Source: Chrysemys picta bellii (taxonomy: Eukaryota > Chordata > Testudines > Emydidae). Taken from it: a stretch of 64,000 nucleotides of DNA. Position 1 is the stretch's first letter. Each line of letters begins with the position of its first letter. The DNA is taken from the NCBI RefSeq assembly GCF_011386835.1, contig NC_088801.1, positions 372,001 to 436,000 on the forward strand. Reading direction: 5' to 3'. Both the position numbers and the translations under genes were made by a program. Of the stretch, positions 1-64,000 are shown in pieces. Under the pieces are notes generated by a model. The model saw nothing but the letters and a program-made list of their open reading frames with translations, was not told where the DNA came from and did no database searches.

Positions 1-523
1 CCGCAGCCGGGGGTTCGCTGCCCTTCAATCTCGCCAGTTCCAGGTCATGCTGACGCTGTCTCTCATTCTCCTCCCGTTCACGCTGACGCTGTCTCTCTTT
101 CTCCTCCCGTTCATGCTGTCTCTGTTGTTCACGATCCTCCAGCTCTCTCAGTTTTAGCTCTTTCTCCCATTCCAGCCAATTCCGCTCCACGGATGCCGAG
201 CTTCGCCGGGGGGATCCCCTGCTGGCCGGGAGGGTCACGGCGCCTTCGGTATTTGCTGGGCTCCTCCCCACCCTTCCCCTAGGCATAGGAAGGAGGGGTC
301 TCGGGAAGCCCTCAGCAGCCGGCTGACCACTCCCAGCTGGAACAGATTCTGGTGCCTGCGCTGCATTTGCCAGGCTGCTTCCCTGAGACACAGGGATCAG
401 TTCATTCGCGCGATCTTCCGCCTCCAGCCGGGCAATGAGCTGTTCTTTGGTGAGCCTCCCAATGCACAGCCCCCTCTGCTTGCACAGATCCACCAGGTCG
501 CTCTTAAGCCGCTTGGCATACAT
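1..523 (-). pseudogene. Gmr1-like gypsy gag, N-terminal part (runs off window edge)
   Basis: This is the N-terminal part of a retrotransposon gag on the minus strand. I start it at the ATG at 521-523, which gives the same N-terminus as the more complete copy at 55348-56295. The protein opens with a basic segment and then a Gln/Glu/Arg-rich tract of repeated EERQRQHE-type units, probably a coiled coil. Between the shared flanking sequences this copy is 63 bp (21 codons) shorter than the other, so whole repeat units differ while the frame is kept. I saw no stop codon before the window edge. The SCAN-like capsid part would lie to the left of base 1. By homology it is a virus-like-particle protein of a Ty3/gypsy element. 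Intactness cannot be judged. Confidence 0.75.
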
Positions 524-843
524 CTTCCTGCTGGCCACTCACCGGCCTGTGTGCTCACAGCTCCCCACAGTTCCCAGGGGGACCCCTAGTGTGCCAGCCC
601 TTCTCGAGGTCACCCCCTCTCTGCCAGGGTCGAGCTGCAGACTCCTCCGCCCCTGGGACCACTCGCTGCGATCCCCCCGGGGGACCCTGTTACTGCAAAA
701 GTCCTTCTCGCTGGTCACACACTCCCAGGGGTAATAACCGTCTCTCTCTCACTCTTCAGCACGCCTGGTCCCCGTCAATCCCCCTTCGTTTTACTGCTCC
801 CCAGTCACTTACTGCAGGAAGCGCCGTCCACGGGGTGCAGTAG

Positions 844-861
844 ATCCCGCCGCTGCCACCA
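844..861 (-). other. Primer-binding site, probably tRNA-Leu
   Basis: Two bases separate this site from the LTR that begins at 864. On the minus strand it begins TGGTGGCAGCGG, which complements the 3' end of tRNA-Leu(AAG) as I remember it. It differs by one base from the equivalent site at 56617-56634. Confidence 0.6.
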
Positions 862-863
862 GT

Positions 864-1326
864 TGTCACGGAGTATTGGGGAACTCAGGGCCCTGCACCC
901 CCGGCTTCCTGTGATTCACCATGACGCTCAGCCAGCCAGTAAAGCAGAAGGTTTATTTGGATGACAGGAATACAGTCCAAGACAGGTCTTGCAGGCACAG
1001 ACAACAGGGCCCCCCTCAGTTAAGTCCAGCTTGGGGTCCCAGGGCATCCCAGCCCACCCCCCTTCGGGGGGTCAGAGCCATCTCTGTCTCCCAGCCATCT
1101 CTCCAGCCCGCTTCCAGCCCTCTGCCTTCAGCGAACCCTCCCACAGCCTTTGTTCAGTTTCCCGGGCCCCGGAGTCACACGGCCTCCAACCCCCTCCTGG
1201 GTTCTCATGTTACAAGCTCAGGTATTTGCCCTCGGTCAGTCTCCCATCCCCCAATGCAGACCATCCTAGTCACACTCCCCTGTCAGCATTCACACACCCC
1301 AGCGAGAACAGACCCAGTTCGTCACA
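864..1326 (-). mobile_element. 5' LTR of Gmr1-like gypsy element (copy A)
   Basis: The LTR runs TGTCACGG to CGTCACA on the plus strand, so the element reads on the minus strand. It is the same family as the LTRs at 53069-53522 and 56637-57100 and the solo LTR at 15760-16076. Gag lies inside it at 1-523. The partner LTR is outside the window, so no TSD can be tested. Confidence 0.85.
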
Positions 1327-2533
1327 CATGTTTATTGGTTATACAGGTTAATATAATGATCATTCCATTATGAAATATGGAAACCACATTGGCAAAGCTC
1401 CTTGTTACAGTATTACGAAACTCACACAATAAAATTAAAATACACATTGTATGTTGCATCGCTTCAGCTGAAAGCAGTTACATTATTATAAATGCCCTTG
1501 TGGGTTACATATACACACTGCGTGTGCAGGTAAAACATTGTGTCTGTGTGTTTAAATACACTTATGTTTTATAGCTTGTATTCAATAAAACTAGGGATTG
1601 TTTAAAAAAAGAGAGGAAATTTCTTCCATGACAAACTTAGTTTTGTTTTAATATTTTTGTAAAATTTTATTTTTGATTAACTTATTTGAAATTAAAATTT
1701 AAAACTTTGGAATCAAATAGAATCAATGGGAAAATGCTGAGATTTTGTATATTGGTTTTCAGAACAAATAAATACATTGACCAGCCCTAGTTGAAACCTT
1801 CGGGCCCAATCCTGCACGTGGCGCTGCAGCTGAAGTCCATGGGGCTGCATCCAGGCCAGGCAATATGCCACACGCAGTCACTTACAGGCTCAGGGTCTCA
1901 CTTTGTTTAAGCACTGGGGGAAAATGGTACTTAATGTTGAAAGCTTGGACCCCTGTACCCCCGGAATGGGACTAACAGACCTTGCTTGATTGGCTTTTAT
2001 AAATGTTACAATTAAACCTTCAAATGCTTGAAACGGCTGAGCCCTCATAGCTTGAAGCTCAAACAGACTCAAGGTTCTTTTATTGACATGTTCCAATGAG
2101 GCTTTGAGAACAGTCACCGTCTCCTGTGGCCCCCAAATCCCCATCATGGGGGGTGCAGTATGGGGGCTGTGAGGGGGGGTGTTGCTTTTTTCCTTTTGCC
2201 TGACACCTAAAACACGGGTGGATGGAACTTCCCTTCCCTCCTGACTGCAAACTTTAATTAACACACACTTTGAAAACTCCTATAAACTTGTCTTTTATGG
2301 GATTATAACCCAACATACGGGTACTATATTGTGTCACATGCACACATCAAAAATTGTCATAAAAACAAGACAATTAACCAAATACTCCAAATACAAAATT
2401 ACATATTGAAACAAATCACCATCACGACAAATCACCATCACAACAAGAAGTGTCATGTTTGCAACAGCCCTTATTTCAGCTGATTTAACCCTCAATTTAT
2501 GGCCCATGTCCCAACAACCAAAATCAAATATTA
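1327..2533. other. No gene recognised; AT-rich then mixed sequence
   Basis: About 1330-1790 is AT-rich without a recognisable element. 1790-2530 holds only short open frames with no family resemblance. I see nothing I can name. Confidence 0.5.
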
Positions 2534-3125
2534 GCACAACGTTGGGTTTCTTCCAGTCCTCTGGAACTTCCCGAGTGTGCCCAGACTTACTGAAAATCAA
2601 CGTAAACAAGCCAGTGAGCTCTTCAGCCAGCTCTTCTAATCGTCTGGAATGCAAATTGTCTGGACCTGCTGATTTTAAAAATACCTAACTTTAGTAGCTC
2701 CTGTTATACATCCTCCTGAGTTACTATTGGAATGGAAAGTGTTTCCTCCTCATATGATGTGATGACATCTGCTTTTTTCCCCAACTACAGAACAGGAATA
2801 TTTACTGGACTCTTCTGCCTTTCCTGCATTATTATTGACAGTTCTACCATTTCCATCTAGTAATGGGCCAATACCACTGTCAGGATTCATTTTGTTCCTA
2901 ATATACTTTAAAAACCTCCTTATTGTCCTTAGCTCTGTCGGCCATAGATTCCTTCTTGTGTCCCGTTGCTCCCCTTATCAGTTTTCTACAATTCCTAGCT
3001 TCTGATTTATACTCATTACTATCCATTTCCCCCTTTTTCCATTTGTTTTATATAAAATATATTATTTTACAGGGCATTAATTTCCATTTTAAGCCAGGTT
3101 GCTTTCTTAACAAATATGACCTTTC
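2534..3125 (-). pseudogene. Degenerate CR1 LINE ORF2 fragment
   Basis: Read on the minus strand, the segment covers the CR1 linker between endonuclease and reverse transcriptase and then the start of the RT. Near 2540-2650 a translated stretch contains the CR1-typical EELTGLFTLIFSKS and EVPEDWKK. The same CR1 section occurs as a second decayed copy at 40930-41560, and the two share long recognisable stretches. It has stops and frameshifts throughout and is an old remnant. Confidence 0.75.
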
Positions 3126-3265
3126 TTGATTGTGGCTTTTTGGGCAGCTGTGGTTTGGAGTTTGCATAAAGTTACACTGCCTACTCCCACTGCAAACCAC
3201 CACCATAATCATCATTTCTCTCTCAAAGCACTTGAAACTAAGACAGATAAAGGAATAACAGAAAT

Positions 3266-3450
3266 TACTAAAAGTAAAGTTTTACTTAAGTTCTTTTACA
3301 GGTAAAATCCTACAGATGGGAACTGAGGAGAGACCGTGCAACGTGTCCAGGGTGACACAGGGTGTCTGTGGGAGACTAGGAATAGAATCTCGATCGCTTC
3401 CCAGTCAAGGGAACAGCCACAAGGCCACTCTTCCTGACCCATCTGGTTCC
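3266..3450. repeat. MIR/CORE-SINE-like remnant
   Basis: The stretch around CCAGGGTGACACAGGG, then GGAATAGAATCTCGAT and CAAGGCCACTCTTCC, follows the layout of the ancient MIR-type SINE core (covered by 'ggtcacacagg ... agaac ... ctccca ... ccact'). It is strongly diverged. The assignment is from memory of the consensus. Confidence 0.45.
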
Positions 3451-3965
3451 TCTCACCAGGTGTGTACATCTTTCAGGGTCGGGAAGATAGGATGACGGTA
3501 AATTCTGGGGCTCAGCAAGTGGTGGTGGTGACAGCTACGAAGGTGAAACCCATTAAAATGTAGCAGCACCTTTGTATTGTTGCTCCCTAGCAAGTTGTCA
3601 AGTGCTCCCTCCCAAAAAGCTGGCTGTAAACGGAGCAGAAACCCTGCCCCTCGAAGAGAATCAAAGCCAGCCTCTGGCGGTCCCATGTATGGGCACTTAG
3701 CGGAACAATGTCTCAGCCAGTCGCTCTAGCTGAAGCTCACTAATCACAGCTCTGCAGAGTAAAGGCATCCAGCTCTCACTGCAATATTTGGGTTTTTTAA
3801 TAAACAATTTTTATGGTTACAGGGTGGGAGTGAACTTTCCATCTTTCCCCGGAATCCAGCCCCCTTCACAGTAAGACTAACCTTGACACCATGCTGACTG
3901 GTGCCACATTAGCACATTCCTAAGTAGATGGAACTGTAACTCCCCCAGGTCGTGGGGAGCACAAG

Positions 3966-5161
3966 TTGTGACGGGCTGTCACCCCCGGGCTGCAGTCTGG
4001 GAGCTGTGGCAACTGCTTTGCCCCCAACCATACAGCTGAACTGGTCTCTCTCACTGCTCTGCTGGTGATTCAGCCAGCCGCCGCCCCCCCCCCCCCCCGC
4101 CCTGTTATCCTCCAACATGACAGCAGGTGGCACCACACACGCAGCTGAGCTACCTGAGTGCTTTACCTGAGCCACTCAAGGACAGACAGAAGCCAATTTC
4201 CCAGCTCCCCAGCCTTGCACCCTTGCTGGAGTATAAACCCAGAATTATACCGTCTTGCACTGCACAGGGATCTGTACTATGCAAGCTCGTTAATGTAATT
4301 CGCTTTCTTCTCGATGTTGGAAAGGTATGCAACGGCCTTTGTTTACAGAGCAGAGATATTCCCAGTCACTTCACTCAAAACACACTGGTTAAGATAAAAC
4401 ATAAAATCTATCTTTCTGTAGTTAATAGACCTGTGATAAGTGATAGCAAACAGGTCAAAGCAGATTACCTAGCAAATAAACAAAAACTCAAACTAAACCT
4501 AACATACTAGAGAGGATTTAAATTAGCAATTTCTCACCCTGCCTGATGATACAAGCAGTCCATCAAGTTTCCAAACACAAGCTAGAAATCCCTTTAGCCT
4601 GTGACCAGCCCTTCCCCCAGTTCGGTCTTTGTTCCTCAGGTGTTTCCAGGAATTCTCTTGTGTGGGGAGTGAGGCCGCGAGATGATGTCACTCCCCACCT
4701 TCTATAGTTTTTCCATAGGGCGGGACCCTTGGTTCCAAGCCCAGTTGGTAGAAAAATACAGCTACCAAAATGGAGTTCAGTGTCATGTGGTCTGGTCACA
4801 TGCCCTTGCTGAGTCCTAGCAGCCATTACTCACAGACGGGCTGAAACGTTCCCAGGAAGGCCAAGCTCCTCCGTGGTTCATTGTCGTTGTCGATGAGCCA
4901 TTGGCACTGTCTGGCTTCTCCATTGTTGTACCTGACAAGCTAGTTGTGGGTGTTACCCACGTGTAACTACACTTGAAATACACATCCATAGTCAATATGC
5001 ATAACTTCCGATACAAACATGATACATGCACGCAAATAGGATAATCCTATTCAGCAAGTCTTAACTTTTCCAATGACACCGCACATGACACATCGTGTAC
5101 AAGATGCATCATAATTATATCATAATCCTGCCACTATGATGAATATGGGGTGCCGTGTCAC
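3966..5161. mobile_element. Probable solo LTR
   Basis: The block begins TGTGACGGGCTG and ends CGTGTCACA, the same TGTGAC/GTCACA end pattern as the better supported LTRs at 21764 and 30119. It contains a 17-base C run near 4086 and the AT-rich interior typical of LTRs. A matching TSD is ambiguous: ACAAG occurs at both edges but not exactly at the inferred ends. It may instead be another repeat class. Confidence 0.45.
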
Positions 5162-5817
5162 ACAAGCTTCCTCCTCTCAGGCTGATCACTGGTTAATTTG
5201 ATCAAAACACCTGGAAGCAAATGATGTGTGTTAGAAATGAAGCAATCCGCCCTGTCTGAGGTGATGTGGTTTGGGCAGATGCTGAAGGCTGGAGAAGAAA
5301 CTTGTGCACTTGGTTTGAAATATTCAGGGATTGCTGAGCTTCAGGGACCGCAGCACGGCCCCTCTTTTTGCCTGAGCTTCTGAAAAGAGGGTGCCTGATA
5401 GGGCAAATATTTACAGCGATTGGAGGCTTTGTGGGGAAAGTCCCACCTATTGGCTTGTATCAGGGGAGGAGGGTTTAGGGGGAGGGGGGAGTGGCCGCTG
5501 ATTGTGTGTATGGTTTAAATGACACAGGTGCCCCAATCCGTAAATGGTGCCTTTTTATGTTACAAATCTAAATAATAAATAGATTCCTTCACTTGTGACT
5601 GGGGCCAAATGTAAAAAGCTGATTGATCGCGCACGGCTGCTATGGGCAGGAAGTGAAGAACACCACGTCTAACTGCAGCTGCAGGAGGAACGGGGGAGAC
5701 AGCATTTTTAGAGACTGAGTTTGGCTGAAACACCCTAATGGCTGCCATGAGATCTCTAAAGACCACAAGTGACCAAGACCTGGATTCTATTCCAGGCAGG
5801 TTCTAATACCGCCCATA
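5162..5817. other. No gene recognised
   Basis: I see no coding sequence or element that I recognise here. Confidence 0.5.
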
Positions 5818-5839
5818 TCACAGCTGTATTTGAGAGCCT

Positions 5840-6414
5840 TCCAGAAGAGCACCAAGTGACGCGACAGGTTCTTTCTTCCTCTTATCTTCTCCCCAGAGGA
5901 GAATTGCAGGTGGATTTAAAAATACAGTTCTATATTTCTGTGTGCTGTCTGCTGCCACTAGTGAGAGCCGAGGGAAGTGCACCCGGCACTTGGAGTAGGA
6001 GGTGGTGAGGTTTCTGATGGTCCTTAGTTCCTGCTGGAGTTCAGTCCACAGTCTTGGACCAGCCCCAGAGAAAGTTCTGTCTCCTGCAGGATACATGTTA
6101 CCCGTATGGCAGGGAGTTCTGTTGTGCAGAGGAGCAAAGCTGTCAATCATGGTCTTCGTTTGGAGCTTTAGACTACTTTAGACACCCTGGGCCCACCTGT
6201 GGAACGCTTCGAATATAAGGACCGAGAGCTTGAACTTGATTTGATATTCTGTGGGAAGCCAGTGTAGGGAATGGAGGGAAGGTGTGCTGTTCCCGCAGTA
6301 GCCTGTATTGCTGAGGAGTTGTGCTGCAGCGTTCTGTACTAGTTGGAGTTTCGTGAGTGCTGGAGGTTTCACAGTCAGATCAGGATTAAACAAAGACTGT
6401 GAATGGCTATCCAA
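5840..6414 (-). pseudogene. L2-clade LINE fragment (3' part of RT ORF)
   Basis: Two minus-strand frames in the right order show the conserved C-terminal part of L2-like LINE polyproteins. The first (6414-6178) has KLQLVQNAAAQLL and then LHSLHWLPTEYQIKFKL. The second (near 6100-6020) has GDRTFSGAGPRLW. In L2 proteins the LHWLP motif is followed about 60-100 residues later by the 'aPrLWN' motif, as seen here. The frame is broken near 6150-6180. It is an old remnant. Assignment to L2 rather than a sister clade is by memory. Confidence 0.6.
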
Positions 6415-6645
6415 CTACAGAAGCAGTTTCTCCTCCCTTGGTGTTCACACCTCAACTGCTAGCAGAGCACCTCACCCTCCCTGATTGAACTAACCTCGTT
6501 ATCTCCACACTGATTTATACCTGCCTCTAGAGATTTCCATTACTTGCATCTGAAGAAGTGAGGTTCTTACCCACGAAAGCTTATGCTCCCAGTACTTCTG
6601 TTAGTCTCAAAGGTGCCACAGGACCCTCTGTTGCTTTCTAATAGC
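6385..6645 (+). mobile_element. Penelope-like element 3' fragment
   Basis: The segment matches the end of the GIY-YIG endonuclease ORF (DCEWLSNYRSSFSS in translation) and continues into the characteristic PLE terminal repeat with GAAGAAGTGAGGTTCTTACC, CACGAAAGCTTATGCTCC and AGGTGCCACAGGAC. The same end is seen in the copies at 16077, 26573 and 27303. It is truncated at the 5' side. Confidence 0.75.
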
Positions 6646-7438
6646 AAAGGAAACGTTGTACAATGGCATTGGGCAAACAGCCGCGTATGAGAGGCATCAT
6701 CTGCTCTCTTTAACAGTCAGGCAGAGCAGGCAAGATTTCAGCTTAAGCTCTTGTCTGAAAAATCCCCTCAGTGAGTTGACTGCATGGTAATTCCTTTGAG
6801 GGAATAAACCCTCTTATTGGGCATTATGAGTAATGGTAAATGGTCATAACATTAAGACTGTATAACTCACTTTCTTCAAACCTGGCTGTTAAATCTCAAT
6901 GAGCTCTACAAAGCAAGCCAAGTTTGAACAGAATGGATTCAGCTGTTTTAGAGAAGCGTATGGGGCTGTTTGTGGTTTTCTTAATACACATTGAACTCAA
7001 ATAGCTGAGCCAAACGTCTCAAATTTTCCAAAATTCCCCTCTGGGCTGAGACCAAAACTTGAAACATTCAGAATTTGCTGTAAAAAAACAAACCAACCTC
7101 TTCTGGGGAGAGAACAAGGTTAAAAAGGAAGTTGGAACTTAACTATAGCATGCCCTGTGCACACCTGTTACAATTCTAATTGTGGAAAACTTCTTTAGCC
7201 ACTGCTGCTACTAAGAAATTCAAAGAGTAATTTTAGGCCTTGTTTTAATAATCTACACAAGATGTAATAATCCTGCATGTGAATAGATAAAAAGCGTGTG
7301 GGGACTGGGGGTGGGTGTGTTCTGTAGGACCATCACTCTCGCTAGGCGTAAGAGCAGGATGATGTGGGGTGCTGAATCCCTCCAGTCCCTGGGGAAGGCC
7401 GTGGGGATGGACATTCAGCATCTTACAGAACTGAGCCA
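6646..7438. other. No gene recognised
   Basis: This is the downstream flank of the APOL-like gene. I recognise no element and no protein here. Confidence 0.45.
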
Positions 7439-7444
7439 TTTATT
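7439..7444 (-). promoter_or_regulatory. Candidate polyadenylation signal of the APOL-like gene
   Basis: AATAAA on the minus strand, about 110 bp beyond the predicted stop at 7556 and just past the CR1 3' end. It fits a short 3' UTR but is only a motif match. Confidence 0.35.
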
Positions 7445-7473
7445 TTTGCCCCAAATTCACTCTTGTTTATCTG

Positions 7474-7591
7474 CATAGAATCTCAGGGTTGGAAGGGACC
7501 TCAGGAGGTATCTAGTCCAACCCCCTGCTCAAAGCAGGACCAATCCCCAACTAAATCATCCCAGCCAGGGCTTTGTCAAGCTGGGCCTTAA
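7474..7591 (-). repeat. CR1 3'-end fragment
   Basis: The plus strand reads TAGAATCTCAGGGTTGGAAG, then GGACCTCAGGAGG, CTAGTCCAACCCCC and CAGCCAGGGCTTTGTCAAGC. This is the reverse complement of the CR1 3' end also seen at 19290-19430. Its 5' edge is fused into the last exon of the APOL-like gene and supplies that gene's stop codon. Confidence 0.85.
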
Positions 7592-8327
7592 AGTTAGGGC
7601 CTTGACCATTTCGTTGAAATGGTCAATCATTTGCTCCATTTCATTGACGGCTTCTCGGATTTTAGCTGCCAGCTCCGTTTTTGCACCTTTGTGGAGATCC
7701 ATAGAATCTTTTGCTGTAAAGAAAGTATCTAACCCCGGGGTGACACCTGTTAGAACGTGGGTCGCAGCTCCTGCAAAGTTTGCAATTCTACCAACATTAG
7801 CCAGGACCTGACCAGCTTTGACCATTTTCATGGTGTTAAGAACAGCTCGTCCTGCCCCTGAACCTATCTGTGGGATTGCAAACACAAAACCTTTCTTTTC
7901 ATTATCTTTCAAGTTTTGGATTTTTTCAGCTATTCTTTCTGCATAGTCTTTGATATGATCCATGTCAGCCTGACACTCCTGAAGGAGCTTCTCTACTGTC
8001 TCCCTCTTGACTTTACTTGCCACTTTATCTGTGGTAGTTGCGGCTGCACTGGTCAGTCCCCCTGCGGTAGAAATAGCAAGCCCTGTAAGAGAGACTATCA
8101 GGGATGCTCCAAATGTAACAGGAATGAGACAGAGGCCTACGATGGTTGTTATCCCCCCAGCAATTCCCACTGCCCCTCCAGTAACGTTTGCTATTCTTGC
8201 TCCTTTGTGGATCTTGTCAATAGCATCTGCAATTTCCCGAAGCTCATCTATGTGTCTCTTCACTCTGTCTCTTGCTGGCAATAACGACTCCGTCAGTATT
8301 TCATCAATGTCCTTCATTATTGACAAA
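7556..8327 (-). CDS. Apolipoprotein-L-like domain, downstream exon of predicted fusion gene
   Basis: The exon opens after a good acceptor (long pyrimidine tract, then CAG at 8330-8328) and stays open to a stop at 7556. The protein starts SLSIMKDIDEIL and has an amphipathic helical N-part. A long Gly/Ala/Ile-rich hydrophobic region follows (VTGGAVGIAGG ... FGASLIVSLTGLAIS ... AGGLTSAAA), then helical charged segments (VKRETVEKLLQE) and a second hydrophobic stretch around the GAGRAVLNTMK and NFAGAATHVLTG motifs. This hydrophobic hairpin with flanking helices is characteristic of the apolipoprotein L family, whose members associate with intracellular membranes. The last 11 residues (LRPSLTKPWLG) are encoded by a CR1 3' end, so the native C-terminus has been replaced. 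An APOL gene that starts at the internal ATG at 8313 without the upstream exon is the alternative. Confidence 0.8.
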
Positions 8328-8522
8328 CTGACAGAAATGAGGGGGAAAAAGGAAAAATTAGTCTCCAGGTCTAAGATCCCTGCTCCTGCACCTTCTTGTG
8401 CAGTCTGGACCTGCTCCCATTGACTTCCATGGGAGCTGCATCCACTTAGACCAGGGCTGAGTTTGGGCCTTGGTGACGGGTGAACCTCAGTAGGTTTCAT
8501 TTGGATAAAGACCCAGAATTTA

Positions 8523-8720
8523 ACTTAGGACCGTTGGAATTGCCACACTGGATCAGATCAATGGCACATCTGCAGAAGACTTGTGGTGTGTCTCGAAGAG
8601 GGACCAGTAGCCGGTGATTTACAGGAATGTGAAAACACCCTTAAGGGAAAATTGTGGAATAAACTGCCCAGAGGTTAATTTAAGAGTCGATTCCACGGAG
8701 AGGGTTCGACTCCAACACAC
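8523..8720. repeat. Unclassified dispersed repeat fragment
   Basis: It contains GTTGGAATTGCCACACTGGA and TCAGATCAATGGCACATCTG, a repeat type frequent in reptile genomes. A relative, including GACCAGATCAGACCAGGCGT, lies at 10870-11060. The class is not known to me. Confidence 0.4.
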
Positions 8721-9009
8721 ACCCAGGTAGGGAAACACAAACAATCCCCACCACACACCGCTTTAAAAATTAACTTAAAAAACAAACCAGATGTTCTGAT
8801 TTGTGGGGCCCAGGCCTGATCATCTCCCCCTCAGGCTTGTTCAAACCCTCCTCCTGGGATGAGCTTCCCGGCTCTCTGCTCCAACCACATCACCCTGTTG
8901 TGTCACTCCCCTGGTTCTCTCTCCTCCCCCATGTCAAACCCCAGCTCCTGGCCTTCGCTGGTTGGGCCCTTCCCTGTTCAGTCCCCGCCCCTCTCCCGGT
9001 CAGTTATAG

Positions 9010-9361
9010 CAGTGATTCTCAACCAGGAATCCGGGACCCCCTGGGGGGGTCGCGAGTAGGTTTCAGGGGATCTGCCAAGCAGGGCCGGCATGAGATTTGC
9101 TGGGGCCCAGAGCAGAAAGCCAAAGCCCGACTGCACGGGGCTGAACCCCGGGGCTGAAGTTGAAGCCGGAGCAATGTAGCTTTGCGGGGGCCCCCTGTGA
9201 TGTGAGACCCTGGGCACTTGTCCTGCTTGGTGCCCCTAAGGCCGGCCCTGGCTTTTATATGCAGGAAAACAGTTGTTGTGGCACAGGGGGGCCGTGGAGT
9301 TTTTATAGCATCTTGCGGGGGGGGGGGGTGTGCTCAGAAAGAAAAAGGTTGAGAACCCCTG
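9010..9361. mobile_element. hAT (MER5/Charlie-like) MITE
   Basis: The terminal inverted repeats are CAGTGATTCTCAACC and GGTTGAGAACCCCTG. The flanks carry an 8-bp duplication (AGTTATAG at 9002-9009, AGTTACAG at 9362-9369), as expected for hAT insertions. It hosts a second element at about 9080-9250. Confidence 0.8.
9080..9250. mobile_element. Nested hAT MITE of the CAGGGCCGGC family
   Basis: It begins CAGGGCCGGCATGAG and ends TAAGGCCGGCCCTG, an inverted pair, and lies inside the MER5-like element. I could not find a convincing TSD. The same termini end the autonomous hAT remnant at 33223. Confidence 0.6.
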
Positions 9362-9784
9362 AGTTACAGTACCACAGCGCTGACCTCGGCCTTCCCTCTA
9401 CCCGTTACTTCATCCCTTACTGCCGGCTGGTCTTTCATCCACCAGCACCTTCATACCGTCTCCTAAACGCCCACCTTGTCCTCTTCAATCCTCCTTCAGC
9501 TTTACCCCTGCCCTGGTGCCCAATGAAACAATGGCTGGCTGGCAGTGGCTAGTCTGACCGTGACTACGCTGACAATGGCTGTAGTCTGGCAGTGGCTGGC
9601 GCGAGGAAGGCTGAGATGTGTGAGCTGTTACGTAGAGGTGTGAGCAGGTCTCAGCTAGTGCAGTTGGCTCCATTGCAGTAAATGGAGCTATGCCACCCTG
9701 GTCTGCACCAGCTCAGGGGCTGGCGCCTGGTGTTCATTTTACTGTCACCGTCTCACCCCTTGCCCTGGTTGTCTTTCTTCCACC

Positions 9785-9940
9785 CACTTGCACCTTATGA
9801 TAATCCTGGATTGCGAGCGCCCTGGGGCAAGGGCTGTCTCTCCACCATGAGTACAGCCCCTAGCACCATGGGGACGCAATCCCTGTGTGGGGTCCCTAGG
9901 CACCAGTGCCATACAGTCAATAGTGAGGGAACCACCCACA
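9785..9940. repeat. MIR/L2-type 3'-end repeat
   Basis: GGGGCAAGGGCTGTCTCTCC, then CAGCCCCTAGCACCATGGGG, fits the ancient vertebrate repeat tail with 'gggcagggactgtctc ... cctagcacaatgggg'. A reverse-oriented relative lies at 35020-35115. Confidence 0.5.
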
Positions 9941-9975
9941 ACATGCACTGCCCATGGGAAAGGAGAGTTGCTTAC

Positions 9976-10733
9976 CTTCCCTGGAAATTGCAGGTAAGAA
10001 ACTCATCAGGCACAGCTCTCTCACAAACTGAGTTCACGGCTTCTTCCCCACAGCAGGTGTATTTTCCATTCTCATATTTTCCTTTGTGATTTAGGGTAAT
10101 TTCAAATTCACACTCAATGTTGTTAGCATTTAATAGTGCTTTCGCAAGGGAATTCAGATCTGGGACACTGGGTTCTGAACCAACTTTCAATTTTGCCAAC
10201 TTCCCTCTCCAGGCAAAGGCAACATCAATACTCTCCTTGGGATGGTTGATATCTCGTATCCCCAGGAAGTGAGACACTTCATGGATAAGAGTCCCTGACT
10301 GAGACCCTTCTCCAAGATGTGTAGAAGCCTTCCAGAACAGTGGGCACAAATACACTGTTTTGTCACCAGACTCTGAATAAATATATGCGTCATTATTTTC
10401 CCTGGTTAGATCCTCCTTAAACTTCACAGCTTCCAGCTCTGAGATGAGATCTCGAACTAACTCTTCTGTCAGTATCACATGGCGTTTCATCCAGGATTTG
10501 GGATCTCCACTATCATCCAAAAACAGCTCCTGGGGCTTCTCCATCAGCACTCGGTCCTTCTTCTTCAGGGCATCTCTCAGAATCTCAATTGCTCTCCGCT
10601 TTGCTGCTTCTGCAATTTGTCTCCTTTCTTCAGGTAGGGATGTGTGGTTACTGGAAGAGTAACTTGCTTTAGAAGTAGACCACATTCTTCCATGTGATGT
10701 CACGCTGCTAGTGATTATTTCCTGGCAACTCAT
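9976..10733 (-). CDS. HExxH metallopeptidase-like domain (M35/aspzincin type), upstream exon of predicted fusion gene
   Basis: Starts at ATG 10731-10733, with A at -3 in the context CAAAGATGA. The exon encodes 252 codons plus two bases before the donor. A helical basic region (residues about 34-62) is followed by a globular part with YLCPLFW (128-134), HEVSHFLGIRD (151-161; the HExxH bases are 10269-10283), ESIDVAFAW (167-175) and LAKALLNANNIECEFE (196-211). In M35-type metallopeptidases HExxH supplies two zinc ligands and the catalytic Glu, a downstream Asp is the third ligand (here D170 would fit), and an LCP-F motif and an NAD-YEYF-like helix flank it. All four are present in order. Substrate is unknown. 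It reads directly in phase into the APOL-like exon. If the splice is not used, it ends two codons on (Arg, TAA). Confidence 0.7.
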
Positions 10734-11575
10734 CTTTGCACCTACGTCGCACGTTCACTTCAGCCAAGAGTAATTCTCCAGGTGAGCTCTCTCTGTTAAA
10801 ACACAAGATTTGGCTTTGATTACGTTGCCTTTCGAGGTAAAGTGTCTGACACATTTCGATTCACTCTAATGGGAACACAGGAAACACCCGACCAGATCAG
10901 ACCAGGCGTCCATCTAGCCCCCTCTTCTCTCTCTGAAACTGGCTGGTACCAGCTGGTTCAGGGGAAGGGGCAAGATACCCCCCCCCAATGGACAAGTGCA
11001 GAATAATTCACCCTTAGAGAGACTTTCTTCCTAACTCCAGATAGTTAGTGTCTGGGAGGCTTGTGCCCTGAGGGGGAGGGTTTAGATCTCTTCCAAACAC
11101 TGGAGACTTGGTTTTGTGTTTTCATTCTCTCTCGTGTAACTGTGGAGGTGCTGCCTGTCTGTCTGAGTCTCCAATTCTCCTCTGAATCCCGCACATGATA
11201 CCTGTGGCCATGAGCTCTACAGCGGAGGTACGTGTTATGTACATGGGTGTCCGTGTGTCAGTTTTACCTTTTCTTCCCTCCGCTTCATCGCGTGTCCCGT
11301 TGTTCTTGAATTATGAGAGGGGGTAAAGAGAAGCCCTGACCGACCTACTCTCTGCCATTCGTTAGTTTGTACATTCATCATTGTCTTCCTAAACTAAACA
11401 GCCCCCTCTTGTTAATCTCTCCTCACACAGCGGGTTTTCCAGACCCAAGTGATTTTGTTACTCATCTGAACCTCCTTTATCTCTGCTCTATCCTTGGTGA
11501 ACAAAACTGGGGACAGAACTGAACTGAGGCCTGGTCTACACTCCAAAGGCAGGTTGACATCAGCCAACAGGATCT
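10734..11575. other. Upstream flank of the host gene, with repeat fragments
   Basis: It probably holds the 5' UTR and promoter of the gene: a possible minus-strand acceptor (TTTTAACAG near 10797) would place an upstream non-coding exon further right. 10870-11060 is a copy of the unclassified repeat at 8523. At 11528 a stretch with GGCCTGGTCTACACT resembles the end of a reptile TIR MITE and abuts the truncated CR1. Confidence 0.4.
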
Positions 11576-11587
11576 ACCCAGATCCTG

Positions 11588-12547
11588 GTGTGGTTTTGCA
11601 GGGACTGTAACTTGCAATTTCCACTTACTGATATCCAGACTGGGGGGACCATCCAATGTGAGAGGTGCCTGCTGGTGGAATCTCTCAGGCAGCAGGTGGG
11701 GGAGCTACAGGAGGAGGTGGCTAGGTTGAGGAGCATCCGAATCCACGAGCAATTCCTCGACAGTGTCCATGTGGAGACAGCTGAGGTAGCTGTCCCAGTA
11801 CACAGGACTGCTGACACACCACTGGTGGAGGAGGAGATGGCTCAGGGTGGACACTGGCAGCTGGTTACTTCTGGCAGCAGGCAGTGCTCCACCCCTGCTC
11901 TGAACCCTCCTGCCATGGTAATAGGTAACCGTTATGCTCTTCTTGATACAGGAGAGAAGGAATCACTCCCTACAGTGAAGGAGGAGAAGCCTCGTACCCC
12001 TAAGGCTGGGAGGTCTGCTGCCACCACTGCGAATAGGAAAGGTAGGGTAGTGGTGGTCGGAGACTCTCTGCTGAGGGGGACGGAGGCGCCCATCTGTCGC
12101 CCTGACATTTCATCTCAGGAGGTATGCTGCCTGCCGGGGGCCCGTATCCGAGACGTTACGGAGGCATTGTCGAGGATTATCCAGCCCTCTGACTACTACC
12201 CCATGCTACTCATCCATGTGGGCACAAATGATACTGCGCGGTGTGACACTGAGCGGATCAAGAGTGACTACAGGGCTCTGGGAGTACGGGTGAAGGAGTT
12301 TAGAGCGCAGGTGGTATTCTCTTCAATTCTTCCTGTCAAAGGTAGGGGCCCGGGCAGAGACAGATGCATAATGGAGGTGAATGCCTGGCTGCGAAGATGG
12401 TGTCGCCAGGAGGGCTTTGGCTTCCTAGACCACGGGATGCTATTCGAGGAAGGACTGCTAGGCAGAGATGGCGTTCACCTTTCAAGGAGGGGAAAGACCC
12501 TATTCGGACACAGACTGGCTAACCTAGTGATGAGGGCTTTAAACTAG
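11588..12547 (+). pseudogene. CR1 LINE ORF1 (5'-truncated): zinc finger plus SGNH esterase
   Basis: This is the ORF1 protein of the CR1 LINE. The N-terminus is cut: the first in-frame codon is GTG and the usual leader is absent. What remains begins with a Cys-rich finger (CRDC ... CERC, residues about 4-26) and a short coiled coil (LRQQVGELQEEVARLRS). The C-terminal half is the SGNH/GDSL-type esterase domain with GDSLLRG (near residue 156), HVGTNDTA (near 210) and GRDGVHLS (near 295), i.e. Ser, Asn/Gly and Asp-x-x-His in the expected order. The domain is typical of CR1 ORF1. The stop is 5 bp before the following ORF2 frame. It is otherwise open. Confidence 0.85.
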
Positions 12548-13441
12548 GTTCGATGGGGACAGGTGAGCAAAGCCCACAGGTAAGTGGGGAACATGGAGAC
12601 CTGGGAGATGGGTCGGAAATAGGAGGGAGCGTGGGCTATAATGGCAGAGAAAAAGGAGGGTCAGGGCAAAACTGGGAGGCAAGATCAAATCAGTATCTTA
12701 GATGCCTATATATAAATGCGAGAAGTATGGGTAATAAGCAGGAAGAACTGGAAGTGCCAATAAATAAATACAACTATGACATTGTTGGCATTACTGAAAC
12801 TTGGTGGGATAATACACATGATTGGAATGTTGGTGTGGATGGGTACAGCTTGCTCAGGAAGGATAGACAGGGGGAAAAGGGAGGAGGTGTTGCCTTATAT
12901 ATTAAAAATGTACACACTTGGACTGAGGTGGAGATGGACATAGGAGACGGAAGTGTTGAGAGTCTCTGGGTTAGGCTAAAAGGGGTAAAAACAAGGGAGA
13001 TGTCATGCTAGGAGTCTACTACAGGCGACCTAACCAGGTGGAAGAGGTGGATGAGGCTTTTTTTAAGCAACTAACAAAATCATCCAAAGCCCAAGATTTG
13101 GTGGTGATGGGGGACTTCAACTATCCGGATATATGTTGGGAAAATAACACAGCGGGGCACAGACTATCCAATAAGTTCTTGGACTGCATTGCAGACAACT
13201 TTTTATTTCAGAAGGCTGAAAAAGCTACTCGGGGGAAGCTGTTCTAGACTTGATTTTAACAAATAGGGAGGAACTTGTTGAGAATTTGAAAGTAGAAAGC
13301 AGCCTGGGTGAAAGTGATCATGAAATCCTAGAGTTTGCAATTCTAAGGAAGGGTAGAAGGGAGAACAGCAAAATAGAGACAATGGATTTCAGGAAGGCAG
13401 ATTTTGGTAAGCTCCGAGAGCTGATAGGTAAGGTCCCATGG

Positions 13442-14255
13442 TGTCATAACTATAAAGGGAAGGGTAATAGCTGTCCTGTGTACAGTACTATAAAACCCCT
13501 CCTGGCCAGAGACTCCAAAATCCTTTTCCCTGTAAAGGGTTAAGAAGCTCAGGTAACCTGGCTGGCATCTGACCTAAAGGACCAATAAGGGGACAAGATA
13601 CTTTCAAATCTTGGCGGGGGGAAGGCTTTTGTTTGTGTTCTTTGTTTGGGAGTGTGTTCGTTCTCGGGACTGAGAGGGACCAGACATCAATCCAGGTTCT
13701 CCACATCTTTCTAAACAAGTCTTTCCTATTTCAAACTTGTAAGTAAATAGCCAGGCAAGGCGTGTTAGTTTTCCTTTGTTTTCTCAACTTGTAAATGTAC
13801 CTTTTACCAGAGTGTTTATCTTTGTTTGCTGTACTTTGAACCTGAGACTAGAGGGGAGTCCTCTGAGCTCTTTAAGTTTGATTACCCTGTAAGGTTAATT
13901 TCCATACTGATTTTACAGAGATGATTTTTACCTTTTTCTTTAATTAAAAGTCTTCTTTTTAAGAACCTGATTGATTTTTCCTTGTTTTAAGATCCAAGGG
14001 GTTTGGATCTTGATTCACCAGGAGTTGGTGAGAGGAAGGAGGGGAATGGTTAATTTCTCCTTGTTTTAGATCCAAGGGGTTTGAATCTGTATTCACCAGG
14101 GAATTGGTGAAAGGTTTTTCAAGGTTTCCCAGGAATGGAATCCATTGAAATGGTGGCAGCAGAACCAGAGCTAAGCTGGTAGTTAAGCTTAGAAGTTTTC
14201 ATGCAGGCCCCTACATTTGTACCCTAAAGTTCAAAGTGGGGATCCAGCCTTGACA
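13442..14255 (+). mobile_element. Solo LTR inside CR1
   Basis: It runs TGTCATAACTATAAAGG to CAGCCTTGACA, with a 5-bp flanking duplication CATGG (13437-13441) and CATAG (14256-14260). It contains ATTAAA near 13943 as a likely poly(A) signal and a 54-bp imperfect direct repeat (GATCCAAGGGGTTTG at about 13992 and 14071). No internal retroviral genes remain. Confidence 0.85.
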
Positions 14256-14346
14256 CATAGGAATCAAGACTGAGGGGAAAAACAACTGAGGAGACTTGGC
14301 AGTTTTTGAAAGGGACACTATTAAGGGCCCAAAAGCAAGCTATTCC

Positions 14347-14481
14347 CAGGGCCGGTGCATCCCATTAGGTGACCTAGGTGGTCGCCTAGGGAGCTACCAT
14401 TTGGGGGGCGGTGACCGCAGCGGCATTTCGGGGTGGGACCTTCCGCCGCCTAGGGCAGCAGAGAAGCTGGCAGCACTCCTG
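14347..14481. mobile_element. hAT MITE inside CR1
   Basis: It begins CAGGGCCGGTGCATCCC and ends CAGCACTCCTG. An exact 8-bp duplication GCTATTCC flanks it (14339-14346 and 14482-14489), and CR1 sequence resumes on each side. Confidence 0.85.
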
Positions 14482-15759
14482 GCTATTCCGCTGGTTAGGA
14501 AAGATAGAAAATGTGGCAAAAGACCAGCTTTGCTTAATCACGAGATCTTGCATGATCTAAAAAATAAAAAGGAGTCATATAAAAAATGGAAACTAGGACA
14601 GATTACAAAGGATGAATATAGGCAAACAACACAGGAATGCAGGGGCAAGATTAGAAAGGCAAAAGCACAAAATGAGCTCAAACTAGCTACGGGAATAAAA
14701 GGAAACAAGAAGACTTTTTATCAATACATTAGAAACAAGAGGAAGACCAAAGACAGGGTAGGCCCACTGCTCAGTGAAGAGGGAGAAACAGTAACAGGAA
14801 ACTTGGAAATGGCAGAGATGCTTAATGACTTCTTCGTTTCGGTGTTCACCGAAAAGTCTGAAGGAATGCCTAACATAGTGAATGCTAATGGGAAGGGGGT
14901 AGGTTTAGCAGATAAAATAAAAAACGAACAAGTTAAAAAATCACTTAGAAAAGTTAAATGCCTGCAAGTCACCAGGGCCTGATGAAATGCATCCTAGAAT
15001 ACTCAAGGAGCTAATAGAGGAGGTATCTGAGTCTCTAGCTATTATCTTTGGAAAATCATGGGAGACAGGAGAGATTCCAGAAGACTGGAAAAGGGCAAAT
15101 ATAGTGCCCATCTATAAAAAGGGAAATAAAAACAACCCAGGAAACTACAGACCAGTTAGTTTAACTTCTGTGCCAGGGAAGATAATGGAGCGAGTAATTA
15201 AGGAAATCATCTGCAAACACTTGGAAGGTGGTAAGGTAATAGGGAATAGCCAGCATGGATTTGTAAAGAACAAAACCTGTCAAACCAAACCAATCTGATA
15301 GCTTTCTTTGATAGGATAAAGAGTTTTGTGGATAAGGGAGAAGCGGTGGATGTGGTATACCTAGACTTTAGTAAGGCATTTGATACGGTCTTGCATGATA
15401 TTCTTATCGATAAACTAGGCAAATACAATTTAGATGGGGCTACTATAAGGTGGGTGCATAACTGGCTGGATAACCGTACTCAGAGAGTTGTTATTAATGG
15501 TTCCCAATCCTGCTGGAAAGGCATAACGAGTGGGGTACCGCAGGGGTCTGTTTTGGGACCGGCGCTGTTCAATATCTTCATCAACGACTTAGATATTGGC
15601 ATAGAAAGTACGCTTATTAAGTTTGCAGACGATACCAAACTGGAAGGGATTGCAACTGCTTTGGAGGATAAGGTCACAATTCAAAATGATCTGGACAAAT
15701 TGGAGAAATGGTCTGAGGTAAACAGGATGAAGTTTAACAAAGACAAATGCAAAGTGCTC

Positions 15760-16076
15760 TGTGACGAACTGGGACTGTTCTTACTGTGGTCTGTGAATGC
15801 TGACAAGGGAGTGTGGCTAGGATAGTGTTGGAAGCTGGCTGGAGAGATGGCTGGGAGGCAGAGATGGCTCTGACCTCCCAAGGGGGGCTGGGATGCCCTG
15901 GGACCCCAAGCTGGACCTAACTGAGGGGGGTCCTGTTGTCTGTGCCTGCAAGACCTGTCTTGGACTGTATTCCTGTCATCCAAATAAACCTTCTGCTTTA
16001 CTGGCTGGCTGAGAGTCATGGTGAATCGCAGGAAGCCGGGGATGCAGGGCCCTGAGTTCCCCCACACTCCGTGACA
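15760..16076 (+). mobile_element. Solo LTR of the Gmr1-like gypsy family, internally deleted
   Basis: It runs TGTGACGAACTGGG to CACTCCGTGACA, the reverse complement of the LTRs at 864, 53069 and 56637. It is about 150 bp shorter than these because the middle is missing. The flanks do not match (TGCTC on the left, TGGGT on the right): the left flank is CR1 and the right flank is a PLE. Confidence 0.85.
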
Positions 16077-16924
16077 TGGGTGAAAACCTCACTTCTTCGG
16101 ATGCATAGAGTGAAAGGTACAGATGCAGGCATTATATACTGACACATGGAGAGCAGGGAGTTACTTCGCAAGTGGAGAACCAGTGTTGACAGGGCCAATT
16201 CAATCAGGGTGGATGTAGTCCACTCCCAATAATAGATGAGGAGGTGTCAATTCCAGGAGAGGAAAAGCTGCTTCTGTAATGAGCCAGCCACTCCCAGTCC
16301 CTATTCAAGCCCAGATTAATGGTGTTAAATTTGCAAATGAATTTTAGTTCTGCTGTTTCTCTTTGAAGTCTGTTTCTGAAGTTTTTTTGTTCAATGATAG
16401 TGACTTTTAAATCTGTAATAGAATGACCAGGGAGATTGAAGTGTTCACTTACTGGCTTTTGTATGTTACCATTCCTGATGTCCGATTTGTGTCCATTTAT
16501 TCTTTTGCGGAGGGACTGTCCGGTTTGGCCAATGTACATGGCAGAGGGGCATTGCTGGCACATGATGGTGTTTATCACATTAGTGGATGTGCAGGTGAAT
16601 GAGCCCTTGCTGTTGTGGCTGATGTGGTTGGGTCCTCTGATGATGTCGCCAGAGTAGATATGGAAAAATGATCCCTCCCTCTCACAGACCTTGGGAGGCA
16701 AGCCAGTCCTCGCTTACAGACAACCCCCCAACCTGAAGCAAATACTCACCAGCAACTACACACCACACCACAGAAACACCAACCCAGGAACCAATCCCTG
16801 TAGCAAACCTCGTTGCCTACTCTGTCCCCATATCGACTCTGGTGACACCATCAGAGGACTCAACCACATCAGCTTATGCCCAAATAAATCTGTTAGTCTT
16901 TAAGGTGCCACCAGACTCCTTGTT
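16077..16924 (-). mobile_element. Penelope-like element with head-to-head inversion
   Basis: The left part is minus strand: PLE terminal-repeat sequence (CACTTCTTCGGATGC) followed by the endonuclease ORF. From about 16690 the sequence switches to plus-strand PLE: a Cys-containing linker (translated motif KPRCLLCPHIDSGDTIRG) joined at about 16873 to the terminal repeat with AAATCTGTTAGTCTTTAAGG. Such 5' inversions are common in PLEs. The left terminal repeat is cut where the gypsy LTR begins. Confidence 0.8.
16204..16701 (-). pseudogene. PLE GIY-YIG endonuclease
   Basis: This is the C-terminal endonuclease of a Penelope-like retroelement. The protein has SGDIIRGPNHISH, then the Cys pair region (IMCQQCP), the YIG core as MYIGQTGQSLRKRINGHK, then VSEHFNLPGHS and LQRETAELKFICKFNTINLG. 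The GIY-YIG nuclease nicks the target for reverse transcription. The frame is open for 165 codons, but the reverse transcriptase that should precede it is absent because the sequence inverts at about 16690. It is a fragment of the polyprotein rather than a whole gene. Confidence 0.85.
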
Positions 16925-17804
16925 GTCCCTGGTCAGTGCAGCCCCAGAGTAAAAGGGGGGCACGCAGGGTGTTAAGGGGCACCTTACGTGATCCGAGGCC
17001 GACCGCCCGCCTCTCCGTGGGGTTCCACCACAGCCTTCACCATGAGCCAGTCCACTTCCTGCCGTCCCACAAATGGCTCCGCCCCCTGAGCCACTCCAGC
17101 CGTCCCCGCAAATGGCTCCGCTCCTCGACCTGTGAGCTGCTCCAGCCATCCCCGCAAGCCTCCGTGCCACTCACTGCTCCTCCAGCCGCTTAGCAATATA
17201 GCTTCAGGCTCCCCCACTAGTTAACACAGCACTCAGTGATCTCAGCTCTTAGTAACTTTAGCTCTTTTGTGATTTCAGCTCGTAGTAGGGGAGCCCCAGG
17301 GCTGGTGCACCATTGGCCCAAAGTGAATTCAGCTCAGCAGCCTGTAACTAGACTCCTGATGGAATCAAAGTTAGCTCTGACATTCAACAGTAGAGAGAGG
17401 AGGTGGTACAACTGGTGTTTCAGGCCCTCAAAGGGGGGGGGGGGGAGCATACTATCAGGTACAAATACACACCTCCATCCCCTCTCTCTCAATTCACTGG
17501 GTTTTGGAACCCATGTCCCTTGTCTAGCGAGTGCTACTTGGGTGATGGTGAGACCCTCTGTCATAAAACAGTTTCACTATCCTTGATTCACATAATCAGG
17601 GTAACAACTCTATTCCTCCTGCCCCAATAACAGAGAAATTGGGGATCCCACCCCAGCCAAAGTAACCACTATCAGTTGCTGTTGTCTTGTGCCAGGCGGG
17701 TGGGTGTGCCTATGCAAACAAGATCAGCCCCTGGAGTTCTTTTCCACACTCGCCATAATTCACCACCAGATGTCAGGGTAGAGCTCATCCTGACTCTGCT
17801 TACA
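16925..17804 (-). mobile_element. LTR fragment, same family as 37112-38308
   Basis: On the minus strand the sequence follows the LTR at 37112-38308: both begin TGTAAGCAGAGTCAG, share CATGGGTTCCAAA and AACCCCACGGAGAGG, and share CTGCACTGACCA. The last third is missing where the PLE starts. CR1 RT resumes right after 17804. A C/G run lies near 17430. Confidence 0.75.
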
Positions 17805-18207
17805 CTTAGGACAGAAGAATCCCATACACCGCTACAGGTCTGGGACCGACTGGCTAAGCAGCAGTTCTGCAGAAAAGGACCTGGGGGTTATAGTGGACGA
17901 GAAGCTGGATATGAGTCAGGAGTGTGCCCTCGTTGCCAAGAAGGCCAACGGCATATTGGGCTGTATTAGTAGGGGCATTGCCAGCAGATGGAGGGAAGTG
18001 ATTATTCCCCTCTAATCAGCACTGGTGAGGCCACACCTGGAGTACTGTGTCCAGTTTTGGGTCCCCGACTACAGAAAGGATGTGAACAAATTGGAGAGAG
18101 TCCAGCGGAGGGTAACAAAAATGATTAGGGGGCTGGGGCACATGACTTATGGGGAGAGGCTGAGGGAACTGGGATTGTTTAGTCCGCAGACGAGAAGAGT
18201 GAGGGGG
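17805..18207 (+). pseudogene. CR1 ORF2, continued (thumb region)
   Basis: RT sequence of the same CR1 copy resumes (translated motifs [54 protein letters not shown]). A TAA within IPL*SALVRP breaks the frame near 18012. It breaks again at the solo LTR inserted at 18208. Confidence 0.85.
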
Positions 18208-19076
18208 TGTACAAGGGTTTGCCAGGGCTTGACCCTCTCCGGGCGGCGAGGAGCCACACCAGCTCACTACACCACTGGGGCTGCGGTACTTTGTCCGGCC
18301 GCAGGGTCTCCCTCAGCAGCCCTTGTGGTTCTGGAAGACACAGGAAGCCCGGCCCTGGCAGCAGGCTGGGCACCAATGTTATGTCAGGGCTCAAGCCCTC
18401 AGTCGGGGCTGAGCAACACACAGGAATATTTAGCCCAGGCCCTAGGTCCGGGCGGGGCAACAAACGCTGAGTCAGAAGCTCAGACCCTCAGTCAGGGCTG
18501 AGCAACAAACAAGAAGTCCCAGCCTCTTCAGGCCTGGGAAAGAGGGAACACCGGGGGGGGACGCAGGCCCTCCCACTCCACTGCGTCCCAGCCCGGGGCC
18601 CTAGCAGCGACGGAAACTCGCTGCTGTCAGATCCTGGCCACAACACACTGACATCAGCTCTGGCAGTGCTGCAGCCAGACTGGGGTCGGCTGCCCCCGGG
18701 CCACTTCCACACTCCCCCTCGGGGCCTACTTGGGGCCTGGTGTCGGCCTCGGGGAGATCCTGGACCATGGGTTCGTCAGGCCAGGGATCGTTCAGCAGGC
18801 CTGGCGGCTCCTCCGGGTGGCGGGCGCGGGGCAGGCCCGGCCAGTCCTGGCGGCCACCCCGGCCGCAGAGTTTTCCCAGCCCCAAGCTCGGCTGGAGACG
18901 TCTGGTCTCTCCGGCGGCTGGGGCCTGACTGAGCTCTGAGGACGAGCCTTTGTACTTCCGGGTCGCCGCCTGACCCTCTGAGAGGCGGGCTCAGAGCTCC
19001 CTAGCTCCGCCCACTCCGGCCTCCGGATGGGCTCTTCCCTCTCCAGGGCGGTGGGGAGCCACATCGCCTCACTACA
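18208..19076 (+). mobile_element. CpG-rich solo LTR inside CR1
   Basis: It runs TGTACAAGGGTTTGCC to CCTCACTACA and is flanked by GGGGG on both sides (18203-18207 and 19077-19081) at a point where CR1 sequence is continuous if it is removed. Near its ends it carries an imperfect direct repeat (GGAGCCACACCAGCTCACTA at about 18250; GGAGCCACATCGCCTCACTA at about 19055). No internal genes were seen. The LTR class is inferred from TG...CA ends and the 5-bp duplication. Confidence 0.65.
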
Positions 19077-19430
19077 GGGGGGATTGGATAGCTGCTTTCA
19101 ACTACCTGAAGGGGGTTCCAAAGAGGATGGAGCTCGGCTGTTCTCCCTGGTGGCAGATGACAGAACAAGGAGCAGTGGTCTCAAGTTGCAGTGGGGGAGG
19201 TCTGGGTTGGATATTAGGAAACACTATTTCACTAGGAGGGTGGTGAAGCACTGGAATGCGTTACCTAGGGAGGTGGTGGAGTCTCCTTCCTTAGAGGTTT
19301 TTAAGGCCCGGCTTGACAAAGCCCTGGCTGGGATGATTTAGTTGGGGGTTGGTCCTGCCATGAGCAGGGGGTTGGACTAGATACCTCCTGAGGTCGCTTC
19401 CAACCCTGAGATTCTATGATTCTCTGCCCT
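19077..19430 (+). repeat. CR1 3' end (same copy)
   Basis: The end of ORF2 (DDRTRSSGLKLQ, RRVVKHWNALPREVVE, FKARLDKALAGMI, then TAG) is followed by the 3' UTR hairpin region (GGGGGTTGGACTAGATACCT) and an ATTCTATG-type tail repeat at 19411-19425. These are CR1 hallmarks. Confidence 0.9.
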
Positions 19431-19510
19431 GCTGTCCCAGTTCTGTGCGCTGCATACGGGCACAGATTCATAGAGTTCGGGACCAGCAGGGACCATGAGA
19501 TCATCTAGTT

Positions 19511-20196
19511 CAGGGCTAGGCAAACCACGGCCCGCGGGCCGGAACCGGCCCATCAGGGCTTTGGATCTAGCCTGTGGGATTTCCACCTGTGGTGCCGCGG
19601 GGCTAAGACAGGTTCCCTGCCTGCCCTGGCCCTGCCCCGCTCCTGGGGCAGCCGGCACCACGTCCCTGCGACCCCTGTGGGAGGGGAGAGGGCAGAGGGC
19701 GCCACGTGCTGCCCTCACCTACAGGCACCCCCCCCCACACACAGCTCCCATTGGCCAGGAATGGGGAACCGCAGCCAATGGGAGTTTTGGGGGAGGTACC
19801 CTCAGGCGAGGGCAGCACACAGAGCCGTCTGCCCTCTCCCCTCCCGCTGCAGACCGCTGCCACCCCAAAGCCGCTCCAGGTAAGCAGTGCCCGGCCGGAG
19901 CCCCCACCCCAACCCCTCCTGCACCCCTCACCCCAAACCCCTGCCCTGAGACCCCCTCGCGCACCCCAAACTTCTCCTGCACCCCTCACCCCAAACCCCT
20001 GCCCTGAGACCCCTGCCTTGAGCCCCTTGCTGCACCCGTCCTGCACCCAAACCCCCTGCCCTGAGGCCCCTACTGCACTCCACACCAAACCCCTCCCTGC
20101 ACCCCAACCCCCCCACCCCAGCCCTACATTCATGGCCCTGCATGCAATTTCCCCACCCAGATGTGGCCCTTGGGCCAAAAAGTTTGCCTACCCCTG
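19511..20196. mobile_element. Non-autonomous hAT element
   Basis: It begins CAGGGCTAGGCAAACC and ends TTTGCCTACCCCTG. The flanking 8-bp duplication is ATCTAGTT (19503-19510) and ATCTAGTC (20197-20204). The interior has a C-rich degenerate tandem stretch (ACCCCAAACCCCTGCCCTGA-type units, about 19910-20110). An inverted partner starts at 63681. Confidence 0.85.
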
Positions 20197-20203
20197 ATCT
20201 AGT

Positions 20204-20900
20204 CTGAGCTCCTGGACAGCCCTGGCCGGAATATTTTGCCCAGTTACTCTTGTGCTGAGCCCCCAGGACTTTGTGTTTCACTAAAGCCCCCCCCAGGGAG
20301 GCCCCAGGCTGGATGTGATGCCACCAGGAGCTGGAGACTCCAACCCTTCCCTTGGAGCTTGTTCCAAATCGGTGCCTTGTTTCCGATTTCAGTTTGTCGG
20401 GCTGCAGCTTCCAGCCGTTGGCTCTGGTTCGTCCCGTCTCCGCTAGATGAGAGCGCCAGCACTAGTGCCTGCTGGTATCTGCCTGGGGAGGGGCTTCCAC
20501 ACGCATCACGTCACCTCTCCCTCTGCCCCCTGCTCAGCTGGGCAGACCCAGCTCGGTACGGCTCCCACGGCACAGCGATTTCCGCAGCCCTCGAGTCATT
20601 TCTGAGCCTCTTTCTGCACCTGCCCCAATTTATAATGTTTTTTTTTTTAATGTGGAGCCCAGAACTGGAGGCAGGATTCCAGTATCGGTCTCCCCAGTGC
20701 CATATTCCGGGTAAAATCCCCTCCCTGCTCCCACTCGCTTCTCCCCTGTGTATCCAGCCCAGGCGGGCACTGGCTCTTTGTGCCACCGCATCGCACGGGG
20801 AGCTCACGGTCAGATGCGTCTCCACTCTGACCCCTACGTGTCTGTCAGCGTCTCTGCTTTCCAGGGTACAGCCCCCCAGTCTGTAGCTTACCAAACACTG
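20204..20900 (-). pseudogene. Old CR1-like LINE 3' fragment
   Basis: On the minus strand, around 20660-20720, the sequence parallels the CR1 RT section 'LVRPxLEYCxQFW' (GDRYWNPASSSGLH, degenerate). The part at 20204-20330 looks like a LINE 3' UTR with stretches matching CR1 tails. Divergence is high, so the subfamily is uncertain. It is inside the inverted arm and its partner is at about 63000-63680. Confidence 0.5.
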
Positions 20901-21289
20901 CGTACAGCAACCCCAGGGATCTGCCAGTGCCCCTGCACCATGACCCCCAGCACCTCCTGCTAGTCACCTCTGTGACCCACGGACCTCTCGGTGCCAGCTG
21001 GCAGAGGGCACAGGGCACATGGGGTACAGGGATCCCCTGGGTTCACCATCGGGGTCATGTAACGTCTGCTGAAAGCCTGTGTCACACTGGTCATCGTGAG
21101 ATGTAAGTGCGGCGACTATGTGGGGACGTCTGTATATCTGCTGGAAATTGTGTTCTCCAGCCTTGCAGGTAAAGACAGATCACTCAAAGGCAGCGCGCGG
21201 TGAGACAAGCTGCTCCTGACAGCGGGTGGGAGACACTCATCTCCCCGGGGGCCGGTGGGTTTTGTGTGTCTCACAATAGACGTCTGTTA
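20901..21289. other. No gene recognised
   Basis: Low-complexity-free sequence with no identifiable element. It is duplicated in inverted form in the right arm (about 62590-63000). Confidence 0.4.
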
Positions 21290-21324
21290 ATGGAGTGAGT
21301 CAAATGCTAACAAAGAGCCGGTGG

Positions 21325-21550
21325 AGAATGACCACGCTGAGGGATGGACAGACAGACACCAACCGGCATATGGTCCCTGGGGGACAAACAGACAGAAGCA
21401 CGCAGCCCCCGGTGGACAGAGAGACAGACAGACGCATGTGGTCCCTGGGGGAGGGACAGAGAGATGCATACGGCCATGCGAAACCTGGGGGGATGGACAG
21501 ACAGATGCATGCGGACCCTGGGGATGGACAGACAGACGCACACGTGGTTC
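21325..21550. repeat. Minisatellite, GGATGGACAGACAGA-type
   Basis: Degenerate units of the form 'ccctgggggatggacagacagatgcatgcgga' repeat here. The inverted partner (62195-62580) has extra copies of the longer unit that contains TTTCGCATGGCCGTATGCAT: one copy here, three there. A third related array lies at 33960-34290. Confidence 0.75.
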
Positions 21551-21763
21551 CCTGGTACCGGGGTGTGATCCACGCGCCCATAGAGCGTGGGGCGAGGGGG
21601 AGACCAATGCCCCAGCGCCCATCAGGGCCCTGCCCCATGTGCAGGCTGCCTGCTGCTGCAGCCGCTCCCACCCAGAGCCAGCAGCTCCCTGCCCGTTCCC
21701 CGCCCCACACTCCACCCTGGGGCAGCCGGCTCCAGCTGTGTGGGAGAGAGTGCCCCCGCCCTG

Positions 21764-22815
21764 TGTGACGTTATTGATATACTCTGGGACCATATAGATC
21801 ATTGTTGCAACCAAGGTCCTGTAGTGGCACCCAGATCTTGTGTAAAGGGGGTCAAATAGGGGTCTAAGACAAGGTTATGGTTTACTGGTTATGATTATGC
21901 TGTCTATATGTATGTATCAATTTTGTAGTTGAAGTTAGGAATATTGGCTCTATACTATCTGCATTTCAAACTTAGGCTATGCTGCTGGGTGACATCCCAG
22001 ACAACATGGTGTTAGCTCTGCCTAGCCTGCTTGATGGCCCATTAAGGACCATCAGCTATACAATGGACCCATTGAGAGAAGGCAGATACGCCTTGTAACT
22101 CAGCAAAGTATGCAGGGACTGGCCCATGTGACTCCAGACTCCATTTTGCTGTAATTTTCCACGGTAAGAACAAAGGTGTTCTTACACCTGGAAAAGACTA
22201 TATAAGGCTGATGCCTCATCTCCATCTTGTCTTCAATCCTGCTTCTTACCTCTGGAGGAACTTTGCTACAAGCTGAAGCTTTGAACAAAGGACTGAGGAC
22301 CCATCCCAGCGGGGGATGTATTCCAGAGTCTTGATTTGAACCTGCAGTTTATTCCATCGCTGCTGCAAGCCTGAACCAAGAACTTTGCCATTACTGGATG
22401 TAATTGATTCCATTTAACCAATTCTAACTCTCATCTCGATCTTTTTCCTTTTATGAATAAACCTTTAGATTTTAGATTCTAAAGGATTGGCAACAGCGTG
22501 ATTTGTGGATAAGATCTGACTTGTATATTGACCTGGGTCTGGGGCTTGGTCCTTTGGGATCAGGAGAACCTTTTTCTTTTACTGGGGGTAGGTGGGTGGC
22601 ACTGGTGGTAATACTGGGAAACTGGAGTGTCTAAGGAGATTGCTTGTGAGACTTGCGGTTTGCCAGTGGGATGAGACCGAAGTCCTCCTAGTCTGGCTGG
22701 TTTGGTTTGCCTTAGAGGTGGAAAAACCCCAGCCTTGGGCTGTAACTGCCCTGTTTGAGCAATTTGTCCTGAGTTGGCACTCTCAGTTGGGTTCCACCAG
22801 AACCGCATTGTCACA
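21764..22815 (+). mobile_element. Solo LTR (left-arm copy)
   Basis: It runs TGTGACGTTATTG to GCATTGTCACA and has an exact 5-bp duplication CCCTG (21759-21763 and 22816-22820). A TATA box (CTATATAAGG, 22198-22207) precedes AATAAA (22456-22461) by about 250 bp, so U3-R-U5 order gives the plus orientation. The paralogous segment near 33.5 kb lacks it. Confidence 0.85.
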
Positions 22816-22972
22816 CCCTGTATAGGGAGAGCAGCCCTGCCCAGCCTGGGGCGTGTTGGGGGGTGTTGGGCTCCTGGGGGGGTGCCCCAGGGGACCCCAC
22901 GCTGCCAGGCCAGGTTTGCCTGGTCAAAGGAATGGGGCGGGGGGGGGGGTGGGGAGAGGAGGCTGTCAGGGC

Positions 22973-24987
22973 CAGGGCCGGCTCTAGGTTTTTTGCTGCC
23001 TCAAGCAAAAAAATTTTTGGCTGACCCCCACCCCAGCCCTGGGCTCTCCCGCCCCCCCCCCCCCCACTCCCAACTGCACCCTCCTGCTGCCCCAGCCCTG
23101 GGTCACTGGTAACTCGCTCCCAGGGCGGGTCATTCAGCAGGAATTTTGGATGTGCACAGAACACAGACAGGATTGGTTCCCATATGGTTACAGAACTGCA
23201 GTAAAGTGGAACAATTTTCAGCATGTGTGATTGGAGGATATCTAGATGCATATTATAAGACTGTCCTACATAAATGAGGAAAAGTTGAGGTGCCTTTATT
23301 ATTCTTTTGTTCTATTCTTTGTTTCTGTGGGGAATTTGCCAATGAAATCACTGTCTGCCTTTTAAACAAATAAAACTAAAAAAAAAAAAAAAGCAATGGC
23401 TTTTCCAGTCCTAATAACCACTGGGAAGCATTTCTTGCTCAATTTATCCTACTTTTTCTACAGCAAGTTACAGTGGATCAGTAGATTTGATTTGGGAGAA
23501 ATGAAGTAACAGCTGCCCAAATTGAGCTTGAGCACTCCTGAATTTTGAGGTGTTCAAATCTGGAAGGCAGGTGCTAGATTCCCTTTCTGAATATTCGCTA
23601 AATCTGGAAAAGAAAAGTCAATTTCTGCTTCCATGGCTCAGAAGTGGAAATCCTCCTACGTGCCTGGTACTGTATCTAAAGCTGCCCAGGTCCTAGTAGA
23701 GCCTCCCCTCCCTTCCTTTTCATTTTAAATTCCAGTGGGATCCGCGTACCTCCCTTGCTAGGCTTCAGATAGAGAGGGGCACTGTCCATTTAGTCCCCCC
23801 AATTCTTTCTTTGGGGGAGAGCCCAGGGCTGGGGCGGCAGGAGGTGTAGGTGGGGGCCAGGGCTGGGGCACAGGGGGTGCGGGTGTGTGTGGGGGGAGAA
23901 GAGCCCAGGGCTAGGGTGGCAGGAGGTGTAGGTGGGGGCCAGGGCTGGGGCACAGGGGGTGCGGGTGTGTGTGGGGGGAGAAGAGCCCAGGGCTGGGGCG
24001 GCAGGAGGTGTAGGGCGGGGAGAGCCCAGGGCTGGGGCGGCAGGAGGTGCAGGGCGGGGAGAGCCCAGGGCTGGGGCGGCAGGAGGTGCAGGTGGGGGCC
24101 AGGGCTGGGGCACAGGGGGTGCGGGTGTGTGGGGGGAGAAGAGCCCAGGGCTGGGGCGGCAGGAGATGCAGGTGGGGGCCAGGGCTGGGGCACAGGGGGT
24201 GCGGGGGTGTGTGGGGGGAGAAGAGCCCAGGGCTGGGGCGGCAGGAGGTGTAGGTGGGGGCCAGGGCTGGGGCACAGGGGGTGCGGGTGTGTGTGGGGGG
24301 AGAAGAGCCCAGGGCTGGGGCGGCAGGAGATGCAGGTGGGGGCCAGGGCTGGGGCACAGGGGGTGCGGGGGTGTGTGTGGGGGGAGAAGAGCCCAGGGCT
24401 GGGGCGGCAGGAGATGCAGGTGGGGGCCAGGGCTGGGGCACAGGGGGTGCGGGTGTGTGTGGGGGGAGAAGAGCCCAGGGCTGGGGCGGCAGGAGATGCA
24501 GGTGGGGGCCAGGGCTGGGGTGGCCGGAGGTGCGGGGGAGGGAGAGCCCAGGGCTGGGGCGGCAGGAGGTGTAGGTGGGGGCCAGGGCTGGGGCACAGGG
24601 GGTGCGGGTGTGTGTGGGGGGAGAAGAGCCCAGGGCTGGGGCACAGGAGGTGCAGGTGGGGGGAGAGTCCAGGGCTGGGGTAATACGGGGGTGCGGGGGG
24701 GCGGCAAAAACCCTAGAGCTGGCTCTGTCCCTACCAAAGCTGCAGCATGAGGTTTCAGTTCCATACTCCTTCCCCCTCCCTTTCCTGTTGGTAGTGGCCA
24801 AGGGAATGCTGGGAAATGTAGTTCTTTCCCTGCTCCAGGGCTGGCTCTAGAGGCAGGGAGCTAACCAAGGAACTACATCTCCCAGGGCCCCCTGTTGGGT
24901 CTCAGCTCTCATGCGGGATTCTTGCGCCCCTGCAAATGTGCCGCCCCAAGCCCCTGCTTGCTTTGCTGGTGCCTAGAGCCGGCTCTG
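22973..24987. mobile_element. Non-autonomous hAT carrying a minisatellite
   Basis: The ends are CAGGGCCGGCTCTAGG and CCTAGAGCCGGCTCTG, inverted relative to each other. The 8-bp duplication is GTCAGGGC (22965-22972) and GCCAGGGC (24988-24995), and the paralogue at about 33420 carries only one GCCAGGGC (reverse strand), i.e. an empty site. The interior holds a pyrimidine/purine-biased minisatellite (23816-24700), an A-rich tract and no transposase. Near 24837 an internal CAGGGCTGGCTCTAG suggests a further nested end. Confidence 0.85.
23816..24700. repeat. GC-rich minisatellite, about 80-bp unit
   Basis: Units contain CCCAGGGCTGGGGCGGCAGG, then AGGTGTAGGTGGGGGCC and GTGCGGGTGTGTGTGGGGGG. About eleven units occur here, with shorter variant units mixed in. 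Strong purine strand bias leaves several frames open on both strands; none is a gene. Confidence 0.9.
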
Positions 24988-25894
24988 GCCAGGGCCCCTC
25001 CTTGTGCTGAGCTCAGTGGGGGCCCTGAGCGCCGACAGGGAGGAGTGACCCCCACTGTCCTCCCACCCCGTGAACACGCTGCCATCACACACACACACAC
25101 ACACACCCCACGCACGTGGCCCTGACGAGGGGCAGCACCGACACCCCGATCACAATTCTGCCATCCCCCCCATGTCTCCCAGGCGGCACTGGACGGGCTG
25201 TGGGGGGAGCCCACTGTCACGCTGTCTGGAGCGGCGCAGGACCGTGAGTGCCAGCCGCAGAGCAGAGCGTCAAGAAGCCGGGCAGACGCCCCGAACTGGA
25301 GTGTCCATCACAGATTTCACCTGCCCAGTAACAGGTGTGAACACCCGAAGCACTGCAACAGTCTGACCGGCGTCACAGACAGTCCCCGTGGGCTCTCTGT
25401 CCAGCCGGCCACCCAGCAAGCTGCTTCGGGATCGCTGGTTGCCAGGCACCAAAGATCACAAACGATTCTGGTTACTCCCCGTCTCCGAGATCAGCCACTT
25501 GCCCCAGGTCAATTTGTACCTTAGATCACACCCCAGAGACAGGGCCTGTAGCCAGCCCTATAGTAACTGACTGAGGATTTACTAACTAGGAAAAAGCCAT
25601 GAGAGAGTTTGTTCCAGGTCAAAGCAGGGCGCGTCTACACACAACTGAGTGACAGTCGGTGGGTCCAAAAGATGACACTCGGTCAGCGCTGACTGTCTTT
25701 TAGGGCTGACGCAGGGTGACCCCGGGGATCTCTGCTTCGGTTCGGTAGCTCCGCCCTGGGAGCCTCCAAAGGGCAGAAGAGAGGAAACATTTTCTTGTCA
25801 GCTGTTTTTATTTCCTTCCTCCGGAATTCAAGCTCATGGGTGGAGGCTTTTCCTGCAGCCTCGTCAAGGGTGCGAAGGGACAGTTAACACAGGC
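24988..25894. other. Paralogous flank and unidentified sequence
   Basis: 24988-25160 matches the reverse strand of 33224-33420, including an (AC)n run at 25089-25105. 25290-25580 resembles dispersed LTR-type repeat sequence but I cannot place it. No gene was seen. Confidence 0.4.
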
Positions 25895-26459
25895 TATGGC
25901 TACACTTTGCAGGGTTTTTGCACTGTCAGTTTCACCAGTGATAGTGAACCGGTGAAAGTGAAGCGCTGGTTTGTGTACTCACTTACTTCCTCAGGCGTCA
26001 GAGAGTGTTTCCATCGGGGATGAGAGCAGCGCTCTAGGGCAGCTGTCCCACAGTGCAGCTCGCTCCAGTTTGATGATAGGTTTTGTGGGAAGGGGGGAGG
26101 GTGATCAGGGCACCCTGGTCCCTGCAGGGCCCCCTCTCCCCAGACACTGATCAGCCCAGGAGCTCAGCATTGCTCCAAGCAGGGGATCCTTTGCTCCGAG
26201 TTTCAAAGTTCCCGGGGCATTACAGGGGAGGGGTGGACATCTGTTTACCTGGCCTCAGAGCAGCAGAGCTGCTGGCCAGAGTGGTCACCCAGGCACTGTG
26301 GGAGATGCTGCAGAGGCTAAACGCCCTGTAAACAGGAAGAACGTGTCTTCACTTGCACATCACCGCAAAAGCAGCCGCGATAAGAGCCGTCCGCCTCTCG
26401 TGGAGCTGGTTTTCGGTTTGCGGTGAAACTGCTTTAGCGTTGCCAGTGCAGACCAGCCC
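25895..26459. mobile_element. Possible TIR MITE
   Basis: The left end GGCTATGGCTACACTTTGC and the right end GCCAGTGCAGACCAGCCCTTA are imperfect inverted repeats of the 'ggtctacactgg' type. No clear TSD was found. Confidence 0.35.
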
Positions 26460-26572
26460 TTAGTGTCCATCCCTCCGGCTTTCCTCTCCCTGTCCTGACC
26501 CTTCCTGCAGCTCCCAGCTGGCTGCTGCTGTCTGGTGACTCTTACTCCGGAGGGGATCTAGTAACTTAACAG

Positions 26573-27232
26573 TTTTCAGAGTAACAGCCGTGTTAGTCTG
26601 TATCCGCAAAAAGAAGAACAGGAGTACTTGTGGCACCTTAGAGACTAACAAATTTATTAGAGCATAAGCTTTCGTGGACTACAGCCCATTCAAACCGGAG
26701 TCTCTACGCAAAAGAATTAATGGACACAAATCTGACATCAGGAATCAAAATACTCAAAAACCAGTGGGAGAACACTTTAACCTGTCTGGTCATTCAGTGA
26801 CAGACCTGCGGGTGGCTATATTACAACAGAAAAACTTCAAAAACAGACTCCAAAGAGAGACTGCTGAGCTAGAATTGATATGCAAACTAGACACAATCAA
26901 CTCCGGTTTGAATAAGGACTGGGAATGGCTGAGCCATTACAAACATTGACTCTATCTCCCCTTGTAAGTACTCTCACACTTCTTATCAAACTGTCTGTAC
27001 TGGGCTAGCTTGATTATCACTTCAAAAGTTTTTTTTCTCTTAATTAACTGGCCTCTCAGAGTTGGTAAGACAACTCCCACCTGTTTATGCTCTCTGTATG
27101 TGTGTATATCTATCTCCTCAATATATGTTCCATTCTATATGCATCCGAAGAAGTGGGCTGTAGTCCACGAAAGCTTATGCTCTAATAAATTTGTTAGTCT
27201 CTAAGGTGCCACAAGTACTCCTATTCTTCTTT
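26573..27232 (+). mobile_element. Complete PLE insertion with inverted terminal repeats
   Basis: An 11-bp duplication TAACTTAACAG flanks it (26562-26572 and 27233-27243). It starts with an inverted terminal repeat (AGCCGTGTTAGTCTGTATCC, AAGCTTTCGTGGACTACAGC) that joins directly to the endonuclease ORF at about 26683. It ends with the same terminal repeat in direct orientation (GTCCACGAAAGCTTATGC) and a TTCTTCTTTT tail. Confidence 0.85.
26674..26949 (+). pseudogene. PLE GIY-YIG endonuclease, C-terminal part
   Basis: The frame enters the endonuclease at SLRKRINGHKSD, downstream of the YIG core, and continues through VGEHFNLSGHSVTD and LQRETAELELICKLDTINSG to a stop at 26947-26949. The upstream RT and the YIG catalytic strand are missing because the inverted terminal repeat is joined here. 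It is non-functional by itself. Confidence 0.8.
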
Positions 27233-27302
27233 TAACTTAACAGTGAAAACGCCTCCAGCCTGCCCGCCCTATCAGCACAACACTGAAACTGTTAAAGAGC
27301 CA

Positions 27303-27558
27303 AGTATCAGGTGATAGCTGTGTTAGTCTGTATCTACAAAAACAACAAGGAGTCTGGTGGCACCTTAAAGACTAACAGATTTATTTGGGCATAAGCTTTC
27401 GTGAGTAAAAACCTCACTTCTTTGGATAAATAGAGTGAAAGCCTGCATCTGTAACTTTCACTCTATGCATCCGAAGAAGTGAGGTTTTTACTCACGAAAG
27501 CTTATGCCCAAATAAATCTGTTAGTCTTTAAGGTGCCACCAGACTCCTTGTTGTTTTT
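27303..27558. mobile_element. Minimal PLE palindrome
   Basis: A 12-bp duplication GTTAAAGAGCCA flanks it (27291-27302 and 27559-27570). The body is little more than two inverted PLE terminal repeats: 27336-27441 and 27455-27559 pair almost perfectly around a 13-bp centre. No coding sequence remains. Confidence 0.85.
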
Positions 27559-27821
27559 GTTAAAGAGCCAGTCAAGGGGGAATGCAGCCATTCCGCAGGC
27601 ACTTGCCAACGCCCAGGGATATACTGTCAGGTTCTGAATTTACTGACAAAACCAGCTGTGCGTCACTGTTGTATTTACTCCGAACATGTCAGTCTATAGG
27701 ACCCTTAATTTAAAATTTGCTTTAAAAATGTTTCATTAGTGAGTTGGTGACAAGTATAATATCACATCTCTAAAAAATCCTTGCATAGATTTTAGCTGCA
27801 CAATCATCTTTAGCCTTAAAC

Positions 27822-27965
27822 CAGGGGTCGGCAACGTTCGGCACGCGGCTCGCCAGGGTAAGCACCCTGGCGGGCCGGGCCAGTTTATTTACCTGCTGAC
27901 GCGTCAGGTTCGGCCGATCGCGGCCTCCACTGGCCGCGGTTCGCCGTCCCGGGCCAATGGGGATC
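27822..27965. mobile_element. hAT (Charlie-type) MITE fragment
   Basis: It begins CAGGGGTCGGCAACGTTCGG and continues with the GC-rich hairpin GCCAGGGTAAGCACCCTGGC. The 3' terminus is missing, so no TSD can be paired. Confidence 0.7.
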
Positions 27966-28322
27966 TTCAGACATAAAGTTTTTGAAATAAATCCTTCAAA
28001 AGCTCCCCCTTCTCTAAAATACACATTTTAATTTTAATTACTATAGTAAAAAAAACTTGCTTCCAAAGTCTTTCTGTCCTTTCTGGCCATCCCTTTCTCC
28101 CTTCACCCCCCACACCCCCATTGAAGAGAGCTCTTAAAGGGACAACACCCCTTTCCTTCCAGATAGATGGACAAAGAGATTCCCTGTCTTTATTTCTGAC
28201 TATCTGATGAACTAGTTTTAAGATAACCCTCCAGCAAAATCAGTACCTAGTAAGATATAAAATCCTTCGTTATGCCTAACATTTTTGTAAACATATTTTT
28301 TAACATTGGTGAAATTTCAGAA

Positions 28323-28445
28323 TAGGGTGACCAGACAGCAAGTGTGAAAAATCGGGACAGGGAGTGGGGGTAATAAGAGCCTATATAAGAAAAAGACCCA
28401 AAAATCGGGACTGTCCCTATAAAATCGGGACATCTGGTCACCCTA
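28323..28445. mobile_element. Short TIR element with 8-bp TSD
   Basis: TAGGGTGACCAGA and TCTGGTCACCCTA form the terminal inverted repeats. TTTCAGAA is duplicated exactly at 28315-28322 and 28446-28453. The 8-bp TSD places it with hAT-type elements; the larger relative at 50651 has TAGGGTTACCAT ends. Confidence 0.85.
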
Positions 28446-30016
28446 TTTCAGAAACACGTCTATTGTTATGGAGATCACACACAGTAAATTAGTGTTCCCC
28501 TTTTCTAAAAGCAATGAACATTGTTATGAACACATGAAACCTCTGTGACCGATTAATTTAAAATAACGTCTTTGTTTCAGTGAGTTAAATATGTAGTAAT
28601 CTGGAAGGATTGCTTTACGAAGGCTTAAGGGTACATTTAAAATATAAAATCAGCTTAGAAATACTGATTAAGAAAATGTCAAACAGAGAAGAGCTGCATC
28701 CTGAATTCCATAATATTTAATGTCGTATTCAGCAGGACGCTGCCTCGCCCTTACTACAAAGTGTTTACAAATAAATGTCTGACAAACTTCAGGGCATATC
28801 AAAAAACCTGTGACTGACATTTCTTATTCCCAAGTTTAATGCTTTTAATTAGGTACTTTCTGCATGTCCATTCTGCATGAGGGAGAGGGTACGGGGGTCT
28901 CTGCGGGGAACTGTGACTCTCCGCCACCGTGAGGCGGGCTGGGCATTCGCTATCCTTTGCTGCCTTGTCCCCCCACAGTCTGTGCCCGGGCTGCCATCGG
29001 CATAGGGGCACCATTTTAATAATACTGTGCAGGGCCCCATAAATCCTAAGGCCGGCCCTGGGAGCAAGTCACTGCTGAGCTGGGCTCTGCACTCACCAGA
29101 TGCTGCTGAGTTTGGGTCTCGTCTGGTGTCTCACTTCAGGGGCTGCAGCGACGGCTGTTCTGCGTCCTCTGAACAATCTGATGCAGCTTAGCCCCTTTCC
29201 CTTAGGCAACAACAGGAAATCCCTGTGATGTGAAACCTTTCGCTTTTGGTTTCTTCATATTGTATTATGGGAATTATGTTTTTGGGTGAGTGGAAAAGCC
29301 TGTCCCCTCTAGACAGGATTCACGGGCGCAGGTCGTTTCTAACGATTCAGCGTCAAACGGGAGCAGCCAGAACTTTCTGGGCTTTTCTTCAACGCAGAGT
29401 TAACGCCAGAGTTAGGCAAAAAGCTTTTCACACACTTATTTTTGGCAAAGAATGGAGATTCAGTGACACCAGAATGGTTTGTGACTTTGTGTTGATTTTG
29501 CTGAATTGTTCATTTAAAAAAAAAATGTCAAAATGGCCAGTTATGATATTTTCAGAATGAACCGTTCATTTTTTTGGTTTGAAATGAATTCTCATTTAGA
29601 AAACTCCTTTAATTTTATTTTTTTCAAAAAGCTTGAAATCAAAATGAAATTCATCCAAAAATATTTCTGGTTGAAACAAATGTTTAGTTTTTGATTTGCT
29701 GAAAACTTTGAAATTTTTCAACTTCTGTTCAGTTCAGATTGAATTTTCTTTTTATATTTCAAAATTCCCAACACATGGATCAATCTGTTTGGGTTTCTAT
29801 TGCCCAGTTCTAGTGAACTCACGTTATAGCTCAAGTGGTTGCTCTTAAGTCAAATCCCGTCCACACACAAACTCCTTGTTCACGCGCAGGGCTGCTGTTA
29901 ACTCAAGCTGGCTGGGCCATCAGGGGTACAGACTAAAGCCTGAGTGAGCACAATTCATTAGCTGCTAACTTGCCCATTGTGCAATGTGGATCCAATTTTA
30001 AGAGGACCCCCTAGAT
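28446..30016. other. No gene; AT-rich with a hAT end
   Basis: Mostly AT-rich sequence (29500-29780 is strikingly so). Around 28840-29060 a fragment ends TAAGGCCGGCCCTG, the terminus of the CAGGGCCGGC hAT family. Nothing else was recognised. Confidence 0.4.
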
Positions 30017-30118
30017 CAGGGGTGGGCAAACTTTTTGGCCCGAGGGCCACATCTGGGTGGGGAAATTGTATGCAGGGCCATGAATGTAGGGCTGGGGCAG
30101 GGGGTTGGGGTGTGGGAG
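30017..30118. mobile_element. hAT MITE, left part (split by LTR)
   Basis: It starts CAGGGGTGGGCAAACTTTTTGG and matches the end at 20180 and the start at 63681. It is cut at 30118 by the solo LTR, and its G-rich interior resumes at 31192 (AGTGCAGAATGCAGGAGGGG). Confidence 0.75.
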
Positions 30119-31191
30119 TGTGACGATGCTGTCCGTGGGAGCCAGCTGAGGTCACTCAGTTAGGGTGAACTGCAAACAAAACGGGGCAGACAAACCCCAA
30201 AAGCTGGCGGATATTCCAATACTTAGATTTACCAACCAGCACAGAACAGCTTCTGTAGTACCTCACTGGTTACTCAGACGTCCAAACAACGCAGTTCCCT
30301 TAACGTGCCCAGCCTCAGGCCTCCGTCCAGACACACACGTCAGATATGATGATGATTACAGAGAATCTGATCTCATCATATAAAAGAAAAGGTTCTCCTG
30401 ACCCCAAAGGATCAGCCACACACCCAGGTCCAATTATAACTTATCTTACCCAAAATACACACTATAGCCAATTCTTATTAACTAAGCTAAAATTTATTAG
30501 AAAAGAAAAGAGAGAGTGTTGGTTAAAAGATCAATATACAGACAGACTTGAATTCAATTCTTGAGGTTCAGGTACATAGCAGAGATGAGCTTGTAGTTGC
30601 CAAAAGTCCTTTTAGAAAGAGTCCATAGGTTATAGTCCAATGTCCATATTCAGGGTGACTCCAGTCAGTGACTGGGGATCTCAATCCTTGTGGCTTAAGA
30701 TTTCCCCCTCTTGAAACCCAAAGCAGATCTGAGATGAAGCAGGATTGTGTCCCAGGGTTTTTATACATTTCCAGCAGCCTTTTGGCCTGAGAAAACAATA
30801 GGCTTAACTCTCCTTCTCCCAAACATCTTGGTAATTAGCACAGGGTAATTTATCCATTAAACTAGTTCAGATACAGGTTACCACAACCTTCAAAGAGACA
30901 TAGAGACAATAATACTATTTAATTTAAGTGTCTTCCTAAATGTTAATATTCCTTTTTTGATCTTTGAATCAAAGCTGTAGCAATAGACAGACTTGTTTGC
31001 TTACATCACAGGACCTGAGCAAACACCTCCCCTTCTACCTCTAACAATGCCGGCTGCATTTCAAAGCTCTATTTATTTACAGATCTTCCTAACCAGTCTT
31101 TAAAGTTCGGCCATGGGTCAGGTCAGTTAATTAACTCTTTCTGGCCCTGTCACCTTCCAATGAGATATGATATTACACTCATAAAGTCACA
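30119..31191 (-). mobile_element. Solo LTR
   Basis: It runs TGTGACGATGCTG to ATAAAGTCACA with an exact 5-bp duplication GGGAG (30114-30118 and 31192-31196). A minus-strand TATA-like TGTATAAAAACC lies near 30755-30768 and a minus-strand AATAAA near 30489, giving minus orientation. Confidence 0.8.
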
Positions 31192-31229
31192 GGGAGGGAG
31201 TGCAGAATGCAGGAGGGGCTCAGGTCAGG

Positions 31230-31607
31230 GGGTTGGGGGGCAGTGGGGGGCATGGCTTGGCTGGTAAAAACTGAGCCACATTCCAGGGAAGGCTCCGATG
31301 TGAACTGGCATCTTCAAGTGCATTGTTGGCTTAAGTGGTTTTTGATTGGGCACTTAATGTGCACTTTTCTCAGGAAGCTGACCAAATGCTCTACTAGGCT
31401 AGTTAAAATCAAGCCAGTACACAGCCAATATTCATAACTTCGAATATGAAAATGGTACATGCATTCAAATAGGAGGAATAGATTCAGTAGATCAGAACCT
31501 TTACAGAGATATGTTACATGGCATACGTAGCATAAAACATATTCCAGTTATGTCACATATACATTCATAAGCGTATTCCATAAAGCCTTATGGGGGGCAC
31601 CGTCACA
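31230..31607. mobile_element. LTR-like remnant
   Basis: It ends GGGGGCACCGTCACA at 31607, directly against hAT transposase sequence, which suggests a 5'-truncating LTR insertion. The upstream limit is unclear. Confidence 0.35.
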
Positions 31608-33223
31608 ATGGGAGTTGCGATAGCTGACATGAGAGGTCAGGGCTACGATAATGGTGCCAACATGAGAGGAAAGAACAGAGGAGTGCAGACACAGATCCGA
31701 GAGTAAAACCCTCGAGCTTTTATTGTCCCGTGCAGTTCTCATTCACTGAGCTTGGTGGTCAGTGATGCAGCATCAGCTTCTAGTGAGGCTGCTGGTTTTT
31801 TTAATGTAAGTCAAAGCATCTCTGTATTTTTCTCTGCATCAACTCATCGATGGCAAATTTTGAAGCAACATCTGGGAACATCCTCACTGACACTGAAACC
31901 ACTGAGTGCCACACGATGGGAAAGTCGAGTGGAGGCGATAAAGCCTATCAAACACCAAATTGGGAAGATAGATGATGCCATAGTTGCCATTATGGAGGAT
32001 GATGCTATGACAGGAACTGTTCGTGGGAGAACAGTGGCAGAGGGAAATGGAATCACCAGAAACATACATAACTTCACATTTCTGTGTGGCTTAGTGTTGT
32101 GGCATGACATCCTGTTTGAAATAAATGTTGTAAGCAAGAGACTCCAAGGAGTTGACCTTGATATATCTGGAGCAATGGAACAACTAGACATAGCAAAGTC
32201 ACACCTACAGTCTTACCGGTCAGATGAGCGATTTCAAAACGTTCTGAAGAATGCACACAAGTTGGCAGAGGAACTTCACACTGAAGCTATTTTCCCACCC
32301 ATTCAAGAATACAAGAGTCACCAAAGAAGAAGACCTTTTAATTACAAGGCACGGGATAATCCCATAAGAGACCCCAAACACCAATTCAAAGTTGAATTCT
32401 TTAACCAGGTGCTAGATTGTGCAATACAGTCAGTTGAAGAACGTTTCATGCAGCTCAAGGAACACAGCAGTATATTTGGGATGTTGTATGATATTCCAAA
32501 ACTCCTCACTATACCTGAAGAAGACCTACACCAGCAATGCAGGGCACTAGAGACAGTGTTGACACATGATGACATGCGCGATATTGATGCGAGTGATTTA
32601 GGTGATGAACTGAAAGCCCTTTCAAGACACATTTCAGCAGGATCAACTCCAAAGGTTGTTCTGGAATATACGTGCACAAATAAGATGACCACCCTCTTTC
32701 CAAATGCTTTTGTTGCTCTGCGCATACTTCTAACACTTCCTGTAACAGTTGCCAGTGAAGAACGCAGCTTCTCCAAGCTGAAGTTAATAAAAACACATCT
32801 ACGCTCCACAATGACACAGGAGAGGCTGGTCGGCCTTGAAACCATCTCAGTAGAGCATGAGCTAGCCCAGACTGTGGACCTTCAGCAGGAAGCAGTTCAA
32901 ATCTTTGCAACCAAGAAGGCCAGGAAAGCACCACTTTGATTATTCAAACAGATAAAAATGCCAGTGTTTACTATGCAGACAAGAAAAGTTACATTTGCTG
33001 TTCAGGCGTTTGAAAGTTAAGAGTTACTTACAATTTTTGAACAAGGCATTTTAAGTTGTTAGTTCTCCTTTATTGGGGTAGGTAGCAGAGCAGGACCATG
33101 AGAGGAGTAGAACAGGAAGAAGGCAGATTTAAGATCTTTCAAAGTTTTGGCCCGAGCGAGGGGACATGGGGGCGTCATTTGAGCTCCCCGCCTCAGGTGC
33201 CAAAATGTTGTGGGCCGGCCCTG
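31608..33223 (+). mobile_element. 3' half of an autonomous hAT element
   Basis: It contains the transposase pseudogene and ends GTTGTGGGCCGGCCCTG at 33223, the terminus of the CAGGGCCGGC family whose non-autonomous members occur across the window. The 5' half is replaced by LTR-like sequence. Confidence 0.75.
31613..32939 (+). pseudogene. hAT transposase (ZMYM/TTF-finger type), 5'-truncated
   Basis: The frame begins without a start codon (ADMRGQGYDNGANM near 31622). It meets one TAA just after QIRE (about 31705), then stays open for about 410 codons to the stop at 32937-32939. The stretch HSLSLVVSDAAS is the RNase H-like catalytic core, LSATRWESR follows, and the C-terminus has the hAT dimerisation motif (NAFVALRILLTLPVTVASEERSFSKL). 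The N-terminal zinc finger is absent. The enzyme would cut at the element's TIRs. The long open frame despite one stop suggests moderate age. Confidence 0.85.
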
Positions 33224-34370
33224 CTCCTCTGTGTGTGTGTGCGTGTGGGGGGCAGAATTGTGATTAGGGGTGTTGGTGCTTCCCCTCCTCAGAGCCGTGT
33301 GTGTGTGGGGTGTGTGTGTGTGTGTGACGGCAGCATGTTCACGTGGCGGGAGGGCAATCGGGGTCACTCCTCCCTGCACGCGCTTGGGGCCCCCACTGAG
33401 CTCAGCACAAGGAGGGGCCCTGGCAGCCTCCCCCCTCCCATTCCTTTGTCCAGGCAAACCTGGTTTGGCAGCCTGGGGTCCCCTGGGCACCCCCCAGGAG
33501 CCTGACACCCCCTCACACATCCCAGGCTGGGCAGGGGCCACTTTCCCAATGTGGGGGGGGCGCTCTCTCCCACCCAGCTGGAGCCGGCTGCCCCAGGGTG
33601 GAGCGTGGGTCGGGAATGGGCAGGGAGCTGCTGGCTCTGGGTGGGAGCGGCTGCAGCAGCAGGCAGCCTGCACATGGGGCAGGGCCCTGATGGGCGCTGG
33701 GGCATCGGTCTCCCCCTCGCCCCAGGCTCTACGGGCGCCTGGATCACCCCCCGGTGCCATCGGGGTGCTGCCCTCGCGGCCAGCCCAGCTCCGCGGCAGG
33801 ACACCACGCGGCGCGCCTGGCTCGGGGTCTACTTGTGCCTCTTTATTATGGAGCAGTTTGTACCTTTATAAAACGGGGACTCGCATCTCTGACATTCAGC
33901 AGAACAATGGGGTGACTGCGCCCCTCCCCCAGGACCTCGCCCCTCACAGGCTCCAGGGTTGTGTGTGTCTGTCTGTCCATCCCCCTTGGACCGCATGGCC
34001 ACATGCTTCTGTCTGTCCATCCCCCAGGGGCCGCATGTGTCTGTCTGTCCATCCCCCAGGGTCCACATGGCCATGTGCATCTGTCTATGCGTCCCTCTCG
34101 GACCGCATGGCCACATGCTTCTGTCTGTCCGTCCCCCAGGGACCCTATTCCTGTTGTCATCTGTCTGTCCATCCCCCAGGGACTGCATGGCCATGTGCGT
34201 CTATCTGTCCGTCCTCCAGGGACCGCATGGCTGTTGGTATCTCTCTGTCCATTCCCTGGGGGCTGCATGGCTGTGTGCGTCTGTCTGTCTGTGCCTCCTC
34301 CTCCCTCCACCCCCACACACAGGCCTGCAGGAGCTGCCCACACTGCTGCTCACCTCATAGATGACCCCTC
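33224..34370 (-). repeat. TE-free paralogue of the inverted-arm sequence
   Basis: Read as the reverse complement, this matches 25160 down to 21300, but without the hAT (22973-24987) and the solo LTR (21764-22815). It includes a TG/GT microsatellite (33296-33325) and a CTGTCTGTCCATCCCCCAGGG minisatellite (33960-34290). Frames open across it are repeat artefacts. Confidence 0.75.
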
Positions 34371-34383
34371 AGTCTTCTCTTTG

Positions 34384-34585
34384 GGGGGGAGGGATAGCTC
34401 AGTAGTTTGAACATTGGCCTGCTAAACCCAGGGTTATGAGTTCAATCCTTAAGGGGGCCACTTAGGGATCTGAGGCAAAATCAGTACTTGGTCCTGCTAG
34501 TGAAGGCAGGGGGCTGGACTCAATGACCTTTCAAAGTCCCTTCCAGTTCTAGGAGATGGGATATCTCCATTATTTATTTATTTAT
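34384..34585 (+). mobile_element. tRNA-derived SINE with CR1-like tail
   Basis: A pol III A-box-like TAGCTCAGTAGTTTGA (34395-34410) and a B box GGTTATGAGTTCAATCC (34432-34448) are spaced as in a tRNA. The 3' part, GGGGGCTGGACTCAATGACC, resembles the CR1 3' end, and the element ends in a TTAT-rich tail. This is the layout of the reptile Cry-type SINE family, from memory. Confidence 0.8.
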
Positions 34586-34596
34586 TATTTCTCTTC

Positions 34597-34690
34597 AGCA
34601 GACTAAATAGGCCCAGTTCCCTCAGCCTCTCCTCATAAGTCATGTGCCCCGGCCCCCTGATCCTTTTCATTGCCTTCCACTGGACTTAGA
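34597..34690 (-). repeat. CR1 fragment
   Basis: AGGCCCAGTTCCCTCAGCCT, then CTCATAAGTCATGTGCCCCG, is the reverse complement of the CR1 segment at about 18135-18185. Confidence 0.8.
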
Positions 34691-35019
34691 TTTCCAAGAC
34701 TTGAGTTTTTTTCTCAGTTTCAAAGTCTTTCCACTAACTTTCAGGGCCCCTGTTGCCTCTTCCTGGCTGGACAATGGATGGGATTTGAAGTTAGTTAGGA
34801 GATAAGATCGGGAGAGCTGGCAATCTCACTGCGCAGAAATCAGCTGGTTATTTGAAAGGGTGGGTCTGCCTGGCTGGGGTGGGTCTGCCTGGGGTTGATG
34901 TTTGTGTGTCTGTTAATGGCACCAGGAACCAGTCTCAGCAGCTTTATAATTAACGAACACATTTTTAAGTGCAAGTTGGCAAATAACACAACCATTGTGT
35001 ATTCGTTTGTGCTGTGGTG
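34691..35019. repeat. Dispersed repeat shared with 47615-48260
   Basis: Both contain GATTTCCAAGACT, GCCTCTTCCTGGCTGGACAA, CAGAAATCAGCTGGTT and ATTGTGTA(T/G)TCGTTTGTGC. Here a middle portion is deleted. It is probably LTR-derived, but the class is not certain. Confidence 0.55.
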
Positions 35020-35115
35020 GTATCTGCGGAGGCCCCAGTCGGGCTCAGGGCTCCTCTGCGCCGGGTGCTGCACAGACACTGGGAGACCCGATCCCTGCCC
35101 CACAGAGCTCACGGG
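35020..35115. repeat. MIR/L2-type repeat
   Basis: GCCGGGTGCTGCACAGACAC, then CCCTGCCCCACAGAGCTCAC, matches the conserved tail of an ancient vertebrate repeat ('gctgtacaaacac ... tccctgccccaaagagcttac'). Confidence 0.55.
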
Positions 35116-35948
35116 CTAGTTGAAACCAAAAGACAAGGAGAGAGTGATGGAAATGGGAATCAGTTCCCACGGTTACGGTGGTAAGCTGGGTGCACAACTT
35201 GATAGTTCACATTTAAACCTAAATGTCTGGCTCCCAAGCCAGGCCTGGGGGAGCTGGTTGTTTACCAGCCGGGCGGCAGCAGTGGGGCTGGAGCGGGGAT
35301 TGACCAAGTGGCACGTGGAAGCATTAAAGACGAATGATCTAAAAACATTTTTAAATGTGGCCTTGTGAGGTTTTGTGCGCCTGTGGACACATAAAGCAGC
35401 CCGGGTGGGGGTGATTCTTCTTTGACTTATCCTGACGCTTTTCATTGATTTATTTTTTAATTTTTTTTGGAAGCCCAAAGAGGGAGAGACGCAGTGGGGA
35501 GGGGACGTGGGTTATAGTTGAATCCCCTGGGCAGGTTAGTTAGAAGGTCTCAGTGTCCCCTGGACCAGGGCTGCCAGAGTTACTAGATAGGTTCAGCAGC
35601 TGTTTCTGATGCTGGAAAGTTTCCATTCAGGGCTAGCGGTCTTGCAGAGGTGCATTTGCTGTGAAAGTTGTGTCCCAAACCTGTACCGCTCTGGGACAGT
35701 GGTTTCTGTTGGTGGAGGAAGAAGGGCTAAGAGGGGTCCCATCCCCCCTTCCTGGTTTTTGTACTTGCTCAAAGTTCCCTAGGCCGGGATGCCATGGCCT
35801 GAGTGCATTTAAGCAGTGGTCCTGTACTGAGTCAGCACCACTGTGGCCAGAGGAGGGTCCCCACCTGACTGGTATTTGACCAGCCTGGCCCGTTTTTTTT
35901 ACTGAGTTGCCAGAAAAATAATTTAATCTGCCAGGGTTTTTTACGTGG
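35116..35948. other. No gene recognised
   Basis: I find no element or coding potential that I can support in this stretch. Confidence 0.45.
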
Positions 35949-38425
35949 GACTAAAGAAGTGCATTGTTCTCACAACAGACTGGGGTAGCTAATGTTCAAA
36001 GTTTCTGTGCCCAGGTAACGATGCTCCATGTTCCCCCTTCCGCCGTTTCAGCCATAACAGATCAAACCTGTTGAAAATACAGCCGCCGTCTGCCCAGCAC
36101 CACGCAAGCGACTGCACATGTGGGGCCTCGGGGTGGAGGTGTCATCACTTAGCCCAGTTCTTAGCAATTTCACCTCTAATGACTTCATTGGGCAGCACCA
36201 CTGTCTCCTCTGGAACCAGCCCTAAGGCCCAGCACTCCGCCCCATGGTGAGTTCAGCTCCAGGGGTCCCTGAGAAGAGATCAGAACTTTTAACTACGTCT
36301 CTCTAGACTTATTTCTGGATCTGAGTCCAGACCGGCTTCAGGGGAGAGAGGGAGCCACGGTGGGACCTCGGGGTGGAGCATGGGCCGGGCCATGGCCGGA
36401 TTGGGGGCGGCTTAGCCTGACCTGGCCTATGATATCTGCCACCCATGCTCAGTGTCTACTGAGATTGGAATCTGCAGCCTGTCTCCAAAGCAGAGGTGCC
36501 AATTCCAATACTTCCTGGGGGGACAAATTCCAGTCCCTGCCCCTCCCCTGGCAGAGACCCCTTCTGGTCCCTGCTCTTCCCCCCATCCCCATTGGCCGGG
36601 GAGTCTCCCCTCTGCTTTACCCACAGGGCATCAGCGGGTGGCGCCAGGAGTTGAGTTCTCTGCAGGGTCCCTGCACTCTGCTGGACAGGACGAGCCCCAT
36701 GCACCAGTTCGCAGCACCATTGGGCTGGGCTGGGCTGGGCTGGGCTGGATGGAAAGGCGTCCGGGCCAATTTCAGTGATGTTGCAACCCTGCGAGTGGTC
36801 TCCAGCCAAGTCAAATTACTGTAGCGTTAGGACTGTGAAGCCAGAGCGACCCTACAGACCGCTCCGGCGTAGCATTACCACCATTGAAATGCAAAAAACC
36901 CAGCCCCCCACCCCCAAAGCAAGCCCACCGCAACCCCATCCTCCAGGCCTCTCTGCAACTTCCCCTTCAACAGCCGTCTAGAGAGATAAGGCAGATAGCT
37001 ACAACTGAGAACATCGCAGGTCTCCTCACTCACGTGAGTCAAACCCTCTCGCACGCACCTGTGCAGTCACTTGCGTGGTGCTGGGCAGACGGCGGCTGTA
37101 TTTTCTACAAGTGTAAGCAGAGTCAGAACGGGCTCTCCCCTGACATGTGGTGGTGAGCTGTGGAAAAGGACCTCAGGGGCTGATCTCATTTGCATGGGCC
37201 CACCCACCCTGCCTAGCATGATGGACTGCTGGCCTATATGGTCACTTTGGCTGTTGTGGGACCCCCAGTCTCTTTGTTATTGGGGCAGCAGTAATGGAGG
37301 GTTGTTATCCCGGTTGTGTGAATTGTAATGTGAACTGTACTTGACATTTTATGAAGGAGGGACTCGACCTCAACTTAGTAGCACTCGCTAGTGAAGGGAC
37401 ATGGGTTCCAAACCCCTCTGAGGGGCATGTCTGGGATAGTGGTTCTGGCCACAGACACTATTTTGGCTTCTTGTGCCATAGTGCTCATAAAGCTAATTTT
37501 GAGTCAGTTAGGAGTCAGGTTAGGTGCTGCAATCACTGATTCCTAGATCTAAGCTTTAGACCTGCTTTGGGCGAGTGGTTCTGAGTATGCCAGCATTGAG
37601 GGCCCCCTATTAAGAGCTGGAATCCCTGAGAGCTGTGTTAAGAGTGGGGAGCTTGACAACAAGTTGTGAGCAGCTAGGAGGATGGTTAGTGGAGGGGAGT
37701 GGATAGCGGAGAGGCACACGTGGTGGAGAGGAGCGGATAGCAGGGCAGCTGGCAGGGGTGCAGCTGGTGGTGAAGACTGCAGCTGAACCCCACGGAGAGG
37801 TCTGGCGATCGATCATCCGTCAATCCGAACAGCGGACTATGTAAGCTGCCCCCCCCATACCTCCCCCCACTTCCACCCAGGCTGGGAGGTGAACTCTGCA
37901 GATGAACTTCTGAACTCTGGGGGCTGCACTGACCAAGGACAGAAACTGTGTGTGGGGTGACTGTTGGGTTGCTGGATTTAAGACCTCGAGGGGAAAAGGA
38001 CACTGCCAAACTTACTTGGGGGTGGGTCTTTTGCTCATGGTTTGTGTTATGAATCCTGTTTGTGGTGTTTCCCCAACATAATGCCGCATTGTTTCCCTCC
38101 TTTATTGAAAGGCTTTTGCTACACTCAGACTCTGTGTTTGCAAGAGGGGAAGTATTGCCTCTTAGAGGCACCCGGGGGGTGGTGTGTAATTGTGCCAAGT
38201 CACTGGGTGGGGGCTCGAGCCGGTTTTGCATTGCGTTATTGAAACGGAACCCCTAGATACTGAACCCGGCCCTTGTTGCTGCCAACTCTGACAGGCAGGA
38301 GGGTAACACATGTTTGATCTGTTATCACTTAAACTGCGAAAGGGGGAACATGCAGCATCGTTAGCTCGGCACAGAAACTTTGAACATTAGCTATCCCAGT
38401 GTGTTGTGAGAATAATGCACATCTA
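35949..38425. mobile_element. TIR element (about 170-bp arms) split by an LTR
   Basis: The left arm 35949-36120 pairs with a right arm in two pieces, 37055-37111 and 38313-38425, because an LTR (37112-38308) lies inside it. Shared motifs include TAGCTAATGTTCAAAGTTTC (left) and its reverse complement near 38375. CTAAAG occurs at both outer edges and may be the TSD. The interior 36126-37054 has a GGGCT run (36722-36748) and no transposase. Confidence 0.65.
37112..38308 (+). mobile_element. Complete solo LTR inside the TIR element
   Basis: It runs TGTAAGCAGAGTCAG to GAGGGTAACA. The flanks CAAG (37108-37111) and CATG (38309-38312) behave as a 4-bp duplication: removing the LTR and one copy restores an arm of the same length as its inverted partner. 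The truncated relative is at 16925-17804. Confidence 0.7.
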
Positions 38426-38427
38426 AA

Positions 38428-38637
38428 GTAAAGCATTTGATACGGTTTCACATGACCTTCTCATCAATAAACTAGGGAAATACAACCTAGATGGGGCTAC
38501 TCTAAGGTGGGTGCAAAACTGGCTGGAAAACCGTCTTCAGAGAGTCGTTATTAACCAGTGGGTTCCACAGGGATCGGTTCTGGGTCCGCTTCTGTTCAAT
38601 GTCGTCAGCAACAATTTAGATCAGGGCATAGAGAGTG
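38428..38637 (+). pseudogene. CR1 RT fragment
   Basis: It translates to KAFDTVSHDLLINKLGKYN, WVQNWLENRLQRVVIN and VPQGSVLGPLLFN, the CR1 RT core, with a deletion between RVVIN and WVPQG. Another piece of a CR1 3' end lies at 40531-40640, beyond the minisatellite. Confidence 0.85.
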
Positions 38638-38739
38638 CTTCCTGCCGCCACCGCCGGTGAGTGCGGGCCAGACCCCTTCTGCCGGCTCCAGTACCCCGCT
38701 AATCCCGCGGGCCACGTTGCTCGGGGGAGGGGGCCTGGG

Positions 38740-40345
38740 GAAAGGGGTGGAATGGGGGTGGGGTGGTGGCGGAGCAGGGGCAGGAAGCGGTGGGGTGGGG
38801 GGCATGTGAGAAGGGGTGGGGTGGGGTTGGGGTGGTGGCGGAGCAGGGACAGGAAGCAGTGGGGCAGGGGGGCATGGAAGAAGGGGTGGAATGGGAGTGG
38901 GGTGGTGGCGGAGCAGGGTCAGGAAGAGGTGGGGCAGGGGGGCATGGGAGAAGGTGGGGTGGGGGTGGGGGGGTGGAGGAGCAGGGTCAGGAAGAGGTGG
39001 GGCAGGGGGGCATGGGAGAAGGTGGGGTGGGGGTGGGGGGGTGGAGGAGCAGGGTCAGGAAGAGGTGGGGCAGGGGGGCATGGGAGAAGGTGGGGTGGGG
39101 GTGGGGGTGGGGGGTGGAGGAGCAGGGTCAGGAAGAGGTGGGGCAGGGGGGCATGGGAGAAGGTGGGGTGGGGGTGGGGGGGTGGAGGAGCAGGGTCAGG
39201 AAGAGGTGGGGCAGGGGGGCATGGGAGAAGGTGGGGTGGGGGTGGGGGTGGGGGGTGGAGGAGCAGGGTCAGGAAGAGGTGGGGCAGGGGGGCATGGGAG
39301 AAGGTGGGGTGGGGTGGGGGGGTGGAGGAGCAGGGTCAGGAAGTGGTGGGGCAGGGGGGCATGGGAGAAGGTGGGGTGGGGGTGGGGTGGTGGCGGAGCA
39401 GGGGCAGGAAGAGGTGAGGTGGGGGGCATGGGAGAAGGTGGGGTGGGGGTGGGGGTGGGGGGTGGAGGAGCAGGGTCAGGAAGAGGTGGGGCAGGGTGGC
39501 ATGGGAGAAGGTGGGGTGGGGGTGGGGGGGTGGAGGAGCAGGGGCAGGAAGCGGTGAGGCAGGGGGGCATGGGAGAAGGTGGGGTGGGGGAGGGGTGGCG
39601 GAGCAGGGGCAGGAAGCGGTGAGGCAGGGGGGCATGGGAGAAGGTGGGGTGGGGGTGGGGGGGTGGAGGAGCAGGGGCAGGAAGAGGTGGGGCGGGGGGG
39701 CATGGGAGAAGGTGGGGTGGGGGTGGGGGGGTGGAGGAGCAGGGGCAGGAAGAGGTGGGGTGGGGGGCATGGGAGAAGGTGGGGTGGGGGTGGGGGGGTG
39801 GGGGAGCAGGGTCAGGAAGAGGTGGGGCGGGGGGGCATGGGAGAAGGTGGGGTGGGGGTGGGGGGGTGGAGGAGCAGGGGCAGGAAGAGGTGGGGCAGGG
39901 GGGCATGGGAGAAGGTGGGGTGGGGGTGGGGGGGTGGGGGAGTAGGGGCAGGAAGCGGTGAGGCAGGGGGGCATGGGAGAAGGTGGGGTGGGGGAGGGGT
40001 GGTGGCAGAGCAGGGGCAGGAAGCGGTGAGGCAGGGGGGCATGGGAGAAGGTGGGGTGGGGGAGGGGTGGCGGAGCAGGGGCAGGAAGCGGTGAGGCAGG
40101 GGGGCATGGGAGAAGGTGGGGTGGGGGTGGGGGGGTGGAGGAGCAGGGGCAGGAAGAGGTGAGGCAGGGGGGCATGGGAGAAGGTGGGGTGGGGGAGGGG
40201 GGGTGGCGGAGCAGGGGCAGGAAGAGGTGGGGCAGGGGGGCATGGGAGAAGGTGGGGTGGGGGTGGGGGGGTGGGGGAGTAGGGGCAGGAAGCGGTGAGG
40301 CAGGGGGGCATGGGAGAAGGTGGGGTGGGGGTGGCGGGGCTCACT
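38740..40345 (+). repeat. G-rich minisatellite, about 70-bp unit
   Basis: More than 20 units with GGGGGGCATGGGAGAAGGTG, then GGGGTGGGGGTGGGGG and GGAGCAGGGGCAGGAAG. Almost all G runs are on the plus strand, with many G4-forming runs. Several frames are open on both strands over long distances as a result. At 40346-40530 the array leads to TAAGGATGGCCCTG, a hAT-type terminus. Confidence 0.9.
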
Positions 40346-40530
40346 TTGTTGGTCGCAAGGCGGAGGGGAACGAGTGGTCTGGATGCTGTAACCGAATAAA
40401 TCACTTCTTACCACTTCACCCGGCTTCGTCCATCATTCGGCCCTGCAACAGGCATCATGAAATTTGGTGCCCCAAATTACATGGTGCCCAATGCAGCCGC
40501 GTATTCTGCGTATGCCTAAGGATGGCCCTG

Positions 40531-40640
40531 GGTCAGGGTGGTGAAACACTGGAACAAATTGCCTAGGGAGGTTGTGGAATCTCCATCTCTGGAGATATTT
40601 AAGAGCAGGCTGGATAGACATCTATCAGGGATGAGTTAGA
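40531..40640 (+). repeat. CR1 3' fragment
   Basis: GTGGTGAAACACTGGAACAA, TTGCCTAGGGAGGTTGTGG and AAGAGCAGGCTGGATAGACA match the CR1 end of ORF2 (VVKHWNxLPREVVE). Confidence 0.8.
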
Positions 40641-40641
40641 T

Positions 40642-40900
40642 TAGGAGTCTCAAACACGCGGCCTGGGGGCCGCATGTGGCCCACGGGGTTATTTTCTGCG
40701 GCCCGCGAGCTCCTCGCGGCCCCCCCCCTGCATTTACCTAGAGCGGCTCGGGCCCGACACGCAGCGGGGGCAGGGCAGGCTCCCTGCCTGCCCTGAGCCC
40801 CATGCCGCACCTTGCACTCTGACCCCCTGCCCTGAAACCCCTGCTGCACCCTGCACAGCTCCCCCCACTGCCCTGAGCCCCCTGTCGCATCCTTTTAAAA
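40642..40900. mobile_element. hAT-type MITE fragment
   Basis: TAGGAGTCTCAAACACGCGG, then CCGCATGTGGCCC, is the usual start of a Charlie-type MITE ('gcggcccgcgagctcc' follows). The 3' end was not found. Confidence 0.55.
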
Positions 40901-40929
40901 ATATTCCATTTCACCCCTTTTAAGTATTG

Positions 40930-41560
40930 GCACAACATCAGCCTTCTTCCAGTTTTCTGGAACGTCCCTAGTGCTCCAAGACTTGTTGAAAAATTAACAT
41001 TAACATTAATGTTCCAGCAAGCTCCTCAGCCAACTCTTTTAAAACTCTTGGATGCAGGGTATTTGGACCTTCGATTTACAAATGTCTAACCTTAGTAGCT
41101 GCTGTTTAACATCCTCCTGAGGTACTAGTAGAAAAGTATTTTCATCATCATACATTATGACGACACCATCTTTTTTCCCCCAAACACAGAACAGAAATAT
41201 TTATTGAACACTTCTGCCTTTTCTATTGATAATTCTACCTTTTCCATCTAGGAAAGGCCCAATCTCATTAGCAGGATTCTTTTTGTTCCTCATATACTTA
41301 AAAAAAACCTATTCTTATTATTATCCTTAATTCAGCTGGCCTTAGATGTCTCCTTATGTCCCTTGGCTTCTCTGATCAATTTTCTACAGTTCCTAACATC
41401 TGACATATTAATTACCATCAATTTCCCATTTCTTCTATTTGTTTATAGATAGAGAGAGAGACTGTCAGTTCCCCTCTTATCCAGGCCATTTTTTAACCAG
41501 CACAGCCTTCTTCCTCAATTGTGGGGTTGTTGTTTTTTTTGCATATCTACTAAAGTAATT
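40930..41560 (-). pseudogene. Degenerate CR1 ORF2 fragment
   Basis: It covers the same CR1 section as 2534-3125 (TCCTCCTGAGGTACTA, AGAACAGAAATATTTATTGA, TCTACAGTTCCTAAC). It is AT-rich and full of stops. Confidence 0.7.
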
Positions 41561-41694
41561 TTGTTTAGGTTTTTTTCCACTTTTAAATGAAAGCCAAGAT
41601 CCTCACATCATCCCTTGAGTGGGGAGGAAGGGGGAGAGGAGCTGGGTTTTTAAGACAAACACTAACTAGTGGGTGTGATGTTTTGGGGATCACC

Positions 41695-42077
41695 AGACCA
41701 TAGACTCATAGACTCATAGACTTTAAGGTCAGAAGGGACCATTATGATCATCTGGTCTGACCCCCTGCATGCTGCAGGCCATAAAACCGTCCCTACCCCT
41801 TCCCTGGACTCTGCTGTTGAAGTCCCCAATCCTGTTTTTAGTGACTGCAATCGGCAGAGACCCTCCTGCTAGAGATCCCTGCCCCATGCTGCGGAGGAAG
41901 GCGAAAAACCTCCAGAGGCTCAGCCAATCTGCCCTGGAGGAAAATTCCTTCCCGACCCCAAATGTGGCGATCAGTAAGACCCCGAGCATATAGGCAAGAG
42001 TCTCCAGCCCGACCCCGTTAGCCATTATACTATTTACCCACCATTGCTTGGCTTTCCTTGACTACTATGTTTTACCA
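41695..42077 (-). repeat. 3' UTR and tail of the nearly intact CR1
   Basis: The minus-strand 3' UTR ends with three GACTCATA-type tail units at 41701-41723 (plus strand TAGACTCATAGACTCATAGA), the CR1-type 8-bp tail repeat. TGGTCCCTTCTGACCTTAAA precedes it. Confidence 0.85.
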
Positions 42078-45034
42078 TTAAACCATTCCCTCCATAAACT
42101 TATCTAACTTTATCTTAAAACCAGACAGGTCCGTCGCCCCCACCGTTTCCCTCGGTAGGCCGTTCCAATATTTCACCCCTCTGACGGTCAGAAACCTTCG
42201 TCTAATTTCAAGTCTGAACTTCCCCACGGCCAGTTTGTATCCATTCGTTCTGGTATCCACGTTAGTACTAAGCTGGAATAATTCTTCTCCCTCCCTTGTA
42301 TTAATCCCTCTAATATATTTAAAGATAGCAATCATATCCCCTCTCAGCCTTCGCTTTGTCAGACTAAACAACCCAAGCTCCTCTAGTCTCCTTTCGTACG
42401 ACAGCTTTTCCATTCCTCTGATCATCCTAGTGGCCCTTCTCTGCACCCGTTCCAGTTTGAGTTCATCTTTTTTAAACATGGGAGACCAGAACTGCACACA
42501 GTACTCCAAATGAGGTCTCACCAGCGCCTTGTACAACGGAAGCAGGACCTCCTTATCCCTACTAGATATACCTCGCCTAATGCATCCCAAGACCGCATTG
42601 GCTTTTTTCACCGCCACGTCACATTGTCGACTCATAGTCATCCTGCGGTCTACAAGAACCCATAGGTCCTTCTCCTCTTCCGTTACTTCTAACCAATGCA
42701 TCCCCATCTTGTAACTAAAATTGTTATTAGTCATCCCCAAATGCATCACCTTACACTTTTCACTATTAAATTTCATCTTATTTCTGATACTCCAATTCAC
42801 AAGCTCATTCAAGTCTCCCTGCAGGATATCCCTGTCTTCCTCCGAATTTACAACGCCTCCCACCTTCGTATCATCCGCAAATTTTATCAGCCCACTCCTG
42901 CAATCGGTTCCGAGGTCAGTTATAAATAGATTAAATAAAATGGGTCCCAAAACCGAACCTTGAGGCACTCCACTAGTAACCTCCCTCCAACCCGACAGTT
43001 CACCCTTTAATACAACCCGCTGCATTCTCCCCAGTAACCAATTCCTTATCCACTTCTGGATTTTCATATCGATCCCCATGTTTTTTTCAGTTTAACCAAT
43101 AATTCCTCATGGGGTACAGTATCAAACGCTTTACTGAAATCCAGGTATATTAGGTCCACCGCATTTCCCTTATCTAATAAATCCGTTACTTTCTCAAAGA
43201 AGGAGATCAGATTCGTTTGGCACGATCTGCCCTTCGTAAAACCATGTTGTAATTTATCGCAATTGCCACTACCCTCCAGGTCCTCAACTAGTTTCTCTTT
43301 CAGAATTTTCTCTAACACCTTGCACACTACAGATGTTAGACTAACTGGCCTGTAGTTACCCGGATCACTTTTTTTCCCTTTCTTGAAAATAGGAACCACA
43401 TTAGCTATTCTCCAGTCTAACGGGACCACCCCCGAGTTTACAGATTCATTAAATATTATCGCTAACGGGCCTGCTATTTCCCGCGCCAATTCCTTCAATA
43501 TTCTCGGATGTAGATCGTCCGGTCCTCCCGACTTAGCCCCATTAAGGCGTTCAAGTTTTGTTTCCACCTCGGATACGGTAATCCCCCATCCCGAATGCCC
43601 CTCTATAGTGGTGCTAGTATCCCTAATACCTTCATTGGCCTCATTAAACACCGATGCAAAATATTCATTAAGATATTGCGCCATGCCTAGATTGTCTTTA
43701 ATCTCCTCTCCGGCAATAGACTTCAGCGGTCCCACTTCTTCTTTCTTTGCTCTCTTCCTATTTATGTGGCTGTAAAACCTCTTACTATTGCTTTTAATTC
43801 CCCTCGCTAGTTCCAACTCTACACGGCCTTTGGCCTTTCTCACTCTATCTCTACATTCTCTGACTTCACTTAGGTACATTTCCTTACTGATCCCTCCCCT
43901 CTTCCACTCTTTATACGCTTTCTGTTTTTTCCTAATCGCCCCTTTGAGTCGGTCGCTCATCCAGCTCGGTCTAAATCTCTTGCTTAGTAATCTTTTTCCC
44001 TTTTTTGGAATACAGGCCTCCGACAGCTCATGCATCTTTAACTTAAAGTAATCCCAGGCTTCTTCTGCTTTTAAATCCATTAATACGTTTGCCCAGTCCA
44101 CTTCCCTTACCAGTCCCCTTAGTTTGTTAAAATTGGCCTTTTTAAAATTATAAACCCTAGTCTTTGATTTAATTCTGTTACTCCTTCCATGTATTTTAAA
44201 CCGAATTAGCTCATGATCACTGGAGCCCAAATTGTCCCCTACTACCACTTCCTCAACAAGGTCCTCACTACTTGCCAGAATCAAATCTAAAATGGCCTCC
44301 CCCCTCGTCGGTTCAGTTACCACTTGATGGAGGAATTGATCAGCAAGCACTTCTAGGAACATCTGAGCCCTGTTATTGCTACTAGCGTTTGTTCCCCAAT
44401 CTATATCCGGGAAGTTAAAGTCCCCCATAATTACACAGTTTCTGTTAGTAATTACTTCTCTAAACACATTAAACAGTTCCTTATCCATATCCTGGGTCGA
44501 TCCCGGCGGTCTATAGCACACTCCAAGCACTATCCCCGGAGAGGCTCTAGTAGTCCTATTACCCAGTGTGAGTATTGCCCAGACAGACTCTGTGTTATCT
44601 AATCCATCCACTAATATTTCTTTACAGTTTATTTCACTATTGACATACAAGGCCACCCCCCCACCTTTACCTTTGTCCCGGTCTTTCCTAAACAGCGCAT
44701 ACCCCTCCATACCTGTGTTCCAGTCGTGACTGCCATTCCACCACGTTTCCGTTATTCCTACGATATCCGGTTTCAGTTCCTGGACCAAGAGCTCCAATTC
44801 CTCCATTTTATTACCTAGGCTTCTGGCATTGGTGTATAAACACCCTAATGTATGTCGTTTAGCCCGTCTCCCATTAGCAGCACTATATGTTGCGGGCCTC
44901 CTTGTGTCCGTCCCCCCTGTCCTTCCTATGTCCAATCTCATCTCCCCGGCTATGTCTCCTCTCCTTTTACTCACCTTTTCCATACTGGAATCTGGCGTGG
45001 AGATTAACTGTGCATCTCCCAACCGTCTCCCCAA
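42078..45034 (-). pseudogene. CR1 LINE ORF2, one frameshift
   Basis: An APE endonuclease comes first (LYTNARSLGNK, GITETWW, GGGVALYVN, GDFNFPDIDW, SSDHE). A spacer with the SWMSDRLKGAI motif follows, then RT ([64 protein letters not shown]), ending KLDKFMEGMV. Two long frames (45034-43064 and 43079-42078) overlap at a run of seven A's on the minus strand near 43083-43089, where one base is missing relative to a continuous frame. I see no other disruption. The first ATG is at 44983; the frame is open 17 codons further up. Its ORF1 lies immediately upstream. A recently inserted copy is the likely reading. Confidence 0.9.
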
Positions 45035-45039
45035 ACTTC

Positions 45040-46164
45040 CTAGTTTAAAGCTCTTTTGATTAGATGAGCCAGCCTCCCTCCCAGCAGTCTATTTCCTTCC
45101 CTACTCAGGTGAAGCCCATCCCGCGAGAACAGGTGTCTGTCCCCGAAAGCCTCCCAGTGGCCATACATCCCAAAGCCCTCCTTATAGCACCACTCCCTTA
45201 GCCAACTATTTATTCTCACAATCCTATCAGCCCTTTGCTGTCCTTCCCTCGGAACGGGCAGAATCCCACTAAAGATAATCTGAGCCTCTATCTCCTTGAG
45301 CGTCTTCCCCAGCCTGGCATAATCTCCCTTGATCCTCTCTAACGAGAACCTAGCCGTGTCATTTGTTCCCACATGAAGGATTATCAAGGGGTTCTTACCT
45401 GCTCCTTTTAGGATCCTTTTCAACCGCAGGTCCACATCGCGTATCTTTGCGCCCGGGAGACAGCACACCCTTCTGTTCTCCGGGTCCGCCCTGGTCACAG
45501 GCCTGTCCAATCTCCTCAGTAAAGAGTCTCCAATCACATACACCTGCCGTTGCCTGGCAACAGTGCGATCTAGTAATCTAGTCTCCGATCCCTCTAGTCC
45601 TGACCCGTGCCTGTTCCTATCTTCCCTTATGCTCCCCCTTATGCCTTCCTGAATCCTCCCGGGGCCCAGAATTGGTGCTGTCTCCATCAACTCCTCCCCT
45701 CTCTCTCTCGGACTAGCTGCTCTTCTCTTCTTCCTCACCCTCCCACCTTCAGTCGCCACCTGCTGCCCCTCCACCTCGCTATCCAAACACTCGAACCTAT
45801 TCCTGAGTTCTATTCCCCCCTCACTGGCCCTTCTTTTCCTTGGCCTACTTCTCACAGTCACATGCTTCCACCTCCCATGTTCTCCCCCCTCCATTCCCCT
45901 CTCACCGTCCTCTACCTCTGCCACAGGGCATTCTCCTTCAGCCCCCCCTTGCCTTTCCTCCATCAGCTGCTCAAACCCCCGCCTAAACTCCACCAGGGTA
46001 TCTACCTGCATCTGCAGCCCCTTAATCTTTTCCTCCAGTAACACTATCAGGCAACACTTCATACATACATACCTTAGTTCCAGGTCTCCTGCTAGGACTA
46101 TATACATACCACAGCTCCCACATGTCGCCATCTGCATTCTGTCTGCTGCTGCTGATTGGCTCAT
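45040..46164 (-). CDS. CR1 LINE ORF1: zinc finger and SGNH esterase
   Basis: Starts at ATG 46162-46164 and stays open for 374 codons. Cysteines in the order CGSCG ... VCMKCC (residues about 13-40) form a finger, followed by a coiled coil (LLEEKIKGLQMQVDTL). A long low-complexity linker leads to the esterase with VIGDSLLRRLD, ILHVGTNDTARF and SRDGLHLSREG, ending AHLIKRALN. These are the catalytic blocks of the SGNH domain that CR1 ORF1 proteins carry. Compared with the plus-strand copy at 11588, this one is complete. It ends 6 bp from the ORF2 frame. Confidence 0.9.
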   Translation of the reverse strand: MSQSAAADRMQMATCGSCGMYIVLAGDLELRYVCMKCCLIVLLEEKIKGLQMQVDTLVEFRRGFEQLMEERQGGAEGECPVAEVEDGERGMEGGEHGRWKHVTVRSRPRKRRASEGGIELRNRFECLDSEVEGQQVATEGGRVRKKRRAASPRERGEELMETAPILGPGRIQEGIRGSIREDRNRHGSGLEGSETRLLDRTVARQRQVYVIGDSLLRRLDRPVTRADPENRRVCCLPGAKIRDVDLRLKRILKGAGKNPLIILHVGTNDTARFSLERIKGDYARLGKTLKEIEAQIIFSGILPVPREGQQRADRIVRINSWLREWCYKEGFGMYGHWEAFGDRHLFSRDGLHLSREGNRLLGGRLAHLIKRALN

Positions 46165-46228
46165 GGCTGCTGCGGTCCCTGCCCACGACACCTGGGGAAT
46201 GGAGTACAGAACACACCGCGCCCTCCTG

Positions 46229-46522
46229 CCAACTCCCTCTCAAACTCCCCTGTTAGCCGCCCTGTTTGCTGCCGCTGCTCGCAGCTGTACCGCTGCCTGG
46301 CTGGGCGGCCGCTTTTATGGGCCCCTTGATCAGCCAAGCTCCGCCCCCTACTCAGGGCTCGGCGTCCTTCCCAGCACCCAGCCCCTGCCGGCCCCTACAA
46401 ACAAACACACGAGAACACACAAGAACAACAAGGACAGATGCAAATACAGGTACCTTCTCCTCCAATGAGAACTCCCTCTCAAACTCCCCTGTTAGCCGCC
46501 CTGTTTGCTGCCGCTGCTCGCA
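46229..46522 (-). promoter_or_regulatory. CR1 5' UTR with tandem repeat
   Basis: A stretch of about 50 bp, including AACTCCCTCTCAAACTCCCC and GCCCTGTTTGCTGCCGCTGC, occurs twice, at 46229-46282 and 46466-46520 (period about 237 bp). It lies upstream of ORF1 and probably marks tandem promoter monomers. Confidence 0.6.
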
Positions 46523-48394
46523 TGGTTCTGTCACCACCTGCCTTGTAACAGCCAGTGCCTTAGCGCTGTGCTGCGATGGCACCGAGCCCTGACCCCAGCA
46601 GCCAGCCCACAGGCACCGAGGTCTCCCCCTGGCTTCTACCAGCCTAGCTACTCCTTGCAGGGTGACCCCAACAGACCTTCCTGTCCCAAGTGTCCCTGTC
46701 ACGGTGGGGATCACCTGGGAGTCCTTTCTCACCTATGGCACAGACCACACCCACTCCAGGGCTCCTTCATCACCACGGTGCTTTATTGGGCTGTGCCAGT
46801 GGCCAGCGCCTGTGGTGCTGCTTACAAAGTTACACGTCCCAGCCAGCTCCCCCACCTCCTTCTGTGGGACGGGAACAGAACTAGCAGCAGCCATCTCTGC
46901 CCTGCTTGGGGGGTCCCGGTCCCCCTGCTTCCAGGGCTTTCTTCCTCTCCATTTATCTGCTCCCAGGACCTGGGGTTCTTTCCCCCTCTAATTAGCCCTT
47001 CAGCTGTAGCTCCATTTGTTAATTGATCCTCTAATTGGGTCTCAATTAATGTATATTGGTGGGGATTGGAGTGACTGAGTCCGTCCCCGTTACACTCCCC
47101 AAATCCATCTACCCTGAGTTCAGACAGATGGACTCTTCCCCTCTGGGTTGTCACCCCCGAATGTGTGAAACCAGCCCCCCTCCATCAGTTCACCGTGGCA
47201 CACGTGCTCTGCACAGTTTGCACAACAGAAACCTGCTTGGGGTAAAATTAATAGAGGTTCTTTAACAGAAAAATCACAGATTCCAAGACAAAATAGGGAG
47301 GGGACGCAACACATACAAGTCACACAGGAAATGAATATAAAGACCCAACCTCAGGCCTTACACTCCCGGATTAGCTAGGCTGTATTACAAAAGGGAATTT
47401 ATCTACTGGTTTCCCAGTATGCTCCCCCCATCCCGCATCCTAGAGGGGATCTAGTGTTTCACAGGCAATAACCCCCTTAGACGCTGGCCCTCAGGTTCTG
47501 GACACCCGTCACTTCACAGCCCTCCCCTTTTAAGGGTTTGCAATTCTTTTCTCTTTCTCTCAGAGGATGGAGATTCCTGGTTACACAGAGTGGGGGCACC
47601 TCCCTCCATTCTTAGATTTCCAAGACTGGGTTTTTTTCCCCAGTAACTTCCAGGCCCCCCCGTTGCCTCTTCCTGGCTGGACAATGAATGGGAACTTGAT
47701 GTTAGTTTTGTCTAAACAGCTAGTCTGCGGCAGCCCCTCCCTGCTGGGAGGTGCACTTGGAATGGTGGTACAGGTCACGAGCGAAGCCTTCTCTGTACAG
47801 GGACACACAGACTCAGCACCATGGTCTGTACAGAGCTCCTAATGACCACCCAGCTCAGAACATTACAAGTGTTCATCACAGACCTCACCTGACATATTTT
47901 ATACCCACTAACGTTGCAGACACCAACTGCTTCCTCCTGGGGTTCAGACCCCCCCGTTCTCCCCTTGGGGTGTCTGGACCCTGCGTGTCACAGCAGGAGA
48001 ACAGTGATAAGATCAGGAGAGCTGGCGATCTTGGGGCTCAACCTTTGACTTTGAAAACATGTATTTCCTGTCATTCAGCCGTGAACGTGGGAGCAGCGGC
48101 AGTGGGGCACTAGCCAGCTGTGGGAGGCCAAAAGTAAAACCTCACTGCCCAGAAATCAGCTGGTTTATTTCAAAGGGTGGGTCTGCCTGGGTGGGGTGGA
48201 GTCAGTTCACGGCAATGTTTGTCTGTAAGCGGCGCCAACCATTGTGTAGTCGTTTGTGCTGTGGTTGACAAGATTTTTTTACCTTATCAAACTCTTCCTG
48301 AGATGCCTTCACACATATGACGTTGTTAATTTAATCTTTTTTCATAGAGCTGTGATTGCAGATACAGTCACTGAACCCCCTCCCCCCACCTTCT
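46523..48394. other. LTR-like and dispersed repeats, no gene
   Basis: 46514-47095 (TGTCACCACC to CCGTTACA) and 47148-47998 (TGTCACCCCCG to GCGTGTCACA) have LTR-like ends but no matching TSDs. 47615-48260 shares sequence with 34691-35019. No coding region was recognised. Confidence 0.4.
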
Positions 48395-49560
48395 GTAACA
48401 GTTTGCCAGACCTATGAAAGATTGGACCTGTTTTGTGGTTGGGGTACAGGCCAATTTGCAATGGCTTCAACTTTGAAGGGATCAGGGGATATTTGACACT
48501 GCTCTTCCCCCAGACCCAACCCTAAGGAACTCTGGCTTCTCCAATTTTACACTTAGAGGCTTCTATAGTTTGTCCTCTGGGCTGTCAAAGCTCAAAGCTC
48601 CAAGTATTTTTCATGATCAGCCCAGGTGTTGCTAAACACTGTGTTGTTGTCCACATGTGCTATTGCAAAGTTTTGTAAACCATTTAAAACACTGGCATTA
48701 ATTAACCCAAAGGGTAACATTATGAACTCATAGAGCCCGGTATCAGTGATAAACACAGATTTTTTCTGGGCATCCTTATCTAAAGGAATCCGCCAATAAC
48801 TTCGAGGTAGATCAAAAGAGCTGAGATACTTGCTTTGCTTAAAACGTCCAGCACATCATCAGTTCTAGGCCTGGGACACACATCTGGTACCGTGACAGAC
48901 CTGAGCTTTCTATAATCAACACAAAACCATACAGTGCTCCCTTTCTTAGGGGCAGGGCCAGCTCCAGGCACCAGTGAAGGAAGCAGGTGCTTGGGGCGGC
49001 CAATACAAAGGGGCGGCGCTCCATCCACTATTGGGGCGACCCGTCCGGATCTTTGGCGGCATTTTGGCGGCGAGTCCCTCAGGAACAAAGGACCCGCCGC
49101 CGAATTGCCACCAAAGAACGTGCCACCAATCGGCTTTTTTATTTTTTCTCCCCACCAATGGGGCAGCAGAAAACCTGGAGCCAGCCCTGCTTAGGGACTC
49201 AGACCACAGGTGATGCCCAAGAGCTGTCAGACTCTTTAATTACTCCTCAGTCTAACACGTTTTGCATTTCTGTACGAATTTGTTCCTGCACCTTGCCAGT
49301 AGCCCTGTAGGATCTGCTGGGGGGTGGCTGTGGTTCTTCTGTGGTGATTTTATGGGTCAGCAAGTGTGTCTTCCCTGGCTTGAAAACCCTTCTTCGTGTT
49401 CTTGCAGCACAGAGAACACCTCTTCCCTGTCAGCTGGTGTTAACACATTCCAGATATTGATGCTTTCCAGAGATGAGTCAGTTTGGCATTCGGCCATCAG
49501 ATCAATGAGGTTGTGGTGCCTCAGTTTCCCCTTGCACACAGCAGAGCATGTTTACCATGG
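48395..49560 (-). pseudogene. Gmr1-like gypsy reverse transcriptase, inactive
   Basis: On the minus strand, starting near 49539, the order is ESINIWNVLTPADREEVFSV, HKITTEE, VQEQIRTEMQN and WASPVV. A MITE interrupts it (48953-49189), then WFCVDYRKLRSVTVPD, RPRTDDVLDVL, FDLPRSYWRIPLDKDAQKK, LYEFIMLPFGL, and a thumb part near 48470 (KVEAIANWPVP). These are the Ty3/gypsy RT blocks in sequence. The active-site YxDD is replaced by HVDN (48646-48657), and stops occur, for example within LD*GVIKES. The polyprotein's integrase end lies upstream, at 49650-49868. Confidence 0.8.
48953..49189. mobile_element. hAT MITE inside gypsy RT
   Basis: The ends are CAGGGCCAGCTCCAGG and CCTGGAGCCAGCCCTG. The 8-bp duplication is CTTAGGGG (48945-48952) and CTTAGGGA (49190-49197). 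Confidence 0.85.
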
Positions 49561-49649
49561 CTTCCCTGCTGTGACAGGCTGTCTGTTTACATGTACTAGC
49601 TGTGGGACAGCGTCACCATGAGGCTTTCCAACATGACATGAGTCTTCAT

Positions 49650-49868
49650 TTACCACTTCATTATCTCAAAAGGGCCTTCCCAAGAATTTTGCATTTTGTA
49701 CTTTTTCACAAGGTTGAACACCAACACTTCTTGGTCAGTGACACAGGCTTTCTGCCTGTCCTCTTGTTTCAAAGCGTTCTCTGCAGCTTCCCTCCCTTCA
49801 TTTCTCTCTCTCTGTGTAACGGGCTGAACGACTTTTGCTTTTCTTGGCTGTTTCACAACCTCTCTCAC
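49650..49868 (-). pseudogene. Gypsy integrase C-terminal fragment
   Basis: The protein shows a basic Arg/Lys-rich region and then DQEVLVFNLVKKYKM and WEGPFEIMKW. The 'vlvl ... sk ... WEGPFEV' element is the end of the Ty3/gypsy integrase (GPY/F-type domain). It stands 5' of the RT in the same orientation, an order expected for Gmr1-like elements. Overall short; the catalytic core is not seen. Confidence 0.65.
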
Positions 49869-49904
49869 TTTGTGTCTTGTTTAACCAGCCTCCTCTCCCC
49901 CCAT

Positions 49905-50205
49905 TTTCTCTAAAAATGCGTGTTCCATTACTAATATTTCATGCCTTTATTTACAAAAAACACTTATGTTTCAGACTTTATTTCAAAACAAACTAAATGC
50001 ATAAATCTTTTTTCTAAAAAATACATGTTCTGTTACTAATATTTAATGTTTTTATTTAAAAAAAATACAATTATTTTTCTCTACTGATGTCTGTCATTCA
50101 AACTTTGTTTCAAATCAACTTAAATGCATAAACATTATTTTTTTCTCTATAAAGGTCTGTTAACATATTTCTAGCTTAACACTTTATTCCTCTGTTTACC
50201 AAACT
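49905..50205. repeat. AT-rich tandem repeat, about 125 bp unit
   Basis: Two units and a partial third, each with 'gttc(c/t)(a/g)ttactaatatttaat' followed by TTCAAAC/ATTTC and CATAAA. Decayed. Confidence 0.6.
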
Positions 50206-50250
50206 TTATTTAAAATGCGTCAAAAGCCTTGCAAAAGTCCAGGTATATTA

Positions 50251-50486
50251 CCCTGTTTCCCCGAAAATAAGACATCCTCCGAAAATAAGGCCTACTTACA
50301 GTTTTGCCTCTCGTTGTAATATAAGGCATCCCCCCGATAATAAGACCTCCCCGATAATAAGGCATCCACCGATAATAAGGCATTTTTCATTTCTGAAAAA
50401 TAAGACATCCCCTGAAAATAAGACCTAGCGCATCTTTGGGAGCAAAAATTAATATAAGACACTGTCTTATTTTCGGGGAAACAGGG
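50251..50486. mobile_element. Tc1/mariner-like MITE
   Basis: The inverted termini start CCCTGTTTCCCCGAAAATAA on both strands. It is flanked by TA (50249-50250 and 50487-50488). The interior has repeated GATAATAAGGCATCC-like units. Family assignment is by the TA target. Confidence 0.75.
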
Positions 50487-50650
50487 TATGTCCACTGCAT
50501 TCCCTCATCCACCAACCAGTTACCCTGTCAAAGAAGGAAATCAGGCTGGTTTGGCATGACTTGTTCTTAGTAAATCCAGGCTGGCTGCTAGTGCTCACCC
50601 CTCATCCTCCAGATATTTGCAAGTTGAATGTTTTATACATGGCTCTAGTA

Positions 50651-51765
50651 TAGGGTTACCATTCGTCCGGATTTACCCGGACATGTCCTCCTTTTGTGTG
50701 CTAAAAATAGCGTCCGGGGGGAATTTGTAAAGCACTCACAATGTCCGGGATTTCCCCCTCCCCCGCAGAGCAGAGCGAGCGGCTGGGAGGGCTGCAGGAA
50801 AGTCCCGGGCTGGACTCCGGAGCAGCTTCCTCCTCCCACCCCCCCCTCCCTGCATTCTGAGCCGGCCGGCAGCTCCTCCTCCAGCAGCCCGCTCCGGCAG
50901 CCCTGTGCAGGGCCAGGGACCGGGTTTTGTGTTGTGCAGGGGAGCTCAGCCATGTGTCCGGCTGGCACAGAGCCCAACACCCTGTTCTGAGCAGCCGGGT
51001 AAGGGGGGGCAGGAGAAGGGACAGGGAGGTTCTGGAGGGGGCAGTCAAGAAACAGGGGGGGGGCTTTTGGAGGGGAGTGGAGAAAGTTTTGGGCAGTCAG
51101 GGTACAGGTAGGGGGTAGGGTCCTGGGGGGCAGTTGGGGGGGGGTCTTAGGAGGGGGCAGTTAGGGGACAAGGAACAGGGAGTCTTAGGTAGGGGTGGGG
51201 TTCTGGAGGGCAGTTAGGAGCAGGGGTCCCAGGAGGGGGCAGTCAGGGGACAAGGAGCGGGGGGTAGGGGGCTGGGAGTTCTGGGGGGGAGCTGTCAGGG
51301 GGCAGGAGTGGGGAGAGGGATCGGAGCAGTCAGGGGACAGGGAGCAGAGGGGTTTAGATGGGTTGGGAGTTCTGGGGGGGCTGTCGGGGGCAGGAGTGTG
51401 GAGAGGGATCGGAGCAGTCAGGGGACAGGGAGCAGAGGGGTTTAGATGGGTTGGGAGTTCTGGGGGGGGCTGTCAGGGGGTGGGGAGTGGTTGGATGGGG
51501 CGTGGGAGTCCCAGGGGTCTGTCTGGGGGTGGGGGTGTGGATAAGGGTTGGGGCAGTCAGGGGACAAGAGGCAAGGAGGCTTAGATAGGGAGTGGAGTCC
51601 CGGGGGGCAGTTAGGGGCAGGGGTCCCAGGAGGGGGCAGTCAGGGGACAAGGAACGGGGGGAGGGTTGGGGGTTCTGGGGGGGCGGGAAGTGGGAGGGGC
51701 AGGGGCGGGGCTAGGGCGGGGCTCCTCCCGTCCTCTTTTTTGCTTGTTGAAATATGGTAACCCTA
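50651..51765. mobile_element. Non-autonomous hAT carrying a minisatellite
   Basis: The TIRs are TAGGGTTACCATTCG and ATATGGTAACCCTA. The exact 8-bp TSD is CTCTAGTA (50643-50650 and 51766-51773). About 51000-51700 consists of GGGGGCAGTCAGGGGACA-type minisatellite units. No transposase was seen. Confidence 0.85.
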
Positions 51766-52245
51766 CTCTAGTAGCTTCCAAGGTATGGAGGTCAGGCTGA
51801 CTGGTCTGTATTTCCTCGGCTCCTCCTTCCCTCCTTTTTAAAGATGGGCACAACATTAGCCCTTCTCCAGTCTTCCAGGACCTCTCCTGTCATCCAGGAG
51901 TTTGTATATATCCTTGCCAGTGGCTCCAAGATTTCTTCAGCTAATTCCTTTAAATTGGCCAGAAGATCTGACATGTTCTTTCCTTATCCCGATCTGCATC
52001 TCTTCCCCTTTATTGTCTGTGGTAACGTCACTACTCATCCGTCAGATGTTATTTGTGTGAGAAGACTGAAGCGAAGTAGGCATTGAGCAGCTCCTGTCAT
52101 CTTCCTACCCTTTTGCTTCATCTCCCTGCTGAGGGTAACAAAGGCACAGAAAGCTCAACTCCTGCTGGTGTCCTGAAGCCACGCGGGCCCATGTGCCACT
52201 AGCCCTTTACTACAGTGGTGCCAGCTGAACTCATTGCAGAGTAGC

Positions 52246-52487
52246 GCGGGTGTCACGGAGCCACAGGCCCGGCGCTCCGGAACTGCTCTGTCTGCGTAGC
52301 GTGACTCCCCTCGTGGCACGCTACTGTCCAGGGCAAGGAGCCACTTCGGCTATGGCCTTCCTGGGCCTAACCTCGGAGCATTCAGCCCCCTGTTCTCACT
52401 AAATGCTTCCTGCAGGGGGTCCACCTGGACCGGGCCCCTGGGGAAGCCAGAGGGCCCTGTACTCCACTCCACACTCAGCTGTGACCC
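52246..52487. repeat. LTR-like fragment
   Basis: It starts TGTCACGGAGCCACAGGC and abuts the LTR at 52488. The class is uncertain. Confidence 0.35.
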
Positions 52488-53068
52488 TGTGACAAAGTGG
52501 GGATTTTTCCCTTGTTGTGTTATATGTGAGCCTGTGTTGTATGTTGTACGTGAGCCTATGTGAGTCTTACTGTTACTCATGAATACTGTGTGTGCCTCAG
52601 TTTCCCTGTGTATTGCACCAACATCTAGGTGGTGGGAATAGGGGTGTGTGACTCCATGGGGGCTGCTCCAGCTGCCTGCACATAGGCTATGGCCCCTTCC
52701 TAACCTGAGCCCAGAAGGGGGCTGCGACCGGGTGACTGTGAGACAAAGGCCGGAGGAGGGGCAAGAAGCGGGTCGGAGCCGGTGGCTGGAAGCTGGGCAG
52801 TCGTGTTGGGAGACTGGAAGAGTGGGGGGGATCCCGGGTATCTCGCCTGGGATTCCCCTGAGATGGATCAGGCTAGAAGTCACTGATTTCTGTGCTAACA
52901 AGAGCTGTTCTACACTGTGTTCCTGTTGACTAATAAACTTACTGCCAGTCTGGCAACAGCGAGGGGGAAAGGATCTGTTACTTTTAGCAGGGACTATGGA
53001 TACAATACAAGAAAATGTATCCTTAGCATTAGCCTGTACACAGGCCCAGGAAATGAGTCAGCAGTTAG
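52488..53068 (+). mobile_element. 5' LTR and leader of an LTR retrotransposon
   Basis: The LTR begins TGTGACAAAGTGGGG and has AATAAA at 52931-52936. A short leader then leads to an ATG at 52996. Its frame stays open to 53068, where the Gmr1-like element sits, and resumes in the same frame at 57106 until the N gap (57138). The gag-like frame is unclassified. PBS uncertain. Confidence 0.6.
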
Positions 53069-53522
53069 TGTCACGGAGTATTGGGGGACTCAGGGCCCTG
53101 CACCCCCGGCTTCCTGCGATTCACCATGACTCTCAGCCAGCCAGTAAAGCAGAAGATTTATTTGGATGACAGGAATACAGTCCAAGACAGGTCTTGCAGG
53201 CACAGACAACAGGACCCCCTCAGTTAGGTCCATCTTGGGGTCCCAGGGCACCACAGCCCCCTTGGGAGCTCAGAGCCATCTCTGCCTCCCAGCCATCTCA
53301 CCAGCCTGCTTCCCGCACTCTGCCTTCAGCGACCCCTCCCACAGCCTTTGTTCAGTTTCCCGGGCCAAGGTGTCACCTGGCCTCCAACCCCTTCCTGGGT
53401 TCTCATGTTACACGTTCAGGTATTCGCCTTCGGGCAGATCCCATCCCCCAATGCAGACTATCCCAGCCACACTCCCCTGTCAGTATTCACAGACCACAGT
53501 AAGAACAGTCCCAGTTCGTCAC
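53069..53522 (-). repeat. 3' LTR (TGTCACGG ... TTCGTCACA)
   Basis: Same family as 56637-57100 and 864-1326. It lies at the downstream side of the minus-strand element. It contains a poly(A)-signal-type AATAAA on the minus strand at its CAAATAAACC segment. Confidence 0.9.
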
Positions 53523-53537
53523 ATCTCCCCCCTTTGA
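53523..53537 (-). other. Polypurine tract
   Basis: On the minus strand the sequence is CTCAAAGGGGGGAGA directly before the LTR start TGTGACG; purine runs here prime plus-strand synthesis. Confidence 0.75.
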
Positions 53538-53891
53538 GACCGAACTGAGCGGGGTCACTTTAGCCAGTGACCTGGGGAAGTTCGAACCTACCCCCGTTCC
53601 CATGGATGCCCCCGCATCCCTCCCATTCCTTGGTGAGAATTACACCAGGCCCCTCCAGTTTCACGCCCCCCCTTAGGTTGGGGTGCTTGATGGCACTCGC
53701 AGTTCGCATGTGGGAAGGTTTATGCGGCCTGTGCCCTTTCCCCACCCCCATACCTCTGGGGCTCCAACTGGGCTGTGGTCTTCTCCCAGCGCTCCAGTCT
53801 GGAGGTCTGTGCTTTGGGCTCTCTTGGTTTAGAGCCGCCCTTTTAACCTTGGCCACCCTCCGGAAAGGATCCTTTATGCTGGGCAAGGGTC

Positions 53892-54548
53892 CTAAAGCTG
53901 TTTTCCCCTTGTCCAGGCCTTCCTCCCCCTCTGACAGGGGTCACAGGATCCGCAGTACTGTCGGACAGTAACAAAGACCCCAGGCCAGTAAAAGCTCCGT
54001 AGCAGCCTCTGCTGGGTACGCCAGGTTCCCTGGTGCCCTGAGAGGGGAATGTCATGGGCCCGGCACAGCAGCTGGCGGCGATACTTCTGGGGTACCACCA
54101 ACTGCCTCCTGATCCCCCCTGACTCCATTTTCCCTGGGGGAGCCCATTCTCGGTACAGGAACCCCTTCTCCCACAGGAACCTTTTCCGGCCACCTCGTCC
54201 CATGGTCTGTACCGCATTGAGGTCGGCCAGGTCCCTTATCTTCCGCAAGGAGGGATCTCTCTGCAACTCGGCCTGGAACTCGGCAGCTAGGACAGGGATG
54301 GCCACCTGCTCTTTCTCGCCCGCTGGGTCCGAAGCTGCAGCCTCCCTGAGCCGTGTTCCTGGGCGTTCCCTCCCCACCAGGTTAGGGTCCTGCGCCTCAG
54401 GCAAGGCACCCCCCCCAAGGCCAGGGCGCAGCGCCCCTCGCCGGCTCTGACTGCGGGTCACAACCAGTGCCCTTTGGGGGTTGCTTGGCCAGTTCTCCAG
54501 GTCCCCCCCCATCAATACCTCAGTGGGCAAATACGGGTGTACCCCCAC
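53892..54548 (-). pseudogene. Gypsy protease end and integrase zinc-binding domain
   Basis: The frame begins with the end of the protease domain (HPYLPTEVLMGGDL, residues 4-17) and, after a Gly/Pro-rich linker, gives LAAEFQAELQRDPSLRKIRDL. It then gives an HHCC-type finger: H165, H172 in AHDIPLSGHQG, and C202, C205 in CGSCDPCQ. In gypsy elements of the usual order the RT would be found between these two parts; here only about 80 residues lie between. The frame ends at 53892 before the DDE core, where the rest of pol is missing. It starts one frame away from the preceding protease frame, because of an indel in a G run near 54568. Confidence 0.8.
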
Positions 54549-55257
54549 ATCCTTGGGGCCCTCCTTGGCCCCCCCACTTCAGGTGTACCCTTGCCACGGG
54601 CACTTTGACTGGTGTTCCGCCCACCCCCGTCAGGGTCAGGTAGGTGTTGGGCACCACCTGATCTGGGGCCACCACCTCGGGCCGGGCCAGCGTCACCTCT
54701 GCGCCCGTATCCCAGTATCCATTGACCTTCCTCCCATCCACCTCCAGGGGAACAAGGTACTCTCTCCGGAGGGACAGCCCCGCGCCTACCGTATAAACCA
54801 AAAACCCTGAGTCTGGAGCATCCTGCCCCCTAGAGGAGCTGGCCTGGAGCTCTCCTCCCTCCTTAGCAGGTGGTACTCTGCCAGCCCCCCTTCCCTGGGA
54901 ATGCTGCCTCTCTCCGGGCTGGGTCTCTACCCAGTCAACCCTCTGTGGGTTCGGTCTGCTCAGTCTGTCCCTGAGCCTGGGGCACTGGGCCCGTATGTGG
55001 CCTTTTTGGCCACAGTGGTAGCAGTCCATGTCCCATGGGTCCCCTTGAGTGGGTCGGATGGTCCTGATGCCGGATGTTCCCCTCTGATGGGTTTTTTCTG
55101 TATTTTCCCACGGGGAGGTCCCATGGTGACTCTCTCTCTGCGTTGTGGTGGGACTGTTCCTTTGGGACTCCTCCCTTCTATCTCCTGACCGGCTCTTTAC
55201 AAACTCATCGGCCAGCCGGCCTGCATGTCGCGGGTTCTCTGGCTTTCTGTCCACCAA
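54520..55257 (-). pseudogene. Gypsy gag end (zinc knuckle) and aspartic protease
   Basis: Residues 79-92 form a CCHC zinc knuckle (CYHCGQKGHIRAQC), the nucleic-acid-binding end of gag. An acidic/basic linker follows, then the retroviral-type aspartic protease with the active site WDTGAEV at 182-188. The first residues (VDRKPENPRHAGRLADEF) complete the SCAN-like capsid region begun in the gag frame. The reading runs on from gag after a TGA at 55348-55350, which would be Trp in an intact element. It changes frame near 54568 before the next domain. Confidence 0.85.
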
Positions 55258-55347
55258 CCACAGCCTCAGGTCGGATGGGCACCGCTCATACAGTTGCTCC
55301 AGTACCAGCAGTTTGACCAGGTCCTCCTTCGTCTGGGCCCCATCAGC

Positions 55348-56295
55348 TCACTTGCTGGCGTATCTTTCCATGCGGACGGCTAGTTGCAGATATGAGATCT
55401 CAGGGGTTTTATCCTGACTCCGGAACCTTTCCCGGTACATCTCAGGAGTCAGTCCAAACTCACGTAGCAGGGCCTTTTTGAATAGTTCGTAGTCCCCTTT
55501 CTCTGCCTCTTCCAGTTGGCGGTACAATGCCACGGCTTTGGGGTCCAGTAAGGGGGTAAGGACCCGGAGTCTGTCCGCGGGATCAACCCGGTGCAGCTCG
55601 CAGGCCGTCTCAAAGGCCTCCAGGAAGTCATCCATGTCCTCCCCCTCCTTGCGTGGGGCCAGGATGCACTTATCAAAGCTCCGGGCAGTCCTGGGTCCCC
55701 CCTCACTCACCGCAGCCGGGGGTTCGCGGCCCCTCAGTCTCGCCAGTTCCAGTTCATGCTGTCTCTGTCTCTCATTCTCCTCCCGTTCATGCTGACGCTG
55801 TCTCTCTTCATGCTGTCTCCATTTCTCTTTCTCCTCCCGTTCATGCTGACGCTGTCTCTCTTCATGCTGATGCTGTCTCTCTTCATGCTGTCTCTGTTGT
55901 TCACGATCCTCCAGCTCTCTCAGTTTTAGCTCTTTCTCCCATTCCAGCCAATTCCGCTCCACGGATGCCGAACGTCGCCGGGAGGATCCCCTGCTGGCCG
56001 GGGGGGTCACGGCGCCCTCGGTATTTGCTGGGCTCCTCCCCACCCTTCCCCTAGGCATAGGAAGGAGGGGTCTCGGGAAGCCCTCAGCAGCCGGCTGACC
56101 ACTCCCAGCTGGGACAGACACTGGTGCCTGCGCTGCATTTGCCAGGCTGCTTCCCTGAGACACAGGGATCAGTTCATTCGCGCGATCTTCCGCCTCCAGC
56201 CGGGCAATGAGCTGTTCTTTGGTGAGCCTCCCAATGCGCAGCCCCCTCTGCTTGCACAGCTCCACCAGGTCGCTCTTAAGCCGCTTGGCATACAT
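55348..56295 (-). pseudogene. Gypsy gag with SCAN-like capsid region
   Basis: The ATG at 56293-56295 opens a 315-codon frame. It has a basic N-terminus (YAKRLKSDLVELCKQ), a Pro/Gly-rich part, a coiled-coil tract of EERQRQHE units, and a capsid region from about residue 205 on: FDKCILAPRKEGEDMDDFLE, PLLDPKAVALYRQLEEA and TPEMYRERFRSQ. The C-part, continuing beyond the stop, has TKEDLVKLLVLEQLYERCP, which is very like the SCAN domain of vertebrate zinc-finger proteins. Gag assembles the particle. It is disrupted by TGA at 55348-55350 in the SCAN-like part. Confidence 0.85.
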
Positions 56296-56616
56296 CTTCC
56301 TGCTGCCACTCACCGGCCTGTGTGCTCACAGTTCCCCACAGTTCCCAGGGGGACCCCTAGTGTGCCAGCCCTTCTCGAGGTCACCACCTCTCTGCCAGGG
56401 TCGAGCTGCAGACTCCTCCGCCCCTGGGACCACTCGCTGCGATCCCCCCGGGGGACCCTGTTACCGCAAAAAGTCCTTCTCGCTGGTCACACACTCCCAG
56501 GGGTAATAACCGTCTCTCTCTCACTCTTCAGCACGCCTGGTCCCCGTCAATCCCCCTTCGTTTTACTGCTCCCCAGTCACTTACTGCAGGAAGCGCTGTC
56601 CACGGGGGTGCAGTAG

Positions 56617-56634
56617 ATCCCACCGCTGCCACCA
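56617..56634 (-). other. Primer-binding site, tRNA-Leu type
   Basis: The plus strand reads ATCCCACCGCTGCCACCA, identical over 18 bases to the 3' end of tRNA-Leu(AAG) including CCA, as I remember that tRNA. Two bases (GT) separate it from the LTR at 56637. Confidence 0.75.
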
Positions 56635-56636
56635 GT

Positions 56637-57100
56637 TGTCATGGAGTATTGGGGGACTCAGGGCCCTGCACCCCCGGCCTCCTGCGATTCACCATGACTC
56701 TCAGCCAGCCAGTAAAGCAGAAGGTTTATTTGGATGACAGGAATACAGTCCAGGACAGGTCTTGCAGGCACAGACAACAGGGACCCCCTCAGTTAGGTCC
56801 ATCTTGGGGTCCCAGGGCATCCCAGCCCCCCTTGGGAGGTCAGAGCAATCTCTGCCTCCCCACCATCTCACCACCCAGCTTCCCAGACTCTGCCTTCAGC
56901 GACCCCTCCCACAGCCTTTGTTCAGTTTCCCGGGCCAAGGTGTCACCTGGCCTCCAACCCCTTCCCGGGTTCTCATGTTACACGCTCAGGTATTCGCCTT
57001 CGGGCAGACTCAGACTCCCATCCCCCAATGCAGACTATCTTAGCCACACTCCCCTGTCAGCATTCACAGACCACAGTAAGAACAGGCCCAGTTCGTCACA
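56637..57100 (-). repeat. 5' LTR of the Gmr1-like element
   Basis: It runs TGTCATGG to TTCGTCACA (plus strand). Close to the 3' LTR, with small differences, including the central segment CCTTCGGGCAGACTCAGACT that the 3' LTR has in shortened form. The TSD GTTAG follows at 57101. Confidence 0.9.
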
Positions 57101-57137
57101 GTTAGTTATTCAAATAATTCTGGATGAAGAAAACTGT

Positions 57138-57637
57138 NNNNNNNNNNNNNNNNNNNNNNNNNNNNNNNNNNNNNNNNNNNNNNNNNNNNNNNNNNNNNNN
57201 NNNNNNNNNNNNNNNNNNNNNNNNNNNNNNNNNNNNNNNNNNNNNNNNNNNNNNNNNNNNNNNNNNNNNNNNNNNNNNNNNNNNNNNNNNNNNNNNNNNN
57301 NNNNNNNNNNNNNNNNNNNNNNNNNNNNNNNNNNNNNNNNNNNNNNNNNNNNNNNNNNNNNNNNNNNNNNNNNNNNNNNNNNNNNNNNNNNNNNNNNNNN
57401 NNNNNNNNNNNNNNNNNNNNNNNNNNNNNNNNNNNNNNNNNNNNNNNNNNNNNNNNNNNNNNNNNNNNNNNNNNNNNNNNNNNNNNNNNNNNNNNNNNNN
57501 NNNNNNNNNNNNNNNNNNNNNNNNNNNNNNNNNNNNNNNNNNNNNNNNNNNNNNNNNNNNNNNNNNNNNNNNNNNNNNNNNNNNNNNNNNNNNNNNNNNN
57601 NNNNNNNNNNNNNNNNNNNNNNNNNNNNNNNNNNNNN
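57138..57637. other. Assembly gap, exactly 500 N
   Basis: 500 consecutive N's. Left flank: an LTR retrotransposon frame. Right flank: the inside of a hAT/minisatellite. A round number suggests a placeholder of unknown size. Confidence 0.95.
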
Positions 57638-60600
57638 TTTGCTGCCCCCCCGCCCCCCCATATTGCCCCAGCCCTGGACTCTCCCCCCACTCACACCCCC
57701 TGCCATCCCAGCTCTGGCCCCCACCTGCACCTCCTGCCGCCCCAGCCCTGGGCTCTTCTCCCCCCACACACACCCGCACCCCCTGTGCCCCAGCCCTGGC
57801 CCCCACCTACACCTCCTGCCACCCCAGCCCTGGGCTCTTCTCCCCCCACACACCCCCGCACCCCCTGTGCCCCAGCCCTGGCCCCCACCTGCACCTCCTG
57901 CCGCCCCAGCCCTGGGCTCTTCTCCCCCCACACACCCGCACCCCCTGTGCCCCAGCCCTGGCCCCCACCTGCACCTCCTGCCACCCCAGCCCTGGGCTCT
58001 CCCTCCCCCGCACCTCCTGCCGCCCCAGCCCTGGCCCCCACCTGCATCTCCTGCCGCCCCAGCCCTGGGCTCTTCTCCCCCCACACACCCGCACCCCCTG
58101 TGCCCCAGCCCTGGCCCCCACCTGCACCTCCTGCCACCCCAGCCCTGGGCTCTCCCTCCCCCGCACCTCCTGCCGCCCCAGCCCTGGCCCCCACCTGCAT
58201 CTCCTGCCGCCCCAGCCCTGGGCTCTTCTCCCCCCACACACACCCGCACCCCCTGTGCCCCAGCCCTGGCCCCCACCTACACCTCCTGCCGCCCCAGCCC
58301 TGGGCTCTCCCTCCCCCGCACCTCCTGCCGCCCCAGCCCTGGCCCCCACCTGCATCTCCTGCCGCCCCAGCCCTGGGCTCTTCTCCCCCCACACACCCGC
58401 ACCCCCTGTGCCCCAGCCCTGGCCCCCACCTGCACCTCCTGCCACCCCAGCCCTGGGCTCTCCCTCCCCCGCACCTCCTGCCGCCCCAGCCCTGGCCCCC
58501 ACCTGCATCTCCTGCCGCCCCAGCCCTGGGCTCTTCTCCCCCCACACACACCCGCACCCCCTGTGCCCCAGCCCTGGCCCCCACCTGCATCTCCTGCCGC
58601 CCCAGCCCTGGGCTCTTCTCCCCCCACACACCCGCACCCCCTGTGCCCCAGCCCTGGCCCCCACCTGCATCTCCTGCCGCCCCAGCCCTGGGCTCTTCTC
58701 CCCCCACACACACCCGCACCCCCTGTGCCCCAGCCCTGGCCCCCACCTACACCTCCTGCCACCCCAGCCCTGGGCTCTTCTCCCCCCACACACCCCCGCA
58801 CCCCCTGTGCCCCAGCCCTGGCCCCCACCTGCATCTCCTGCCGCCCCAGCCCTGGGCTCTTCTCCCCCCACACACACCCACACCCCCTGTGCCCCAGCCC
58901 TGGCCCCCACCTACACCTCCTGCCACCCCAGCCCTGGGCTCTTCTCCCCCCACACACCCCCGCACCCCCTGTGCCCCAGCCCTGGCCCCCACCTGCATCT
59001 CCTGCCGCCCCAGCCCTGGGCTCTTCTCCCCCCACACACACCCGCACCCCCTGTGCCCCAGCCCTGGCCCCCACCTACACCTCCTGCCGCCCCAGCCCTG
59101 GGCTCTTCTCCCCCCACACACCCGCACCCCCTGTGCCCCAGCCCTGGCCCCCACCTGCACCTCCTGCCGCCCCAGCCCTGGGCTCTTCTCCCCCCACACA
59201 CACCCGCACCTCCTGCCGCCCCAGCCCTGGGCTCTCCCTCCCCCGCACCTCTGGCCACCCCAGCCCTGGCCCCCACCTGCATCTCCTGCCGCCCCAGCCC
59301 TGGGCTCTTCTCCCCCCACACACACCCGCACCCCCTGTGCCCCAGCCCTGGCCCCCACCTACACCTCCTGCCACTCCAGCCCTGGGCTCTTCTCCCCCCA
59401 CACACCCCCGCACCCCCTGTGCCCCAGCCCTGGCCCCCACCTGCATCTCCTGCCGCCCCAGCCCTGGGCTCTTCTCCCCCCACACACACCCGCACCCCCT
59501 GTGCCCCAGCCCTGGCCCCCACCTACACATCCTGCCACCCCAGCCCTGGGCTCTTCTCCCCCCACACACCCCCGCACCCCCTGTGCCCCAGCCCTGGCCC
59601 CCACCTGCACCTCCTGCCACCCCAGCCCTGGGCTCTTCTCCCCCCACACACCCGCACCCCCTGTGCCCCAGCCCTGGCCCCCACCTGCACCTCCTGCTGC
59701 CCCAGCCCTGGGCTCTCCCTCCCCCGCACCTCCTGCCGCCCCAGCCCTGGCCCCCACCTGCACCTCCTGCCGCCCCAGCCCTGGGCTCTCCCCGCCCTAC
59801 ACCTCCTGCCGCCCCAGCCCTGGGCTCTTCTCCCCCCACACACACCCGCACCCCCTGTGCCCCAGCCCTGGCCCCCACCTACACCTCCTGCCGCCCCAGC
59901 CCTGGGCTCTCCCCCAAAGAAAGAATTGGGGGGACTAAATGGACAGTGCCCCTCTCTATCTGAAGCCTAGCAAGGGAGGTATGTGGATCCCACTAGAATT
60001 TAAAATGAAAAGGAAGGGAGGGGAGGCTCTGGACCTGGGCAGCTTTAGATACAGTACCAGGCACGTAGGAGGATTTCCACTTCTGAGCCATGGAAGCAGA
60101 AATTGACTTTTCTTTTCCAGATTTAGCGAATATTCAGAAAGGGAATCTAGCACCTGCCTTCCAGATTTGAACACCTCAACATTCAGGAGTGCTCAAGCGC
60201 AATTTGGGCGGCTGTTACTTCATTTCTCCCAAATCAAATCTACTGATCCACTGTAACTTGCTGTAGAAAAAGTAGGATAAATTGAGCAAGAAATGCTTCC
60301 CAGTGGTTATTAGGACTGGAAAAGCCATTGCTTTTTTTTTTTTTTTTAGTTTTATTTGTTTAAAAGGAAGACAGTGATTTCATTGGCAAATTCCCCACAG
60401 AAACAAAGAATAGAACAAAAGAATAATAAAGGCACCTCAACTTTTCCTCATTTCTGTAGGACAGTCTTATAATATGCATCTAGATATCCTCCAATCACAC
60501 ATGCTGAAAATTGTTCCACTTTACTGCAGTTCTGTAACCATATGGGAACCAATCCTGTCTGTGTTCTGTGCACATCCAAAATTCCTGCTGAATGACCCGC

Positions 60601-60748
60601 CCTGGGAGTGAGTTACCAGTGACCCAGGGCTGGGGCAGCAGGAGGGTGCAGTTGGGAGTGGGGGGGGGGCGGGAGAGCCCAGGGCTGGGGTGGGGGTCAG
60701 CCAAAAAATTTTTTGCTTGAGGCAGCAAAAAACCTAGAGCCGGCCCTG
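57638..60748. mobile_element. Non-autonomous hAT with expanded minisatellite (right arm)
   Basis: It corresponds to 22973-24987. The right terminus CTAGAGCCGGCCCTG ends at 60748 and is followed by GCCCTGAC (60749-60756), the complement of the left arm's TSD. The other terminus is lost in the gap. The minisatellite spans about 57660-59915, with roughly 28 units against about 11 in the left arm. Confidence 0.85.
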
Positions 60749-60904
60749 GCCCTGACAGCCTCCTCTCCCCCCCCCCCCCCCGCCCCATTCCTTTGACCAG
60801 GCAAACCTGGCCTGGCAGCGTGGGGTCCCCTGGGGCACCCCCCCAGGAGCCCAACACCCCCCAACACGCCCCAGGCTGGGCAGGGCTGCTCTCCCTATAC
60901 AGGG

Positions 60905-61979
60905 TGTGACAATGCGGTTCTGGTGGAACCCAACTGAGAGTGCCAACTCAGGACAAATTGCTCAAACAGGGCAGTTACAGCCCAAGGCTGGGTTTTTTTC
61001 CACCTCTAAGGCAAACCAAACCAGCCAGACTAAGACTTCGGTCTCACCCCCTGGCTAACTGCAAGTCTCACAAGCAATCTCCTTAGACACCCCAGTTTCC
61101 CAGTATTACCACCAGTGCCACTCGTTATGGGGACAAATGGTTATGAAAACCAATACCCCAGTAAAAGAAAAAGGTTCTCCTGATCCCAAAGGACCAAGCC
61201 CCAGACCCAGGTCAATATACAAATCAGATCTTACCCACAAATCACGCTGTTGCCAATCCTTTAGAATCTAAAATCTAAAGGTTTATTCATAAAAGGAAAA
61301 AGATAGAGATGAGAGTTAGAATTGGTTAAATGGAATCAATTACATCCAGTAATGGCAAAGTTCTTGGTTCAGGCTTGCAGCAGCGATGGAATAAACTGCA
61401 GGTTCAAATCAAGACTCTGGAATACATCCCCCGCTGGGATGGGTCCTCAGTCCTTTGTTCAAAGCTTCAGCTTGTAGCAAAGTTCCTCCAGAGGTAAGAA
61501 GCAGGATTGAAGACAAGATGGAGATGAGGCATCAGCCTTATATAGTCTTTTCCAGGTGTAAGAACACCTTTGTTCTTACCGTGGAAAATTACAGCAAAAT
61601 GGAGTCTGGAGTCACATGGGCCAGTCCCTGCATACTTTGCTGAGTTACAAGGCGTATCTGCCTTCTCTCAATGGGTCCATTATATAGCTGATGGTCCTTA
61701 ATGGGCCATCAAGCAGGCTAGGCAGAGCTAACACCATGTTGTCTGGGATGTCACCCAGCAGCATAGCCTAAGTTTGAAATGCAGATAGTATAGAGCCAAT
61801 ATTCCTAACTTCAACTACAAAATTGATACATACATATAGACAGCATAATTATAACCAGCAAACCATAACCTTGTCTTAGACCCCCATTTGACCCCCTTTA
61901 CACAAGATCTGGGTGCCACTACAGGACCTTGGTTGCAACAATGATCTATATGGTCCCAGAGTATATCAATAACGTCACA
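60905..61979 (-). mobile_element. Solo LTR (right-arm copy)
   Basis: Inverted counterpart of 21764-22815, TGTGACAATGCGG to ATAACGTCACA, with CAGGG on both sides (60900-60904 and 61980-61984). It is 23 bp longer, mainly from a short insertion near 61125-61150 (ATGGGGACAAATGGTTATG). Confidence 0.85.
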
Positions 61980-62194
61980 CAGGGCGGGGGCACTCTCTCC
62001 CACACAGCTGGAGCCGGCTGCCCCAGGGTGGAGTGTGGGGCGGGGAACGGGCAGGGAGCTGCTGGCTCTGGGTGGGAGCGGCTGCAGCAGCAGGCAGCCT
62101 GCACATGGGGCAGGGCCCTGATGGGCGCTGGGGCATTGGTCTCCCCCTCGCCCCACGCTCTACGGGCACCTGGATCACATCCCGGTACCAGGGA

Positions 62195-62580
62195 ACCACG
62201 TGTGCGTCTGTCTGTCCATCCCCAGGGTCCGCATGCATCTGTCTGTCCATCCCCCCAGGTTTCGCATGGCCGTATGCATCTCTCTGTCTGTCCCTCCCCC
62301 AGGGACCACATGCGTCTGTCTGTCCATCCCCCCAGGTTTCGCATGGCCGTATGCATCTCTCTGTCTGTCCCTCCCCCAGGGACCACATGCGTTTGTCTGT
62401 CCATCCCCCCAGGTTTCGCATGGCCGTATGCATCTCTCTGTCTGTCCCTCCCCCAGGGACCACATGCGTCTGTCTGTCTCTCTGTCCACTGGGGGCTGCG
62501 TGCTTCTGTCTGTTTGTCCCTCAGGGACCATATGCCGGTTGGTGTCTGTCTGTCCATCCCCCAGTGTGGTCATTCTCCAC
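62195..62580. repeat. Minisatellite (right-arm copy)
   Basis: It is the counterpart of 21325-21550, but the long unit with GGTTTCGCATGGCCGTATGC is present three times rather than once. Confidence 0.8.
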
Positions 62581-62999
62581 CGGCTCTTTGTTAGCATTTG
62601 ACTCACTCCATTAACAGACGTCTATTGTGAGACACACAAAACCCACCGGCCCCCGGGGAGATGAGTGTCTCCCACCTGCTGTCGGGAACAGCTTGTCTCA
62701 CCGCGCGCTGCCTTTGAGTGACCTGCCTGTACCTGCAAGGCTGGAGAACACAATTTCCAGCAGATACACAGACGTCCCCACATAGTCGCCGCACTTACAT
62801 CTCACGATGACCAGTGTGACACAGGCTTTCAGCAGACGTTACATGACCCCGATGGTGAACCCAGGGGATCCCTGTACCCCATGTGCCCTGTGCCCTCTGC
62901 CAGCTGGCACCGAGAGGTCCGTGGGTCACAGACGTGACTAGCAGGAGGTGCTGGGGGTCATGGTGCAGGGGCACTGGCAGAGCCCTGGGGTTGCTGTAC

Positions 63000-63680
63000 G
63001 GAGTGTTTGGTAAGCTACAGACTGGGGGGCTGTACCCTGGAAAGCAGAGACGCTGACAGACACGTAGGGGTCAGAGTGGAGACGCATCTGACCGTGAGCT
63101 CCCCGTGCGATGCCTGGGCTGGATACACAGGGGAGAAGCGAGTGGGAGCAGGGAGGGGATTTTACCCGGAATATGGCACTGGGGAGACCGATACTGGAAT
63201 CCTGCCTCCAGTTCTGGGCTCCACATTAAAAAAAAAAACATTATAAATTGGGGCAGGTGCAGAAAGAGGCTCAGAAATGACTCGAGGGCTGCCGAAATCG
63301 CTGTGCCGTGGGAGCCGTACCGAGCTGGGTCTGCCCAGCTGAGCAGGGGGCAGAGGGAGAGGTGACGTGATGCGTGTGGAAGCCCCTCCCCAGGCAGATA
63401 CCAGCAGGCACTAGCTCCGGCGCTCTCATCTAGCGGAGATGGGACGAACCAGAGCCAACGGCTGGAAGCTGCAGCCCGACAAACTGAAATCAGAAACAAG
63501 GCACCGATTTGGAACAAGCTCCCAAGGGAAGGGTTGGAGTCTCCAGCTCCTGGTGGCGTCACATCCAGCCTGGGGCCTCCCTGGGGGGGGCTTTGGTGAA
63601 ACACAAAGTCCTGGGGGCTCAGCACAAGAGTAACTGGGCAAAATATTCCGGCCAGGGCTGTACAGGAACTCAGACTAGAT
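63000..63680 (+). pseudogene. Old CR1-like fragment (right-arm copy)
   Basis: Inverted counterpart of 20204-20900. It carries the CR1-like GDRYWNPASSSGLH and an A run (63228-63238). The frames are broken. Confidence 0.5.
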
Positions 63681-64000
63681 CAGGGGTAGGCAAACTTTTT
63701 GGCCCAAGGGCCACATCTGGGTGGGGAAATTGCATGCAGGGCCATGAATGTAGGGCTGGGGTGGGGGGGTTGGGGTGCAGGGAGGGGTGTGGTGTGGAGT
63801 GCAGTAGGGGCCTCAGGGCAGGGGGTTTGGGTGCAGGACGGGTGCAGCAAGGGGCTCAAGGCAGGGGTCTCAGGGCAGGGGTTTGGGGTGAGGGGTGCAG
63901 GAGAAGTTTGGGGTGCGCGAGGGGGTCTCAGGGCAGGGGTTTGGGGTGAGGGGTGCAGGAGGGGTTGGGGTGGGGGCTCCGGCCGGGCACTGCTTACCTG
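63681..64000. mobile_element. hAT element, start (right arm, runs off window)
   Basis: It begins CAGGGGTAGGCAAACTTTTTGG and is the inverted counterpart of the end of the hAT at 19511-20196; GACTAGAT precedes it as the probable TSD. Confidence 0.85.

What the first reader, a model, noticed from the sequence alone, without database searches (positions are those of the whole stretch)
7556..10733. Predicted metallopeptidase-APOL-like fusion gene
Two minus-strand exons, one with an M35-like HExxH domain and one with an APOL-like membrane domain, are linked by good splice sites in matching phase (AG|gtaagc at 9976/9975; tttctgtcag|T at 8328/8327). The junction reads GGA AG+T TTG, giving a 510-codon frame. 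The sequence shows the exons, sites and phase; the family assignments rest on motif knowledge; the joint function is inference. Joining a zinc-protease-like domain to an APOL-type membrane module is not an architecture I know.
Basis: partly seen in the sequence, partly recalled or inferred. Interest (0 to 1): 0.8.

Follow-up and report, generated by a model that had tools for sequence, protein, structure and literature searches.

The report
Zinc protease fused to ApoL module
Turtles, alligators and birds carry a little-studied gene that joins a zinc-protease domain related to mushroom and bacterial enzymes to the membrane-acting part of the apolipoprotein L immune proteins, a pairing for which our literature searches found no description.

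The parts
9976..10733 (-). Exon 1: start codon to splice donor; codes residues 1-252 (M35-related peptidase domain plus BTK-type zinc motif) and two bases of codon 253
10083..10646 (-). Stretch (residues 30-217) that superposes on M35 peptidases of known structure
10251..10283 (-). HEVSH...D zinc/catalytic site: H151, E152, H155 and D161; His164 (codon just beyond, 10244-10242) stands where most relatives have Tyr
10023..10088 (-). BTK-type zinc motif H216-x10-C227-C228-x8-C237
   Evidence: four ligands invariant in 39 of 39 sequences of that alignment; Pfam BTK in 27 of 39 at E up to 0.1; 37 of 38 fused proteins; P0040 has Tyr for the first Cys
9970..9975 (-). Splice donor GTAAGC, phase 2; read through, it gives AGG TAA, an Arg codon and a stop
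8328..9975 (-). Intron, 1648 bases
8328..8337 (-). Splice acceptor TTTCTGTCAG preceded by a pyrimidine tract
7556..8327 (-). Exon 2: ApoL module, C-terminus and stop
7619..8266 (-). Pfam ApoL match (residues 274-489)
   Evidence: E 1.3e-28
8063..8185 (-). Hydrophobic Gly-rich stretch (residues 301-341), candidate membrane-inserting hairpin
   Evidence: best 19-residue Kyte-Doolittle mean 2.3 at residue 315; low model confidence there
7474..7592 (-). Repeat-derived tail (CR1-like by recall) supplying the last 11 residues and the stop codon
   Evidence: 95.8% identical over 119 bases to 19300-19418
7439..7444 (-). AATAAA, candidate polyadenylation signal about 110 bases past the stop

Best explanation
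This is a protein-coding gene of Chrysemys picta bellii for a three-module protein: a vertebrate M35-related (aspzincin-type) zinc endopeptidase domain, a BTK-type zinc knuckle behind it, and an ApoL helical membrane module joined by one phase-2 intron. The fusion arose in or before the common ancestor of living sauropsids, was kept in turtles, crocodilians and birds, and decayed on its ApoL side in squamates. Most likely mechanism (inferred): a cytosolic protein without a signal peptide, whose ApoL hairpin docks on or inserts into particular membranes (bacterial, phagosomal, mitochondrial or Golgi, as described for mammalian APOLs) and so concentrates a zinc endopeptidase on substrates at that membrane, probably as part of cell-autonomous immunity. 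Shown here: frame, domains, catalytic ligands, zinc motif, predicted M35-like fold, taxonomic spread of the predicted proteins. Inferred: splicing in RNA, age of the fusion, catalysis, membrane insertion, immune role.
Against: No RNA, protein or activity data. Database models share prediction software and may borrow from one another. The window copy has His164 where 31 of 38 fused proteins have Tyr, so its activity may be weakened. The full M35 loop signature GTxDxxYG is in 0 of 38 fused and 5 of 70 other proteins counted. Two alligator paralogues have lost the HExxH His and the Asp, so proteolysis is not essential in every copy. No exact GAAANNGAAA interferon-type element lies near the gene: 4 in the window, none within 30 kb of it, and 4 is no more than chance gives. 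The ApoL half of the full model is poorly predicted; the full model has no Foldseek PDB match at E up to 0.001, and matches to its ApoL half are mostly designed or unrelated helical bundles. Part of the M35/ApoL correlation reflects shared species history, and P0040 and P0041 are placed differently in the two trees. One squamate protein, P0011, ends soon after the zinc motif without a long tail.
Confidence: 0.6

Rival explanations
1. Two neighbouring genes, one M35-type gene and one ApoL gene, are joined only by annotation software. Exon 1 ends naturally at the TAA inside the apparent donor, and exon 2 starts from its own upstream ATG.
For: Exon-1-only models exist (P0001 and P0008). ApoL-only models exist (P0050, P0052, P0055-P0057); P0052 and P0056 start with sequence that I could not explain. 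The fish and amphibian M35 proteins listed carry no Pfam ApoL call.
Against: The joined form recurs in predicted proteins of 24 species. The squamate C-terminus follows the same junction with a divergent ApoL. Of 5 ApoL-only models looked at, 3 begin by translating what looks like the pyrimidine tract of the acceptor: P0050 reads NFSFFPLISVSLS as the window intron does, P0055 reads LFFFFSVSS, P0057 reads FSALFSFSK. That marks these three as likely read-through ORFs rather than separate proteins. A stop written by the donor follows automatically from a phase-2 consensus donor.
Confidence: 0.1
2. The protein is a pseudo-peptidase: the M35-like fold serves as a zinc-bound binding or regulatory domain, and ApoL does the work.
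For: His replaces the usual Tyr in the window copy and 4 other fused proteins. P0047 and P0049 lack the first His and the Asp, and P0041 has a shifted loop. No fused protein of 38 has the full GTxDxxYG loop. Across the 39 proteins of one alignment the four BTK-motif ligands are invariant while the catalytic residues are only nearly so.
Against: 35 of 38 fused and 65 of 70 other M35 proteins counted keep HExxH and Asp, which is strong conservation for a dead enzyme; the set was picked by a pattern for the site, so wholly degraded sites are not in the count.
Confidence: 0.25
3. One gene, two products: when the intron is kept, or the transcript ends within it, the donor's own stop gives a free 252-residue M35-type protein; when spliced, the peptidase is tethered to ApoL. 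The donor acts as a switch between a soluble and a membrane-bound enzyme.
For: Exon-1-only frames end in Arg at the junction in turtle, alligator and bird-like models (6 of 7). The free form resembles the stand-alone M35 proteins of fish and amphibians.
Against: The stop is automatic for a phase-2 GTAA or GTGA donor, so its conservation needs no selection. P0010 (alligator) and P0081 (Anolis) end differently. No transcript data.
Confidence: 0.15

Closest known systems
M35 aspzincin peptidases: Grifola frondosa peptidyl-Lys metalloendopeptidase (1g12/1ge6) and AsaP1 (2x3a)
   Same: HExxH plus downstream Asp, the preceding AYVY...TVYLC..FW block, and overall predicted fold.
   Different: No hydrophobic secretion signal was seen in P0030. 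Five residues, not eight, separate the second His from the Asp. The loop signature GTxDxxYG is not complete. A BTK-type zinc motif and an ApoL module follow. The NADNxEY-like block of several bacterial relatives reads NANNIEC here.
APOL proteins (mammalian APOL1-6)
   Same: Pfam ApoL over residues 274-489, with a hydrophobic hairpin-like segment between long helices.
   Different: In the passages seen of two APOL reviews no peptidase domain is mentioned. Here the peptidase sits N-terminal, and the match starts only at profile position 63 of 298.
Fish and amphibian M35-BTK proteins (for example P0023 Anguilla, P0018 Pleurodeles)
   Same: Same M35 plus BTK-type unit, 38 and 42% identical.
   Different: No Pfam ApoL call; some frogs carry tandem M35-BTK units (P0013, P0017, P0070).
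Protein kinase-ApoL proteins of fish (P0066-P0069)
   Same: ApoL in one chain with an enzyme-type domain, by Pfam calls.
   Different: Kinase in place of peptidase; presumably an independent pairing, not tested.

Membership tests
Peptidase M35 (aspzincin) | Profile match above curated cut-off | tested here: met
   PF14521 37.7 bits, cut-off 30
Peptidase M35 (aspzincin) | HExxH with a downstream Asp as third ligand | tested here: met
   HEVSH and Asp161; the profile alignment to the Grifola enzyme puts this Asp on its GTKD Asp after a three-residue gap; ligand role inferred
Peptidase M35 (aspzincin) | Full GTXDXXYG loop signature (as stated in a passage of PMC12924839) | tested here: not met
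   window copy reads GIRDINHP; complete in 0 of 38 fused and 5 of 70 other vertebrate-type proteins counted. So it is called M35-related, not a canonical member
Peptidase M35 (aspzincin) | M35 fold | tested here: met
Peptidase M35 (aspzincin) | Zinc-dependent endopeptidase activity | not testable with these tools
   needs enzymology
Apolipoprotein L | ApoL profile match | tested here: met
   106.9 bits, cut-off 25.9
Apolipoprotein L | Hydrophobic hairpin between helical segments | tested here: inconclusive
   hydrophobic stretch at residues 301-341 between predicted helices 251-306 and 346-397; the hairpin itself is not confidently modelled
Apolipoprotein L | Membrane insertion or channel activity | not testable with these tools
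   needs liposome or cell assays
BTK motif zinc site | His-x(10)-Cys-Cys-x(8 or 9)-Cys (spacing recalled) | tested here: met
   H216, C227, C228, C237; 37 of 38 fused proteins
BTK motif zinc site | Pfam BTK above curated cut-off | tested here: not met
   window copy 15.2 bits against 24; 27 of 39 relatives match at E up to 0.1, best 2.1e-7; so it is BTK-like, not filed as a member

The most novel reading that the evidence does not exclude
An ancient sauropsid cell-autonomous immune weapon: an APOL-type membrane module that carries its own zinc endopeptidase onto microbial, phagosomal or mitochondrial membranes, multiplied and diversified in turtles and crocodilians, and able to be made in a soluble or a tethered form because its splice donor doubles as a stop codon.
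Probability: 0.25. Interest if true: 0.85.

Novelty: new variant of a known kind. Interest (0 to 1): 0.62.

Why it matters
APOL proteins are known as lipid-binding, pore-forming immune factors, chiefly from mammals, and M35 enzymes as secreted fungal and bacterial peptidases. A sauropsid-wide gene that joins them would show a vertebrate branch of M35, an enzymatic branch of the APOL family, and a natural reagent for asking what APOLs do at membranes: the attached protease should leave cleavage marks on whatever lies nearby. The records seen carry scattered names (uncharacterized protein, 'apolipoprotein L6-like', 'Lysine-specific metallo-endopeptidase domain-containing protein', 'PLMP metalloendopeptidase', even 'acyl-CoA dehydrogenase'), so the fusion as such is easily overlooked.

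Tried and rejected
Other copies in the window: tblastn of the fused protein finds this locus, the repeat tail again at 19301 and one chance-level hit (E 2.5); 29 homologues hit only this locus. Own-genome search for paralogues did not complete in five attempts, so copy number and synteny stay open. Viral or phage origin: no tblastn match in 50,697 phage records; 38 viral-contig pattern hits, none confirmed; the viral structure library gave no match at E up to 0.001 for the full model. Rfam: nothing above gathering score in the window. Interferon element: none near the gene. Structural match of the ApoL half: hits are mostly designed helical bundles, PA26/PA28 proteasome activators and focal-adhesion-type bundles; a sequence hit to SmhB has E 0.068 and was not used. 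A structural hit of the zinc motif to Btk PH-TH modules (52 columns, 21% identity, E 2 or more) agrees with the motif but is too weak to count. Mammals: none noticed among the 120 proteins shown of 170 found; many rows carry no organism and 50 were not shown, so loss in mammals is not claimed. Salamander C-termini as ApoL: rejected by hhalign; fish and frog proteins were judged by Pfam calls alone. A Pelobates M35 protein, P0135, is named 'Apolipo L3' by its source but has only a PF14521 call; not explained.

Literature: ten searches, two with no hit, several with capped lists (for example 15 of 4,826). None of the titles or abstract starts listed describes the fusion or a vertebrate M35; the seven papers naming PF14521 or its description look fungal by title. 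Only open-licence PMC papers are held. Passages were seen in PMC7159879, PMC12924839, PMC10937811, PMC13177371 and PMC3268031; PMC11985622 returned no matching passage. No whole paper was read; PMC6854765 on apolipoprotein evolution was seen only in a listing.

Dropped rows: trees and the distance test used 30 of the fused proteins, leaving out partial or shortened ones. The squamate profile used 9 of 13 listed squamate proteins; P0009, P0011, P0081 and P0119 were left out.

Full report
What is there. On the minus strand, 10733-9976 and 8327-7556 are open frames separated by a 1648-base intron with a GT donor and a pyrimidine-rich AG acceptor. Joined, they give 509 residues and a stop. The product is identical to P0030, NCBI's uncharacterized LOC101946673 of Chrysemys picta bellii, so the window is very probably from that turtle. 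Neither frame length is reached in 1000 base shuffles of each exon.

Active site. The window copy has His151, Glu152, His155 and Asp161. In the profile alignment to the Grifola enzyme, the family's Asp falls on that enzyme's GTKD Asp after a three-residue gap: five residues separate the second His from the Asp here, eight in the Grifola enzyme. Of 38 fused proteins 36 keep HExxH, 35 the Asp and 35 both; of 70 other proteins the numbers are 67, 67 and 65. These 108 were picked from 139 held proteins by a pattern for the site, so wholly degraded sites were not counted. At the Tyr position 31 of 38 fused proteins have Tyr, 5 including this copy have His, and 2 have Glu. The complete GTxDxxYG loop occurs in 0 of 38 fused and 5 of 70 others; GTxDxxY in 9 of 38 and 45 of 70. 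By that signature the domain is M35-related rather than a canonical M35. P0047 and P0049 of alligators have lost the first His and the Asp.

Spread. Thirty-six listed clusters carry both Pfam domains: 18 from 12 turtle species (Emydura, a pleurodire by recall, among them), 8 from 2 alligator species, 10 from 10 bird species including kiwi, ostrich and rhea. Nine squamate proteins have C-termini of 155-207 residues that Pfam does not call but that match ApoL profiles by hhalign at 97.9% (stand-alone frog and fish ApoLs), 98.9% (turtle-alligator set; mixed set) and 94.8% (birds); four salamander C-termini, used as a control, score 1.2 and 16.1%. The fish and amphibian M35 proteins listed have no Pfam ApoL call. 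The simplest history, which I infer, is M35-BTK first, fusion to ApoL by the sauropsid ancestor, decay of ApoL in squamates.

Do the halves travel together? Distances of the M35 and ApoL halves over 30 fused proteins correlate at r 0.745, with a maximum of 0.34 in 2000 label permutations; some of this is shared species history. Birds and crocodilians each form a clade in both trees. P0040 and P0041 form a deep M35 branch of unsure place but sit among turtles for ApoL, which hints at exon conversion or shuffling between turtle paralogues. This was not tested formally.

The junction. Seven exon-1-only models from turtles, alligators and birds were examined. Six (P0001, P0006, P0008, P0012, P0109, P0112) end in Arg at, or within about two residues of, the place where fused relatives cross the junction; P0010 of alligator does not, nor does P0081 of Anolis, looked at in the same call. 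An unspliced phase-2 donor AG|GTAA or AG|GTGA reads Arg plus stop, so intron place and phase look conserved. I infer this from protein ends, not from DNA of those species. Of five ApoL-only models looked at, three start with what looks like a translated pyrimidine tract, as exon 2's own open frame does in the window, and are best seen as read-through ORFs; P0052 and P0056 start otherwise and are unexplained.

The C-terminus. The last 11 residues and the stop lie in a 119-base stretch 95.8% identical to 19300-19418, CR1-like by recall. Chrysemys paralogues P0031, P0032 and P0050 share the tail, whereas 10 of the 19 turtle rows of alignment A1 end in DKQE-like sequence, so the insertion seems older than those duplications. 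AATAAA follows about 110 bases after the stop.

Mechanism. The N-terminal 40 residues of P0030 have no strongly hydrophobic stretch (best 9-residue mean 0.71); the two birds tested reach 1.4 and 1.6. A cytosolic protein is likeliest, but no signal-peptide program was available. Passages on APOLs describe a TM hairpin, lipid and cardiolipin binding, and roles against intracellular bacteria. I infer that here the ApoL module brings a zinc endopeptidase to a membrane. Lysine specificity is uncertain: several bacterial relatives read NADNxEY or close to it, some salamanders and lizards keep NADNxEY, and the window copy reads NANNIEC; that this block forms the Lys pocket is recalled. The immune role is the weakest step, and the lack of an interferon-type element nearby does not help it.

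Verdict. The finding is real as a gene model, conserved in predicted proteins of 24 species, and not described in the listings of the ten searches made. It joins two known families in an architecture new to those searches, hence a new variant of a known kind. Activity and purpose remain open.

Noticed in passing
19877-24697 and 59041-64000: Large inverted duplication within the window: pieces 92.4%, 98.7% and 96.3% identical over 2145, 1169 and 1666 aligned bases.
   Followed up: partly
45-1326, 53069-53523, 55808-57100: Related repeat copies 90-94% identical; an ORF near them at 53895-54578 (minus) matches Pfam Integrase_H2C2.
   Followed up: partly
57138-57637: A 500-base run of N, probably an assembly gap.
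   Followed up: no
42081-45088: LINE-type element, endonuclease and reverse transcriptase domains split over two frames.
   Followed up: partly
31707-32936: hAT transposase-type ORF with a dimerisation domain.
   Followed up: no
11558-12544: ORF with a GDSL-like esterase match just upstream of the gene on the other strand; by recall a LINE ORF1-type protein.
   Followed up: no
16207-16713: ORF with a just sub-threshold GIY-YIG match, possibly a Penelope-like element by recall.
   Followed up: no
P0134 and P0138 (database proteins): Isoform models of Apteryx rowi and Rhea that lack 33 residues inside the M35 part compared with P0104 and P0117; possible alternative splicing in birds.
   Followed up: no
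P0092 and P0066-P0069 (database proteins): By Pfam calls a fish protein joins Ig domains to M35 (Umbra), and fish proteins join protein kinases to ApoL: both modules recombine elsewhere.
   Followed up: no
P0135 (Pelobates cultripes): A 206-residue M35 protein named 'Apolipo L3' by its source although only PF14521 is called.
   Followed up: no
L009 and L010 near base 5000: Niastella M35 proteins are preceded by PAAR-like repeats (recalled motif), as in secreted effectors of bacteria.
   Followed up: no
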